From Oscillospiraceae bacterium (GTDB lineage: Bacteria; Bacillota; Clostridia; Oscillospirales; Oscillospiraceae): DNA of 44,159 nt. The notes beneath the pieces were generated by a model. It saw only the letters and a program-made list of their open reading frames with translations. It was not told the origin of the DNA and did not search any database. Numbering within the stretch: position 1 is the first letter of the stretch; each line of letters starts with the position of its first letter. The DNA is taken from positions 1 through 44,159 of the forward strand of contig JAFVVH010000026.1 of the NCBI GenBank assembly GCA_017502285.1. The letters are read 5' to 3'. A program made the translations under genes and the position numbers. Below are positions 1 through 44,159 of the stretch, one piece after another.

Positions 1-1321
1 ATCTGGCGGGTCTCGGCGTTATTGACCACGGTAAAGGTGGGGTCTTCCTCGTTCAGGCGGGCCAGACCCTGGGCCACCTTATCCTCCTGCCCGCGGGTCT
101 TGGGGGCCACGGCCACGGAGTAGCAGGGCTCGGCAAAGGGCAGAGCCTTCAGGGAGACGACCTTACGGGGATCGCACAGGGTGTCGCCGGTCTTGACCTT
201 ATCCATCTTGCCGATGGCACCGATGTCGCCGCAGGAGAGCATCTTGACCTCGGTGGCCTTCTTGCCGCGCATGTCATACAGGCGGCCCAGCTTCTCGCTC
301 TCGCCGGTGCGGGAGTTGACCAGAGTCAGATCAGAGGTGATCTCACCGGACAGGACCTTGATGAAGGAGTACTTGCCGTACTGGTCGGAGACGGTCTTGA
401 ACACGAAAGCAGTGGGCACGCCGCCGGGGGAGACCACGAATTCCTCGCTCTCGCCGTCCTGACGGGTGGCCTTGTGGTAGTTGCCCTCCATGGGGTTGGG
501 GAGCAGGTCCACGATGTAGTCCATGAGCATCAGAGAACCCATGCAGTTGGCGGCGGAGCCGCACAGCACCGGGAACAGGGACAGCTCACGCACACCCTGA
601 CGCAGGCCGGTGATCATCTCGGCATAGGTGAAATCCTCGCCGGAGAAGAACTTGTCCATGAATTCTTCGCTGATTTCGGCCACGGACTCCTTCAGAGCGT
701 CGTTAAACTCGGTGATGACGGTGTCCTTTCCTTCGGGCACTTCGATCTCTACCCGCTTGAGGTTCTGCATCTCATAGGCGCGCTTGTTCAGCACGTCGAT
801 CAGACCGGTGACCTTCTTGCTGTCATCCCAGATGGGAACGACCACGGGAGCGATCTTGTTGCCGTAGCGCTCGCGCAGGGCGTTGAACGTGGCATTATAG
901 TCAGAGTTGTCCTCGTCCGTCTTGGAGATGTAGATGAAGCGGGGCATGTTGCGCTCTTCGCAGTACTTCCACGCCTTCTCCAGACCGACGGACAGACCGT
1001 CCTTGGCAGAGCAGACGATGATGGCGGCATCGGCCGCGCGCAGGGCGGCGACCACCTCACCGGCGAAGTCAAAGCCGCCCGGAGTGTCCAGAATATTGAT
1101 CTTACAGCCCTTGTACTCCAGAGGAGCAACGGCGGTGGTGATGGAGATCTGACGCTTGGTCTCTTCCGGATCGTAGTCGCACACGGTGTTGCCGTCTACG
1201 GCCTTACCCATGCGGTCCAGAGCGCCGGTCATGAACAGCAGGCTTTCCGCCAGAGCGGTCTTTCCGCTGCCACCGTGACCCAGCAGGCAGACGTTGCGAA
1301 TGTTTTGAACAGAATAACTCA
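1..1321 (-). CDS. fusA: Elongation factor G paralogue (EF-G2-like translational GTPase), 3' end cut by window
   Basis: Translational GTPase; about 440 N-terminal residues are visible and the rest lies off the left edge. The P-loop is GHGGSGKT at residues 15-22, not the AHIDAGKT of housekeeping EF-G. The G3 motif reads DTPGGFDF, so the histidine of DTPGHVDF is absent. The G4 position reads SKTD rather than NKxD. Domain II and the start of domain III follow (LARLNEEDPTF near the edge). These features match the EF-G-2-like subgroup rather than canonical FusA. The start is ATG with AAGGAG about 10 nt upstream, behind a good sigma-A promoter. It acts in the cytoplasm on ribosomes; the exact role of this subgroup (translocation, recycling or stress) is not known to me. 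The EF-G family is certain; the subgroup is likely. Confidence 0.88.
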
Positions 1322-1400
1322 TGCTTGTTTCCACTCCTTACATTTGGGGGTTTTCTGCGACAAGCTCCGTTACATTCGGAGCAATATCATGCTGTTGGCT

Positions 1401-1429
1401 ATTATATAATAAAACGACGAAAATTACAA
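1401..1429 (-). promoter_or_regulatory. Sigma-A promoter of the EF-G paralogue
   Basis: Read on minus: -35 TTGTAA (1429-1424), 17-nt spacer, -10 TATAAT (1406-1401). It gives a leader of about 75 nt before the ATG at 1321. The surrounding stretch 1322-1490 holds no gene that I can see. Confidence 0.7.
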
Positions 1430-1490
1430 CAGGTTTTTGACGAAAATGTAAATGAACGATTTAGCGTGGAAAAGTAATGGAAAAAGAAGA

Positions 1491-1513
1491 ACGGGACACA
1501 TGCCGTGTCCCGT
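1491..1513 (-). terminator. Rho-independent terminator after the anti-sigma gene
   Basis: Perfect 9-bp stem ACGGGACAC/GTGTCCCGT with a 5-nt loop. On the minus strand it is followed by a pyrimidine run (TTCTTCTTTTTCC). It lies 11 nt past the stop of the anti-sigma gene, so it closes the dusB/sigma/anti-sigma unit. Confidence 0.75.
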
Positions 1514-1523
1514 TTGGTAAAAT

Positions 1524-2315
1524 TTATTGATCGATGAGTTCTACGGTCAAAGTTCGCTCCGGACCGGCCAGCTGGGTGGGGATCAGCATCAGCCAGCGGG
1601 GATGATCGTTGTCACCAGGGACGGAAGTATCGCGCAGGATGGTGAGGGAGTCTTCCGTCAGTTCGGAGACGGTATGGGTGATGGAACTGCTGGACTCCTG
1701 TACCACTACGGCCAGCAGGCGGTTGGTGAGGAAAAAGCTCTCGTCATAGGTGTTCTCAGCCAAAGACAGGTCGTCAGCGGGGAATTGTGCCAGAAAACGC
1801 GTCAGACCATCCGCACTGTCCAGCAGGTGGGCGGAGGGGACAAAGGCGCTGTCCGTTTTGGAAAGAGAATAGGCGTCGATGCTGAGAGGAAGGGATTTGA
1901 ATTTGGGGTCCTCTGCCACATACCGGACGGCGGAGGGAACGGTCTGCCCGGCAGAAGCGGTATTCCATGCATCGGAGAGTACCTGCGGGTCGGAATTGAG
2001 GTCGGGTAAACTAACGTACCAAGCGGTCACGCACAGCACAAGACAGGCGGCAAGGGCGGATAATTGGCGCAGAGTACGGCGGCGGTTGGGCCGCTTTTCC
2101 GCCCTGATTTTGGACAAGACGGTTTGGGAGAGCTCCGGGGGGACATCCACTTCGCCCACAGCGGCAAGGGCGCTGTGCAGGCCATCCATATCTTTGGCAA
2201 TGGCCCGGCAGGCGGGACAGGTTTGCAGGTGGGCGGTCAGGTCGGCGTCTTCCTGAACAGTCAGCTGGCCGTCCAGACGGGCGCTGATGAGGTCAAGATA
2301 CTTGTTGCAGTTCAT
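1524..2315 (-). CDS. Membrane anti-sigma factor with zinc-binding zf-HC2 domain (RsiW-like)
   Basis: A 263-residue regulator that would hold the adjacent ECF sigma factor inactive at the membrane. The N-terminus carries the zinc anti-sigma signature C3 ... H29-x3-C33-x2-C36. One hydrophobic helix at about residues 84-103 follows an arginine-rich stretch, giving an N-in topology. The C-terminal 160 residues would be outside the cell and resemble no domain I recognise. The ATG start has AAAGGAG well placed upstream. It lies 33 nt after the sigma gene, the usual sigma/anti-sigma order. By analogy with RsiW, release probably involves regulated proteolysis; no protease partner is in view. The signal sensed cannot be told from sequence. 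Confidence 0.85.
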   Translation of the reverse strand: MNCNKYLDLISARLDGQLTVQEDADLTAHLQTCPACRAIAKDMDGLHSALAAVGEVDVPPELSQTVLSKIRAEKRPNRRRTLRQLSALAACLVLCVTAWYVSLPDLNSDPQVLSDAWNTASAGQTVPSAVRYVAEDPKFKSLPLSIDAYSLSKTDSAFVPSAHLLDSADGLTRFLAQFPADDLSLAENTYDESFFLTNRLLAVVVQESSSSITHTVSELTEDSLTILRDTSVPGDNDHPRWLMLIPTQLAGPERTLTVELIDQ

Positions 2316-2348
2316 GCCGGGTCACTCCTTTCGAATTGGTTTCGATGG

Positions 2349-2933
2349 TTATGACGATGGGGGGATGGAAAAGTTCCCGCTTTCCACCAGAATTTTTCGC
2401 AGGGAATTTCTGGCACGGGCAATGCGGGATTTTACCGTACCTGCTTCCAGATCCAGAACGTCGGCGATCTCCTGGTAGGATAGACCGTTCAACTCCCGCA
2501 TGACGAGCACCTGACGATGCTCGTCAGATAACTGTTCCAGACCACGAATGACGGCCCGGCGCAGTTCCCGGCGCTCCAGCTCCCGGTCGGGACGAAAGCG
2601 GTCGTCGGGAATGTCGGGCTGGCTGTCATCCTCCTCGTCCGTGGGCATGGGGGCGGAAATGTCCTGCCGTCGCTTTTTGCGGCGCAGGTGGTCGATGCAG
2701 GCATTGGAGGCCAAACGGTACACCCATGTGGAAAAGGCGCTGTCCCCCTGAAAAAATTTCAGGCCGCGCCAGGCGTTGAGAAACGCCTCCTGTGCCAGAT
2801 CCATGGCATCTTCCGGGTTGCCCGTCATACGTAGGGTCAGGTTGTAAATGCGTTTTTCATTGTCACGCATGAGTTGGGCAAAGGCTTCGTCATCCCCGGC
2901 CTTGGCACGGGTGACCAATTCCTGTTCCGTCAC
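2349..2933 (-). CDS. ECF RNA polymerase sigma-70 factor (SigW/RpoE-like)
   Basis: A 194-residue group IV sigma factor. Region 2 contains DLAQEAFLNAWRGL and the -10-recognition helix YRLASNACIDHLRRKKRR. An acidic linker (PTDEEDDSQPD) follows. Region 4 ends with the helix-turn-helix LSYQEIADVLDLEAGTVKSR. It directs RNA polymerase to a small regulon and is controlled by the anti-sigma factor encoded next. The start is GTG with GGCGGTGAG about 6 nt upstream. It begins 35 nt after dusB and may be cotranscribed with it; I see no clear separate promoter. The exact ECF subgroup is uncertain. Confidence 0.9.
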   Translation of the reverse strand: MTEQELVTRAKAGDDEAFAQLMRDNEKRIYNLTLRMTGNPEDAMDLAQEAFLNAWRGLKFFQGDSAFSTWVYRLASNACIDHLRRKKRRQDISAPMPTDEEDDSQPDIPDDRFRPDRELERRELRRAVIRGLEQLSDEHRQVLVMRELNGLSYQEIADVLDLEAGTVKSRIARARNSLRKILVESGNFSIPPSS

Positions 2934-2968
2934 GGCTTTCTCACCGCCTTTCTTTTTAAATTATTGTG

Positions 2969-3940
2969 TCAGCACAGGTCCCGTTTGATACCGGCGGTGA
3001 CCCGATACACGTCGTCCAGGGTAGTGATTTTGCAAATCTGTTCCTTATAATAGCCTGCGTGGGACACGCCTTTGAGATACCATGCGTACTGCTTGCGGGC
3101 CTCCAGACAGGCCACCTTCTCACCCTTGTTCTGTGCGGCCATTTCAAACTGGCGCACGGCGGTGTCACACCGCTGGGACAGGGGAGGAATGGGGGGGATG
3201 TCGCGGCCCTCCAGCGCGGCCTTGCACTGGGCGAAGATCCACGGGTTGCCGAACACACCCCGCCCGATCATGGCCATGTCCGCGCCGGTATAGCCTAAAA
3301 TGCGGACGGCATCCTTTGCTTCAAACACGTCGCCGTTGGCGATGACGGGGATGTGCAGGGCGCTTTTGACCTGACGGATCCAGTCCCAGTTGGCGGTGCC
3401 AGCATACATCTGGGTACGGGTGCGGCCGTGGACGGCCACGGCGGCGACACCGGCCTGCTCCATGGCTTTGGCAAAGTCCACGCAGTTGATACTGCCTTTG
3501 TCCCAGCCAAGCCGCATTTTTACTGTGACGGGACAGCCAGCACCCCGGATGACCGCTTCCGCCACCTTTACGGCAAGGTCGGGGGTGCGCATGAGGCCGG
3601 AGCCGTCTCCGCTGTTGGCGATCTTGGGGACGGGACAGCCCATGTTGATGTCGATGATGTCCGCGCCGGACACTTCCCGGGCGATGGCGGCGGCCTCCTG
3701 CATGCACACAGGGTCACTGCCGAAGATCTGGGCGGCGGCAGGGTGTTCGTTTTCCCCCAGCTGAAGCAGGGGGATTGAGTTCTTATCCTGATAGCACAGG
3801 GCCTTTGCGCTGACCATTTCGGTGATGGTCAGGCCCGCGCCCTGCTCCCGGCAGATGGTGCGAAAGGCCATGTCCGTTACCCCAGCCATGGGGCCCAGGG
3901 CCAATCGGCTGTCGATTTTGACACCGCCGATGTCTACCAT
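2969..3940 (-). CDS. dusB: tRNA-dihydrouridine synthase (DusB type)
   Basis: A 323-residue flavoenzyme reducing specific uridines in tRNA to dihydrouridine with NADPH. The N-terminal FMN TIM barrel begins LALGPMAGVTDMAFR. The catalytic cysteine lies in INMGCPVPKI. The segment VHGRTRTQMYAG and the FMN phosphate-binding part (VIANGDVF, MIGRGVFGNPWIF) are present. After the catalytic loop it reads NSGDGSGL where many homologues have KGAGAAL, a mild variation. I chose the ATG at 3940 because AAGGAGGG lies 7 nt upstream and the promoter -10 is about 34 nt upstream. A start 30 nt further out would place the SD inside the gene. In many Firmicutes this family sits beside unrelated genes, so the context adds little. 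Confidence 0.92.
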   Translation of the reverse strand: MVDIGGVKIDSRLALGPMAGVTDMAFRTICREQGAGLTITEMVSAKALCYQDKNSIPLLQLGENEHPAAAQIFGSDPVCMQEAAAIAREVSGADIIDINMGCPVPKIANSGDGSGLMRTPDLAVKVAEAVIRGAGCPVTVKMRLGWDKGSINCVDFAKAMEQAGVAAVAVHGRTRTQMYAGTANWDWIRQVKSALHIPVIANGDVFEAKDAVRILGYTGADMAMIGRGVFGNPWIFAQCKAALEGRDIPPIPPLSQRCDTAVRQFEMAAQNKGEKVACLEARKQYAWYLKGVSHAGYYKEQICKITTLDDVYRVTAGIKRDLC

Positions 3941-3973
3941 ATCCGCACCCTCCTTCTTAAAAAATATCAATGT

Positions 3974-4002
3974 ATTTTAACATAGCCCGGTGCGGTTGAC
4001 AA
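3974..4002 (-). promoter_or_regulatory. Sigma-A promoter of dusB
   Basis: On minus: -35 TTGTCA (4002-3997), 17-nt spacer, -10 TAAAAT (3979-3974). Its -35 overlaps the -35 of the divergent plus-strand promoter by five bases. Confidence 0.65.
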
Positions 4003-4024
4003 GGGCGGAGTGATTGCGTACAAT
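3996..4024 (+). promoter_or_regulatory. Sigma-A promoter of the DUF815 ATPase gene
   Basis: Consensus -35 TTGACA (3996-4001), 17-nt spacer, -10 TACAAT (4019-4024). The start at 4062 is about 30 nt past the expected transcription start. Confidence 0.75.
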
Positions 4025-4061
4025 AGACCCATCGTTTTTCGTCGGAAAGGTGGAATTTTCC

Positions 4062-5264
4062 ATGGAGATACAGAAACTGCGCGCGGCACTCAAGGGTGTG
4101 TGCGCGTACAAACACATGATGGAAAAGCCTGTTATGGCGGCTTTGACCGGGCTGGTGGATGCCCTGTGCACAGGGTTTGGAGAGCGGGCGCTGGAAGCGT
4201 ATACCTCCTTGTTCTATACTCTGCGGCAGGAGGGAATGTCGGGTCTGGGTCAGTGGCTGGACAGTGCCCTGCGCTATGAGGAAAATCCCTATGCGGACCT
4301 GATTGCCCGGGGCGGGGATGACCCGGCACTGGTGCAGGCGGCCCGGCGGGATGTGGCTGTGTTCAACATCCTGAGCCAAAGCGATGGCAGTGAGTTCGTT
4401 GCGGCTTTGGATGGCCTGTTGGGGGAGGAATATGCAGACACGGTGGCAGATCTGCCCCGATGGTCGGCGGGCAAGGCAGTTGACTTTGACGAGCTGACCG
4501 AGTTTTACCGTCTGCACGGTGCCGGCCTGTTTGCAAAGTACCGTGCCTTTTTGTGGGAGGAGGGACAGCTGTTCCCGGTGAAGCGGCCCGACAGCCCCAA
4601 GCAGGAGGAATTGCTGGGCTATGAAATGCAGCGGGAACAGGTCGTTGCCAACACCCGCGCCCTTGTGGCGGGCCATGCGGTGAACAACGTGCTGCTGTTT
4701 GGTGACAGCGGTACGGGTAAATCCGCTACCGTCAAGTCCCTGCTCACCCAGCCGGGGCTGGAGTCCCTGCGGCTGATCGAGGTGCAGAAGGACGGCCTGT
4801 CCGACATGACCCGGCTCATTCGCACCCTGCGCAGTAAGCCCCAGAAGTTTATCCTCTTTATTGACGATCTGGCCTTCGATCAGGACGACAAGGTGTTCTC
4901 CGCCCTGAAGACTATTTTGGAGGGCGGGCTGGAGCCCCGGCCCGCCAATGTGGCGGTGTATGCCACCTCCAACCGCCGCCATCTGGTGCGCCAGACCTTT
5001 AGTGAGCGGGCGGGGGAGGAGATCGACACCTTTGAGACCATTGCGGAAAAGACCGCCCTGTCTGAACGGTTTGGCCTGCGCATACCCTATCAGAACATGG
5101 ACAAGAAGGGGTATCTGGCCCTTGTGGACCATCTGGCGGCCCGGGAAGGCATCGAAATGGAGGCGGAGAAGCTCCATTTCGCGGCCATGCAGTGGGACGT
5201 CCGCCACGGAGGCAGAACACCCCGGTCGGCCCGGCAGTTCATTGCCAGCCTGAGTGTGGAATAA
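4062..5264 (+). CDS. DUF815 family AAA-type ATP-binding protein
   Basis: A 400-residue protein. The N-terminal 200 residues are helical with no motif I recognise. The C-terminal half is an AAA-like ATPase with Walker A GDSGTGKSATVK at about residues 212-223 and Walker B FILFIDDLAF at about 264-273. The segment VYATSNRRHLV follows, resembling sensor-1 of the family. DUF815 proteins are widespread in bacteria and their substrate is not established; I do not assign one. The start is ATG at 4062 with AAAGGTGG about 8 nt upstream. An upstream in-frame ATG at 4014 lies inside the -10 region and can be excluded. It is monocistronic and closed by a strong bidirectional terminator. Confidence 0.88.
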   Translation: MEIQKLRAALKGVCAYKHMMEKPVMAALTGLVDALCTGFGERALEAYTSLFYTLRQEGMSGLGQWLDSALRYEENPYADLIARGGDDPALVQAARRDVAVFNILSQSDGSEFVAALDGLLGEEYADTVADLPRWSAGKAVDFDELTEFYRLHGAGLFAKYRAFLWEEGQLFPVKRPDSPKQEELLGYEMQREQVVANTRALVAGHAVNNVLLFGDSGTGKSATVKSLLTQPGLESLRLIEVQKDGLSDMTRLIRTLRSKPQKFILFIDDLAFDQDDKVFSALKTILEGGLEPRPANVAVYATSNRRHLVRQTFSERAGEEIDTFETIAEKTALSERFGLRIPYQNMDKKGYLALVDHLAAREGIEMEAEKLHFAAMQWDVRHGGRTPRSARQFIASLSVE

Positions 5265-5271
5265 CAGACAA

Positions 5272-5304
5272 AAAACCGCCGCTCACATTGTGAGCGGCGG
5301 TTTT
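5272..5304. terminator. Bidirectional terminator between the DUF815 gene and pgm
   Basis: Long perfect inverted repeat: an A-run, then CCGCCGCTCAC paired with GTGAGCGGCGG, then a T-run. It serves both converging genes. Confidence 0.88.
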
Positions 5305-5310
5305 ACTATG

Positions 5311-7038
5311 TTAATTTTTCAGACTTTCGGCCCAGGCGGAGTATTTTTCCACCTTTTCGTCGCATTCGACCTTGGTCTTGCCGTTGGCAAGGATATAGAC
5401 CTTGACCTTGGGCTCGGTGCCCGAGGGGCGCACGATGACGCTGGTACCGTCTGCCATCTCATAGCGCAGCACGTTGGAGCCGGACAATTCCATAGTCGTT
5501 TTCTTGCCGCAGGAAACGCACACCACGCTGCCGTCCTTGTAGTCCTTCTGCTCGGCAACGGCAACACCGGCGATCTCCACCGGGGGCTGTTCACGCAGGT
5601 CGGCCATGAGTGCGGCCATCTTCTTCAGCCCATCCAGACCGGGCATGACCAGATTCAGGGTGCGCTCGCTGTAATAGCCGTACTTTTCATACAGGGACAG
5701 CAGGGCATCGTACAGGGTCATGCCCTGCGCGTGATACCACGCGGCCATCTCGGTGAGCAGCAGAGAAGCGGTGACGGCATCCTTGTCCCGGACGAAGCTG
5801 CCCAGCATGTAGCCGTAAGACTCTTCATAAGAGAAGATGACGCTGCCCTCTCCGGATTCCTCCAGCTGGTCTTTCTTCTGGGCCAGGAACTTGAAGCCGG
5901 TGAAGGTGTCGAAGGAGCGCAGGCCGTTCACCTCGGCCACCTTGCGGGCCATTTCGGTGGTGACGATGGTCTTGAGGGCCACGGGATTTTCCGGCAGCTT
6001 GCCGGCGCGCTTCATGGCGCCGATGAGATAGTCCAGCAGCAGCACACCGGTCTGGTTGCCGGAGATGACCTTGAACTCGCCGTCAGCGGTGCGCACCATG
6101 ATGCCCACACGGTCGGCATCGGGGTCAGAGCCCAGAATGAAGTCGGCACCCTCCTTCTTGGCGATGTCCACCGCAAGATAGAAGCCCTCGGGATTTTCCG
6201 GATTGGGGGAGACCACCGTGGGGAAGTTGCCGTCGATGACCATTTGCTCAGGTACGCAGATGACGTGCTTGATGCCAAGACGCTTGAGTGCCTCGGGAAT
6301 CAGTTGGTAGCCGGTGCCGTGGAAGGGGGTGTAGACCATTTTAAAGTCGTCAGCCACCTTGGCAACCACTTCTTTGTCATTGGCCTGAGCCATGACGTTG
6401 GCAAGGAACTTTTCGTCGGTTTCCACGCCCATGAGGATGATTTTGCCCTGTGCAAGGGCATCGTCATAGGGCATGGTCTTGACGCTGGTGAATACGTCCA
6501 GCTCCTTCATCTTGGCGGCTACCTCGTCTGCGTGCTTGGGGGGCAGCTGGGCACCGTCCTCCCAATAGACCTTGTAGCCGTTGTATTCCTTGGGGTTGTG
6601 GCTGGCGGTGACGTTGATGCCCGCAATGCAGCCGTACTCGCGCACGGCAAAGGACAGCTCCGGGGTGGGGCGCAGACCCTCGAACAGGCGCACGGGGATG
6701 CCGTTGGCGGCCATGACGCAGGCGGCCTCCCGGGCGAACAGGTCGGAGTTGTTGCGGCAGTCAAAGCACACGGCGATGCCCCGCTTGACCGCTTCGGGGC
6801 CTTCTTCCAGAATGACCTGAGCAAAGGCCTGGGTGGCGTGGCGAATGACGTGGATATTCATGCGGTACAGACCCACACCCATGGTGCCCCGCAGACCGGC
6901 GGTGCCGAACTCCAGCTGGGAGAAGAAGCGGGACTCGATTTCCTTGTCATCGTTGCGGACAGCTTCCAGTTCAGCCTTTTCAGCGGCGCTGAGGGCGGGG
7001 CTGGACAGCCATTTCTCATAAGTATCACGGTAGGACAT
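5311..7038 (-). CDS. pgm: Phosphoglucomutase/phosphomannomutase (alpha-D-phosphohexomutase)
   Basis: A 575-residue enzyme interconverting glucose-1-phosphate and glucose-6-phosphate. This feeds and drains glycogen, whose other genes lie nearby. The phosphoserine loop is TASHNPKEYNGYKVY. The metal site is GSDPDADRVG, the sugar-binding loop SYEESYGYMLG, and the phosphate-binding loop VRPSGTEPKVKVY near the C-terminus. The length matches the PgcA-type group of Firmicutes, larger than GlmM. ATG start at 7038 with GGAGG upstream. Choice between Pgm and Pmm activity cannot be made from sequence alone, and enzymes of this group are often bifunctional. Confidence 0.93.
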   Translation of the reverse strand: MSYRDTYEKWLSSPALSAAEKAELEAVRNDDKEIESRFFSQLEFGTAGLRGTMGVGLYRMNIHVIRHATQAFAQVILEEGPEAVKRGIAVCFDCRNNSDLFAREAACVMAANGIPVRLFEGLRPTPELSFAVREYGCIAGINVTASHNPKEYNGYKVYWEDGAQLPPKHADEVAAKMKELDVFTSVKTMPYDDALAQGKIILMGVETDEKFLANVMAQANDKEVVAKVADDFKMVYTPFHGTGYQLIPEALKRLGIKHVICVPEQMVIDGNFPTVVSPNPENPEGFYLAVDIAKKEGADFILGSDPDADRVGIMVRTADGEFKVISGNQTGVLLLDYLIGAMKRAGKLPENPVALKTIVTTEMARKVAEVNGLRSFDTFTGFKFLAQKKDQLEESGEGSVIFSYEESYGYMLGSFVRDKDAVTASLLLTEMAAWYHAQGMTLYDALLSLYEKYGYYSERTLNLVMPGLDGLKKMAALMADLREQPPVEIAGVAVAEQKDYKDGSVVCVSCGKKTTMELSGSNVLRYEMADGTSVIVRPSGTEPKVKVYILANGKTKVECDEKVEKYSAWAESLKN

Positions 7039-7069
7039 GGTCAGGCCTCCAATCTGATTGATTAAATAC

Positions 7070-7078
7070 AGTATAGCA
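7070..7078 (-). promoter_or_regulatory. Extended -10 promoter element of pgm
   Basis: On minus the sequence TGC-TATACT forms an extended -10 about 30 nt before the start codon. No good -35 is present, as is usual for extended -10 promoters. Confidence 0.5.
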
Positions 7079-7114
7079 CAGCGGAAAGGGAACTTCCACC
7101 GGATTTTGGCGGTT

Positions 7115-7597
7115 TTATTTGTGATAGGCGGAGCCTTCGTTGATTTTGAAGGCCCGGTAGATCTGCTCCAGCAGCATGACCCGAGCCAGATGGTGGGGGA
7201 AGGTCATGGGGGACATGGAAAGACGCACCCGGCACTCCTGCTTCAAAGCGGGGTCGAGCCCGAAGCTGCCGCCGATGAGAAAGACAAGATGCTTGGCGCT
7301 GTTCAGCTGGCAGCTTTGCACCAGTTGGGCCAGCTGCTCGCTGGAGTGGGGCTTGCCCTCCACGCAAAGAGCCACCAGTTCAGCCCGGTCGGGTAGTTTG
7401 GCGCGGATGGACTGGCCCTCCTTGGCAAGGGCAGCATCGATTTGGCCTTGAGAGGGATTTTGGGGCAGCTTTTCCTCGGATAGCTCGGTGACCGTCAGTT
7501 TGCAGTAGGCGGACAGGCGCTTCATATACTCCTCGGCCGCGCCAATGTAGAATTTTTCCTTCATCTTGCCCACGCAGATGATATGTACGCTCAGCAT
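7115..7597 (-). CDS. rlmH: 23S rRNA (pseudouridine-1915-N3)-methyltransferase RlmH
   Basis: A 160-residue SPOUT methyltransferase that methylates pseudouridine 1915 in helix 69 of 23S rRNA on assembled 70S ribosomes, using S-adenosylmethionine. The C-terminal knot is clear: LVFLIGGSFGLDPALKQ and then LLEQIYRAFKINEGSAYHK at the very end. Full length for the family. ATG start with AAGGAGGTG 5-6 nt upstream, the SD lying inside the end of walJ. The 7-nt overlap with walJ shows coupled translation. The walJ/yycJ-rlmH neighbourhood is also found in Bacillus. Confidence 0.96.
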   Translation of the reverse strand: MLSVHIICVGKMKEKFYIGAAEEYMKRLSAYCKLTVTELSEEKLPQNPSQGQIDAALAKEGQSIRAKLPDRAELVALCVEGKPHSSEQLAQLVQSCQLNSAKHLVFLIGGSFGLDPALKQECRVRLSMSPMTFPHHLARVMLLEQIYRAFKINEGSAYHK

Positions 7598-8400
7598 ACG
7601 GGCACCTCCTTGACGACGGGATAGGTGGGGCCGGGTTGGGACCGGGGGGCCACCGACAGGCGAATGTCACGCTCAGGGTCGATGCCGTTGGCACAAAGGT
7701 GGCGGAAGGTCACGTCATAGGCCCGGGCGGGGGTGTTGTTTTCATTGCTCAAATGGGCAAGGATGATGGTATTTGCTCCTGCCTGTGCCGCTTGCAGGGC
7801 AAGGTCGGCTCCCGCCTCGTTGCACAGGTGACCCCGGTCGCCCAGAATACGCTGCTTGAGGGGGTATGGATAAGGGCCGGAGCGAAGCCAATCGATGTCG
7901 TGGTTGCTTTCCAGCACCACCGTCTGACAGCCCAGTACGGCCCGGCGCACGGTGTCCGTTACGTGGCCGAGGTCGGTGGCAAGGGCCAGCCTGCAGCCGT
8001 CCAGTTCCACAGTGTAGCCCACGCTGTCGGCGGAATCGTGGGGGGTGGGGAAGCTGGTACAATGCAGAGGGCCAATGTCAAAGGCATCGCCTGCGGCGAA
8101 AGTGGAGATGCGGTCCGACGGAAGGCCCATGCGGGTGGTCAGCTGGTGTGCCGTGCCTGTGGAGGCATAGATGGGGGCGGACAGCTTTTTCACCATGGTG
8201 GCCAGCCCACACACATGGTCGGTATGGGCATGGGTGACCAGCACGGCCGCCAGCGTATTTGGGTCCACATCCAGTTGATTCAGTGCGGTGGTGATGCGGC
8301 GGCAGGAGATGCCCGCGTCAATGAGAATATGGGTATCGCCGCCGCTGACCAGCAGCGAGTTGCCGCTGGAGCCGCTGGCGAGAGTGGTGATGGTCAGCAC
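7591..8400 (-). CDS. walJ: MBL-fold metallohydrolase, WalJ/YycJ family
   Basis: A 269-residue metallo-beta-lactamase-fold hydrolase with the metal-binding motif THAHTDH at about residues 56-62, then FPTPHDSADSVGY, ALATDLGHVTD and LAHLSNENNTP with further ligands. The YycJ family is thought to act as a nuclease linked to cell-wall and replication coordination in Firmicutes; its substrate here is inferred only from family. GTG start with AAGGAG about 8 nt upstream. It lies downstream of murA, separated by a hairpin terminator that may be leaky, and overlaps rlmH. Confidence 0.88.
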   Translation of the reverse strand: MLTITTLASGSSGNSLLVSGGDTHILIDAGISCRRITTALNQLDVDPNTLAAVLVTHAHTDHVCGLATMVKKLSAPIYASTGTAHQLTTRMGLPSDRISTFAAGDAFDIGPLHCTSFPTPHDSADSVGYTVELDGCRLALATDLGHVTDTVRRAVLGCQTVVLESNHDIDWLRSGPYPYPLKQRILGDRGHLCNEAGADLALQAAQAGANTIILAHLSNENNTPARAYDVTFRHLCANGIDPERDIRLSVAPRSQPGPTYPVVKEVPVC

Positions 8401-8412
8401 GCTGCTCGCTCC

Positions 8413-8465
8413 TTAAAAAGAGGGATCAGGGGGCAGGAAACTGTGTTTCCCAACTCCTGATCCCT
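8413..8465 (-). terminator. Terminator downstream of murA
   Basis: On minus, arms AGGGATCAGG (8465-8456) and CCTGATCCCT (8430-8421) enclose a smaller hairpin GGAAACAC/GTGTTTCC-like loop, followed by CTTTTTAA. It ends the murA transcript, or attenuates read-through into walJ. Confidence 0.7.
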
Positions 8466-8478
8466 GGTTGTTTTGGTT

Positions 8479-9774
8479 TTATCCTACCTGAGCCTTGGCA
8501 TCCTCGTCCGGGGTTTCGATGATCCGGATATCGGCACCTACTGCGGCCAGCTTTTCCACAAGGTTTTCGTAGCCGCGCTCGATGTGGTGGATGGAGGCAA
8601 CCTCCGTCACACCCTGAGCCGCCAGACCGGCAATGACCATGGCCGCGCCCGCTCGCAGGTCGCAGGCATTGACGGGAGCGCCGGTGAGGTGGTCTACACC
8701 TTCGATGACGGCCACCTTGCCGTCCACCTGAACGCTGGCACCCATGCGGCGCAGTTCGTCCACGTAGCGGTAGCGGTTGTCCCAGACACCTTCGGTAATG
8801 ACGCTGGTGCCCTGTGCGGTGCACAGTACGGCGCCGATCTGGGACTGCATATCGGTGGGGAAGCCGGGGTAAGGCATGGTTTTGATATTGGCACGGTTAA
8901 GAGGTCCGTCCCGGCGGACTAGAACGGCATCGTCCTGTTCCTCAATGTCAACACCCATTTCCAGCAGCTTGGCGGTGATGCAATCCAGATGCTTGGGGAT
9001 GACGTTTTTGATGAGCACTTCACCACCGGCGGCAGCTACGGCAGCCATGTAGGTGCCAGCCTCGATCTGGTCGGGGATGATAGAATAGCAACCACCGTGC
9101 AGACGGTCCACACCGCGGATCTTGATCACGTCCGTACCCGCGCCGCGGATATCTGCGCCCATGGAGTTCAGGAAGTTGGCAAGGTCCACGATATGGGGTT
9201 CTTTGGCGGCATTTTCGATGATAGTCATGCCGTCGGCCAGGGCGGCACCCAGCATAATATTCATGGTGGCGCCAACGGAAACGATGTCCAGATAAACCTG
9301 ACCACCGCAGAGTCGGTTGGAGGCAGCGATTTTGGCATCGATATAGCCGTTGCGAACCTCCACCTGTGCGCCCATAGCGGCAAATCCCTTGATATGCTGG
9401 TCGATGGGACGGCCGCCAAGATCGCAGCCGCCGGGCATGGGCACTTCTGCCCAGCCGAAACGGCCCAGCAGAGCTCCCACCAGATAGTAGCTGGCACGGA
9501 TCTTGCTGCCTCGCTCCATAGACACCTTCTGGTTACGGATGCGGGAGCAATCGATATCTACGGTGGTGCGGTTGATGGTTTTGACCGTGGCACCCAGCTC
9601 CTGCAGGATCTGGAGGATGAGGGTCACGTCGCTGATTTGGGGGATATTTTCAATGCGGCACACGCCGTCCACCATCAGGGCGGCGGGGATAATGGCAACG
9701 GCGGCGTTTTTGGCACCGCTGATCTCGATCTCGCCATGCAGGCGGTTGCCGCCCATGATTTGATATTTGGTCAA
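8479..9774 (-). CDS. murA: UDP-N-acetylglucosamine 1-carboxyvinyltransferase
   Basis: A 431-residue cytoplasmic enzyme. It transfers enolpyruvate from phosphoenolpyruvate to UDP-GlcNAc, the first committed step of peptidoglycan synthesis. The catalytic cysteine loop is MPGGCDLGGRP at about residues 112-122. The N-terminal substrate segment is GGNRLHGEIEISGAKNAA, and the segment PGFPTDMQSQIGAVL is typical of MurA. It is the cysteine form, hence expected to be fosfomycin-sensitive. The start is TTG with GAGGGTG 5 nt upstream; no ATG is available nearby without losing the N-terminal strand. It has its own promoter and a leader of about 100 nt. Confidence 0.96.
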   Translation of the reverse strand: MTKYQIMGGNRLHGEIEISGAKNAAVAIIPAALMVDGVCRIENIPQISDVTLILQILQELGATVKTINRTTVDIDCSRIRNQKVSMERGSKIRASYYLVGALLGRFGWAEVPMPGGCDLGGRPIDQHIKGFAAMGAQVEVRNGYIDAKIAASNRLCGGQVYLDIVSVGATMNIMLGAALADGMTIIENAAKEPHIVDLANFLNSMGADIRGAGTDVIKIRGVDRLHGGCYSIIPDQIEAGTYMAAVAAAGGEVLIKNVIPKHLDCITAKLLEMGVDIEEQDDAVLVRRDGPLNRANIKTMPYPGFPTDMQSQIGAVLCTAQGTSVITEGVWDNRYRYVDELRRMGASVQVDGKVAVIEGVDHLTGAPVNACDLRAGAAMVIAGLAAQGVTEVASIHHIERGYENLVEKLAAVGADIRIIETPDEDAKAQVG

Positions 9775-9846
9775 AACTACACCCTCTTTACACGTTGGGA
9801 TGTTTTATTTCAGCGCCGACAGGCAGGGTGGCGTACACATCATGGA

Positions 9847-9868
9847 GCATGTGCAAAAAGACACATGC
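9847..9868 (-). promoter_or_regulatory. Hairpin in the murA leader
   Basis: Inverted repeat GCATGTG/CACATGC with an 8-nt loop, just downstream of the murA -10. It could be an operator or a leader structure. No T-run in the right place for a terminator. Confidence 0.3.
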
Positions 9869-9881
9869 CAATACATATTAA

Positions 9882-9911
9882 ATTATAACACCGTTATGCC
9901 CAAAAGGTAAA
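9882..9911 (-). promoter_or_regulatory. Sigma-A promoter of murA
   Basis: On minus: TTTACC (9911-9906), 18-nt spacer, TATAAT (9887-9882). Confidence 0.55.
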
Positions 9912-9947
9912 GAGTTTTTTGCACGAAAGAAGGTAAAAGTGCAAAAT

Positions 9948-10907
9948 TTATCCGCGTCCAAGCAGGCCAGGGCGCATGACACCTTCCAGAGGCTGGCCGT
10001 TGGCATAGCGCTCAAAGTTTTTCAGGCAGAAATTCACAGCGGATTTGCGGCTGACCTCCATGCGGATGCCGCCTGCCACATGGGGGGTGAGCAGCAGGTT
10101 GGGGATGTCCCACAGGGGGGAGTCGGCGGGCAGAGGTTCGGGGACGGTCACATCCAGTGCCGCGCCCCACAGGTGGCCTGCGGTCATGGCGGCAGCAAGG
10201 GCATCCTGATCCAGCACGGTACCCCGGCCGTCGCTGATGAGGATGGCGTCCGGCTTCATCAGGGCGATGCGCCGGGCATCCATGAGCTTGACCGTTTCCG
10301 GAGCGTGGGGCAGGATGAGGGCCACCACATCTGCCTGAGGCAGACGCTGGTCCAGATGTTCCATGGTGTCTACCTCGTCAAAGCCGTCGATGGGACCGGT
10401 GACGGTGCGCTTCAGGCCTACGGTATGGGCGCCCAGCGCCTTGCACAACCGGGCGAAGTCGCCGCCGATGACACCCGCGCCCACCACAAGGACGGTGGCA
10501 CCGCGGATGGAGCGCATTTGTTTCACATCCACCCACTGGTGCTTGAGCTGGTTGTCACGGCACTGGGGCAGCTTGCGGCACAGGGCGAGAAGGGTGGTGA
10601 GCATGTGCTCGGACACGGTCTGACGGTAGGCGCCCACGCAGGCGGTGATGGTCACATCGTCGGGCAGGATGCCGGGGGCTACGTAGTCATCCACACCCAT
10701 CCACAGGGACTGCAGCCAGCGCAGGTTGGCGGCATGGACGAGCTGGGTGGGGATGGGAGCGCCCAGGATAACGGTGGCCTTGGACAGCTGCTCGGGAGTG
10801 ACGGTGCTGCGGCGGGGATATTCCCACACGGCATCGGGCATGAGAGCTTCGAAAAGGGGCTTTTCTTCCTCCACGATGGGGAACATGTTCAAAATGTGTT
10901 CGGACAT
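9948..10907 (-). CDS. D-isomer-specific 2-hydroxyacid dehydrogenase, NAD(P)-binding
   Basis: A 319-residue oxidoreductase. The Rossmann loop is VVGAGVIGGDFARL at about residues 140-153. After the next strand it has an arginine (GLKRT), which often marks NADPH preference. The catalytic arginine lies in GRGTVLD, glutamate in VPEPLP and histidine in LTPHVAGG. The usual Asn-x-Gly-Arg-Gly reads SDGRGT. The substrate is unknown; relatives reduce glyoxylate, hydroxypyruvate or other 2-keto acids. ATG start with AGGAGG 7 nt upstream. It is divergent from recG and has its own promoter; no terminator was seen before murA's promoter. Confidence 0.88.
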   Translation of the reverse strand: MSEHILNMFPIVEEEKPLFEALMPDAVWEYPRRSTVTPEQLSKATVILGAPIPTQLVHAANLRWLQSLWMGVDDYVAPGILPDDVTITACVGAYRQTVSEHMLTTLLALCRKLPQCRDNQLKHQWVDVKQMRSIRGATVLVVGAGVIGGDFARLCKALGAHTVGLKRTVTGPIDGFDEVDTMEHLDQRLPQADVVALILPHAPETVKLMDARRIALMKPDAILISDGRGTVLDQDALAAAMTAGHLWGAALDVTVPEPLPADSPLWDIPNLLLTPHVAGGIRMEVSRKSAVNFCLKNFERYANGQPLEGVMRPGLLGRG

Positions 10908-10920
10908 TGGAAAACCTCCT

Positions 10921-10935
10921 GCAAATCATGTTTGC
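10921..10935 (-). promoter_or_regulatory. Palindrome between promoter and start of the hydroxyacid dehydrogenase
   Basis: GCAAA-TCATG-TTTGC, 5-bp arms, lies just downstream of the -10 where a repressor could act. The arms are short, so chance is possible. Confidence 0.25.
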
Positions 10936-10939
10936 ACAC

Positions 10940-10968
10940 ATTATAACTTTTTTTGGCGCAGGTGGCAA
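10940..10968 (-). promoter_or_regulatory. Sigma-A promoter of the hydroxyacid dehydrogenase
   Basis: On minus: TTGCCA (10968-10963), 17-nt spacer, TATAAT (10945-10940). Confidence 0.7.
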
Positions 10969-10978
10969 GATGGGACCT

Positions 10979-11007
10979 TTGCTTTCCTGTATAGGTTATG
11001 GTACAAT
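10979..11007 (+). promoter_or_regulatory. Sigma-A promoter of the recG operon, extended -10
   Basis: TTGCTT (10979-10984), 17-nt spacer, TACAAT (11002-11007), with TG at 10999-11000 forming an extended -10. It lies back to back with the dehydrogenase promoter, -35 boxes 10 nt apart. Confidence 0.7.
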
Positions 11008-11036
11008 CAAAGCAACACACAAAGGAGGTGACCGCC

Positions 11037-13103
11037 GTGAATGTTACCCTGAATACTCCGGTAACAGAATTTCCGGGCATTGGTCCGGCCAGAGCCGGAA
11101 AGCTGGAAAAGCTGGGCATCTGCACGGCGGGGGACCTGCTGCGCTATTTTCCCCGGGACTACGAGGACAGAAGAAAGAGTGTGAGCATCATCCGTGCCAC
11201 CGAGGGGGAGCCGGTATGTATTCAGGCCATGGTGGCGGAAACGCCCCGGATCAGCCGGGTGCGGCGGGGTCTGGACCTTGTAAAAGTCAAGGCGGTGGAC
11301 CACAGCGGGATGCTGAACATCACCTATTTTAATCAGGCTTATCTGAAGGATGCCCTGCGGCCCGGAGAGGAATATATTTTCTACGGCAAGGTGGAAAGCA
11401 CCGGTCGGGCCAAGCAGATGACCAACCCGGTCACCGAGCCGGTGGGCAAAAACACCGTGACCGGCTGTATCCTGCCCGTTTATCCTCTGACGGCGGGCAT
11501 TACAAACAATTTGCTGGTTTCTCTGACCCGGAGAACGGCGCAGGACTGCGCCCATGAGGTGGGTGAGGCGCTGCCTGACCGGGTGTTGAGAGATTACGAG
11601 CTGGCTCAGAGTGATTTTGCCTACAAGACCATCCACATGCCGGACAGCTTTGAGCTGTTGGAACTGGCTCGTCGGCGGCTTATTTTTGAGGAGTTGTTTT
11701 ATCTGGCGGCGGGCCTTGCCCTGTTGAAAGGGCGGCGCACCGGAGAGCGGGGGCATTCCTGCCCCTGTGAGAGTCTTGCGCCGTTTCTGGACCTGCTGCC
11801 CTTTGCGCCTACATCGGCACAGCTGCGGGTGATGGAGGAGTGCAGGACGGACATGGCCGGTATACGGCCTATGAACCGGCTGGTGCAGGGCGACGTGGGC
11901 TCGGGCAAGACGGTGGTGGCTGCGGCTGCGGCTTGGATGGTCATCCAAAACGGGCTGCAGGCGGCGCTGATGGCACCCACAGAAATTTTGGCCCGGCAGC
12001 ACGCGCAGTCCTTGAGCAGGCTGCTTGCCCCCGCCGGGATCACGGTGGGATTGCTGGTGGGTTCCATGACCCCGGCACAGAAAAAAGAGATCAGGCAGCG
12101 GCTGAAGTCGGGCGAACTGCAATTTGTGGTGGGCACCCATGCCCTGCTGTCCGGCGGGGTGGACTTTGCCCGATTGGGCCTTGTGGTGGCGGACGAGCAG
12201 CATCGATTCGGTGTGAGCCAGCGGGCGGCACTGACCGCTAAGGGGGAGCGCCCCCACGTGCTGGTCATGTCAGCCACCCCCATTCCCCGAACACTGGCCC
12301 TGATCGTTTACGGTGATCTGGACGTGTCCGTCATTGACCAGCTGCCCCCCGGCCGCACTCCGGTGGACACCTTCGTGGTGGGAGAGGACAAGCGGCAAAG
12401 GATGTACGGCTTTGTGCGAAAGTTGGTACAGGAGGGGCGGCAGGTCTATATCGTGTGTCCGGCGGTGGAGGACGACCCGGAGCGCTGGGAGGGACTGCCC
12501 GACCTGAAGGCGGTGACGACCTACGCAAAGAATTTGCAAGAGCAGGTCTTTCCTGATCTGCGGGTGGCATTTGTCCACGGCAAGCTGAAGGCAAAGGAAA
12601 AGGAAAATGTCATGGCCGCCTTTGCCGGGGGAGAACTGGATGTGCTGGTGTCCACCACGGTGATCGAGGTGGGTGTGGACGTGCCCAACGCGGCACTGAT
12701 GGTGGTAGAGAACGCGGAACGCTTTGGCTTGAGTCAGCTGCATCAGCTGCGGGGCCGTGTGGGCCGGGGCGAGCACAAGTCCTATTGTGTGCTGGTGACC
12801 GGGTCGAAAAGCGAGACCAGCCGGACTCGACTCAAGGCCATGACCGACACCACAGATGGCTTTAAAATTGCGGAGGAGGATCTGAAGCTGCGCGGGCCGG
12901 GCGACTTTTTCGGCAACCGGCAGCACGGACTGCCCCAATTGCGCATCGCCGATCTGGCGGGAGATATGCGCCTGCTCAGTCAGGCGCAGCAGGCGGCCCG
13001 GGAGATGCTGGAGCGGGACCCGGAATTGACCGGGACGGAGCACCGGATGGTGCGGGAGAGGATACAAACCCTGTTCGCCCAACAGGCGGATATTTTCAAT
13101 TAA
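11037..13103 (+). CDS. recG: ATP-dependent DNA helicase RecG
   Basis: A 688-residue branch-migrating helicase that remodels stalled forks and Holliday junctions. An N-terminal HhH-like piece (FPGIGPARAGKLEKLGI) and the OB-type wedge domain come first. Helicase motifs follow: MAPTEIL, Walker A GDVGSGKT at about residue 285, the RecG form of motif II DEQHRFG at about 386, and VMSATPIPRTL. The C-terminal helicase lobe contains STTVIEVGVDVPNA and QLRGRVGRGEHKSYC. I chose GTG 11037 because AAAGGAGGTG lies 6 nt upstream; an in-frame ATG at 10998 lies inside the promoter. First gene of a four-gene plus-strand unit. Confidence 0.96.
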   Translation: MNVTLNTPVTEFPGIGPARAGKLEKLGICTAGDLLRYFPRDYEDRRKSVSIIRATEGEPVCIQAMVAETPRISRVRRGLDLVKVKAVDHSGMLNITYFNQAYLKDALRPGEEYIFYGKVESTGRAKQMTNPVTEPVGKNTVTGCILPVYPLTAGITNNLLVSLTRRTAQDCAHEVGEALPDRVLRDYELAQSDFAYKTIHMPDSFELLELARRRLIFEELFYLAAGLALLKGRRTGERGHSCPCESLAPFLDLLPFAPTSAQLRVMEECRTDMAGIRPMNRLVQGDVGSGKTVVAAAAAWMVIQNGLQAALMAPTEILARQHAQSLSRLLAPAGITVGLLVGSMTPAQKKEIRQRLKSGELQFVVGTHALLSGGVDFARLGLVVADEQHRFGVSQRAALTAKGERPHVLVMSATPIPRTLALIVYGDLDVSVIDQLPPGRTPVDTFVVGEDKRQRMYGFVRKLVQEGRQVYIVCPAVEDDPERWEGLPDLKAVTTYAKNLQEQVFPDLRVAFVHGKLKAKEKENVMAAFAGGELDVLVSTTVIEVGVDVPNAALMVVENAERFGLSQLHQLRGRVGRGEHKSYCVLVTGSKSETSRTRLKAMTDTTDGFKIAEEDLKLRGPGDFFGNRQHGLPQLRIADLAGDMRLLSQAQQAAREMLERDPELTGTEHRMVRERIQTLFAQQADIFN

Positions 13104-13119
13104 AAAGGAGAAAGAAAAC

Positions 13120-13506
13120 ATGGATAAGATGGAACATGCCAAGCAGCTCAGAGACATTACCGAAAAGCACTACAACTGCGCTCAGTCGGTGCTGGTGCCC
13201 TTTGCCAAGGAGATGGGCATCAGCGAGGAGCAGGCCTATAACATCGGCGCACACTTTGGCGCAGGTATGCGTCACGGCAGCACCTGCGGTGCTCTGTCCG
13301 GGGCGCTGATGGTGCTGGGAGCCATGGGCTATGGAGAGCAGGACGCGCAGGCGATGCTGCGCATCTTCCGGGAAAAGAACGGCTGCACCGACTGCGCCCA
13401 TCTGCTGGCACAGGCCAAGGAGCGTGGGGAGGAGAAGAAGCCCCACTGTGACCGGCTGGTGTGCGAATGTGTGCAGGCGGTGCTGGACCTGACGGCGGAC
13501 AAGTAA
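13120..13506 (+). CDS. C_GCAxxG_C_C family redox-type protein
   Basis: A 128-residue cysteine-rich protein of the C_GCAxxG_C_C family. The conserved order is visible: YNCAQSVL near residues 18-25, then FGAGMRHGSTCGALSGA, NGCTDCAHLL and the final C-x3-C pair (CDRLVCECV). The central motif here is CGALSG. The family is common in anaerobes and is thought to bind metal or act in redox chemistry; a precise function is not known. Strong SD (AAGGAG) before the ATG. It lies between recG and mutY, only 16 nt after recG, so it is probably cotranscribed. Confidence 0.85.
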   Translation: MDKMEHAKQLRDITEKHYNCAQSVLVPFAKEMGISEEQAYNIGAHFGAGMRHGSTCGALSGALMVLGAMGYGEQDAQAMLRIFREKNGCTDCAHLLAQAKERGEEKKPHCDRLVCECVQAVLDLTADK

Positions 13507-13508
13507 GC

Positions 13509-14555
13509 ATGACACCGCTGGAACAGCTGCCCATTCCGCTGCTTTTGTGGTTTGGGGAGCACGCAAGAAAGCTCCCGTGGCGGGACGACCCCACACCCTA
13601 TCATGTTTGGGTGTCGGAAATCATGCTCCAGCAGACCAGAGTGGCGGCGGTGCTGGGCTACTATGCCCGGTTCATGGAGGAAGTGCCCACCGTGGCCGAT
13701 CTGGCCGCTCTTAGTGAGGAGCGGCTGATGAAGTTGTGGCAGGGACTGGGCTACTATAACCGGGCCAGAAACATGCAAAAGGCGGCCCGGCAGGTCATGG
13801 AAAAGTTTGGGGGCGAGTTCCCCAACCGCTATGAGGATATTCGCACCCTTGCCGGGGTGGGAGACTACACCGCAGGGGCTATCGCATCCATCGCCTTTGG
13901 ACAGCCTGTTCCGGCGGTGGATGGCAACGTGCTGCGGGTGGTCAGCCGCATCAATGGGGATGAGAGCGACATTACCCTTACTGCCACCAAGGAGCGGATA
14001 CGGCGGCAGGTGGCCGATATCATTCCCAAAGGGGAGGCCGACCGGTTCAATCAGGGCCTGATGGAGCTGGGGGCAACGGTATGTCTGCCCAACGGAGCAC
14101 CCCTGTGCGACCAGTGTCCGGCCAAGGGTTTTTGCCGGGCCCGGCTGGAAGAACGCACCGGACAGCTGCCGGTGAAGGCGGCAAAAAAAGAGCGCGTGAT
14201 CGAGGAACGCACGGTGTTCCTCATTTTCCACGACGGCCAGGTGGCCCTGCGCCGCAGGCCGGACAAGGGATTGCTGGCCGGGCTGTGGGAGTTTCCCAAT
14301 GAAATCGCGCCTGCCGGGGATGCGTTGGAACGCTGGGGCATTTGCCCGCAGACGGTGAACTCGGCGGGGACGGGAAAGCATATTTTTACCCACAAGGAGT
14401 GGCGGATGACCGCCAAGGTGGTTCAGGCGGCAAACGACAAGCTGCCCCAAGGCTGGGTGTGGGCAGACCGGGGAGAGCTGGAGCGGCAGTATGCCGTGCC
14501 CAATGCCTTCCGGGTCTTTGAGTCTGTGGTGAAAGAGCAGCTGGGTTACTTTTGA
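13509..14555 (+). CDS. mutY: A/G-specific adenine DNA glycosylase
   Basis: A 348-residue base-excision enzyme removing adenine mispaired with 8-oxoguanine. The catalytic Glu sits in SEIMLQQTRV; the HhH motif is LAGVGDYTAGAI with the catalytic Asp in PAVDGNVLRV. The [4Fe-4S] loop is C-x6-C-x2-C-x5-C (CLPNGAPLCDQCPAKGFC). The C-terminal NUDIX-like domain contains RRRPDKGLLAGLWEFP. Start chosen at ATG 13509, 2 nt after the previous stop, where family homology begins. Its SD is weak, so translation probably depends on coupling. Full length. Confidence 0.95.
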   Translation: MTPLEQLPIPLLLWFGEHARKLPWRDDPTPYHVWVSEIMLQQTRVAAVLGYYARFMEEVPTVADLAALSEERLMKLWQGLGYYNRARNMQKAARQVMEKFGGEFPNRYEDIRTLAGVGDYTAGAIASIAFGQPVPAVDGNVLRVVSRINGDESDITLTATKERIRRQVADIIPKGEADRFNQGLMELGATVCLPNGAPLCDQCPAKGFCRARLEERTGQLPVKAAKKERVIEERTVFLIFHDGQVALRRRPDKGLLAGLWEFPNEIAPAGDALERWGICPQTVNSAGTGKHIFTHKEWRMTAKVVQAANDKLPQGWVWADRGELERQYAVPNAFRVFESVVKEQLGYF

Positions 14556-14570
14556 GAGGGGGAAGCGGCG

Positions 14571-15449
14571 GTGGTATGCAATTTGTGTCCCCGGATGTGC
14601 GGCGCGGTGCGTACCGCTGACCGGGGCGAGGGATACTGCCGGATGGGCTCGGTGCCTGTGCTGGCCCGGGCCGCCCTCCACCACTGGGAGGAGCCACCCA
14701 TTTCCGGGACCAGAGGGTCTGGGACGATTTTCTTTTCCGGCTGTCCGCTGGGCTGTGTATTCTGTCAGAATGAGGAGATCAGCCATGAGGATCGGGGCAA
14801 GCCTGTGACCATGGAGCGGTTGGGCGAGATATGTGACGAACTGGTGGCTCAGGGAGCGCACAATATCAACTTCGTTACTCCCACCCACTATGCCCATGTG
14901 GTGAAACAGCTGCTGGAAGAACACCCTGTGCCTGTGCCTGTGGTGTGGAACACCGGGGGCTATGAGCGTGTGGACACCCTGCGGGGACTGGAAGGGAAGG
15001 TGGATATCTATCTGCCCGACCTGAAGTATATGGACCCGGAAACGGCCCGGAGGTACTCTGCCGCCGTTGACTATCCCGAAATTGCCAAGGCCGCCATCCG
15101 TGAGATGGTGCGGCAGGTGGGGGCATGCAAACTGGATGAGGAAGGCTTGCTGAGAAAAGGTGTGGTCATTCGCCATCTGCTGTTGCCCGGACAGCTGGCC
15201 GGAGCCAAGGAGGTCATGGACTGGGTGGCCCGGGAGTTCAGGCCGGGGACGGTGCTGTTCTCCCTGATGAGCCAGTACACCCCTTGGGGTCGGGTGGGAG
15301 AGTTTCCGGAAATCGACCGCAGGCTGCGCGCGGGGGAAATTCGCGCGGCACAGCAATATATGGACGCGCTGGGGCTGGACGGCTTTGTGCAGGACGGCCA
15401 GAGCGCAAAGAGGGAATATACCCCAGACTTTGATTTGACAGGGATATGA
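14571..15449 (+). CDS. Radical SAM protein, PflX / PFL-activase-like
   Basis: A 292-residue radical SAM protein. An N-terminal cysteine cluster, C3-x2-C6-x3-C10 then GYC at about 23, precedes the radical SAM motif C58-x3-C62-x2-C65 (SGCPLGCVFCQN). Downstream are NFVTPTHY and WNTGGYE, typical of the PflX-type subgroup. These resemble pyruvate formate-lyase activases, but no glycyl-radical partner is in view, so the target is unknown. Start is GTG (then GTA TGC) with GAGGGGGAAG upstream, 15 nt after the mutY stop. Last gene of the recG unit, ending at a strong terminator. Confidence 0.85.
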   Translation: MVCNLCPRMCGAVRTADRGEGYCRMGSVPVLARAALHHWEEPPISGTRGSGTIFFSGCPLGCVFCQNEEISHEDRGKPVTMERLGEICDELVAQGAHNINFVTPTHYAHVVKQLLEEHPVPVPVVWNTGGYERVDTLRGLEGKVDIYLPDLKYMDPETARRYSAAVDYPEIAKAAIREMVRQVGACKLDEEGLLRKGVVIRHLLLPGQLAGAKEVMDWVAREFRPGTVLFSLMSQYTPWGRVGEFPEIDRRLRAGEIRAAQQYMDALGLDGFVQDGQSAKREYTPDFDLTGI

Positions 15450-15482
15450 AAATCCCCTGCACACGTGTGCAGGGGATTTTTA
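15449..15482. terminator. Bidirectional terminator between the radical SAM gene and glgA
   Basis: Perfect 14-bp palindrome AATCCCCTGCACAC/GTGTGCAGGGGATT flanked by A and T runs. It serves both converging units. Confidence 0.9.
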
Positions 15483-15484
15483 TT

Positions 15485-16921
15485 TTAGTTGAGCAGCTGA
15501 GCGTAAATATCCAGATATTCCTTTGCAGAGTGTTTCCATGTGAAGTCGGCGGTCATGCCCGCTTTTTGCAGGGCACGGAAGGCCTTTTTGTCGGTGGACC
15601 AGAGGCTGACTGCCTGTTCCACCGCCCAGACAAGCTCACCCGGGTCGGCATTGGCAAAGGAGAAGCCCCGGCCCTCGCCGGTGAATTTGTTATAGGGGGG
15701 CACGCTGTCCCGCAGGCCGCCGGTTTCCCGCACCACGGGCACCGCGCCGAAGCGCATGGCGATCATCTGGGACAGACCGCAGGGCTCGGACACGGAGGGC
15801 ATCAGGAAAATATCCGCGCCGGCATAGATGACGTTGGACAGGGTGGAGGAGTACATGATCTGGGCGGAGAAGCGGCCGGGATACTGTCGCTGGGCGGCGC
15901 GGAAGGCCTCTTCGAAGTGCCAGTCGCCGGTGCCCAGCACCACCATCTGCACGTCCAACTCCATGATCCGATGCAATGCGTCCACCACCATGCCGAAGCC
16001 CTTGTGACCCACCAGACGGGAGACACAGGCGATGATGGGCACATTGGGGTCTTTGTTCAGGCCCACGGCGGTCTGAAGGGCCGCTTTGCAGGCTTTTTTG
16101 CCTGTGACCGGGGCCCGGGGGGTGAAGTTTTGGGCGATGGAGGACATGGTGGCGGGGTCGTAGAGCTTGGTATCAATGCCGTTGAGGATGCCGCGCAGCT
16201 TGCCCTGATGGGCAGCGATGACCCCGTCCAGACCGTGGGCATAGAAGGGGTCCAGCAGCTCCCGGGCATAGGAGGGGGAGACAGTGGTGACGAAATCGGA
16301 AGCGATGATAGCACCCTTCATCAGGTTCACATCGCCATAGTGCTCCAGCATATTTTCGTTGAAGTAGCTGGGGTTGAGGCCCAGAATATCCTCCAGCACC
16401 TCACGGCCGTAGCGGCCCTGATACTCGATGTTGTGGATGGTGAACACGGACCGGGCGTGGCTGAGCTGGGGGATGCGGTAGCGGTCCTCCATGAGGTAGA
16501 TGGGGATGAGGGCGGTCTGCCAGTCGTTGCAGTGGATGATATCGGGGTACCAGTTCAGCTGGCCCACGGTCTCCAGTACGGCCCGGGAGAAGTAGGCAAA
16601 GCGCTCGCAGTCGTCAAAGTGGCCGTAAAGCTGAGCACGCTTGAAATAGCTCTCGTTGTCGATGAACCAGTAGGTGACACCGTCCCGCTCCAGCTCGAAT
16701 ACACCGCAATAGACGTTGCGCCAGGAGAGGGAAACGTCGAAATACTTTAGGAATGTCATTTGGCTGCGCCAGTCCTCGCCAATGCCCTCGTACAGAGGGA
16801 GGATGACGTGGACCTGATGCCCGGCTTTGGCCAGTGCGGGAGGCAGAGAACCGGCCACATCGGCCAGTCCGCCGGTTTTGATAAAGGGAGCAACCTCGGA
16901 TGCAGCAAATAAGATGTTCAT
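15485..16921 (-). CDS. glgA: Glycogen synthase (ADP-glucose-dependent)
   Basis: A 478-residue GT5 glycosyltransferase extending alpha-1,4-glucan chains from ADP-glucose. The N-terminal ADP-glucose motif is KTGGLADV at residues 15-22, after the typical start MNILFAASEVAPF. The C-terminal Rossmann half has CVSRLVGHKGF and MPSVSEPCGLSQMIAMRFGAVPVVRETGGL. Start set at ATG 16921, where family homology begins; the frame stays open upstream into glgD, but that stretch is shadow. Last gene of glgB-glgC-glgD-glgA. Confidence 0.96.
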   Translation of the reverse strand: MNILFAASEVAPFIKTGGLADVAGSLPPALAKAGHQVHVILPLYEGIGEDWRSQMTFLKYFDVSLSWRNVYCGVFELERDGVTYWFIDNESYFKRAQLYGHFDDCERFAYFSRAVLETVGQLNWYPDIIHCNDWQTALIPIYLMEDRYRIPQLSHARSVFTIHNIEYQGRYGREVLEDILGLNPSYFNENMLEHYGDVNLMKGAIIASDFVTTVSPSYARELLDPFYAHGLDGVIAAHQGKLRGILNGIDTKLYDPATMSSIAQNFTPRAPVTGKKACKAALQTAVGLNKDPNVPIIACVSRLVGHKGFGMVVDALHRIMELDVQMVVLGTGDWHFEEAFRAAQRQYPGRFSAQIMYSSTLSNVIYAGADIFLMPSVSEPCGLSQMIAMRFGAVPVVRETGGLRDSVPPYNKFTGEGRGFSFANADPGELVWAVEQAVSLWSTDKKAFRALQKAGMTADFTWKHSAKEYLDIYAQLLN

Positions 16922-16941
16922 GATAAAACCTCGTTTTGCAG

Positions 16942-18057
16942 TTATACAGCGGTGTTTTTGGGGATGGCGATGGGGAAGCTCTCCTGTCCGGAGAGGATGC
17001 GGTGGTCGCCGATACGGACGTTTTTGTCTGCGATGGCGTAGGAAACGCAAGCATCCTTGCCCACCACGGTGCCCTGCATGAGCACGCAGTTGGACACCTT
17101 GGCGCCCGCTTCCACTACCACACCCCGGAAGAGGATGGAGTTTTCCACCTGACCCTCAATGACGCAGCCGTCGGCGATGAGGCTGTTATGGCACTTGGAG
17201 TCCGGACCGTAGTAGGTGGAGGGGTCGTTTCGGTCCTTGGTGCGCACGGGAGCTCCGTCATGGAACAGGTCGGCGCGGACCTCGTCCTGCAGCAGATCCA
17301 TGGAGCATCGGAAATAGTCCTTGACCGAGTGGAAGCGGCCCACATAGCCGTCGTAGCGGTAGGTGGTGACCTTCAGCTGGTTCAGCCGGGGCAGCAGGGC
17401 ACCGCGGCTGAAGGAGTGCACGTCGTGGGCGGCGCAGTCCTCCACCAGTTCCAGAAGCAGAGACTTGGACAAAATGCAGATTTCCAGAGATTCCAGACCC
17501 TCTGGTGCGGTGGAGGGGTTAATGGCGATGTCGGTGACTCGGCCGGTTTCGTCTGTTTGCAGGTACTGGCATTCTGACGGGATGCCCCAACGGTTGGCGG
17601 TGCCCACGATGGTGATGTCGCTGTGGGTGGACAGGTGGTAGCGCAGCACATCGGCCATGGGCAGATTCACGGCCAGATGGCCCCATGCCAGCACCACATA
17701 TTCTTGACGAATGTTGCGCAGGTAGGAGGATACACCCACAAGGGCATCCATGTTGCCGCGATATTCCCGCTGGGAGCGCTCGGCGGTGCTGAAGGGAGGG
17801 AGGATGCGCAGGCCACCGTGCTTACGGCTCAGGTCCCAGTCCTTGCCAGAACCCACGTGGTCCAGCAGAGACTGGTAGTTTTCGTGGACGATGAGGCCGA
17901 TGTCGGACACACCGGCATTGACCAGACTGGAGAGCATGAAGTCGATGAGTCGGTAGCGGCCGCCGTAGGGCAGGGAACAGGTGTTCCGGTGGCGGGTCAG
18001 CTCACCCAGATTGCGGTAGGAATGGTAAGCAAAAATGATGCCGTGCAGATCGTTCAC
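16942..18057 (-). CDS. glgD: Glucose-1-phosphate adenylyltransferase regulatory subunit GlgD
   Basis: A 371-residue non-catalytic partner of GlgC; in Firmicutes the two form a hetero-oligomer with altered activity. The nucleotidyltransferase fold is degenerate: the GGxGxR signature at the start is replaced by [15 protein letters not shown], so it should not catalyse on its own. [13 protein letters not shown] and [10 protein letters not shown] remain. The C-terminal left-handed beta helix ([20 protein letters not shown]) is intact. GTG start overlapping the glgC stop (GTGA). Confidence 0.95.
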
Positions 18058-19265
18058 ACCCGGTCACCTCCCTTCACGTTGTCCCGGACCATGGCATGGG
18101 CAGTTACAATGGCTTGTTCGCCCACGGTGACACCGCCGGCGACCACCGCCACACCCCAGTCTGGGTCTGTGCCGTCCGGGGGAGTGCCTACCCGGGCATT
18201 TTGTTCGATGACGGCATTTTCGGCAATGATGGAGTATTCCACAACGGCCCCGGCCTTTACGGTGGCACCGGGCATGAGGATGGAGTAGCGTACCCGCGCA
18301 CCCTCTTCCACGGTGACGGAGTGGAAGAGGATAGAGTTTTCTACCGTGCCGTATACGGCGCAGCCGCCGGTGACCAGACAGTGAGAAACTTTGCTGTCCG
18401 GCCCGGTGACGTGGGGCGGGGTGACGGGGGTGCGGGCATAGATGGGCCAGCTGGGGTCATAAAGGTCGATGCTGCTGCGGGGGGCCAACATATCCATATT
18501 GGCATCCCACAGGGAGTCGATGGTGCCCACATCCTTCCAATAGCCCTGAAAACGGTAGGCGGCCATCTTCTCTCCGGCGGCAAGCATGTTGGGAATGATG
18601 TTCTTGCCGAAGTCGTTGGAGGAGGTGGGATCGGCTTCGTCCGCGATGAGGTATTCCCGCAGCTTGGACCATGTGAAGACGTAGATACCCATGGAGGCCA
18701 GATTGCTCTTGGGCTGGGGCGGCTTTTCCTCGAACTCGAAGATAATATCGTCCGCGTCCACGTTCATGATGCCAAAGCGCTTGGCTTCCTCCATAGTCAC
18801 CTCCAGAACGGAGATGGTACAGGCGGCACTTACCTTTTTATGGTGGTCTACCATGAGGGAGTAGTCCATTTTGTAGATATGGTCGCCGGACAGGATGACC
18901 ACGTATTCCGGGTTGTACATGTCAAGAAAACCGATGTTTTGGTAGATGGCATTGGCGGTGCCCTTGTACCAGGTGCCCTGGTCGCCCTCCCGCATGTAAG
19001 GGGGAAGGATATGTACCCCGCCGTCCGCCCGGTCAAGGTCCCAGGGCTGGCCGGAGCCGATATAGCTGTTCAGCTCCAGAGGACGGTATTGGGTGAGCAC
19101 GCCCACCGTATCGATGCCGGAGTTGACACAGTTGGACAGGGGGAAGTCAATGATGCGGTATTTGCCGCCGAAGGGGACGGCGGGCTTAGCCACATGGCTG
19201 GTCAGGGCGTACAGGCGGCTTCCCTGGCCGCCGGCCAGCAGCATGGCTACACATTCTTTTTTCAT
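18054..19265 (-). CDS. glgC: Glucose-1-phosphate adenylyltransferase, catalytic subunit
   Basis: A 403-residue enzyme making ADP-glucose from ATP and glucose-1-phosphate, the committed step of glycogen synthesis. Catalytic signature [15 protein letters not shown], then [15 protein letters not shown] and [10 protein letters not shown]. The residues VFTWSKL and the hexapeptide beta-helix C-terminus ([20 protein letters not shown]) are present. ATG 19265 is preferred over a GTG three codons upstream because GAGGTG lies 6 nt before it. It starts 10 nt after glgB stops and overlaps glgD by GTGA. Confidence 0.96.
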
Positions 19266-19275
19266 GCGGAACACC

Positions 19276-21186
19276 TCACGGTTTCTTTTTCAGGCAATAG
19301 ATGACACAGCCCGTTGGGGGCAGGTCAATGCCAATAGACTGTTCCTGCCGGTGGCAGGGGATGGGGTCGCAGGGCAGGGGTTGGTCGTTCCCCAGACCAC
19401 AGCCTCCGAACTGAGGCCACTCGGAGTTGAACAACAGCTCATATTCTCCCGGCTGGGGTACGCCCACACGGTAGCCGGGGCGATGGACGGGGGAGAAGTT
19501 GCACACCACCAGCAGGAAGCTGCCGTCCGCGGCCCGGCGCAGGTAAGCCAGCACGTTGGAGCTGGCATCGTCTGCCTCCAGCCACTCGAAGCCCTGCCAA
19601 CTGCTGTCCTGTTCCCACAGGGCGGGCTGGGCAAGGTACAGGGCATTGGCGGCTTTGAAAAAGGCTTGCAGCTTTTGGTGTGGCTCATAGTCCAGCAGGT
19701 GCCAGTCCAGAGAGTGTTCGTAATGCCATTCGTTGAACTGGCCCAGCTCGCTGCCCATGATGAGCAGCTTTTTGCCCGGGTGGGTGAGCATATAGCACCA
19801 GAAGCCGCGCACAAAGCCGAACTTCTGCCCGTCCCAGCCGGGCATTTTACCCACGAGAGAGCCCTTCATATGCACCACCTCGTCATGGGAGATGGGCAGG
19901 ATATAGTTTTCGTTGAAGGCGTACATGAGAGAGAAGGTCAGGTCCCGGTGGTTGTATTGGCGAAACAGGGGGTCAGTCTTCAGGTAATGACACACGTCGT
20001 TCATCCAGCCCATGTTCCACTTGAAGTTGAAGCCCAGGCCGCCCTGGTTTACCGGGTGGGTCACTTTGGGCCAGGAGGTGGCCTCCTCCGCGATCATCAG
20101 GACGTCGGGATGTTGGGCAAAGACGGTGGTGTTCAGCTGTTGGAAAAAGTCCACCGCCTCCAGATTTTCGTGGCCGCCGTGAATATTTGGCATCCACTGG
20201 CCGTTCTGACGACCGTAGTCCAGATAGAGCATGGAGGATACCGCGTCCACACGAAGACCATCGGCGTGGTACATGTCCAGCCAGAACATGGCCGAGGAGA
20301 ACAGGAAGGAACGCACTTCGTTGCGGCCCAAGTCAAAGCAGTTGGTGCCCCATTCCGGGTGCTCCCCCTTGCGGGAGTCGGCATATTCGTAGGTGGGGGT
20401 GCCGTCGAAATGGTACAGACCGAACGCGTCCCGGGGGAAGTGGGCGGGGACCCAGTCCAGAATGACACCAACACCGGCTTGGTGGAGCTGGTCGATGAGA
20501 TACATCAGCTCGTGGGGCGTACCAAAGCGGCTGGTGGCGGCGAAGTAGCCGGTGCACTGGTAGCCCCAGGACATGTCCAGCGGGTGCTCCATGACCGGAA
20601 GAAGCTCTACATGGGTGAAGCCCATCTCTTTTACGTATGGGACCAGATAGCGGGCAATATCCCGGTAGGTGAGGAAGCCGCCCTCACCCGTGCGCCGCCA
20701 GGAGCCCAGATGGACCTCGTAAATGTTCATGGGGCGGTGGTAGGGCGGATTTTCCGCCCGGTACTTGAGCCAGGCCTTGTCTCCCCACTCATAGCCAGAC
20801 AGGTCGTACAGCACGCTGGCGGTGTCTGGCCGCATCTGGGCATGGAAGGCATAGGGGTCCGCCTTACCCGTGTAGTGGTCGGGAGAGGAAAAGACCGCGT
20901 ACTGGTAAGCGTCTGCCTGCTTCAGACCGGGGAGGAAGCCCTCCCAGATGCCGCCCTCCACCCGGGCAAGGGGATGGGAGCGGGGGTCCCAATCGTTGAA
21001 AGGGCCAAAGACGCTTACTAGATGGGCATTGGGGGCCCAGACACGGAAAAAGAAGCCGTCTTGCCCCTTTTCTTTGTGGGGATGGGCACCAAAATGCCGC
21101 CAGGCATCCCAGGAGCGGCCCTCCGAAAAGGACTCCAAGCCCAGCCAGCGGTCAAAGGATGAAATTTTTTTCATTGCTTTTGCCAT
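19276..21186 (-). CDS. glgB: 1,4-alpha-glucan branching enzyme
   Basis: A 636-residue GH13 enzyme introducing alpha-1,6 branches into glycogen. A CBM48-type N-terminal domain ([20 protein letters not shown]) precedes the barrel. Catalytic regions: nucleophile in [18 protein letters not shown], acid/base in [10 protein letters not shown] and region [14 protein letters not shown]. Start set at ATG 21186 with AGGTG upstream, since residues further out would derive from the leader. First gene of the glg operon, behind a consensus promoter and a leader of about 90 nt with a cre-like palindrome. Confidence 0.96.
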
Positions 21187-21230
21187 AAACACACCTGAAA
21201 TCCGGGAGAAACGGGACTTTTTGATGACCA

Positions 21231-21244
21231 TGTAAAAATTTACA
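21231..21244 (-). promoter_or_regulatory. Palindromic operator candidate in the glg leader (cre-like without central CG)
   Basis: TGTAAA-AA-TTTACA, a perfect 6-bp inverted repeat between the glg promoter and glgB. The arms match a CcpA cre site, but the central CG is AA, so CcpA binding is only a guess. Confidence 0.35.
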
Positions 21245-21279
21245 AGATGGGCACAAAAACACGCTCCCAATTTATATAA

Positions 21280-21308
21280 ATTATACAACAGGGCTGGTCC
21301 GCCGTCAA
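21280..21308 (-). promoter_or_regulatory. Sigma-A promoter of the glgBCDA operon
   Basis: On minus: TTGACG (21308-21303), 17-nt spacer, TATAAT (21285-21280). Confidence 0.78.
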
Positions 21309-21359
21309 GCGTGGAACAGGTCGTTTTATTGATATTTCAACCAAATCACAGCGCAAACA

Positions 21360-21385
21360 GGCGGCCTGGGGTATCCCCGGCCGCC
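21360..21385 (-). terminator. Terminator-like hairpin after the D,D-carboxypeptidase gene
   Basis: GGCGGCC and GGGG pair with CCCC and GGCCGCC around a TAT loop. It is very stable, but the T-run on minus is poor (CTGTTTGCG). Confidence 0.5.
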
Positions 21386-21391
21386 GCTGCG

Positions 21392-22525
21392 TTATTGGGC
21401 CATGAGCATACGGCGCAGCAGTTGGGAGAAGATGCCGGGCAGGGACAGGCGGGCAACGCCCTGGGCAGCTACGATGGGGACGGTGTCCCGGACCTCGCCG
21501 TTGACCCGGACGGTCATCTGCCCCAGCTGTTGGCCCGCTTCCACAGGGGCCTCCACATCGGAGGCTAGGTCCAGCTCGGTGGTCACCTGACCGGCGCTGT
21601 CCCGGGACAGGAGCAGGCGGCAGTCCCGGGCGAGGCGGGGCTGGACCTGCGCCGCCTCGCCCAGCAGCACGTCCACGGGAGGCAGGGCCTGGTCGGGGTG
21701 GACGGTGGTGAGGGAGTAGTTGGCAAAGCCGTGGTCCAGCAGGGTCTTGGCCGCCTGAAAGCGGTCGTCCGAGGTAGGGGACTTCATTACGGTGGCGATG
21801 AGCTCCATTTCATTGCGCTCGGCGGTGGCGGACAGGCAGTACAGGGCGGCATCGGTGAAGCCGGTTTTCAGACCGGTGGCTCCGTTATAGAAGCGGATGA
21901 GCCGGTTGGTATTGGAAAGACCGAAGGTACCGCCCCGGATGCTGTCCATCCAGATGGTGGTATAGGTCTGAATATCCGGGTGGTGGAGGATGAGCTGGCG
22001 GGACATGAGGGCCATGTCGTAGGAGCTGGTATAGTGCTCGGCCACAGGAAGGCCGGTACAGTTGGAAAAATGGGTGTCCTTCATACCAAGCTCCGCGGCC
22101 CGGGCATTCATTTTTTCCACAAAGGCGGCCTCGCTGCCGGAAAGGTGCTCAGCCATGGCTACGGCGGCATCGTTGGCGGAAGAGACGGCGATGCACTTGA
22201 GCAGCTCGTGGACGGACATCTGCTCGCCCTCCTCCAGAAACACCTGAGAGCCGCCCATGCTGGCGGCATAGGCGGAGGTGGTCACCATTTCCTCTTTGGT
22301 GATGCGGCCGCTGTTCAGTGCTTCCATAATCAGCAGCATGGTCATGACTTTGGTCACACTGGCGGGTTCCAGTTTTTCGTGGGAATTGTGTTCGTACAGA
22401 ACAGTGCCGGTCTCCTTCTCCATCAGGACGGCGGAAGCGGCATTGACCTGCGGGCCTGCCGGGGCGGCATGGGCACAGGGCGTCAGCATTGCCGCGGCCA
22501 GCAGAATGGGCAGCACTCGTTTCAT
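21392..22525 (-). CDS. dacF: D-alanyl-D-alanine carboxypeptidase (PBP5/DacF-like)
   Basis: A 377-residue exported serine peptidase trimming the terminal D-Ala of peptidoglycan stem peptides. Signal peptide MKRVLPILLAAAMLTPCAHA with a likely cut after AHA. Active-site SVTK at residues 56-59, SAN motif in VSSANDAA and KTG in ATGLKTGFTD. A PBP5-type C-terminal domain and a short amphipathic end (FSQLLRRMLMAQ) suggest membrane association. ATG 22525 is chosen for GGAGG 8 nt upstream. No clear promoter was found. The gene name follows the usual clostridial assignment; dacA or dacB are alternatives. Confidence 0.9.
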   Translation of the reverse strand: MKRVLPILLAAAMLTPCAHAAPAGPQVNAASAVLMEKETGTVLYEHNSHEKLEPASVTKVMTMLLIMEALNSGRITKEEMVTTSAYAASMGGSQVFLEEGEQMSVHELLKCIAVSSANDAAVAMAEHLSGSEAAFVEKMNARAAELGMKDTHFSNCTGLPVAEHYTSSYDMALMSRQLILHHPDIQTYTTIWMDSIRGGTFGLSNTNRLIRFYNGATGLKTGFTDAALYCLSATAERNEMELIATVMKSPTSDDRFQAAKTLLDHGFANYSLTTVHPDQALPPVDVLLGEAAQVQPRLARDCRLLLSRDSAGQVTTELDLASDVEAPVEAGQQLGQMTVRVNGEVRDTVPIVAAQGVARLSLPGIFSQLLRRMLMAQ

Positions 22526-22622
22526 GGGCGGTTCCTCCAAACATTACATTCTGTGGACAGGATGTGGAGGAAAAAGTGGGGTTATTCCCGCGCGAAAAAA
22601 GTTTTTTGAAAAAATTTTTGCC

Positions 22623-22648
22623 AAAGTTGCACGCGAACGTGCAACTTT
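22623..22648. promoter_or_regulatory. Perfect 11-bp inverted repeat upstream of the phage-derived cluster
   Basis: AAAGTTGCACG-CGAA-CGTGCAACTTT in the 158-nt gap between dacF and the first phage gene, 36 nt before that start. It could be an operator, an attenuator (only a short CTTTTG tail) or a terminator. I found no sigma-A promoter for the cluster in this gap. Confidence 0.5.
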
Positions 22649-22683
22649 TGCCCTGATCCTACCATTAGTGTGAGGTGGAATTT

Positions 22684-23001
22684 ATGGGAAAACGATCGAT
22701 GCCTCCCAGCAGGGAAAAAATCTTGCAGCAGATGTGCGATATTGCACGGGTCCGGTTCAACGACGTGGTACGGCTGGCCTACCTGAGCGAGGAGCAGGCG
22801 GACCAGATCGACACGCTGGATCTGACCGCGCTGCGGGAGTTTAAACGAAGCTCCTCCGGTGCGGTGGAGATCAAGCTGACCGACCGGGTGGAGGTGCTGG
22901 AAAAGGTGATGCAACTGATGAGCGCGGGAGAGCTGCCGCAGGGAGAACAGTTTTTGCAGGCCTTTGTGGAGCAGGGGCAGAAGGGCGGCGCGGACGGTTG
23001 A
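22684..23001 (+). CDS. Putative phage terminase small subunit
   Basis: A 105-residue, mostly helical protein in the first position of the phage cluster, directly before the large terminase. Position and size suit a small terminase subunit, which binds DNA and starts packaging. The segment IDTLDLTALREFKRSSSGAVEIKL resembles proteins annotated that way in clostridial phages. I see no decisive DNA-binding motif. ATG 22684 has AGGTGG 6 nt upstream. Its stop overlaps the TTG start of the terminase large gene (TTGA), so the two should be coupled. Confidence 0.6.
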   Translation: MGKRSMPPSREKILQQMCDIARVRFNDVVRLAYLSEEQADQIDTLDLTALREFKRSSSGAVEIKLTDRVEVLEKVMQLMSAGELPQGEQFLQAFVEQGQKGGADG

Positions 23002-24257
23002 AGATCCGAAACTTCTCACCAAAGCAGAGACAGCTGCTGACCTGGTGGTGTGCCCCGGATACTCGCAGACACGACGCGGTGATCTGCGACGGAGCGGTGC
23101 GCAGCGGCAAGACGTTATGTATGGGACTTTCTTTTTTGTTTTGAGCCATGGCGTGCTTTCAATCTCAGGGGTTTGCCCTGTGCGGAAAGACCATACAGTC
23201 GGTGCGGCGCAATCTGCTGCGGGAGCAGCTGCCCCTGCTGCGGCAGCTGGGCTTTGAGTGTCGGGAGCAGATCTCCCGCAATCAGCTGACGGTGCGGCTG
23301 GGCGGCCGGGAGAACACATTTTACCTGTTTGGCGGAAAGGATGAGGGCAGCGCCGATCTCATTCAGGGATTGACGCTGGCCGGGGTGTTGCTGGACGAGG
23401 TGGTGCTGATGCCCCGCTCCTTTGTGGAACAGGCCTGCGCCCGCTGCTCTGTGGAGGGGGCCAAACTGTGGTTTTCCTGCAATCCGGAAGGGCCGGAGCA
23501 CTGGTTTTACCGGGAGTGGATCTGTTCGGTCCGGGAACGAAACGCCCTGTATCTCCACTTCACTATGGCGGACAATCCCTCCCTGTCCCCGCAGGTGCGC
23601 AGCCGGTACGAGAAGATGTTTCACGGAACCTTCTATCGCCGGTTCGTGCTGGGGGAGTGGGTGGCGCCGGAGGGGCTGGTGTACGACTTCTTCCGGGCGG
23701 CAGACTGTCCCGAGCCCCCCAAGGGAGAGATGGAGCAGTGGTGCATTTCCTGTGACTACGGGACCATCAATCCCGCATCCTTCGGCCTGTGGGGGCTGCG
23801 GGACGGAGTGTGGTACCGGGTGGCGGAGTACTACTATGATTCCCGCAAAGAGGGACGGCAGAAGACGGACCGGGAATATGCCCGGGCACTGGAACGGCTG
23901 GCCGGGGGGCGGGCCATTGACCGGGTGGTGGTGGATCCTTCGGCGGCCAGTTTTATCGAGGTGCTGCGGAGAGACGGCTGGAGGGTGGTCAGGGCGAAAA
24001 ATGACGTGTTGCCCGGTATTCACCTCACCGCCCGACTGCTGCAAAGCGGACAGCTGGTCATATGTGACAGCTGCCCGGATGCCATCCGGGAGTTTGGGCT
24101 GTACCGCTGGGAGGAGGATGCCGCCCGGGACCGGGTGAGGAAGCAAGACGATCATGCCATGGACGACATTCGGTATTTTGCCGCCACCGTGGCCGCGCCC
24201 CGGTCCCACGCGGTGCCGGTGTTTGCCGGCAGCGTATGCCGAAGCGGCAAAATGTAA
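22998..24257 (+). pseudogene. Phage terminase large subunit, interrupted by in-frame TGA at 23142-23144
   Basis: The packaging ATPase-nuclease reads as one frame of about 419 residues if the TGA is decoded. The N-terminal 48 residues start at TTG 22998 and contain FSPKQRQLLTWW and Walker A, CDGAVRSGKT at about 30-39. The frame then stops at TGA and continues at once as GCC ATG GCG TGC. The join would read SFLF-[TGA]-AMACFQSQGFALCGKT. From memory of the family, the position is usually tryptophan (TGG), so one G-to-A change explains it. Everything after is intact. It may be a nonsense mutation, a sequencing error or a read-through/restart arrangement. Confidence 0.8.
23148..24257 (+). CDS. Terminase large subunit, part after the TGA (Walker B and nuclease)
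   Basis: A 369-residue open frame beginning at ATG 23148, three bases after the TGA. It contains CGKTIQSVRRNLL, Walker B GVLLDEVVLMP, WFSCNPEGPEHWFYREWI and the RNase-H-like nuclease with ISCDYGTINPASFGLW, VVDPSAASFIEVLRRDGW and the late acidic DDHAMDDIRYF. No good SD precedes this ATG, so it could be made only by reinitiation after the TGA. Without the upstream 48 residues the product lacks Walker A and should not power packaging alone. Followed by the portal gene 16 nt later. Confidence 0.75.
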   Translation: MACFQSQGFALCGKTIQSVRRNLLREQLPLLRQLGFECREQISRNQLTVRLGGRENTFYLFGGKDEGSADLIQGLTLAGVLLDEVVLMPRSFVEQACARCSVEGAKLWFSCNPEGPEHWFYREWICSVRERNALYLHFTMADNPSLSPQVRSRYEKMFHGTFYRRFVLGEWVAPEGLVYDFFRAADCPEPPKGEMEQWCISCDYGTINPASFGLWGLRDGVWYRVAEYYYDSRKEGRQKTDREYARALERLAGGRAIDRVVVDPSAASFIEVLRRDGWRVVRAKNDVLPGIHLTARLLQSGQLVICDSCPDAIREFGLYRWEEDAARDRVRKQDDHAMDDIRYFAATVAAPRSHAVPVFAGSVCRSGKM

Positions 24258-24273
24258 AAAAGGAGCAACGCGG

Positions 24274-25416
24274 ATGAAGATTTTTCAAAAAAAGCGGCCT
24301 CAGGTACAGGGGGAGGCGGTACAGATCCGGAACACGGGGCGGCATCCCTTTGGGGCGCTGGACCGGTACGTGCCCCTGCAGGAGGGGGAAGGCCAGCTGT
24401 ACCGGGCCATTCGGGAGGCCCTGCCCATTGTGGATGCGGCCATCCTGAAGCTGATCCGCCTGTGCGGAGGGGTGAGTGTGGTGTGTGACGAGCCCCGGGC
24501 CCAGCAGGAGATGGACCGGTTTGTAAAAACCGTGCCCACCGGCAGAGGCCAGCGGGGGATCCAGTCCTTTCTGGACGGGTATCTGGACTGCATGCTCACC
24601 TGCGGCAGAGCGGTGGGTGAGATCGTACCCGACTGGCAGGGCCGGGACATCGCTGCCCTGCTGTGGTGTGACCCGGCGGCGGTGGAGATCCGGGAGGGAG
24701 ACACCCCGCTGGACTTTGTGCTGTGTCAGCGTTCGGTGGGTGAGCCCAAGGTCCTGCCCTGTCAGGAACTGCTGCTGTTTACCCCCTTCCAGCCGGAGGC
24801 CGGAAATCCCTACGGCGTGTCTCTGCTGCGGTCCATGCCCTTTATGGCGGAGATCCTGCTGAAGATTTATCAGGCCATTGGGCTGAACTGGGAGCGGGTG
24901 GGCAACGTGCGCTTTGCTGTGGTATGCAAAAACGGCGAAGGGGACGAGCTGTATGCAAAGGACCGCTGTGAGCAGGTGGCCCGGGAATGGAGCCGAGCCA
25001 TGCAGGCAGGCAGTCAGGGCGACGTGCGGGACTTCGTGGCCATGGGCGACGTGGACATCCGGGTCATCGGCGCGGACAATCAGGTGCTGGACAGCGAGGT
25101 GCCTGTGCGCCAGATTCTGGAACAGCTGATCGCCCGCACCGGCATCCCGCCCTTTATGCTGGGTTTGTCGTGGTCATCCACTGAGCGCATGAGCAGCCAG
25201 CAGGCTGACCTGATGACCAGCGAGATCACCGCCATTCGGCGTAGTCTGGAGCCGGTGGTGGAGCGGGTGTGCGAGACCTTTCTGCGGCTGCGGGGCTGGG
25301 GCGGCAGCGTGCAGGTGGAATGGGCGGACATCAACCTGCAGGATCAGGTGGAGGAGGCCCGGGCGGCCCTCTATCGCCAGCAGGCGGACAATCTGAAAGT
25401 GGAGGCAGAAGGATGA
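24274..25416 (+). CDS. Phage portal protein
   Basis: A 380-residue portal-like protein, the dodecameric ring through which DNA enters the capsid. Recognisable segments are LLLFTPFQPEAGNPYGVSLL followed by the helix with IYQAIGLNWERVGNVRF, and IARTGIPPFMLGLSWSSTERMSS then a long C-terminal helix. The pattern resembles the DUF935/Mu gp29-like or PBSX XkdE-like portals; I do not fix the exact family. ATG 24274 with AAAGGAG about 8 nt upstream. Its stop overlaps the next start (ATGA). Confidence 0.82.
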   Translation: MKIFQKKRPQVQGEAVQIRNTGRHPFGALDRYVPLQEGEGQLYRAIREALPIVDAAILKLIRLCGGVSVVCDEPRAQQEMDRFVKTVPTGRGQRGIQSFLDGYLDCMLTCGRAVGEIVPDWQGRDIAALLWCDPAAVEIREGDTPLDFVLCQRSVGEPKVLPCQELLLFTPFQPEAGNPYGVSLLRSMPFMAEILLKIYQAIGLNWERVGNVRFAVVCKNGEGDELYAKDRCEQVAREWSRAMQAGSQGDVRDFVAMGDVDIRVIGADNQVLDSEVPVRQILEQLIARTGIPPFMLGLSWSSTERMSSQQADLMTSEITAIRRSLEPVVERVCETFLRLRGWGGSVQVEWADINLQDQVEEARAALYRQQADNLKVEAEG

Positions 25417-26342
25417 ATGTGAACAAGCAGGCTCTGTGCGGCGGCGCTGCCGCGGTGGATGAGCAGGAACTGAAGCAGATCAACCGCTTCAGTCGCAAGG
25501 AGCTGACGGCGGACGAAGTGTATACCTTTGCCGTGCGGCTGTGTGACAATCAGGTGGACCGGGACGGGGAACGCTTTGAGCCGGAGACGCTGGACGGCCT
25601 TGCGGAGCTGTTCGTGGGCAAGACGGGTATCTTTGACCACAACTGGTCGGCCAAGGGACAGACTGCCCGCATTTACCGGACCGAGGTGGTGGATGAGCCC
25701 GGAGTGGTGACCGCGGCCGGTGACGGCTGTCGTTACATCAAGGGCTATGCCTATATGCTGCGCACCACAGGCAACGAGGAACTGATCGCTCAGTTGGACG
25801 GCGGCATCCTGCGGGAGGTCAGCGTGGGCTGCGCAGTGGCGCGCTGTGTGTGTTCCATCTGCGGTAAGCAGGCGGGTACTTGTACCCATAAGAAGGGTGA
25901 GCACTACGACGGCAAGCTGTGCTACACCAAGCTGGAGGGAGCGGTGGATGCCTTTGAGTGGTCCTTTGTGGCCGTGCCCGCCCAGCCCAAAGCTGGTGTG
26001 CTCAAGTCCAAGAGCAAAGGACAGGCGCTGTCCCTGAAGCAGCTGGCCCACAAGCACGACTGTCAGCATGAGTTGGAGCAGCTGGAAAAGGATGCTGTAC
26101 TGGGCAGACGGTATATGGCTGCTTTGCGCCGCGAGGTGGTGCGGCTGGCCGGTTTGAGCCGGGAGGATATGGACCACCGGGTGATGGAGAGCATCACCGA
26201 AAAACTGGAGGAATCGGAACTGCTGGAGCTGAAGCGTGTCTACGGTGGACAGGCGGCAAAGCGATTTCCTGTGATGACCCAGCTGGATCATCACCGTGAG
26301 GCTGCGGATGCCGTTGCCGCCGATGGGGCTTTTCTGATCTGA
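25413..26342 (+). CDS. Prohead protease-like protein with zinc-binding insertion (XkdF-like)
   Basis: A 309-residue protein in the protease position. The N-terminal domain has a candidate catalytic histidine in GIFDHNWS and serine in GGILREVSVGC, then EWSFVAVPAQPKAGV, typical of head-maturation serine proteases. Between the catalytic parts sits a cysteine/histidine patch, C145, C147, C150, C157 and H159, likely binding zinc. The C-terminal third is charged helix and could be the scaffold. ATG 25413 with GGAGG 7 nt upstream, overlapping the portal stop. Confidence 0.75.
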   Translation: MNVNKQALCGGAAAVDEQELKQINRFSRKELTADEVYTFAVRLCDNQVDRDGERFEPETLDGLAELFVGKTGIFDHNWSAKGQTARIYRTEVVDEPGVVTAAGDGCRYIKGYAYMLRTTGNEELIAQLDGGILREVSVGCAVARCVCSICGKQAGTCTHKKGEHYDGKLCYTKLEGAVDAFEWSFVAVPAQPKAGVLKSKSKGQALSLKQLAHKHDCQHELEQLEKDAVLGRRYMAALRREVVRLAGLSREDMDHRVMESITEKLEESELLELKRVYGGQAAKRFPVMTQLDHHREAADAVAADGAFLI

Positions 26343-26381
26343 GCAGCACCGAACTCATATTAAAAACAGGAGGAAAAACAC

Positions 26382-26720
26382 ATGAGCAAGATCTCTTTTG
26401 AGGACATTGGCAGCCTGATGGCCACCTTCTATGCCCACGATGGCGTGCAGGACGGTCAGGTGGTCAAGATGACCGGAAACGGCACCGTGGGTCCCTGCAG
26501 TGCGGGTGACATTTTCTGTGGTGTGGCCGGTATGCCCCGCAACGGCGCGGTGGGCGTGCAGGTGGGCGGCTTTGTGAAGGTGGCCGCTACCCTGCCTCTG
26601 AGTGTGGGTAAGGTCGGTCTGGTAGCCGACGGCAAGGGCGGTGTTAAGGCCGGCGATGGCATCAGCGTTCTGGTGGCCGATGTGGACACGGTGGAAAAGA
26701 CCGCCGTGATCTGTCTGTAA
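26382..26720 (+). CDS. Putative capsid decoration / cement protein
   Basis: A 112-residue glycine- and valine-rich beta protein (CGVAGMPRNGAVGVQVGGFVKV) directly before the major capsid gene. Size, composition and position fit a DUF2190-like head stabilisation protein. I see no motif that proves it. Strong SD AGGAGG before the ATG, which suggests high expression like the capsid gene. Confidence 0.6.
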   Translation: MSKISFEDIGSLMATFYAHDGVQDGQVVKMTGNGTVGPCSAGDIFCGVAGMPRNGAVGVQVGGFVKVAATLPLSVGKVGLVADGKGGVKAGDGISVLVADVDTVEKTAVICL

Positions 26721-26734
26721 GGAGGAAAAGGAAG

Positions 26735-27748
26735 ATGGCATATCAGTTTGACAATCTGAAGCTGGAAAAGGGCATGTACCATGAGGCGGGCAAGAGCTTT
26801 ACTCAGGTGCTGGAGAGCATGGACCCCGACCAGCAGTACAAGGGCACTGCGCTGGAGGGCCTGGATGCCTTTCAGCGCCAGCTCAAGCGCTTTGACATCA
26901 AGGTGAAGGGCGCGGGCAGCGATGTGGTGGAAAAGTTCTTCCGTACCGCCGACTCTGCTGTGCTGTTCCCTGAGTACATTGCCCGCAGCGTGCGTCAGGG
27001 CATGGAGGAGCAGAACCTGCTGCCCAACATCACTGCCGCCGTGACCCGATTTGACGGCATGGACTATCGCTCCATCACCGCCGAGGCCGGCGGTGAGGAC
27101 AAGAAGCTGCGCCATGTGGAGGAGGGCGCGGTCATCCCCAGCACCACGGTGAAGGTGCAGGACAATCTGGTCAAGCTCCACAAACGCGGCCGCATGCTGG
27201 TGGCTTCCTATGAGGCCATTCGCTATCAGAAGCTGGACCTGTTCTCCGTCACCCTGCGTCAGATCGGCGCGCACATCAACCGCATGCATCTGGAGGATGC
27301 CATTGAGGTGCTCATCAACGGCGACGGCAACGGCAATGCCGCCCAGGAGTATTCCGTGGCTTCCAACGGTGTGCTGACCTATGAGGATCTGGTGGATTTC
27401 TGGGCCAAGTTTGACCCCTATGAGATGAACACCCTGCTGGTGAGCAACGACATGATGGTCAAGATGCTCAAGCTGCCTGAGTTTCAGAATCCCATGACCG
27501 GCCTGAATTTCCAGGGCACCGGCAAGCTGACCACCCCTCTGGGCGCCACTCTGCTGCGCACCTCCGCGCTGCCTGAGGGCAAGATCATCGGTCTGGACCG
27601 CAATTACGCACTGGAGATGGTACAGGGCAGCGACGTGATGATCGAGTACGACAAGCTCATCGACCGCCAGCTGGAGCGCGCCGCCATCACCAGTATCAGT
27701 GGCTTTGCCAAGCTGTTTGGTGATGCGTCCAAGGTGCTGAGTGTGTGA
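26735..27748 (+). CDS. Phage major capsid protein
   Basis: A 337-residue protein with strong SD (AAGGAGG), in the capsid position between the decoration protein and the connectors. The features are those of an HK97-fold shell protein of the XkdG-like group: a charged N-terminal arm, then VLFPEYIARSVRQGMEEQNLLPNI, and a central EVLINGDGNGNA loop region. FQGTGKLTTPLGATLLRTSALPEGKIIGLDRNYALEM near the C-terminus is typical of such shells. Abundant structural protein by expectation. No N-terminal delta domain is obvious, so cleavage cannot be judged. Confidence 0.8.
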   Translation: MAYQFDNLKLEKGMYHEAGKSFTQVLESMDPDQQYKGTALEGLDAFQRQLKRFDIKVKGAGSDVVEKFFRTADSAVLFPEYIARSVRQGMEEQNLLPNITAAVTRFDGMDYRSITAEAGGEDKKLRHVEEGAVIPSTTVKVQDNLVKLHKRGRMLVASYEAIRYQKLDLFSVTLRQIGAHINRMHLEDAIEVLINGDGNGNAAQEYSVASNGVLTYEDLVDFWAKFDPYEMNTLLVSNDMMVKMLKLPEFQNPMTGLNFQGTGKLTTPLGATLLRTSALPEGKIIGLDRNYALEMVQGSDVMIEYDKLIDRQLERAAITSISGFAKLFGDASKVLSV

Positions 27749-28098
27749 TGACTGGACGCATCATGGAGCTGGCCCGCACGCTGGGGCAGGTAGCTCCTGA
27801 CGAGCAGGAGCTGCTGGCCACCCTGTGCGCAGCGGCGCAGCGGGAACTGGCCGGGCGGCTGCGTGAGGGGGTTGGGCCTGAGGACTGTCCGGAGGCCTTT
27901 GCGTTGGCCGGAGCATGGCTGGCTCTGTCCGGGCTGGAGGTGAGCCGGAGTGCAGGTCAGCCCCAGTCCTTTACCGCCGGTGACGTGACCGTGCACAGCG
28001 GCGGTGCCGGGGACAAGGCCAAACTGCTGCGAGAACAGGCCGAACGGATCATGTCCGGATGGACTAAGGACAATCATTTCCTGTTTTATGGAGTGTGA
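27748..28098 (+). CDS. Putative head-tail connector protein (XkdH position)
   Basis: A 116-residue, helical, acidic protein after the capsid gene. The pattern EQELLATLCAAAQRELAGRL, then EAFALAGAWLALSGLE, resembles gp6-like head-tail connectors. Function is inferred mainly from position. Its ATG overlaps the capsid stop (TGATG). A GTG one codon upstream is possible. Confidence 0.6.
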   Translation: MTGRIMELARTLGQVAPDEQELLATLCAAAQRELAGRLREGVGPEDCPEAFALAGAWLALSGLEVSRSAGQPQSFTAGDVTVHSGGAGDKAKLLREQAERIMSGWTKDNHFLFYGV

Positions 28099-28103
28099 GG
28101 GCA

Positions 28104-28439
28104 ATGATGGAACGGGAATTCACCCGCATTTTGGCCCGGTACGGGCAGAATGTGCGGGTATATGCAACCGGTGCGCCGGAGGGGAAAGCGCTGCGCGCCT
28201 TTTTTCAGCCTATGCGGGAGCGGGGGACGGAGCAGTCCGTCCCCTCCCCGCTGGGTCAGGTGAAGCAGGACCGCTTCCTTTATTTTGGACCGCCCGAACC
28301 GGCGCTGGACGAGGAAAGCCGGGTAGAAGTGGGCGGTGAGTGCTTTCGGGTGCGGGCGGCACAGCCCGTTTATGTGGGGCAGAGACTGTCCCACTGGTGG
28401 GCGGTACTCAGCCACAGGGCGCAGGAGGTGGTCGGATGA
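28104..28439 (+). CDS. Putative head-closure protein (XkdI position)
   Basis: A 111-residue beta-rich protein (FLYFGPPEPALDEESRVEVGGECFRVRAAQPVYVGQ). This is the layout of small head-tail joining proteins. Start is ATG 28104 or 28107, just after the upstream stop; a GTG at 28095 overlapping that stop is also possible. Stop overlaps the next ATG (ATGA). Assignment rests on size and place. Confidence 0.55.
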   Translation: MMEREFTRILARYGQNVRVYATGAPEGKALRAFFQPMRERGTEQSVPSPLGQVKQDRFLYFGPPEPALDEESRVEVGGECFRVRAAQPVYVGQRLSHWWAVLSHRAQEVVG

Positions 28440-28933
28440 AGCTGGAAGAACTGCAGGGCCAGCTGGCTGAGTTTCTGAATCAGCGGGGCATGCAGGCTAT
28501 GGCAAGCTGGCCTAAGGAGCGCAGACGGGATAAAGAGGGGCCGGTCATTCTGGTGTCGCTGGAGAGATTGGACTGCGGTCCGGCGGTGATGCAGGATTAT
28601 CTGGGGCAGGTGCTGGATGAAAAGACCGGCATGTGGCAGGAAATGTATGGACGCAGGGCCGCAATGACCTTTGCGCTGGATGTTTTGGCTGTGCCCGGTG
28701 TGGGGGCGCAGGCCTGCCGAACGGTTTTTGGGCAGATGATGCGGGCTTTTCAGCGGGAGAAGCCGGTGGGGCTCAGCGTTCGGGAACTGACCGGTCAGGA
28801 GCCGGAATACGACGAAAAGGAAGGATTGATCCGGCTGCGCTGCCATCTGGAATGTTCCGGCTGGCTATGCGCCGTGGGTGACGAGGCAGGTACCTTCCTT
28901 GACTTTGCTTTGAGAGGAGACGTGAACACATGA
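28436..28933 (+). CDS. Putative tail terminator / neck protein (XkdJ position)
   Basis: A 165-residue protein before the sheath gene, where contractile phages carry the tail completion protein. It has an alpha/beta pattern (EGPVILVSLERLDCGPAV, MTFALDVLAVPGVG, IRLRCHLECSGWL) but no motif I can name. ATGA overlaps on both sides show tight translational coupling. Confidence 0.55.
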   Translation: MKLEELQGQLAEFLNQRGMQAMASWPKERRRDKEGPVILVSLERLDCGPAVMQDYLGQVLDEKTGMWQEMYGRRAAMTFALDVLAVPGVGAQACRTVFGQMMRAFQREKPVGLSVRELTGQEPEYDEKEGLIRLRCHLECSGWLCAVGDEAGTFLDFALRGDVNT

Positions 28934-29991
28934 GCATCACAGTACATGAGCGGCCGGGGGTATATTCCTCCTATGCCGCCAGCGCGGCGGTGAGTACGGG
29001 CGCCGGTCGCAAAAACGTGGGTTTGGCGGTTTGGATGGAGAGTCCGGCCAAAAACATGTGGAATATCAGCCGCTATGAGGATGCGGTGGCAGCCTTTGGA
29101 GCGGAGCATGGTGACAATGCCACCGTACTGATTCGCCTGCTGCTGCAAAACGGCGCGGCGCAGGTAATGGTTTTCCCGGTGAAGGGAAGCGACCTGACCG
29201 ACTATCAGACGGCTTTTGAGATGATGGCGGGGACAGAAGACATATCTCTGGCGGTGTGCGACAGCACTGTGCTGGAGGTGCAGCAGGCGCTGCGGGACAG
29301 CATACACGCGGCATCCAATGCCCAGCGTGAGCGTATTGCTGTGGTGGCCGGCGGTGTGGACGAGGACGTGGCACAGCTGGTGGAGCGGGCCGGACGGCTG
29401 AACAGCGAGCGTGTGGTTCTGGTTGCGCCCGGCTGCGTGGACGGGCAGGAGCAGAGCCTGTCCGGCATCCAGCTTGCCGCGGCGGTGGCCGGTGCCATTG
29501 CCGGGCAGACCGATCCCGCCATCCCGCTGGGCGGCGCGCAGCTGACCGGACTGTACGGCCTTGCTTGCCGCTATGATGACAGCCAGATGGATGTATTGAT
29601 CCGTGGCGGTGTAACAGTGGCGGAGTCGGTTGGCGGTGTGGTGAGCGTGGTGCGCGGTGTGACCACCCGGACCACTACCGATGGCGCGGCGGACAGTACA
29701 TGGCGGGATCTTTCCGCCATCCTTGTGGTGGACGATGTGATCCCTGCCATCCGCAACGCGCTGAAAAGCCGTTTCCGCCGGGCCAAAAACACTGCTCAGA
29801 GCCGGGGGGCCATCCGATCGCAGGTGGTGCTGGAACTGGAGAACAAGCTGGCACGGGAGATCATCACCGGATATGAAAATGTGAGCGTCAGTGCCGACGG
29901 TGAGGAGCCTACCCGCTGTCTGGTGGACTTCTCCTTTACGGTGACTCACGGCATCAACCAGATCTGGCTGAGCGCCCATATTACGGTATAA
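28930..29991 (+). CDS. Contractile tail sheath protein (XkdK-like)
   Basis: A 353-residue sheath subunit that would surround the tail tube and drive contraction. The N-terminus begins ERPGVYSSYAASAAVSTGAGRKNVGLAV. The domain DDSQMDVLIRGGVTVAESVGGVVSVVRGVTT, then LVVDDVIPAIRNALKSRF and the final IWLSAHITV, match the sheath fold. It is shorter than many phage sheaths, so it may lack a surface domain. ATG overlaps the previous stop. Confidence 0.85.
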   Translation: MSITVHERPGVYSSYAASAAVSTGAGRKNVGLAVWMESPAKNMWNISRYEDAVAAFGAEHGDNATVLIRLLLQNGAAQVMVFPVKGSDLTDYQTAFEMMAGTEDISLAVCDSTVLEVQQALRDSIHAASNAQRERIAVVAGGVDEDVAQLVERAGRLNSERVVLVAPGCVDGQEQSLSGIQLAAAVAGAIAGQTDPAIPLGGAQLTGLYGLACRYDDSQMDVLIRGGVTVAESVGGVVSVVRGVTTRTTTDGAADSTWRDLSAILVVDDVIPAIRNALKSRFRRAKNTAQSRGAIRSQVVLELENKLAREIITGYENVSVSADGEEPTRCLVDFSFTVTHGINQIWLSAHITV

Positions 29992-30003
29992 GGAGGGAAG
30001 GAC

Positions 30004-30393
30004 ATGACGATCACAGGATTTCCTACCAGCAGTGATATTTACCTTGAGGTAAACGGGAAAAAGGTGGCGGTGGTGCAGAGCTACAGCGCCAAAGCCACCA
30101 AGACCAGCACCAGCGTGGAGGCATTTGGAGAGAAAGAGCCGGTGGTTACGGTGGCGGGGCCCATAAAGCATCAGCTGGAGCTGTCCCGCCTGTACGCTAC
30201 CGATGAGGCCATTCAGGACGGCATCGATTTCTATTCTCTGGAGGACTTTTCGCTGGTCATCTGCAAGCCTGATCGGCGCATTATCTACGCCCACTGTCAG
30301 TGGAGCAATATCAGCGAAGAAGCCGGCCTGGGCGATATGGTGCTGGAAAAGGTATCGGTGGTGGCCTCCCGACGGATCGAGACGGGGGTGTAA
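30004..30393 (+). CDS. Tail tube (core) protein, XkdM-like
   Basis: A 129-residue beta protein forming the inner tube hexamers. Pattern DIYLEVNGKKVAVVQSYSAKA, VTVAGPIKHQLELSRLYATDEA, DFSLVICKPDRRIIYAHCQWSNI, LEKVSVVASRRIE is typical of XkdM/Mu tube proteins. Strong SD AAGGAGGG. Its position right after the sheath is the standard order. Confidence 0.85.
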   Translation: MTITGFPTSSDIYLEVNGKKVAVVQSYSAKATKTSTSVEAFGEKEPVVTVAGPIKHQLELSRLYATDEAIQDGIDFYSLEDFSLVICKPDRRIIYAHCQWSNISEEAGLGDMVLEKVSVVASRRIETGV

Positions 30394-30396
30394 CCG

Positions 30397-30819
30397 ATGC
30401 AGACGAGCCTTTTAAGTGGGCCCGACCGGTTGGAACTGGAGGATGGCCGCACGCTGCGGCTGCTCAGCGCCATGGAGGTGCTGGAGGCTCGGCGCGAAGC
30501 TGATTGGCTTACACAGGGCGCGCGGGAGCGCGCCCTGTGCTCCAATGCCTGCCTGCTGGCCCGGGCGCTGATGAAAGACGGTCAGCGTTTGTTTCGGGAC
30601 GGAAGCCACGTGCTGGAGGAGCTTACGGTGGAAGAAATCGGTGCGCTGGCCGGGCAGTGGTCCCGGTTCAATCAGCAGGTCAATCCCGGGCCGCAGGCCG
30701 GGGAGGAACGGGTGGAAGAACTAAAAAACGTCTGGAGCACGCCCGGGAGGAGCGGCTGTACTGGCGCGTGCTGCGATCCTTTTCAGCCCTGCCCACGGAG
30801 GATTGTGTCCGAACGATGA
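30397..30819 (+). CDS. Tail assembly chaperone, zero-frame product (XkdN-like)
   Basis: A 140-residue protein in the position of the lambda-gpG-like assembly chaperone. The helical N-terminal domain (RTLRLLSAMEVLEARREADWL, ACLLARALMKDGQRLF, VEEIGALAGQWSRFNQQ) fits XkdN. Beyond the slippery site the zero-frame runs on for about 29 residues rich in cysteine and proline (CTGACCDPFQPCP) and stops at 30819. SD is weak (GGGGGTG). Confidence 0.75.
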   Translation: MQTSLLSGPDRLELEDGRTLRLLSAMEVLEARREADWLTQGARERALCSNACLLARALMKDGQRLFRDGSHVLEELTVEEIGALAGQWSRFNQQVNPGPQAGEERVEELKNVWSTPGRSGCTGACCDPFQPCPRRIVSER

Positions 30820-31025
30820 AGGACCGGGACTTTCTGTGGTGCGCGTTAAATTTGATGCTGGATGATGAACAGGAACTGGATGGATTGTGTCCCACCTGCC
30901 GTGACCGGGCCATGGAGGAACGGTGCGCCGGATGCGGAGCGCTTCTTTGCATGACAGAAGGCAATCGGAACGGCAGCTTCGACGAGAGCCGGTTTCAACG
31001 ACTGAAGCGGGGTGAGAGCACATGA
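30397..31025 (+). CDS. Tail assembly chaperone, predicted -1 frameshift fusion with C-terminal zinc ribbon
   Basis: A -1 shift at A AAA AAC (30723-30729) fuses the first 109-111 codons to a downstream frame ending at 31025, giving about 209 residues. The added part is coherent: a charged helix (KKRLEHAREERLYWRVL), then helices and a CxxC-x8-CxxC ribbon with cysteines at about 165, 168, 177 and 180. This frame has no SD-preceded start of its own. Its stop overlaps the next ATG (ATGA), as at most joints in this cluster, which argues that ribosomes do reach it. It is the G/GT arrangement of many phages. Confidence 0.75.
30723..30772 (+). promoter_or_regulatory. Programmed -1 frameshift site: slippery heptamer and downstream stem
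   Basis: A AAA AAC at 30723-30729 is a standard X XXY YYZ heptamer in the correct phase (codons CTA AAA AAC). Six nt later the stem AGCACGC (30736-30742) / GCGTGCT (30766-30772) can form with a 23-nt loop. Confidence 0.72.
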
Positions 31026-31507
31026 CGGACTATCTGGAAGAATTGCTGGAGCAGCAGGCAAGCGACGAGGAAGGCGGAACGCTGGATTGGCGCAAGGGAA
31101 GCCTGCACCTGTGGGATCGGCAGGCGTGGGAACAGATTGCTGCCGGTGGAGCGATACGCTCACAGGAACAGAATGTGGATAATGCAGTGACGTACCGGCA
31201 GAACTTGCCCGGGCAGGGTAATATGCAAACCTTGGTCCAAGCGGCGGCGGAAGCGGTCTGGCACAAGCGGGCCGAGCAGCTGCCGCTGGTGGGACAGATG
31301 GCCCGGCTGCACCGGGCGGTGCAGCAGGTGCGGGAACACGGCGGCAGCGGGAATACGGCTGTGCAGTCGGTCATGCAGCCGGGAATGGCAGATGTGCGAC
31401 ACGGCGGCGCACTGTCCGTGCGCAGGACGGCGGACTATGCCGCTGCTGTGGATGCGGCCTTTCAGCGGGATGCAAGACGGTATGATGGGCCGCTGGGCCT
31501 GCTGTGA
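31022..31507 (+). CDS. Protein of unknown function in the tape-measure position
   Basis: A 161-residue protein lying where the tape-measure gene (XkdO) is expected. It has an acidic N-terminus (DYLEELLEQQASDEE), then WRKGSLHLWDRQAWEQI, a long helix (LVGQMARLHRAVQQVREHG) and a C-terminal segment ADYAAAVDAAFQRDARRYDG. There are no membrane segments. I do not recognise the family. It may be a very short tape measure, a chaperone partner or a remnant. ATG overlaps the upstream -1-frame stop; SD GGGTGAGAG. Confidence 0.65.
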   Translation: MTDYLEELLEQQASDEEGGTLDWRKGSLHLWDRQAWEQIAAGGAIRSQEQNVDNAVTYRQNLPGQGNMQTLVQAAAEAVWHKRAEQLPLVGQMARLHRAVQQVREHGGSGNTAVQSVMQPGMADVRHGGALSVRRTADYAAAVDAAFQRDARRYDGPLGLL

Positions 31508-31526
31508 CAAGAAAGGGTGAGAGCAA

Positions 31527-32090
31527 ATGGAATTGACACCCATGCGATATAAAAACTATGTCTGGCCCCACAACCCCAGAGTTTATACCATCGAATATGA
31601 ACGGGTTATGGTGGAAAACAAGGTGCCCTATGGCCTGTACCATTTGCAGGATCTGGGACGCACTCGAAGGGTCATGCGTGGTGAGGGCGAATTTGTCGGG
31701 CCGGAGGCGTATGCCCAGTTTGGTGCACTGGCCAATACATTTTATGATCCGGGAGCGGGCGAACTGATCCATCCTCTGTGGCAGACGGCCAGAGCCCATT
31801 TCGTGGAACTGTCCCTCAAGCAGGAGCCCAGACCGGACTATGTGAGCTATACCTTTGCCTTTTGGGAGGACCTGGGGTATTACGATGCCCAACTGGGGAC
31901 GGAGGGTGAACAGAAGGCTGAGGGCGAGCAGTTTACAGCTGAGCAGCTGACCCACAGTGTAGTCAAGGGAGATACGCTGTGGTCCATTGCAAAAAAGTAC
32001 AGCACTACGCTGGAAAAGATCCTGCAACTCAATCCTCAGATCAAAAATCCCAGTCTGATCCGGGTGGGACAGGAGGTGCGTGTGCGGTGA
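31527..32090 (+). CDS. LysM-domain baseplate/hub protein (XkdP-like)
   Basis: A 187-residue protein. The N-terminal 130 residues (NYVWPHNPRVYTIEYER and following) form the XkdP/DNA-circulation-like domain. The C-terminal LysM domain, about 142-187 (HSVVKGDTLWSIAKKYSTTLEKILQLNP in two parts), may bind peptidoglycan or seat the hub. SD GGGTGAGAG before ATG. The stop overlaps the GTG of the next gene. Confidence 0.82.
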   Translation: MELTPMRYKNYVWPHNPRVYTIEYERVMVENKVPYGLYHLQDLGRTRRVMRGEGEFVGPEAYAQFGALANTFYDPGAGELIHPLWQTARAHFVELSLKQEPRPDYVSYTFAFWEDLGYYDAQLGTEGEQKAEGEQFTAEQLTHSVVKGDTLWSIAKKYSTTLEKILQLNPQIKNPSLIRVGQEVRVR

Positions 32091-33040
32091 CGGCCTATTT
32101 GATGACCGGTGACGGCACGCGCTATGAGATGCCGGAATTGCTGGAGTGGGAGTTGGACTATGGCTGCGGTACACCCTGCGACAGCTTTCGGGTGGTGAGC
32201 CTGTGGAATTGTGCGGATGACGCGGCACTGGCGGATGTGATACGCTTTGCGGCCTTTCAGGGGCAGGAGCAGGTGTTTGCCGGGGTGGTGGACGAGTGTC
32301 AGGCCACGTGGTCGGCACAGGGCTGCCGGCTGGAGGTGAGCGGTCGGGGCATGGCTGCCCTGCTGCTGGACAACGAAGCGCAGGGGCTGGACTATGCGGT
32401 TGCCACCCTGGAAGATATTTTGAAAGACCACGTACTGCCCTATGGTATTCAGGTGGCAGAGCAGGAGCAGCTGCCGGCGGTGGAACGGTTTTCCATTGAC
32501 TACGGCAGCAGCGAGTGGGCGGTGCTGTATGAGTTTGCCTGTTATCACGGGGGTGTGACACCTCGCTTTGACCGGCAGGGACGACTCGTTCTGGCCCGTT
32601 GGCAGGATGAGCAGCCCAAAATGATCCATGACCGAGTACCGGTAACGGGGTTGAGCGTCCGGGACAGGCGGTATGGGGTGCTGTCCGAGATCTGGGTGCG
32701 GGAGGCGGGAAAGCTGCCGGAACTGCACAAGGTGGTCAATGATCGGTTCAAAGACGCAGGCGGACAGTGCCGACGCATGTATACCATGCCCAGCAAGAGC
32801 AACTATCAGGCTATGCGCTATCAGGGCCAGTATCAGCTGGACAAGTCGGCGGCGGAGCAACTGCGGCTGGAGGTGGATATCGCCCTGCCCTTCTGCGCAT
32901 GGCCCGGGGAGTTGGTGCGGCTGGAGCGTACCGGCTGGGGACGCAACGGGCTGTACCGGGTGGCGCAGGCCACGGTAAGCATGGACAGTGCGGGGTATAG
33001 CACCCGGCTGGAACTGGTGCGGCCAGACACCCTGCTGTGA
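32087..33040 (+). CDS. Baseplate hub protein (XkdQ / gpD-like)
   Basis: A 317-residue hub protein. Features: YEMPELLEWELDYGCGTPCDSFRV, FAGVVDECQATWSAQGCRLEVSGRGMAALLLDNE, and a later domain ending QATVSMDSAGYSTRLELVRPD, typical of the gp27/gpD-like hub. GTG 32087 overlaps the previous stop (GTGA) with AGGAGGTG about 9 nt upstream, preferred over any upstream start inside the LysM gene. Confidence 0.82.
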   Translation: MTAYLMTGDGTRYEMPELLEWELDYGCGTPCDSFRVVSLWNCADDAALADVIRFAAFQGQEQVFAGVVDECQATWSAQGCRLEVSGRGMAALLLDNEAQGLDYAVATLEDILKDHVLPYGIQVAEQEQLPAVERFSIDYGSSEWAVLYEFACYHGGVTPRFDRQGRLVLARWQDEQPKMIHDRVPVTGLSVRDRRYGVLSEIWVREAGKLPELHKVVNDRFKDAGGQCRRMYTMPSKSNYQAMRYQGQYQLDKSAAEQLRLEVDIALPFCAWPGELVRLERTGWGRNGLYRVAQATVSMDSAGYSTRLELVRPDTLL

Positions 33041-33050
33041 GGTGAGTGAA

Positions 33051-33458
33051 ATGTGGGTATCCAAACAGACGAAGAAAAGTAAGGACAATTCCGGCAGTGC
33101 CCGAGTGGGGGTTGTGACTGCCGGAGGACAGGAGAGCGGCGTGTATCTGGGCACCCAGCGGTGCTGGCTGCCGGTCATGGCCCCCGGGGGTTATCGCTGG
33201 CGGCCCGGGACCGGGGAGCAGGTGCTGGTGCTGAAAACGGGGGTGGATGGCGAGTCTGCCTGCGTGCTGGCCCGGCAGGAGGAGCCGGGCGAGGAACTGC
33301 AGCCCGGGGAAGTGGAAGTGTATGCGCCAAACTGCAGGGTAAGGCTGACCTGGGATGGGCGTGTGGATGTGCGCGGCAAGGTGTATGTAAACGGAACAGC
33401 GCTGGAGGACATGGTCAGTCAGGTGGTGGCAGCCGCGCTGGCCGGACAGGAGGGATAA
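33051..33458 (+). CDS. Baseplate/spike-associated OB-fold protein (XkdR / gpV-like)
   Basis: A 135-residue beta protein (ARVGVVTAGGQESGVYLGTQ, PGTGEQVLVLKTG, VRLTWDGRVDVRGKVYVNGTALEDM) in the XkdR/gpV position. It probably forms or carries the membrane-piercing spike. No metal-binding tip motif is evident. ATG 33051 with GAGGTGA upstream. Confidence 0.65.
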   Translation: MWVSKQTKKSKDNSGSARVGVVTAGGQESGVYLGTQRCWLPVMAPGGYRWRPGTGEQVLVLKTGVDGESACVLARQEEPGEELQPGEVEVYAPNCRVRLTWDGRVDVRGKVYVNGTALEDMVSQVVAAALAGQEG

Positions 33459-33459
33459 C

Positions 33460-33828
33460 ATGATAGAGCAGCAATGGAACGACGGAGATCTGATCCCCAA
33501 CGGAGCAGGCGGATTTTGCCATTTGGAGGGTAGCCGGGCGCTGGTGCAGCGGGTGCTGTTTAAGCTGACCGCCCGGAGAGGAAGCTTTCCCTTCCTGCCC
33601 GGACTGGGCAGTCGGCTGCACACATTGGGAAGGGAGAAGCCCAGTGCCCGCCCCGCCCTGTGCGCTCAGTATGTGCGTGAGGCGCTGGAGGACGAGGACG
33701 TGACCGTAACGGATGTTATCTACGATGACCTGGGCGGGCAGGCCCGGGTAAAGGTGTACCTGCAGTGGAAGGGGCAGGAGCTGGAGGTCACCACTCAGAT
33801 TGGAGGAATTTCGGATGAAAACGGTTGA
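33460..33828 (+). CDS. Baseplate wedge protein, gp25/XkdS-like
   Basis: A 122-residue protein with the gp25-like pattern: LVQRVLFKLTARRGSFPFLPGLGSRL, then YVREALEDEDVTVTDVIYDD and VYLQWKGQELEVT. Gp25/W proteins initiate sheath assembly on the baseplate. The start is 2 nt after the upstream stop; its end overlaps the J gene by 14 nt. Confidence 0.82.
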   Translation: MIEQQWNDGDLIPNGAGGFCHLEGSRALVQRVLFKLTARRGSFPFLPGLGSRLHTLGREKPSARPALCAQYVREALEDEDVTVTDVIYDDLGGQARVKVYLQWKGQELEVTTQIGGISDENG

Positions 33829-34861
33829 GGAGCTTTATTCGGATATGCTGACCGATTTTACCGCCCGCACCGGGATGGAGATCGCGGGGGGTGGTGACCT
33901 GTCTGCCCGCCTGTATGCCGCGGCGGCGCAGATCTATGGACTGTATGTGCAGGCGGACTGGGTCAACCGTCAGTGTTTTCCCCAGACGGCTCAGGGAGAG
34001 TATCTGGACCACCATGCCCAGCTGAGAGCGCTGGAACGCAAGGCGGCATCCCGCGCGCAGGGGACGGTGCGTTTCTATGGAGATGCAGCCAGTACAGTGG
34101 ACCGGGAAATTCCTGTGGGTACGGTCTGTATGACCCCGGGACTGGTTCGGTTCGCCACGACCTGGGACGGTGTGCTGGGTGCGGGCAAGAGCCATGTGGA
34201 CATCCCCGTGCAGGCGGTGGAGCCGGGGACCGCCGGCAACGTGATCGCGGGCAGTGTGCGCGTTCTGTCTGCCGCACCGGTAGGCATTACCGGCTGCACC
34301 AATCCTGAGGCTATGTCCGGCGGCGCGGACGCAGAGGGGGACGAGCAGCTGCGCAAGCGCATTCTGGATAGCTTTCTGCGCCTGCCCAACGGCGCGAACA
34401 GTGCCTTTTACGAGCAGGGTGCGCTGTCCTTTGACGAGGTGGTATCCGCGGTGGCGCTGCCCCGAAACCGGGGTGTGGGCACGGTGGACGTGGTGGTGGC
34501 TACCCGGCAGGGAGTACCGGATGGGGAACTGCTGAATCGGCTGAATGAATACTTCCGGGAGCGCAGAGAGATCGCAGTAGACGTGCAGGCCTGTGCGCCG
34601 CAGACGGTGAAGGTAAACGTTGCCGTCGGTGTCAAAAGCGCGGATATGACGCAGACAACAGCACGGGTGGAACAGGCGCTGCGGGAGTGGTTTACCGGTC
34701 AGCGCTTGGGTGAAGATGTGCTGCGTGCCAAGCTGGGCAGTATCGTATTTGCCGTGGATGGGGTGGAGAACTACGCCCTGAGCCAGCCTGCGGCGGATGT
34801 GGCGGTGGAAAAAGGCCGGCTGCCGGTGCTGGGTACGGTGACGGTGGAGGAAATGACATGA
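33815..34861 (+). CDS. Baseplate J-like wedge protein (XkdT)
   Basis: A 348-residue baseplate J family protein, linking sheath and baseplate periphery. Landmarks: NRQCFPQTAQGEYLDHHAQL, GTVRFYGDA, IPVQAVEPGTAGNVIAGSVRVL, the LPNGANSAFYEQGALS segment and PRNRGVGTVDVVVA. It is the usual length for XkdT. ATG 33815 with GGAGG 7 nt upstream, inside the previous gene. Confidence 0.9.
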   Translation: MKTVEELYSDMLTDFTARTGMEIAGGGDLSARLYAAAAQIYGLYVQADWVNRQCFPQTAQGEYLDHHAQLRALERKAASRAQGTVRFYGDAASTVDREIPVGTVCMTPGLVRFATTWDGVLGAGKSHVDIPVQAVEPGTAGNVIAGSVRVLSAAPVGITGCTNPEAMSGGADAEGDEQLRKRILDSFLRLPNGANSAFYEQGALSFDEVVSAVALPRNRGVGTVDVVVATRQGVPDGELLNRLNEYFRERREIAVDVQACAPQTVKVNVAVGVKSADMTQTTARVEQALREWFTGQRLGEDVLRAKLGSIVFAVDGVENYALSQPAADVAVEKGRLPVLGTVTVEEMT

Positions 34862-35424
34862 GCAACGCAGGCTATCTGAAAGAACTGCTGCGGCCACTGG
34901 GAGTCTATAAGCTAGAGGAGTCCTTTTTGGGTGCGGAACTGGACAGTCTAGGAAAAGCGTTGGATGGACTGCAGGAGCAGCTGGAGCAGGTGCAGCGGGA
35001 GATGTGTCTGGCCACGGCCCGGGATGAGGGGGTGGAGCGCATGGCGGCACTATTTTCCTGCAGACCCGTGACGCAAGATGTACAGCAGATGGCCGCTTCG
35101 CTGGCGGCGCTGGCCCGCATCGGCGGGGACAGCTTTACCCTCAAGGCCATCAACAGCACCATTGCGGGCTGCGGGCTCAATGCCAAGGTGTCGGAAGGGG
35201 ATGAGCCGGGTGTTGTTATGGTGCGCTTTCCCGATGTGGCCGGTGTTCCCGCGGGGTTTGAGCAGATGCGTGCCATCATTGAGGACATTCTGCCGGCCCA
35301 TCTGTTGGTGCAGTATCTGTTCTGGTATCAGACCTGGGGGGAACTCAATGACCGCGGGCTGACCTGGCAGGGCATTCACAACCAGAATCTGACTTGGGAA
35401 GCCTTTGAAACATTGGTAGAGTAA
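34858..35424 (+). CDS. Baseplate protein XkdU / gpI-like (DUF2313)
   Basis: A 188-residue protein. MSNAGYLKELLRPLGVYKLEESFLG begins a helix bundle; FEQMRAIIEDILPAHLLVQYLFWYQTWGEL is the DUF2313 hallmark. It ends with GLTWQGIHNQNLTWEAFETL, a repeat-like tail. In phages this protein is the attachment point for the fibre encoded next, but here a terminator follows at once. ATG overlaps the J stop. Confidence 0.85.
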   Translation: MSNAGYLKELLRPLGVYKLEESFLGAELDSLGKALDGLQEQLEQVQREMCLATARDEGVERMAALFSCRPVTQDVQQMAASLAALARIGGDSFTLKAINSTIAGCGLNAKVSEGDEPGVVMVRFPDVAGVPAGFEQMRAIIEDILPAHLLVQYLFWYQTWGELNDRGLTWQGIHNQNLTWEAFETLVE

Positions 35425-35425
35425 G

Positions 35426-35466
35426 AAAAAGCGTGTCCGGACGGAGTTGTCCGGACACGCTTTTTT
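35426..35466. terminator. Bidirectional terminator closing the phage cluster and hemW
   Basis: A-run, GCGTGTCCGG (35431-35440), 10-nt loop, CCGGACACGC (35451-35460), then six T. The T-run overlaps the hemW stop codon. Confidence 0.88.
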
Positions 35467-36670
35467 ATGTGATTTCACGTCGACGCAGCTTTGGCAGCAG
35501 AGTTTCCAGAGAGGATTCTTCCTGAACATCCATGAGTTCGCCGATGAGCTGGTTGGACAGAAGGAAGCCCTTTGGAGTCAGCCGCCAACGGCCGTTTTCC
35601 TGCACGGCCCAGCCGTGCTGCTCATAGGTCAGCATTTTTTGTTCAATGGGGTCGAAATTCATGAAAAAGCTGCGGCGGTACTCCCATTCCTCGATGCCGC
35701 GAGTGGTGCGCAGGCGAAGCATCAGGTATTCGCCGCAGCGCTCCCGGTCGGGGATCAGGTCGGAGGAGTCGATGATGTTTCCTCCGTGGAGCACCCCGTC
35801 CATATAACGGTCCAGATCGCGCACAAAGGAGTACCGCCTGCCGCCAAAGTCGGAGTGGGCACCGGGACCGAAGCCGATGTAGGGTCGGGTGAGCCAATAA
35901 CGCAGATTGTGCAGGGAGTGGCGGCCGTCCCGGGCGAAGTTGGAGATCTCATACTGGTGGTAGCCGGCCCGTTCCAGCCGGTCCACCGTCCACAGGTACA
36001 TATCCGCCTGCAGGTCGTCATCAGGGAGCGTTTCGCCCCCGGCCACCCGCCGGTGCAGGGGGGTGCCCTCCTCCACCTTCAGGCCGTAACAGGACAGGTG
36101 CTCCGGCTCCAAAGCCAGCACCTGCTCCACTGTCTGCTGCCAGCCGGCCATGTCCTGGCCGGGCAGACCGTTGATCAGGTCCAGACTGAGGTTACAAAGC
36201 TTTGCCTTGCGGGCGGCGGCAACGGCATCCTGGGTCTGCTGAAAATCGTGGGGGCGGTGGACGCAGCGCAAAAGCTCGTCACAGGCGGACTGCACGCCCA
36301 GAGACAGACGGTTGAAGCCCGCCTTTCGCAGGGCGGTCAGCAGCTTGGTATCCACGCTGTCCGGGTTGCCCTCCACCGTGATCTCGGCATCCTTGCGCAC
36401 CCGGAACTGCTTTTTGATCAGGGCAAGAAGTTCCTTAAGCCGCTTGGCACCGTAATAGCTGGGTGTGCCGCCGCCGAAATAGACGGTGTCCACCTCCATG
36501 TGCCGGGCCAAAGGTGCGGTTTCCCGAATGTGGGCCAGCAGAGCCTTTTGGTAGGAATCCATATCCTGTTCCCGGCCCGCCAGAGAATAGAAATCGCAGT
36601 AGTCACACTTGCTGCGGCAGAACGGGATATGGATGTAGATGCCCAGTTTGTCTTCCGGTTTCAAAGCCAT
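35465..36670 (-). CDS. hemW: Radical SAM heme chaperone HemW
   Basis: A 401-residue CPO-like radical SAM protein. Cysteines C18-x3-C22-x2-C25 (PFCRSKCDYCDF) bind the [4Fe-4S] cluster. Next are YFGGGTPSYYG, EGNPDSVD, NRLSLGVQS and DLINGLPGQ. The C-terminal HemN-like domain ends around LIGELMD. HemW binds and delivers heme; it is distinct from the oxidase HemN. ATG 36670 is chosen for GGGAGGG upstream and family length; the frame is open further but is shadow. Confidence 0.92.
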   Translation of the reverse strand: MALKPEDKLGIYIHIPFCRSKCDYCDFYSLAGREQDMDSYQKALLAHIRETAPLARHMEVDTVYFGGGTPSYYGAKRLKELLALIKKQFRVRKDAEITVEGNPDSVDTKLLTALRKAGFNRLSLGVQSACDELLRCVHRPHDFQQTQDAVAAARKAKLCNLSLDLINGLPGQDMAGWQQTVEQVLALEPEHLSCYGLKVEEGTPLHRRVAGGETLPDDDLQADMYLWTVDRLERAGYHQYEISNFARDGRHSLHNLRYWLTRPYIGFGPGAHSDFGGRRYSFVRDLDRYMDGVLHGGNIIDSSDLIPDRERCGEYLMLRLRTTRGIEEWEYRRSFFMNFDPIEQKMLTYEQHGWAVQENGRWRLTPKGFLLSNQLIGELMDVQEESSLETLLPKLRRREIT

Positions 36671-36698
36671 TGCCGACCCTCCCTTAACAGGTGGGTCT

Positions 36699-36727
36699 AT
36701 TATATCGAAAAAGCGGTGAAATTGCAA
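36699..36727 (-). promoter_or_regulatory. Sigma-A promoter of hemW
   Basis: On minus: TTGCAA (36727-36722), 17-nt spacer, TATAAT (36704-36699). The -35 is palindromic and is also the -35 of the plus-strand promoter. Confidence 0.75.
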
Positions 36728-36750
36728 AACCAATTCTTCGGGTGTATAAT
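36722..36750 (+). promoter_or_regulatory. Sigma-A promoter of the RluA-family gene
   Basis: TTGCAA (36722-36727), 17-nt spacer, TATAAT (36745-36750). It shares the whole -35 hexamer with the hemW promoter. Confidence 0.75.
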
Positions 36751-36779
36751 CAGAAAAAATGTGTCTGGGGGGTGGTTGC

Positions 36780-37685
36780 GTGGGGCGGGAACGTGTGCGT
36801 CGGCTGGAGCTGACAGTGACGGCGGATAATGTGGGTGCGCGGGTGGATACCCTGCTGCGCAAGCACCTGCAGCTGTCCGGTACGGTCATCCGCAGGATGA
36901 AGTGGCTGGAAGATGGAATTCTGGTGGATGGGGTGCGGGTCAATACCCGATTTGTCCCCCGGTTGGGGCAGGTGCTGTCCGTACGGCTGTCCGACCCCGA
37001 GCGGCTCAGTGGTGTGGTCCCGGCCCCCGGTGAACTGGACATCGTCTATGAGGATGAGGACATCATCGTGCTGAACAAGGCGGCCGGAGTATCGGTCCAT
37101 CCCGGGCCGGGACACTATGACGACACGCTGGGCAATTTTCTGGTGCATTATTACGAAAAAACAGGGCAGCAGGCGGATTTTCACCCGGTGCACCGGCTGG
37201 ACCGGGGCACTTCCGGTCTGTTGGTGGCGGCCAAGCACCCTCATGGGCAGGAGCGCCTGAAGCAGCAGCTGCACACACCGGACTTTTGCCGGGTATACCT
37301 TGCGGTGTGTGAAGGGATACCTCAACCACAGGCGGGGGTGGTGGATGCGCCTCTCGGACCGATGGAGGGTTCTCTTATGGCCCAGCGGGTCCGTCCGGAC
37401 GGAAAGCCGGCCCGGACACACTATCAGACCATACGCACGGTCGGGGGAAGTTCTCTGCTGCGGCTGGAGCTGGACACCGGGCGTACCCATCAAATTCGGG
37501 TGCATATGGCCCATATAGGCCATCCGTTGGTAGGGGATTTTCTCTACGGGACGGAGGATCACAGCCTGATCGCCCGCACAGCGCTTCATTCTTACATCCT
37601 GCGGTTTTGTCACCCTGTCACCGGGCGGGAGATGGAGTTCGTGCAGGATTTGCCGCAGGACATGGAACGGTTGTTGCGTGATTGA
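36780..37685 (+). CDS. RluA/RluD-family pseudouridine synthase
   Basis: A 301-residue enzyme isomerising uridines in rRNA or tRNA. An S4-type N-terminal RNA-binding domain (ARVDTLLRKHLQLSGTVIRRM) precedes the catalytic domain. The catalytic aspartate is D141 in HRLDRGTSGLL; RTHQIRVHMAHIGHPLVGDFLYG follows. The target (RluD-like 23S sites or others) cannot be set from sequence. GTG 36780 with GGGGGGTGG upstream is preferred; ATG 36759 is possible. Confidence 0.9.
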   Translation: MGRERVRRLELTVTADNVGARVDTLLRKHLQLSGTVIRRMKWLEDGILVDGVRVNTRFVPRLGQVLSVRLSDPERLSGVVPAPGELDIVYEDEDIIVLNKAAGVSVHPGPGHYDDTLGNFLVHYYEKTGQQADFHPVHRLDRGTSGLLVAAKHPHGQERLKQQLHTPDFCRVYLAVCEGIPQPQAGVVDAPLGPMEGSLMAQRVRPDGKPARTHYQTIRTVGGSSLLRLELDTGRTHQIRVHMAHIGHPLVGDFLYGTEDHSLIARTALHSYILRFCHPVTGREMEFVQDLPQDMERLLRD

Positions 37686-37710
37686 CTGTGATTTGAAAAG
37701 TTGCTATAAT
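37682..37710 (+). promoter_or_regulatory. Sigma-A promoter of glgP
   Basis: TTGACT (37682-37687), 17-nt spacer, TATAAT (37705-37710). The -35 overlaps the end of the preceding gene. Confidence 0.78.
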
Positions 37711-37770
37711 AAAAACTCACTTTTCCTCTTATAATAAGCGTATTCTCTTTTTGATTTTGGAGGGGTCTGT

Positions 37771-40188
37771 ATGCCCAACTACACAAAAAAGCAGCTTACG
37801 GAACTGATCGTGGGCAAGCTGCGCCGCAATTTCGGCCGCGAGGTAGAGAATGCCAGCCCTGTGCAGGTGTTCAAATGCTGCGCGCTGGTGCTGCGGGATA
37901 TTATGAACAACCATCAGATCGAGACGGCAGAGCGCACCCGGGATACTCAGGCCCGGCAGGTACACTACCTGTCACTGGAGTTCCTTATGGGCCGCTCGCT
38001 GATGAAGAATGCCTATAATCTGGGTCTGCTGGACACTCTGACCCGGGCGCTGGATGACATGGGCTTTGCCGCTGCCGATATTTTCGAGCTGGAGCCGGAC
38101 GCCGGCCTGGGCAACGGCGGTCTGGGCCGTCTGGCTGCATGCTATCTGGACTCCATGACCACCCTGGAGATCCCCGCCACCGGCTATTCCATCTGCTACG
38201 AGCTGGGCATCTTCAAGCAGAAGATTATCGACGGCCAGCAGGTGGAGCTGCCCGACAACTGGCTGGAAGCGGGAGAGGCATGGCTCATCACCAAGATGGA
38301 CGAGGCTCAGACCGTCCGTTTTGGCGGGAAGGTGGATGTGCACTGGGAGAACGGCCGCGCGGTGGTGGAGCACACCGACTATACCAGCGTGATGGCTGTG
38401 CCCAAGGACATGATCATTGCCGGCTACGGGACAGACCACACCAACACCCTGCGCCTGTGGGATGCCAAGTCCGCGCTGCCTGTGGATATGAAGTACTATT
38501 CCACCGGCGAGTACCTGAAGGCCGTGGAGCAGAAGGCCATGGCGGAGGTCATTGCCAAGGTGCTTTATCCTGCGGACGACCATTACGAGGGCAAGTCCCT
38601 GCGCCTGAAGCAGCAGTACTTCTTCGTTTCCGCCACGGTGCAGTCCATCTGTCGGGCCCACAAGGCCCAGTACGGCACCCTGCGCAACTTCCACCAGAAG
38701 CATGTTATTCAGATCAACGACACCCATCCTACGCTGGTCATACCGGAACTGATGCGTATTTTGCTGGATGAAGAGGGCTACGGCTGGGAGGAAGCGTGGC
38801 ACATTGTGTCCAACACGGTGTGCTACACCAACCACACCGTGCTGGCCGAGGCGCTGGAGACGTGGCCTCAGGACCTGATTCAAGTCCTGCTGCCCCGTAT
38901 CTGGATGCTCATTGTGGAGATCGCCAACCGCTATCAGGCCCATCTGGAGCAGGCCTTCCACGGCGACCAGAGCAAGGTGGCCAACATGGCCATTATCTGG
39001 GACGGCCGGGTGCGTATGGCCAACCTGTGCGTATGTGCCTGCCAGGCAGTAAATGGTGTGTCTGCCCTGCATTCTGACATTCTGAAAAAGGATGTGTTCC
39101 ACAACGCGTGGACGCTGACCCCCGACAAGTTCAAAAACGTCACCAACGGCATCGACCACCGCCGCTGGCTGTCCGAGATCAATCCCCGCCTTGACCGGCT
39201 CATCCGCAAGTGCACCGGAGGGGACGACTACCTGCTGCGGCCCGATGCCCTGCGTGGACTGGAACAGTACCGGGACGACAAGGCGGTGCTGGCCGAACTG
39301 GAGAAGATCAAGCAGGAGAACAAACGCAAGTTTGCCGGTTATCTGGCCCGGGAGACGGGCATCGTGCTCAACACCGATGCCATGTTTGACGTGCAGGTCA
39401 AGCGGCTGCATGAGTATAAGCGCCAGCTGCTCAACGTGCTGCACATCGTTTATCTCTATCAGCAGCTAAAGAACGACCGCTCTTTCCAGATGACCCCCAG
39501 AGTGTTCCTCTTTGGCGCCAAGTCTGCCCCCGGCTACTATGTGGCCAAGGAGATCATCCATTTGATCAATTCCCTGTCCGCCACCATCAATGCTGATCCC
39601 GTGTGCAAGGATAAGCTGCAGGTGGTGTTCCTTGAAAACTACCGGGTGTCCCTGGCGGAAAAGCTGATGCCCGCAAGCGAGCTGTCCGAGCAGATCTCCA
39701 CCGCCGGCAAGGAGGCCAGCGGCACCGGCAACATGAAGTTTATGATGAACGGCGCGCTGACCATCGGCACGCTGGACGGAGCCAACGTGGAGATGCACCA
39801 GCAGGTGGGAGACGACAATATCTTCCTGTTCGGCCTGACCGCCGATGAGGTGACCGAGAAAAAGCGTCAGGGCTATCAGGCCTATGAATATTATAACAAT
39901 GACCCCGTCCTGCGCGCGGTGCTGGACCAGATCGCCCAGGGCTTCGATGACGGCATTGCTTACGACCAGATCACCAACCGGCTGCTCTTCGGCGGGGACG
40001 AGTATATGCTGCTGGCCGATTTTGAAAGCTATCGTCAGGCACAGGAGCGGGCCGGGCAGACCTATCGGGACCGCAGGCTGTGGAACCAGATGGCGCTGAC
40101 CAACATTGCCCGGTCGGGTATCTTTGCTGCGGACCGTTCCATCCGGGACTATGCCCGGGACATCTGGTACGTGCCCACGAGAGAATAA
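37771..40188 (+). CDS. glgP: Glycogen/alpha-glucan phosphorylase
   Basis: An 805-residue GT35 enzyme releasing glucose-1-phosphate from glycogen. Landmarks: LSLEFLMGRSL, GNGGLGRLAACYLDS, VIQINDTHPTLVIPELMR, VKRLHEYKRQLLN and the PLP region KEASGTGNMKFMMNGALTIG at about residues 645-665. EASGTGNMK replaces the usual EASGTSNMK, a conservative change. ATG with GGAGGGG about 5 nt upstream. It is monocistronic, with its own promoter and terminator, and separate from the synthesis operon on the other strand. Confidence 0.96.
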   Translation: MPNYTKKQLTELIVGKLRRNFGREVENASPVQVFKCCALVLRDIMNNHQIETAERTRDTQARQVHYLSLEFLMGRSLMKNAYNLGLLDTLTRALDDMGFAAADIFELEPDAGLGNGGLGRLAACYLDSMTTLEIPATGYSICYELGIFKQKIIDGQQVELPDNWLEAGEAWLITKMDEAQTVRFGGKVDVHWENGRAVVEHTDYTSVMAVPKDMIIAGYGTDHTNTLRLWDAKSALPVDMKYYSTGEYLKAVEQKAMAEVIAKVLYPADDHYEGKSLRLKQQYFFVSATVQSICRAHKAQYGTLRNFHQKHVIQINDTHPTLVIPELMRILLDEEGYGWEEAWHIVSNTVCYTNHTVLAEALETWPQDLIQVLLPRIWMLIVEIANRYQAHLEQAFHGDQSKVANMAIIWDGRVRMANLCVCACQAVNGVSALHSDILKKDVFHNAWTLTPDKFKNVTNGIDHRRWLSEINPRLDRLIRKCTGGDDYLLRPDALRGLEQYRDDKAVLAELEKIKQENKRKFAGYLARETGIVLNTDAMFDVQVKRLHEYKRQLLNVLHIVYLYQQLKNDRSFQMTPRVFLFGAKSAPGYYVAKEIIHLINSLSATINADPVCKDKLQVVFLENYRVSLAEKLMPASELSEQISTAGKEASGTGNMKFMMNGALTIGTLDGANVEMHQQVGDDNIFLFGLTADEVTEKKRQGYQAYEYYNNDPVLRAVLDQIAQGFDDGIAYDQITNRLLFGGDEYMLLADFESYRQAQERAGQTYRDRRLWNQMALTNIARSGIFAADRSIRDYARDIWYVPTRE

Positions 40189-40194
40189 TGCGCC

Positions 40195-40229
40195 ATACAC
40201 CCGGAGGTTTCCTCCGGGTGTATATTTTT
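40195..40229 (+). terminator. Terminator of glgP
   Basis: 13-bp perfect stem ATACACCCGGAGG/CCTCCGGGTGTAT with a TTT loop, followed by ATTTTTC. Confidence 0.9.
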
Positions 40230-40230
40230 C

Positions 40231-40259
40231 TTGCATATTTTTGGGAAAAGGCATACAAT
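40231..40259 (+). promoter_or_regulatory. Sigma-A promoter of the PHP phosphatase gene
   Basis: TTGCAT (40231-40236), 17-nt spacer, TACAAT (40254-40259). Confidence 0.7.
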
Positions 40260-40292
40260 ATCCGTTGCGGAAAAAGCCGGGGAGGTGTGTGT

Positions 40293-41090
40293 ATGTTTCT
40301 GGCTGACTGCCACAATCACACACAGTGCTCCGCCGACTGTGAAGAATCCCTGCTGCGGGTGGTGGAACAGGCTGCCCGGGTGGGCCTTTCCATGGTGTGC
40401 ACCACCGACCATCTGGACCTGCTGGGCCGGTCGGGGAAGGTGCTGGACCACTGGGACTGGCAGCCCTGTGTGGAGCAACTGGAGCGGGCGCGCGCGCTGT
40501 GCCCCGAGGGATTAGAACTGTGCATGGGCATTGAGATCAACGTACCCCATCTGTTCCCGGAGCGTGCCCGGCAGCTGTTGAGCCAAGTGGAGCTTGATCT
40601 AGTGGTGGGCTCGGCCCACAACCTGCAAAAGGATGGGATGGACTTCTGCGAGTGGATCTATCCCGACGAGAGCCGCTGTTATGAGGCGCTGGATGACTAC
40701 TTTGACAGCCTGCTGGCTATGTCCGGGATGGAGGAAGTGGACGTGCTGGCCCATATCCCCTACACCCTGCGCTACATGAATGACCGGGACGGAAACCGGG
40801 TGACGCTGGACAGCTACTATGGCCGCATTGAGGTCATTCTCTCCAACCTGATCACCCGTGGCGCGGGCATGGAGCTGAACACCAATCGGGGCAGATCGGT
40901 GGATGACTATCGCCCCATTCTGGAGCGTTACCGCCGGCTGGGGGGCGAGATCGTCACCCTTGGCTCGGATGCCCATGTGGCCCAGGACATCGGAAGGGGC
41001 ATCCCGGAAGGAGTGCAGCTGCTCAGGGAGCTGGGCTTCCGCTATTACACCGTGTATCGCCGGCGCAAGCCGGAATTCATACCGCTTTGA
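40293..41090 (+). CDS. PHP-domain phosphatase, histidinol-phosphatase (HisK/HisJ) family
   Basis: A 265-residue PHP hydrolase. Metal ligands are evident in DCHNH (residues 5-9), TTDH, GIEIN, SAHN, LAHIPY and GSDAHV. The family includes the histidinol-phosphatase of histidine synthesis, but no other his gene is near, so another phosphoester is possible. ATG 40293 with GGAGGTG upstream. It is followed 22 nt later by rpiB and probably cotranscribed. Confidence 0.82.
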   Translation: MFLADCHNHTQCSADCEESLLRVVEQAARVGLSMVCTTDHLDLLGRSGKVLDHWDWQPCVEQLERARALCPEGLELCMGIEINVPHLFPERARQLLSQVELDLVVGSAHNLQKDGMDFCEWIYPDESRCYEALDDYFDSLLAMSGMEEVDVLAHIPYTLRYMNDRDGNRVTLDSYYGRIEVILSNLITRGAGMELNTNRGRSVDDYRPILERYRRLGGEIVTLGSDAHVAQDIGRGIPEGVQLLRELGFRYYTVYRRRKPEFIPL

Positions 41091-41112
41091 CAATAAAAGG
41101 AGGATAAATATA

Positions 41113-41550
41113 ATGAAAATCGCAATGGGCTCTGACCACGGAGGATATCTGCTCAAGGAGCATGTAAAGAAGTATCTGACCGAGCAGGGTCATGAGATCG
41201 TGGACTTTGGCTGTAACAGTCTGGAAAGCTGCGACTATCCCCAGTTTGGCGCCGCCGCTGCCCGTGCTGTGGCGGACGGCAGCTGTGAGCGGGGCATCGT
41301 CATCTGCACCAGCGGCATCGGTATTTCTATCTCTGCAAACAAGATCAAGGGCATCCGTTGCGCCCTGTGTTCCGAACCCCTGTCTGCCGAGATGACCCGC
41401 CGCCACAACAATGCCAATATGCTGGCTATGGGCGCGGGCATGACCGGTCCCAACATGGCCGAGCGGTTGGTGGATACCTTCCTGACCACCGAGTTTGAGG
41501 GCGGCCGCCATCAGCGCCGCGTGGACGGCATTTCTGCTCTAGAGGAGTAA
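41113..41550 (+). CDS. rpiB: Ribose-5-phosphate isomerase B
   Basis: A 145-residue enzyme interconverting ribose-5-phosphate and ribulose-5-phosphate in the pentose phosphate pathway. GSDHGGYLLKEH at the start, catalytic C65 in ICTSGIGISISANK and SEMTRRHNNANML-like segment (SAEMTRRHNNANML) match RpiB; allose- or galactose-6-phosphate isomerase is less likely. AAGGAGG before the ATG. Confidence 0.92.
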   Translation: MKIAMGSDHGGYLLKEHVKKYLTEQGHEIVDFGCNSLESCDYPQFGAAAARAVADGSCERGIVICTSGIGISISANKIKGIRCALCSEPLSAEMTRRHNNANMLAMGAGMTGPNMAERLVDTFLTTEFEGGRHQRRVDGISALEE

Positions 41551-41562
41551 AATACAAACGTA

Positions 41563-41599
41563 AAAAAGTCCTGTCTTCCAATGGAAGACAGGACTTTAA

Positions 41600-41600
<1 letters not shown>
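41563..41600. terminator. Bidirectional terminator between rpiB and dnaJ
   Basis: Near-perfect palindrome AAAGTCCTGTCTTCCA/TGGAAGACAGGACTTT with A and T runs. Confidence 0.9.
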
Positions 41601-42748
<1,148 letters not shown>

Positions 42749-42792
42749 ATCGCTTCACCAACTTCCGAAATCGGGAATGGAATACGCCACAC

Positions 42793-42813
42793 AGGCGGGG
42801 CAAAGCCCCGCCT
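42793..42813 (-). promoter_or_regulatory. Hairpin between dnaK and dnaJ
   Basis: AGGCGGGGC-AAA-GCCCCGCCT, a 9-bp GC-rich stem in the 82-nt intercistronic gap. No T-run follows on minus, so it is probably an attenuating or mRNA-processing element rather than a full terminator. Confidence 0.5.
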
Positions 42814-42830
42814 ATGTCAGCACTGTTACA

Positions 42831-44159
42831 TTACTTATCCTCGTCAACCACGGTGTAATCCGCATCCACCACATTGGGGTCGGTGTTCGCACTGCCGGCG
42901 GCTGCGCCGCCCATGTTGGGATCACCCTGAGGATTGGCCTGCTGATACATCTTCTCGGCAATGGGATAGAAGGCCTTGGTGGCCTCCTCGGTAGCGGCCT
43001 TGATGGCCTCCACGTCGGTGCCCTTCAGGGCTTCCTTCACCTTGTCAACAGCGGCCTGCACGGTGGCCTTGTCGTTGGCATCCACCTTGTCACCCAACTC
43101 TTCCAGAGTTTTCTCGGTCTGATAGACCACCTGGTCGGCCTGATTGCGGGTGTCCACCTCTTCCTTGCGCTTGGCATCCTCGGCGGCGAACTGCTCAGCC
43201 TCGCGCACGGCCTTCTCCACGTCCTCCTTGGACATGTTGGTGGAGGAGGTGATGGTGATGTGCTGCTCCTTGCCGGTGCCCAGATCCTTGGCGGAAACCT
43301 CCACGATGCCGTTGGCGTCGATGTTGAAGGTGACCTCGATCTGAGGCACGCCGCGGCGGGCGGGAGCGATGCCGTCCAGATTGAAGCGGCCCAGAGTCTT
43401 GTTGTACTGTGCCATCTCGCGCTCACCCTGCAGCACGTGGACCTCAACGGAGGTCTGGTTGTCGGCAGCGGTGGTGAAGATCTGGCTCTTCTTGGCGGGG
43501 ATAGTGGTGTTGCGCTCGATGATCTTGGTGCACACACCGCCCATGGTCTCGATGCCCAGAGACAGGGGGGTCACGTCCAGCAGCAGCAGGCCCTTCACGT
43601 CACCGGTGAGCACGCCGCCCTGCAGGGCAGCGCCCAGAGCCACGCACTCGTCGGGATTGATGCCCTTGAAGCCTTCCTTGCCGGTGAGCTTCTTGACCTC
43701 TTCCTGCACAGCGGGGATGCGGCTGGAGCCGCCCACCATCAGCACCTTGGTGATCTCACTGCCGGTCAGGCCGGCATCGGACATGGCCTGCTTTACGGGG
43801 GCGGAGGTAGCCGCCACCAGATGGGCGGTCAGCTCGTTGAACTTGGCCCGGGTCAGGGTCAGGTCCAGATGCTTGGGGCCGGTAGCGTCGGCAGTGATAT
43901 AGGGCAGGTTGATGGAGGTGGAGGTGACGCCGGACAGCTCGATCTTGGCCTTCTCAGCGGCCTCCTTCAGACGCTGCATGGCAACCTTGTCGCCGGTCAG
44001 GTCCACACCCTCGGTCTTTTTGAACTCGGCGGCCATCCAGTCCATGACGCACTTGTCGAAGTCGTCACCGCCCAGACGGTTGTTGCCGGCGGTGGCCAGC
44101 ACCTCGATCACACCGTCGTCGATCTCCAGAATGGAGACATCGAAGGTGCCGCCGCCCAG
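42831..44159 (-). CDS. dnaK: Molecular chaperone DnaK, N-terminal part outside window
   Basis: The C-terminal 442 residues of Hsp70. The visible part begins in the ATPase domain at [16 protein letters not shown], then [11 protein letters not shown] and [15 protein letters not shown]. The interdomain linker [15 protein letters not shown], the substrate-binding domain, the helical lid and a Gly/Ala-rich tail ending [12 protein letters not shown] follow. It lies upstream of dnaJ in the usual heat-shock order; grpE and hrcA would be off the right edge. Confidence 0.97.

Follow-up and report, generated by a model that had tools for sequence, protein, structure and literature searches.

Genes at the locus

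The DNA analysed here (the window) is a 44,159-nucleotide stretch of contig JAFVVH010000026.1 from an Oscillospiraceae bacterium. ORF calls combined with Pfam and PHROG searches placed 20 plus-strand genes for head, contractile-tail and baseplate proteins at 22684-35424 (Table 1), with overlaps at 11 of the 19 joints between neighbouring genes. An earlier note on this DNA had described a one-strand, terminase-to-baseplate run with overlapping joints; the run and the overlaps hold, and its count of 19 genes is corrected to 20. The note had also reported the absence of integrase, repressor, replication and lysis genes and of att repeats, and the searches agree. Among the 20 proteins no Pfam or PHROG match to an integration, repressor, replication, fibre, holin or endolysin family was found, the one lysis-type exception being a LysM domain, which endolysin profiles also contain. 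No direct repeat of at least 16 nt had one copy on either side of the cluster between 21400 and 37000. An Rfam search of the window found nothing.

Table 1. Features of the particle cluster in the window
Feature	Position	Strand	Basis and remarks
Directional promoter-like motif, partial dyad, upstream of terS	22623..22649	+	also 5' of two other loci in the same genome
terS, small terminase	22684..23001	+	Terminase_2, slightly below Pfam cut-off
terL, large terminase	22998..24257	+	Pfam, PHROGs; in-frame TGA after Walker A
Portal protein	24274..25416	+	Pfam; phrog_30703, E 2.5e-161
XkdF-like head protein	25413..26342	+	position; phrog_16951 (no assigned function)
Head decoration-like virion protein	26382..26720	+	phrog_4588
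Major capsid protein	26735..27748	+	Pfam, PHROGs
Three genes, head-tail connector position	27745..28933	+	XkdH-, XkdI- and XkdJ-like by position; PHROG match for the third alone, phrog_25177 (no assigned function)
Tail sheath	28930..29991	+	Pfam, PHROGs
Tail tube-like protein	30004..30393	+	position; phrog_27038 (no assigned function), weak phrog_985
XkdN-like gene	30397..30819	+	position, conservation
69-aa gene overlapping XkdN-like gene	30816..31025	+	position, conservation
161-aa gene, tape-measure slot	31022..31507	+	position
LysM/XkdP-like protein	31527..32090	+	Pfam/PHROG matches
gp44/XkdQ-like baseplate hub	32087..33040	+	Pfam/PHROG matches
Spike-like small baseplate protein	33051..33458	+	role from position; phrog_25991 (no assigned function)
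gp46-like baseplate protein	33460..33828	+	Pfam/PHROG matches
Baseplate_J	33815..34861	+	Pfam/PHROG matches
gp48/DUF2313-like baseplate protein	34858..35424	+	Pfam/PHROG matches

Two anomalies had been overlooked in the note. The window's terL carries its in-frame TGA at 23142-23144, directly after the Walker A motif. The frame is full length in 38 of the 40 relatives fetched; in L078 it ends at a contig edge and in L088 the gene is shorter at its C end. When 23 of the 80 viral-contig loci fetched were examined at the stop position, the frame was open in all 18 that covered it; the IMG/VR contigs were 4 to 19 kb long, with one of 55 kb. The second anomaly is that the cluster has no tape-measure-sized gene. 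Across 39 relatives in which the tape-measure slot was measured, its longest ORF is 128-270 aa, which, together with the window's own gene, rules out a long tape measure in the slot. Both anomalies count against reading the cluster as encoding a particle, the interrupted terL in the window itself and the lack of a long tape measure by leaving tail assembly a difficulty.

Distribution, descent and selection

Of the genus's 64 genomes, 58 have the major capsid gene, nearly always as a single copy, and it is missing from five of the 31 near-complete ones. More widely, it was found in 89 of 250 family genomes, in 49 of 106 family genera sampled, and in 71 of 394 order genomes. Gene order was identical in all 40 fetched loci, 39 of which have both sheath and tube. 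Searches recovered 729 of 760 gene instances, and 725 of these reach at least 80% of the length of the window's gene; one of the four shorter instances is truncated by a contig end. For ten pairs the cluster genes gave 189 dN/dS values with a median of 0.17 and a maximum of 0.58, 172 of them at or below 0.35, and the flanking dacF and hemW genes gave 15 values of 0.06-0.24. Among the best conserved cluster genes are terL, portal and capsid.

Cluster and rpoB distances in 26 genomes were strongly correlated (Mantel r 0.94, reached by none of 2000 permutations), and the cluster and rpoB trees, from which the window's genome is absent for lack of an rpoB match, have 12 of 23 bipartitions in common, as compared to a mean of 0.27 and a maximum of 2 in 500 label shuffles. 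The dacF-side flank is common to all 20 genus loci fetched and the hemW side to five of them; the dacF-hemW interval as such was seen only in the window and in five of its close relatives. The cluster thus shows the vertical inheritance, host-chromosomal position and purifying selection expected of a gene transfer agent (GTA), and none of the marks of an active or recent prophage, namely an integrase, att repeats, a regulator or a patchy distribution. The proposal in the earlier note that the cluster is domesticated is borne out by its prevalence, vertical descent and purifying selection. Neither the relaxed selection nor the many inactivations that the note had named as signs of a dying prophage were seen.

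A motif shared with dispersed genes

The window's genome has three sites of the promoter-like motif, and each precedes a gene of the system: terS, a fibre-like gene, or a MuF-like/barnase fusion that has barstar next to it downstream. Exact sites numbered 35 in 28 of 64 genomes (backward control, 0), and a count in 24 genomes gave 47 sites in 16 of them (control, 2). Of these 47, 33 lie 5' of system genes: 14 before the particle operon, nine before fibre-like genes, one before gene A of the lysis operon, one before a lysis cassette, and eight before effector-immunity loci, two of which are apparently broken. Of the remaining 14, 12 have downstream genes that are unrelated or unclear in kind, and the other two lie 5' of DUF6291 and a resolvase. 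At loci found by protein alone the motif was present in eight of 22 for the fibre-like family and eight of 20 for gene A, as compared to none of 50 rpoB loci and one of 40 random windows (one of 24 in an earlier control); the other 14 fibre-like and 12 gene A loci had no motif above shuffles. Loci L058, L060 and L061 have the motif upstream. In many species only the right half and the T-run are retained, with position and strand conserved. That the motif might be an RNA hairpin or terminator was set aside because, judged by eye, it is position and strand that are kept across species and not the pairing. Downstream, the search for a conserved -10 region gave only a weak C-rich, TATT-like trend.

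The fibre-like family was found in 19 of 19 cluster-positive genomes and one of five cluster-negative ones. The lysis operon of genome G019 encodes Phage_holin_4_1 and Amidase_2 proteins. The window's clade (G000, G012-G016) yielded no gene A and no amidase, so that the search for lysis and fibre loci suggested in the earlier note succeeded for a fibre-like gene in the window's genome and failed for lysis in its clade. Of the 64 genus genomes, 49 have the amidase at an E value of 1e-30 or lower, and the amidase is not a clean marker of the system since weaker relatives occur in capsid-negative genomes too.

The barnase (E 3e-31) and barstar (E 3.5e-21) of the window's genome are a toxin-immunity pair; the other putative immunity genes presumably have the same role. 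The MuF-like lobe of the effector is short, matching below the Pfam cut-off (E 0.043) and matching a PHROG head morphogenesis profile at E 8e-7. The effector lies outside any phage packaging module, on a different contig from terL and portal, and ORF lists around L154 and L216, inspected by eye, contained no phage gene. Split loci under predicted co-control by a shared motif, with no replication genes, are a further GTA-like trait, and the motif gives substance to the idea in the note that missing genes may sit elsewhere, as for the Rhodobacter GTA, since lysis, fibre-like and toxin-immunity genes at other loci are linked to the operon through it.

Related systems and interpretation

PBSX runs in a set order from terminase to baseplate, with a long tape measure and with fibre, lysis and repressor genes all in one locus. 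The cluster's Pfam and PHROG families, running terminase-portal-capsid-sheath-tube-baseplate, are compatible with that order as generally known, and the two systems are alike in joining a head to a contractile tail and in having a structural stretch without self-propagation genes. The present cluster differs in having no long tape measure and in that the fibre-like, lysis and effector genes lie at scattered loci that share one motif. The Rhodobacter agent, RcGTA, is vertically inherited and has a structural cluster that is controlled jointly with fibre and lysis genes at other loci. As generally described, it shares with the present system vertical descent and the separation of structural from fibre and lysis genes; it differs in its unrelated lineage and in its non-contractile tail, the contractile type being encoded here. 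We know of no toxin-immunity pairs in the RcGTA regulon. An R-type tailocin is headless, whereas head and packaging module are conserved here.

In the sections drawn on here of a 2026 report of host-DNA packaging in faecal particles from Ruminococcaceae and Oscillospiraceae (PMC12946183), PBSX of Bacillus subtilis is described as packaging random 13.4 kb host DNA that is not injected, and it is said to act as a tailocin. The same sections describe FpGTA of Faecalibacterium prausnitzii as a structural operon plus a second, fibre/lysis locus, with no replication genes; FpGTA I has ten ORFs in 10.5 kb, and its capsids are about 40 nm with no identifiable tails. Compared by these descriptions only, FpGTA and the present system have in common an Oscillospirales host, a conserved structural operon, separate fibre/lysis genes and the lack of replication genes, and they differ in that the present cluster retains sheath, tube and a full baseplate. 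MuF polymorphic toxins, in the portions consulted of Jamet et al. 2017 (PMC5576092), occur exclusively in temperate phages and prophages, mostly adjoining portal or terminase. The effector resembles those toxins in its C-terminal toxin and downstream immunity gene and, in part, in its MuF-like cysteine lobe. It differs in being a stand-alone chromosomal gene that is preceded by the particle's motif, and its lobe is much shorter.

The placing of operon, lysis, receptor-binding-like and toxin-immunity genes on one signal suggests a particle that delivers toxins, DNA or both to bacteria nearby. We consider it slightly better than an even chance that the cluster encodes the structural part of a domesticated, vertically inherited PBSX-type particle, as one operon of a dispersed regulon, and that the particle is a toxin-carrying weapon. 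The earlier note had offered a GTA-like packager or a contractile killing particle, and either fits the vertical descent, the selection and the motif-linked lysis, fibre-like and toxin-immunity genes. The particle probably does both, packaging DNA and carrying toxin, with a plain GTA as the main rival. Such an agent would package random host DNA and transduce it to relatives, the toxin-immunity genes sharing the signal for another reason, such as policing non-kin recipients. We regard this as less likely, although several points favour it: the strong conservation of terL, portal and capsid; the clean loss of terS in three sister species whose loci still have terL and the motif, which would be expected of packaging that does not select its sequences; and, in the sections cited above, the GTA-like packaging in both families and the two-locus arrangement of FpGTA (PMC12946183). 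Two GenBank 'Bacteriophage sp.' faecal records, which appear to stem from a DNase-treated virome study, also hold cluster relatives within chromosomal DNA (thymidylate synthase, rpoA, secY and others), but they may be contamination. Against a plain GTA, the linked effectors include barnase with barstar, and PBSX, the better-studied analogue, packages DNA without injecting it.

Less probable still is that the particle is domesticated but the motif is a general stress or lysis promoter, the toxin-immunity and fibre-like genes being no part of the particle. The sites before unrelated or unclear genes, DUF6291 and resolvase, and the many fibre-like loci without a detectable motif, would be accounted for; the way in which fibre-like genes follow the cluster, the match of the effector lobe to phage head-morphogenesis profiles and the enrichment of the motif in independently found families would not. 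That the cluster is a cryptic or recently dying prophage, common by chance, is very improbable. The stop in the window's terL and the near-complete genomes without capsid point that way, but it is rejected by the prevalence, intact frames, low dN/dS and rpoB congruence of the cluster and by its common dacF-side flank.

For the toxin-carrying particle the genes are our guide to particle formation, toxin loading, delivery and regulation, and they suggest the following course. A regulator or sigma factor would read the shared motif, so that heads, a very short contractile tail, fibre-like proteins and effectors would be made together, with holin and endolysin in several species. TerL would fill the heads, most likely with unselected host DNA, and small effectors that bear the MuF-like cysteine lobe, as barnase does in the window's genome, would probably be loaded through the portal. 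Lysis in a subset of cells would free the particles, fibre-like proteins would pick targets among related bacteria, possibly by their S-layer, and sheath contraction would deliver toxin, perhaps with DNA; kin would be spared through the immunity gene adjoining each effector. A broader version is put forward tentatively, as falling somewhat short of an even chance: a family-wide inherited particle that is both DNA packager and modular weapon, with a motif-driven operon, an ultra-short contractile tail, scattered, exchangeable receptor-binding genes, some of them neighbours of S-layer genes, and chromosomal MuF-type toxin-immunity cassettes whose products enter the heads. If so, MuF toxins would have passed from phages into a bacterial arsenal, and the cluster would be what gives rise to the host-DNA particles that were reported for Oscillospiraceae.

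In the sections used of that report, the candidate gene cluster came from only one MAG searched, of Faecalibacterium (PMC12946183), and no description of the present cluster was found among the literature matches listed. The cluster and its motif provide a candidate for host-DNA packaging in Oscillospiraceae, together with a list of genes sharing the control signal. Should the toxins prove to be its cargo, much of a family of gut bacteria would be armed with a conserved particle of phage origin. The candidate occurs in the culturable genera Flavonifractor, Pseudoflavonifractor, Flintibacter and Oscillibacter, and, with the gene list, whether it serves gut commensals for gene transfer or for warfare can be tested directly.

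The particle operon: layout, inheritance and distribution

The window corresponds to contig C21 in a 1.49-Mb genome, 78% complete and split into 83 contigs. The earlier note described a plus-strand run from terminase to baseplate with mostly overlapping joints, and this stands (11 of 19 joints overlap); the cluster holds 20 genes, in place of the 19 counted there, beginning with the small terminase gene and ending with that for a gp48-like baseplate protein. Searches of Pfam and PHROGs found no integration, regulation, replication, fibre or holin resemblance among the 20 proteins, and a repeat search around the cluster found no direct repeats flanking it on both sides, in agreement with the note's claims that integrase, repressor and replication genes and att repeats are lacking. 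Core genes do lie on both sides, as it said: glgC, glgB and a D-Ala-D-Ala carboxypeptidase gene upstream, and hemW, an RluA-type synthase gene and glycogen phosphorylase downstream. Glycogen metabolism genes were seen on both sides (table).

The cluster is maintained by selection and inherited vertically. The dN/dS check proposed in the earlier note, on ten species pairs that share sequences and so are not independent, gave 189 values, two saturated ones being omitted, with a median of 0.17, a maximum of 0.58 and 172 at or below 0.35, which indicates purifying selection; the median was unchanged for the 133 values with dS below 1, and the flanking dacF and hemW gave 15 values of 0.06–0.24. A seven-protein cluster tree was compared with one built from rpoB, using 26 of the 30 genomes; the other four, including the window's, lacked an rpoB match. 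The Mantel r was 0.94 (0 of 2000 permutations), and 12 of 23 bipartitions were common to both trees, against a mean of 0.27 and a maximum of 2 in 500 shuffles. Seven of the ten strongly supported rpoB bipartitions were in the cluster tree, and three conflicted with it.

The capsid gene was present in 58 of 64 genus genomes (26 of 31 near-complete ones; in G017 as a fragment only), in 89 of 250 family genomes (49 of 106 genera) and in 71 of 394 order genomes (42 of 168 genera). In the class it was found in 11 of 391 genomes, eight of the same order (the window's included) and three with distant matches. Named relatives among the best 80 of 491 were Flavonifractor, Pseudoflavonifractor, Intestinimonas, Lawsonibacter, Flintibacter and Oscillibacter. 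With few exceptions each genome had a single copy; the deviations were a second copy truncated at a contig end (G022), a genuine second copy (G591), split pieces (G165, G660) and a weak additional match (G298). Forty loci were fetched: 20 came from the 57 further capsid-positive genomes of the genus, and 20 from the 85 positive genomes in other genera. Gene order among the genes found was identical in all 40, one locus (L095) being without sheath and tube; 729 of 760 possible gene instances were found, four of them short. In the 20 genus loci the dacF side was conserved in all and hemW in five.

Terminase and tail

Two features of the window were overlooked in the earlier note. The terL gene has an in-frame TGA immediately after Walker A, which may be a mutation, a polymorphism or an assembly error. 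The frame is full-length in 38 of 40 fetched relatives, the others being truncated by a contig end (L078) or shortened at the C end (L088), and the position is open in all 18 of the 23 viral-contig loci examined that cover it. The sole same-species viral contig (L382, 98% nucleotide identity) begins downstream of the stop position. In three sister species (G014, G015 and G012; L058, L060 and L061), terS is cleanly lost, and terL begins at the former terS start with the motif directly before it. Sequence choice at packaging thus seems to be dispensable there.

Only a 161-aa gene occupies the tape-measure slot; the largest ORF in this slot was 128–270 aa in the 39 relatives measured. The residue count of a ruler protein sets tail length, so the tail would be very short if the 161-aa protein is the ruler. 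From 50 positive genomes of other families of the order, 20 loci (L362-L381; three under 20 kb) were fetched. Every one of the 20 had portal and capsid; terL was found in 19, Baseplate_J in 11, tube in six and sheath in five, counts from a search that can miss divergent genes. The distance from capsid start to XkdP start was 1.7–2.7 kb in nine of these loci versus 4.8 kb in the window. The rarity of sheath and tube and the shorter distance suggest stepwise tail reduction in the order, perhaps towards the tailless FpGTA type.

A common motif upstream of particle, fibre-like, lysis and effector genes

The motif upstream of terS, TTGCACG-N4-CGTGCAA, runs into a stretch of T residues; relatives conserve this T-run and the right half best. 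Of 40 upstream stretches, 31 scored at least 13 bits for it, and the scored segment ends 25–31 nt before the start codon in 27 of the 31. A search with an exact 14-mer found 35 occurrences, spread over 28 of the 64 genus genomes, and none when it was read backwards. A 22-mer search allowing up to three mismatches gave 47 occurrences in 16 of 24 genomes (control, 2), and the downstream genes were inspected at all 47 (table). All three sites in the window's genome lie in the putative regulon. An orthologous site in two species (L205 in G006, L221 in G030) has no convincing gene directly behind it. At L155 (G012) a serine resolvase/invertase gene lies directly behind the motif, possibly a switch for fibre genes.

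Features in the window's genome and genes downstream of 47 motif sites
Feature	Location in the window's genome	Motif sites (of 47)
glgC/glgB	18054-21288	
Motif upstream of terS	22623-22649	
Particle operon (+)	22684-35424	14
In-frame TGA in terL	23142-23144	
Glycogen phosphorylase side	37771-40188	
Fibre-like family (NHTxNYxLSQWExxD); here 174 aa, behind motif	contig C36	9
Effector-immunity loci (L157, L225 look broken); here MuF-like cysteine lobe fused to barnase, 200 aa, behind motif	contig C62	8
Gene A of lysis operon		1
Lysis cassette (G002)		1
DUF6291		1
Resolvase		1
Other or unclear genes		12

The earlier note's suggestion that lysis genes may sit elsewhere fits the lysis cassettes of several species, and fibre-like genes also lie elsewhere; gene A of the lysis operon and the amidase were not found in the window's clade (G000, G012-G016). 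By protein profile, the fibre-like family occurs in all 19 cluster-positive genomes (1–9 copies) and in one of five cluster-negative ones; no Pfam family was given for it. Its variable C-terminal part points to a receptor-binding protein. The motif exceeded all 100 shuffles at 16 of 30 fibre-like loci (8 of 22 after removal of eight motif-found loci) and exceeded shuffles at 11 of 23 gene A loci (8 of 20 after removal of three). The corresponding controls gave 0 of 50 for windows at rpoB loci and 1 of 40 for random windows from cluster loci; a separate control gave 1 of 24. Gene A is present in 19 of 64 genomes, and in G019 it is followed by a small protein, an LRR/DUF285 protein, Phage_holin_4_1 and Amidase_2. 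At 10 of 30 amidase loci the motif exceeded all 20 shuffles within 1.6 kb upstream, six scoring at least 19.8 bits. Some fibre-like genes, including motif-linked L166, L167 and L168 (G019) and L209 (G007), adjoin long S-layer-type genes; the two neighbours tested (L166, L209) have an SLH domain, and the S-layer is a possible receptor.

The C62 lobe matched phrog_4728 head morphogenesis (E 8e-7) and, below the cut-off, Pfam Phage_Mu_F (E 0.043); its toxin part matched PDB barnase (E 3e-31), and a barstar gene overlaps the end of the fusion (Pfam E 3.5e-21, PDB E 5.5e-12). Lobes resembling this one occur in G013, G029 and G260 joined to DUF6883, which exceeded the Pfam cut-off in two of three cases tested; the next gene, of 97–102 aa and with no significant Pfam match, is taken to be an immunity gene. 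G013 also encodes two paralogous 568-aa proteins (L213, L215), both directly downstream of a motif site, and a putative immunity gene of 155 aa comes after each; of the two proteins, the one scanned had a weak peptidoglycan-binding match. Within the proposed system, the toxin-immunity cassettes under this shared control are the most unusual component and also the one with the least proof.

Proposed working and known systems

The proposal builds on what the sequences show, namely the conserved operon, the motif common to the upstream regions, lysis cassettes in several species, the fibre-like genes and the barnase-barstar pair. A putative regulator would turn on all motif-bearing genes. TerL would load the heads, probably with host DNA taken without selection, as PMC12946183 describes for PBSX and FpGTA; MuF-lobe effectors may travel inside the head, in the way that PMC5576092 proposes for MuF toxins of phages. 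Lysis would release particles that bind relatives and deliver their cargo. FpGTA (2026) is the closest precedent within the order, and PBSX the closest in anatomy. PMC12946183 shows GTA-like packaging in Onthomonas (Oscillospiraceae) and reports an operon candidate in only an F. prausnitzii MAG among the MAGs searched. Among the literature matches listed, with subscription papers and preprints outside the search, none described the cluster.

Ten phage records matched the capsid, five of them 'Bacteriophage sp.' from human faeces at 52–70% identity. In the two faecal records opened (MT835769.1, MT835508.1; L499, L500), a cluster relative is embedded in chromosomal DNA. One carries genes for thymidylate synthase and dihydrofolate reductase; the other has rpoA, secY and Rnf genes. 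Both look similar to the scaffolds from DNase-treated viromes in PMC8361208, to which we infer a link. They are a hint of packaged DNA; contamination or vesicles would look alike. Relatives in IMG/VR (best 80 of 281; L382-L461) are contigs of 4–19 kb and one of 55 kb. A host operon in this viral catalogue could lead annotation astray in virus catalogues. The two contigs with genes listed (L398, L420) hold little besides the host operon.
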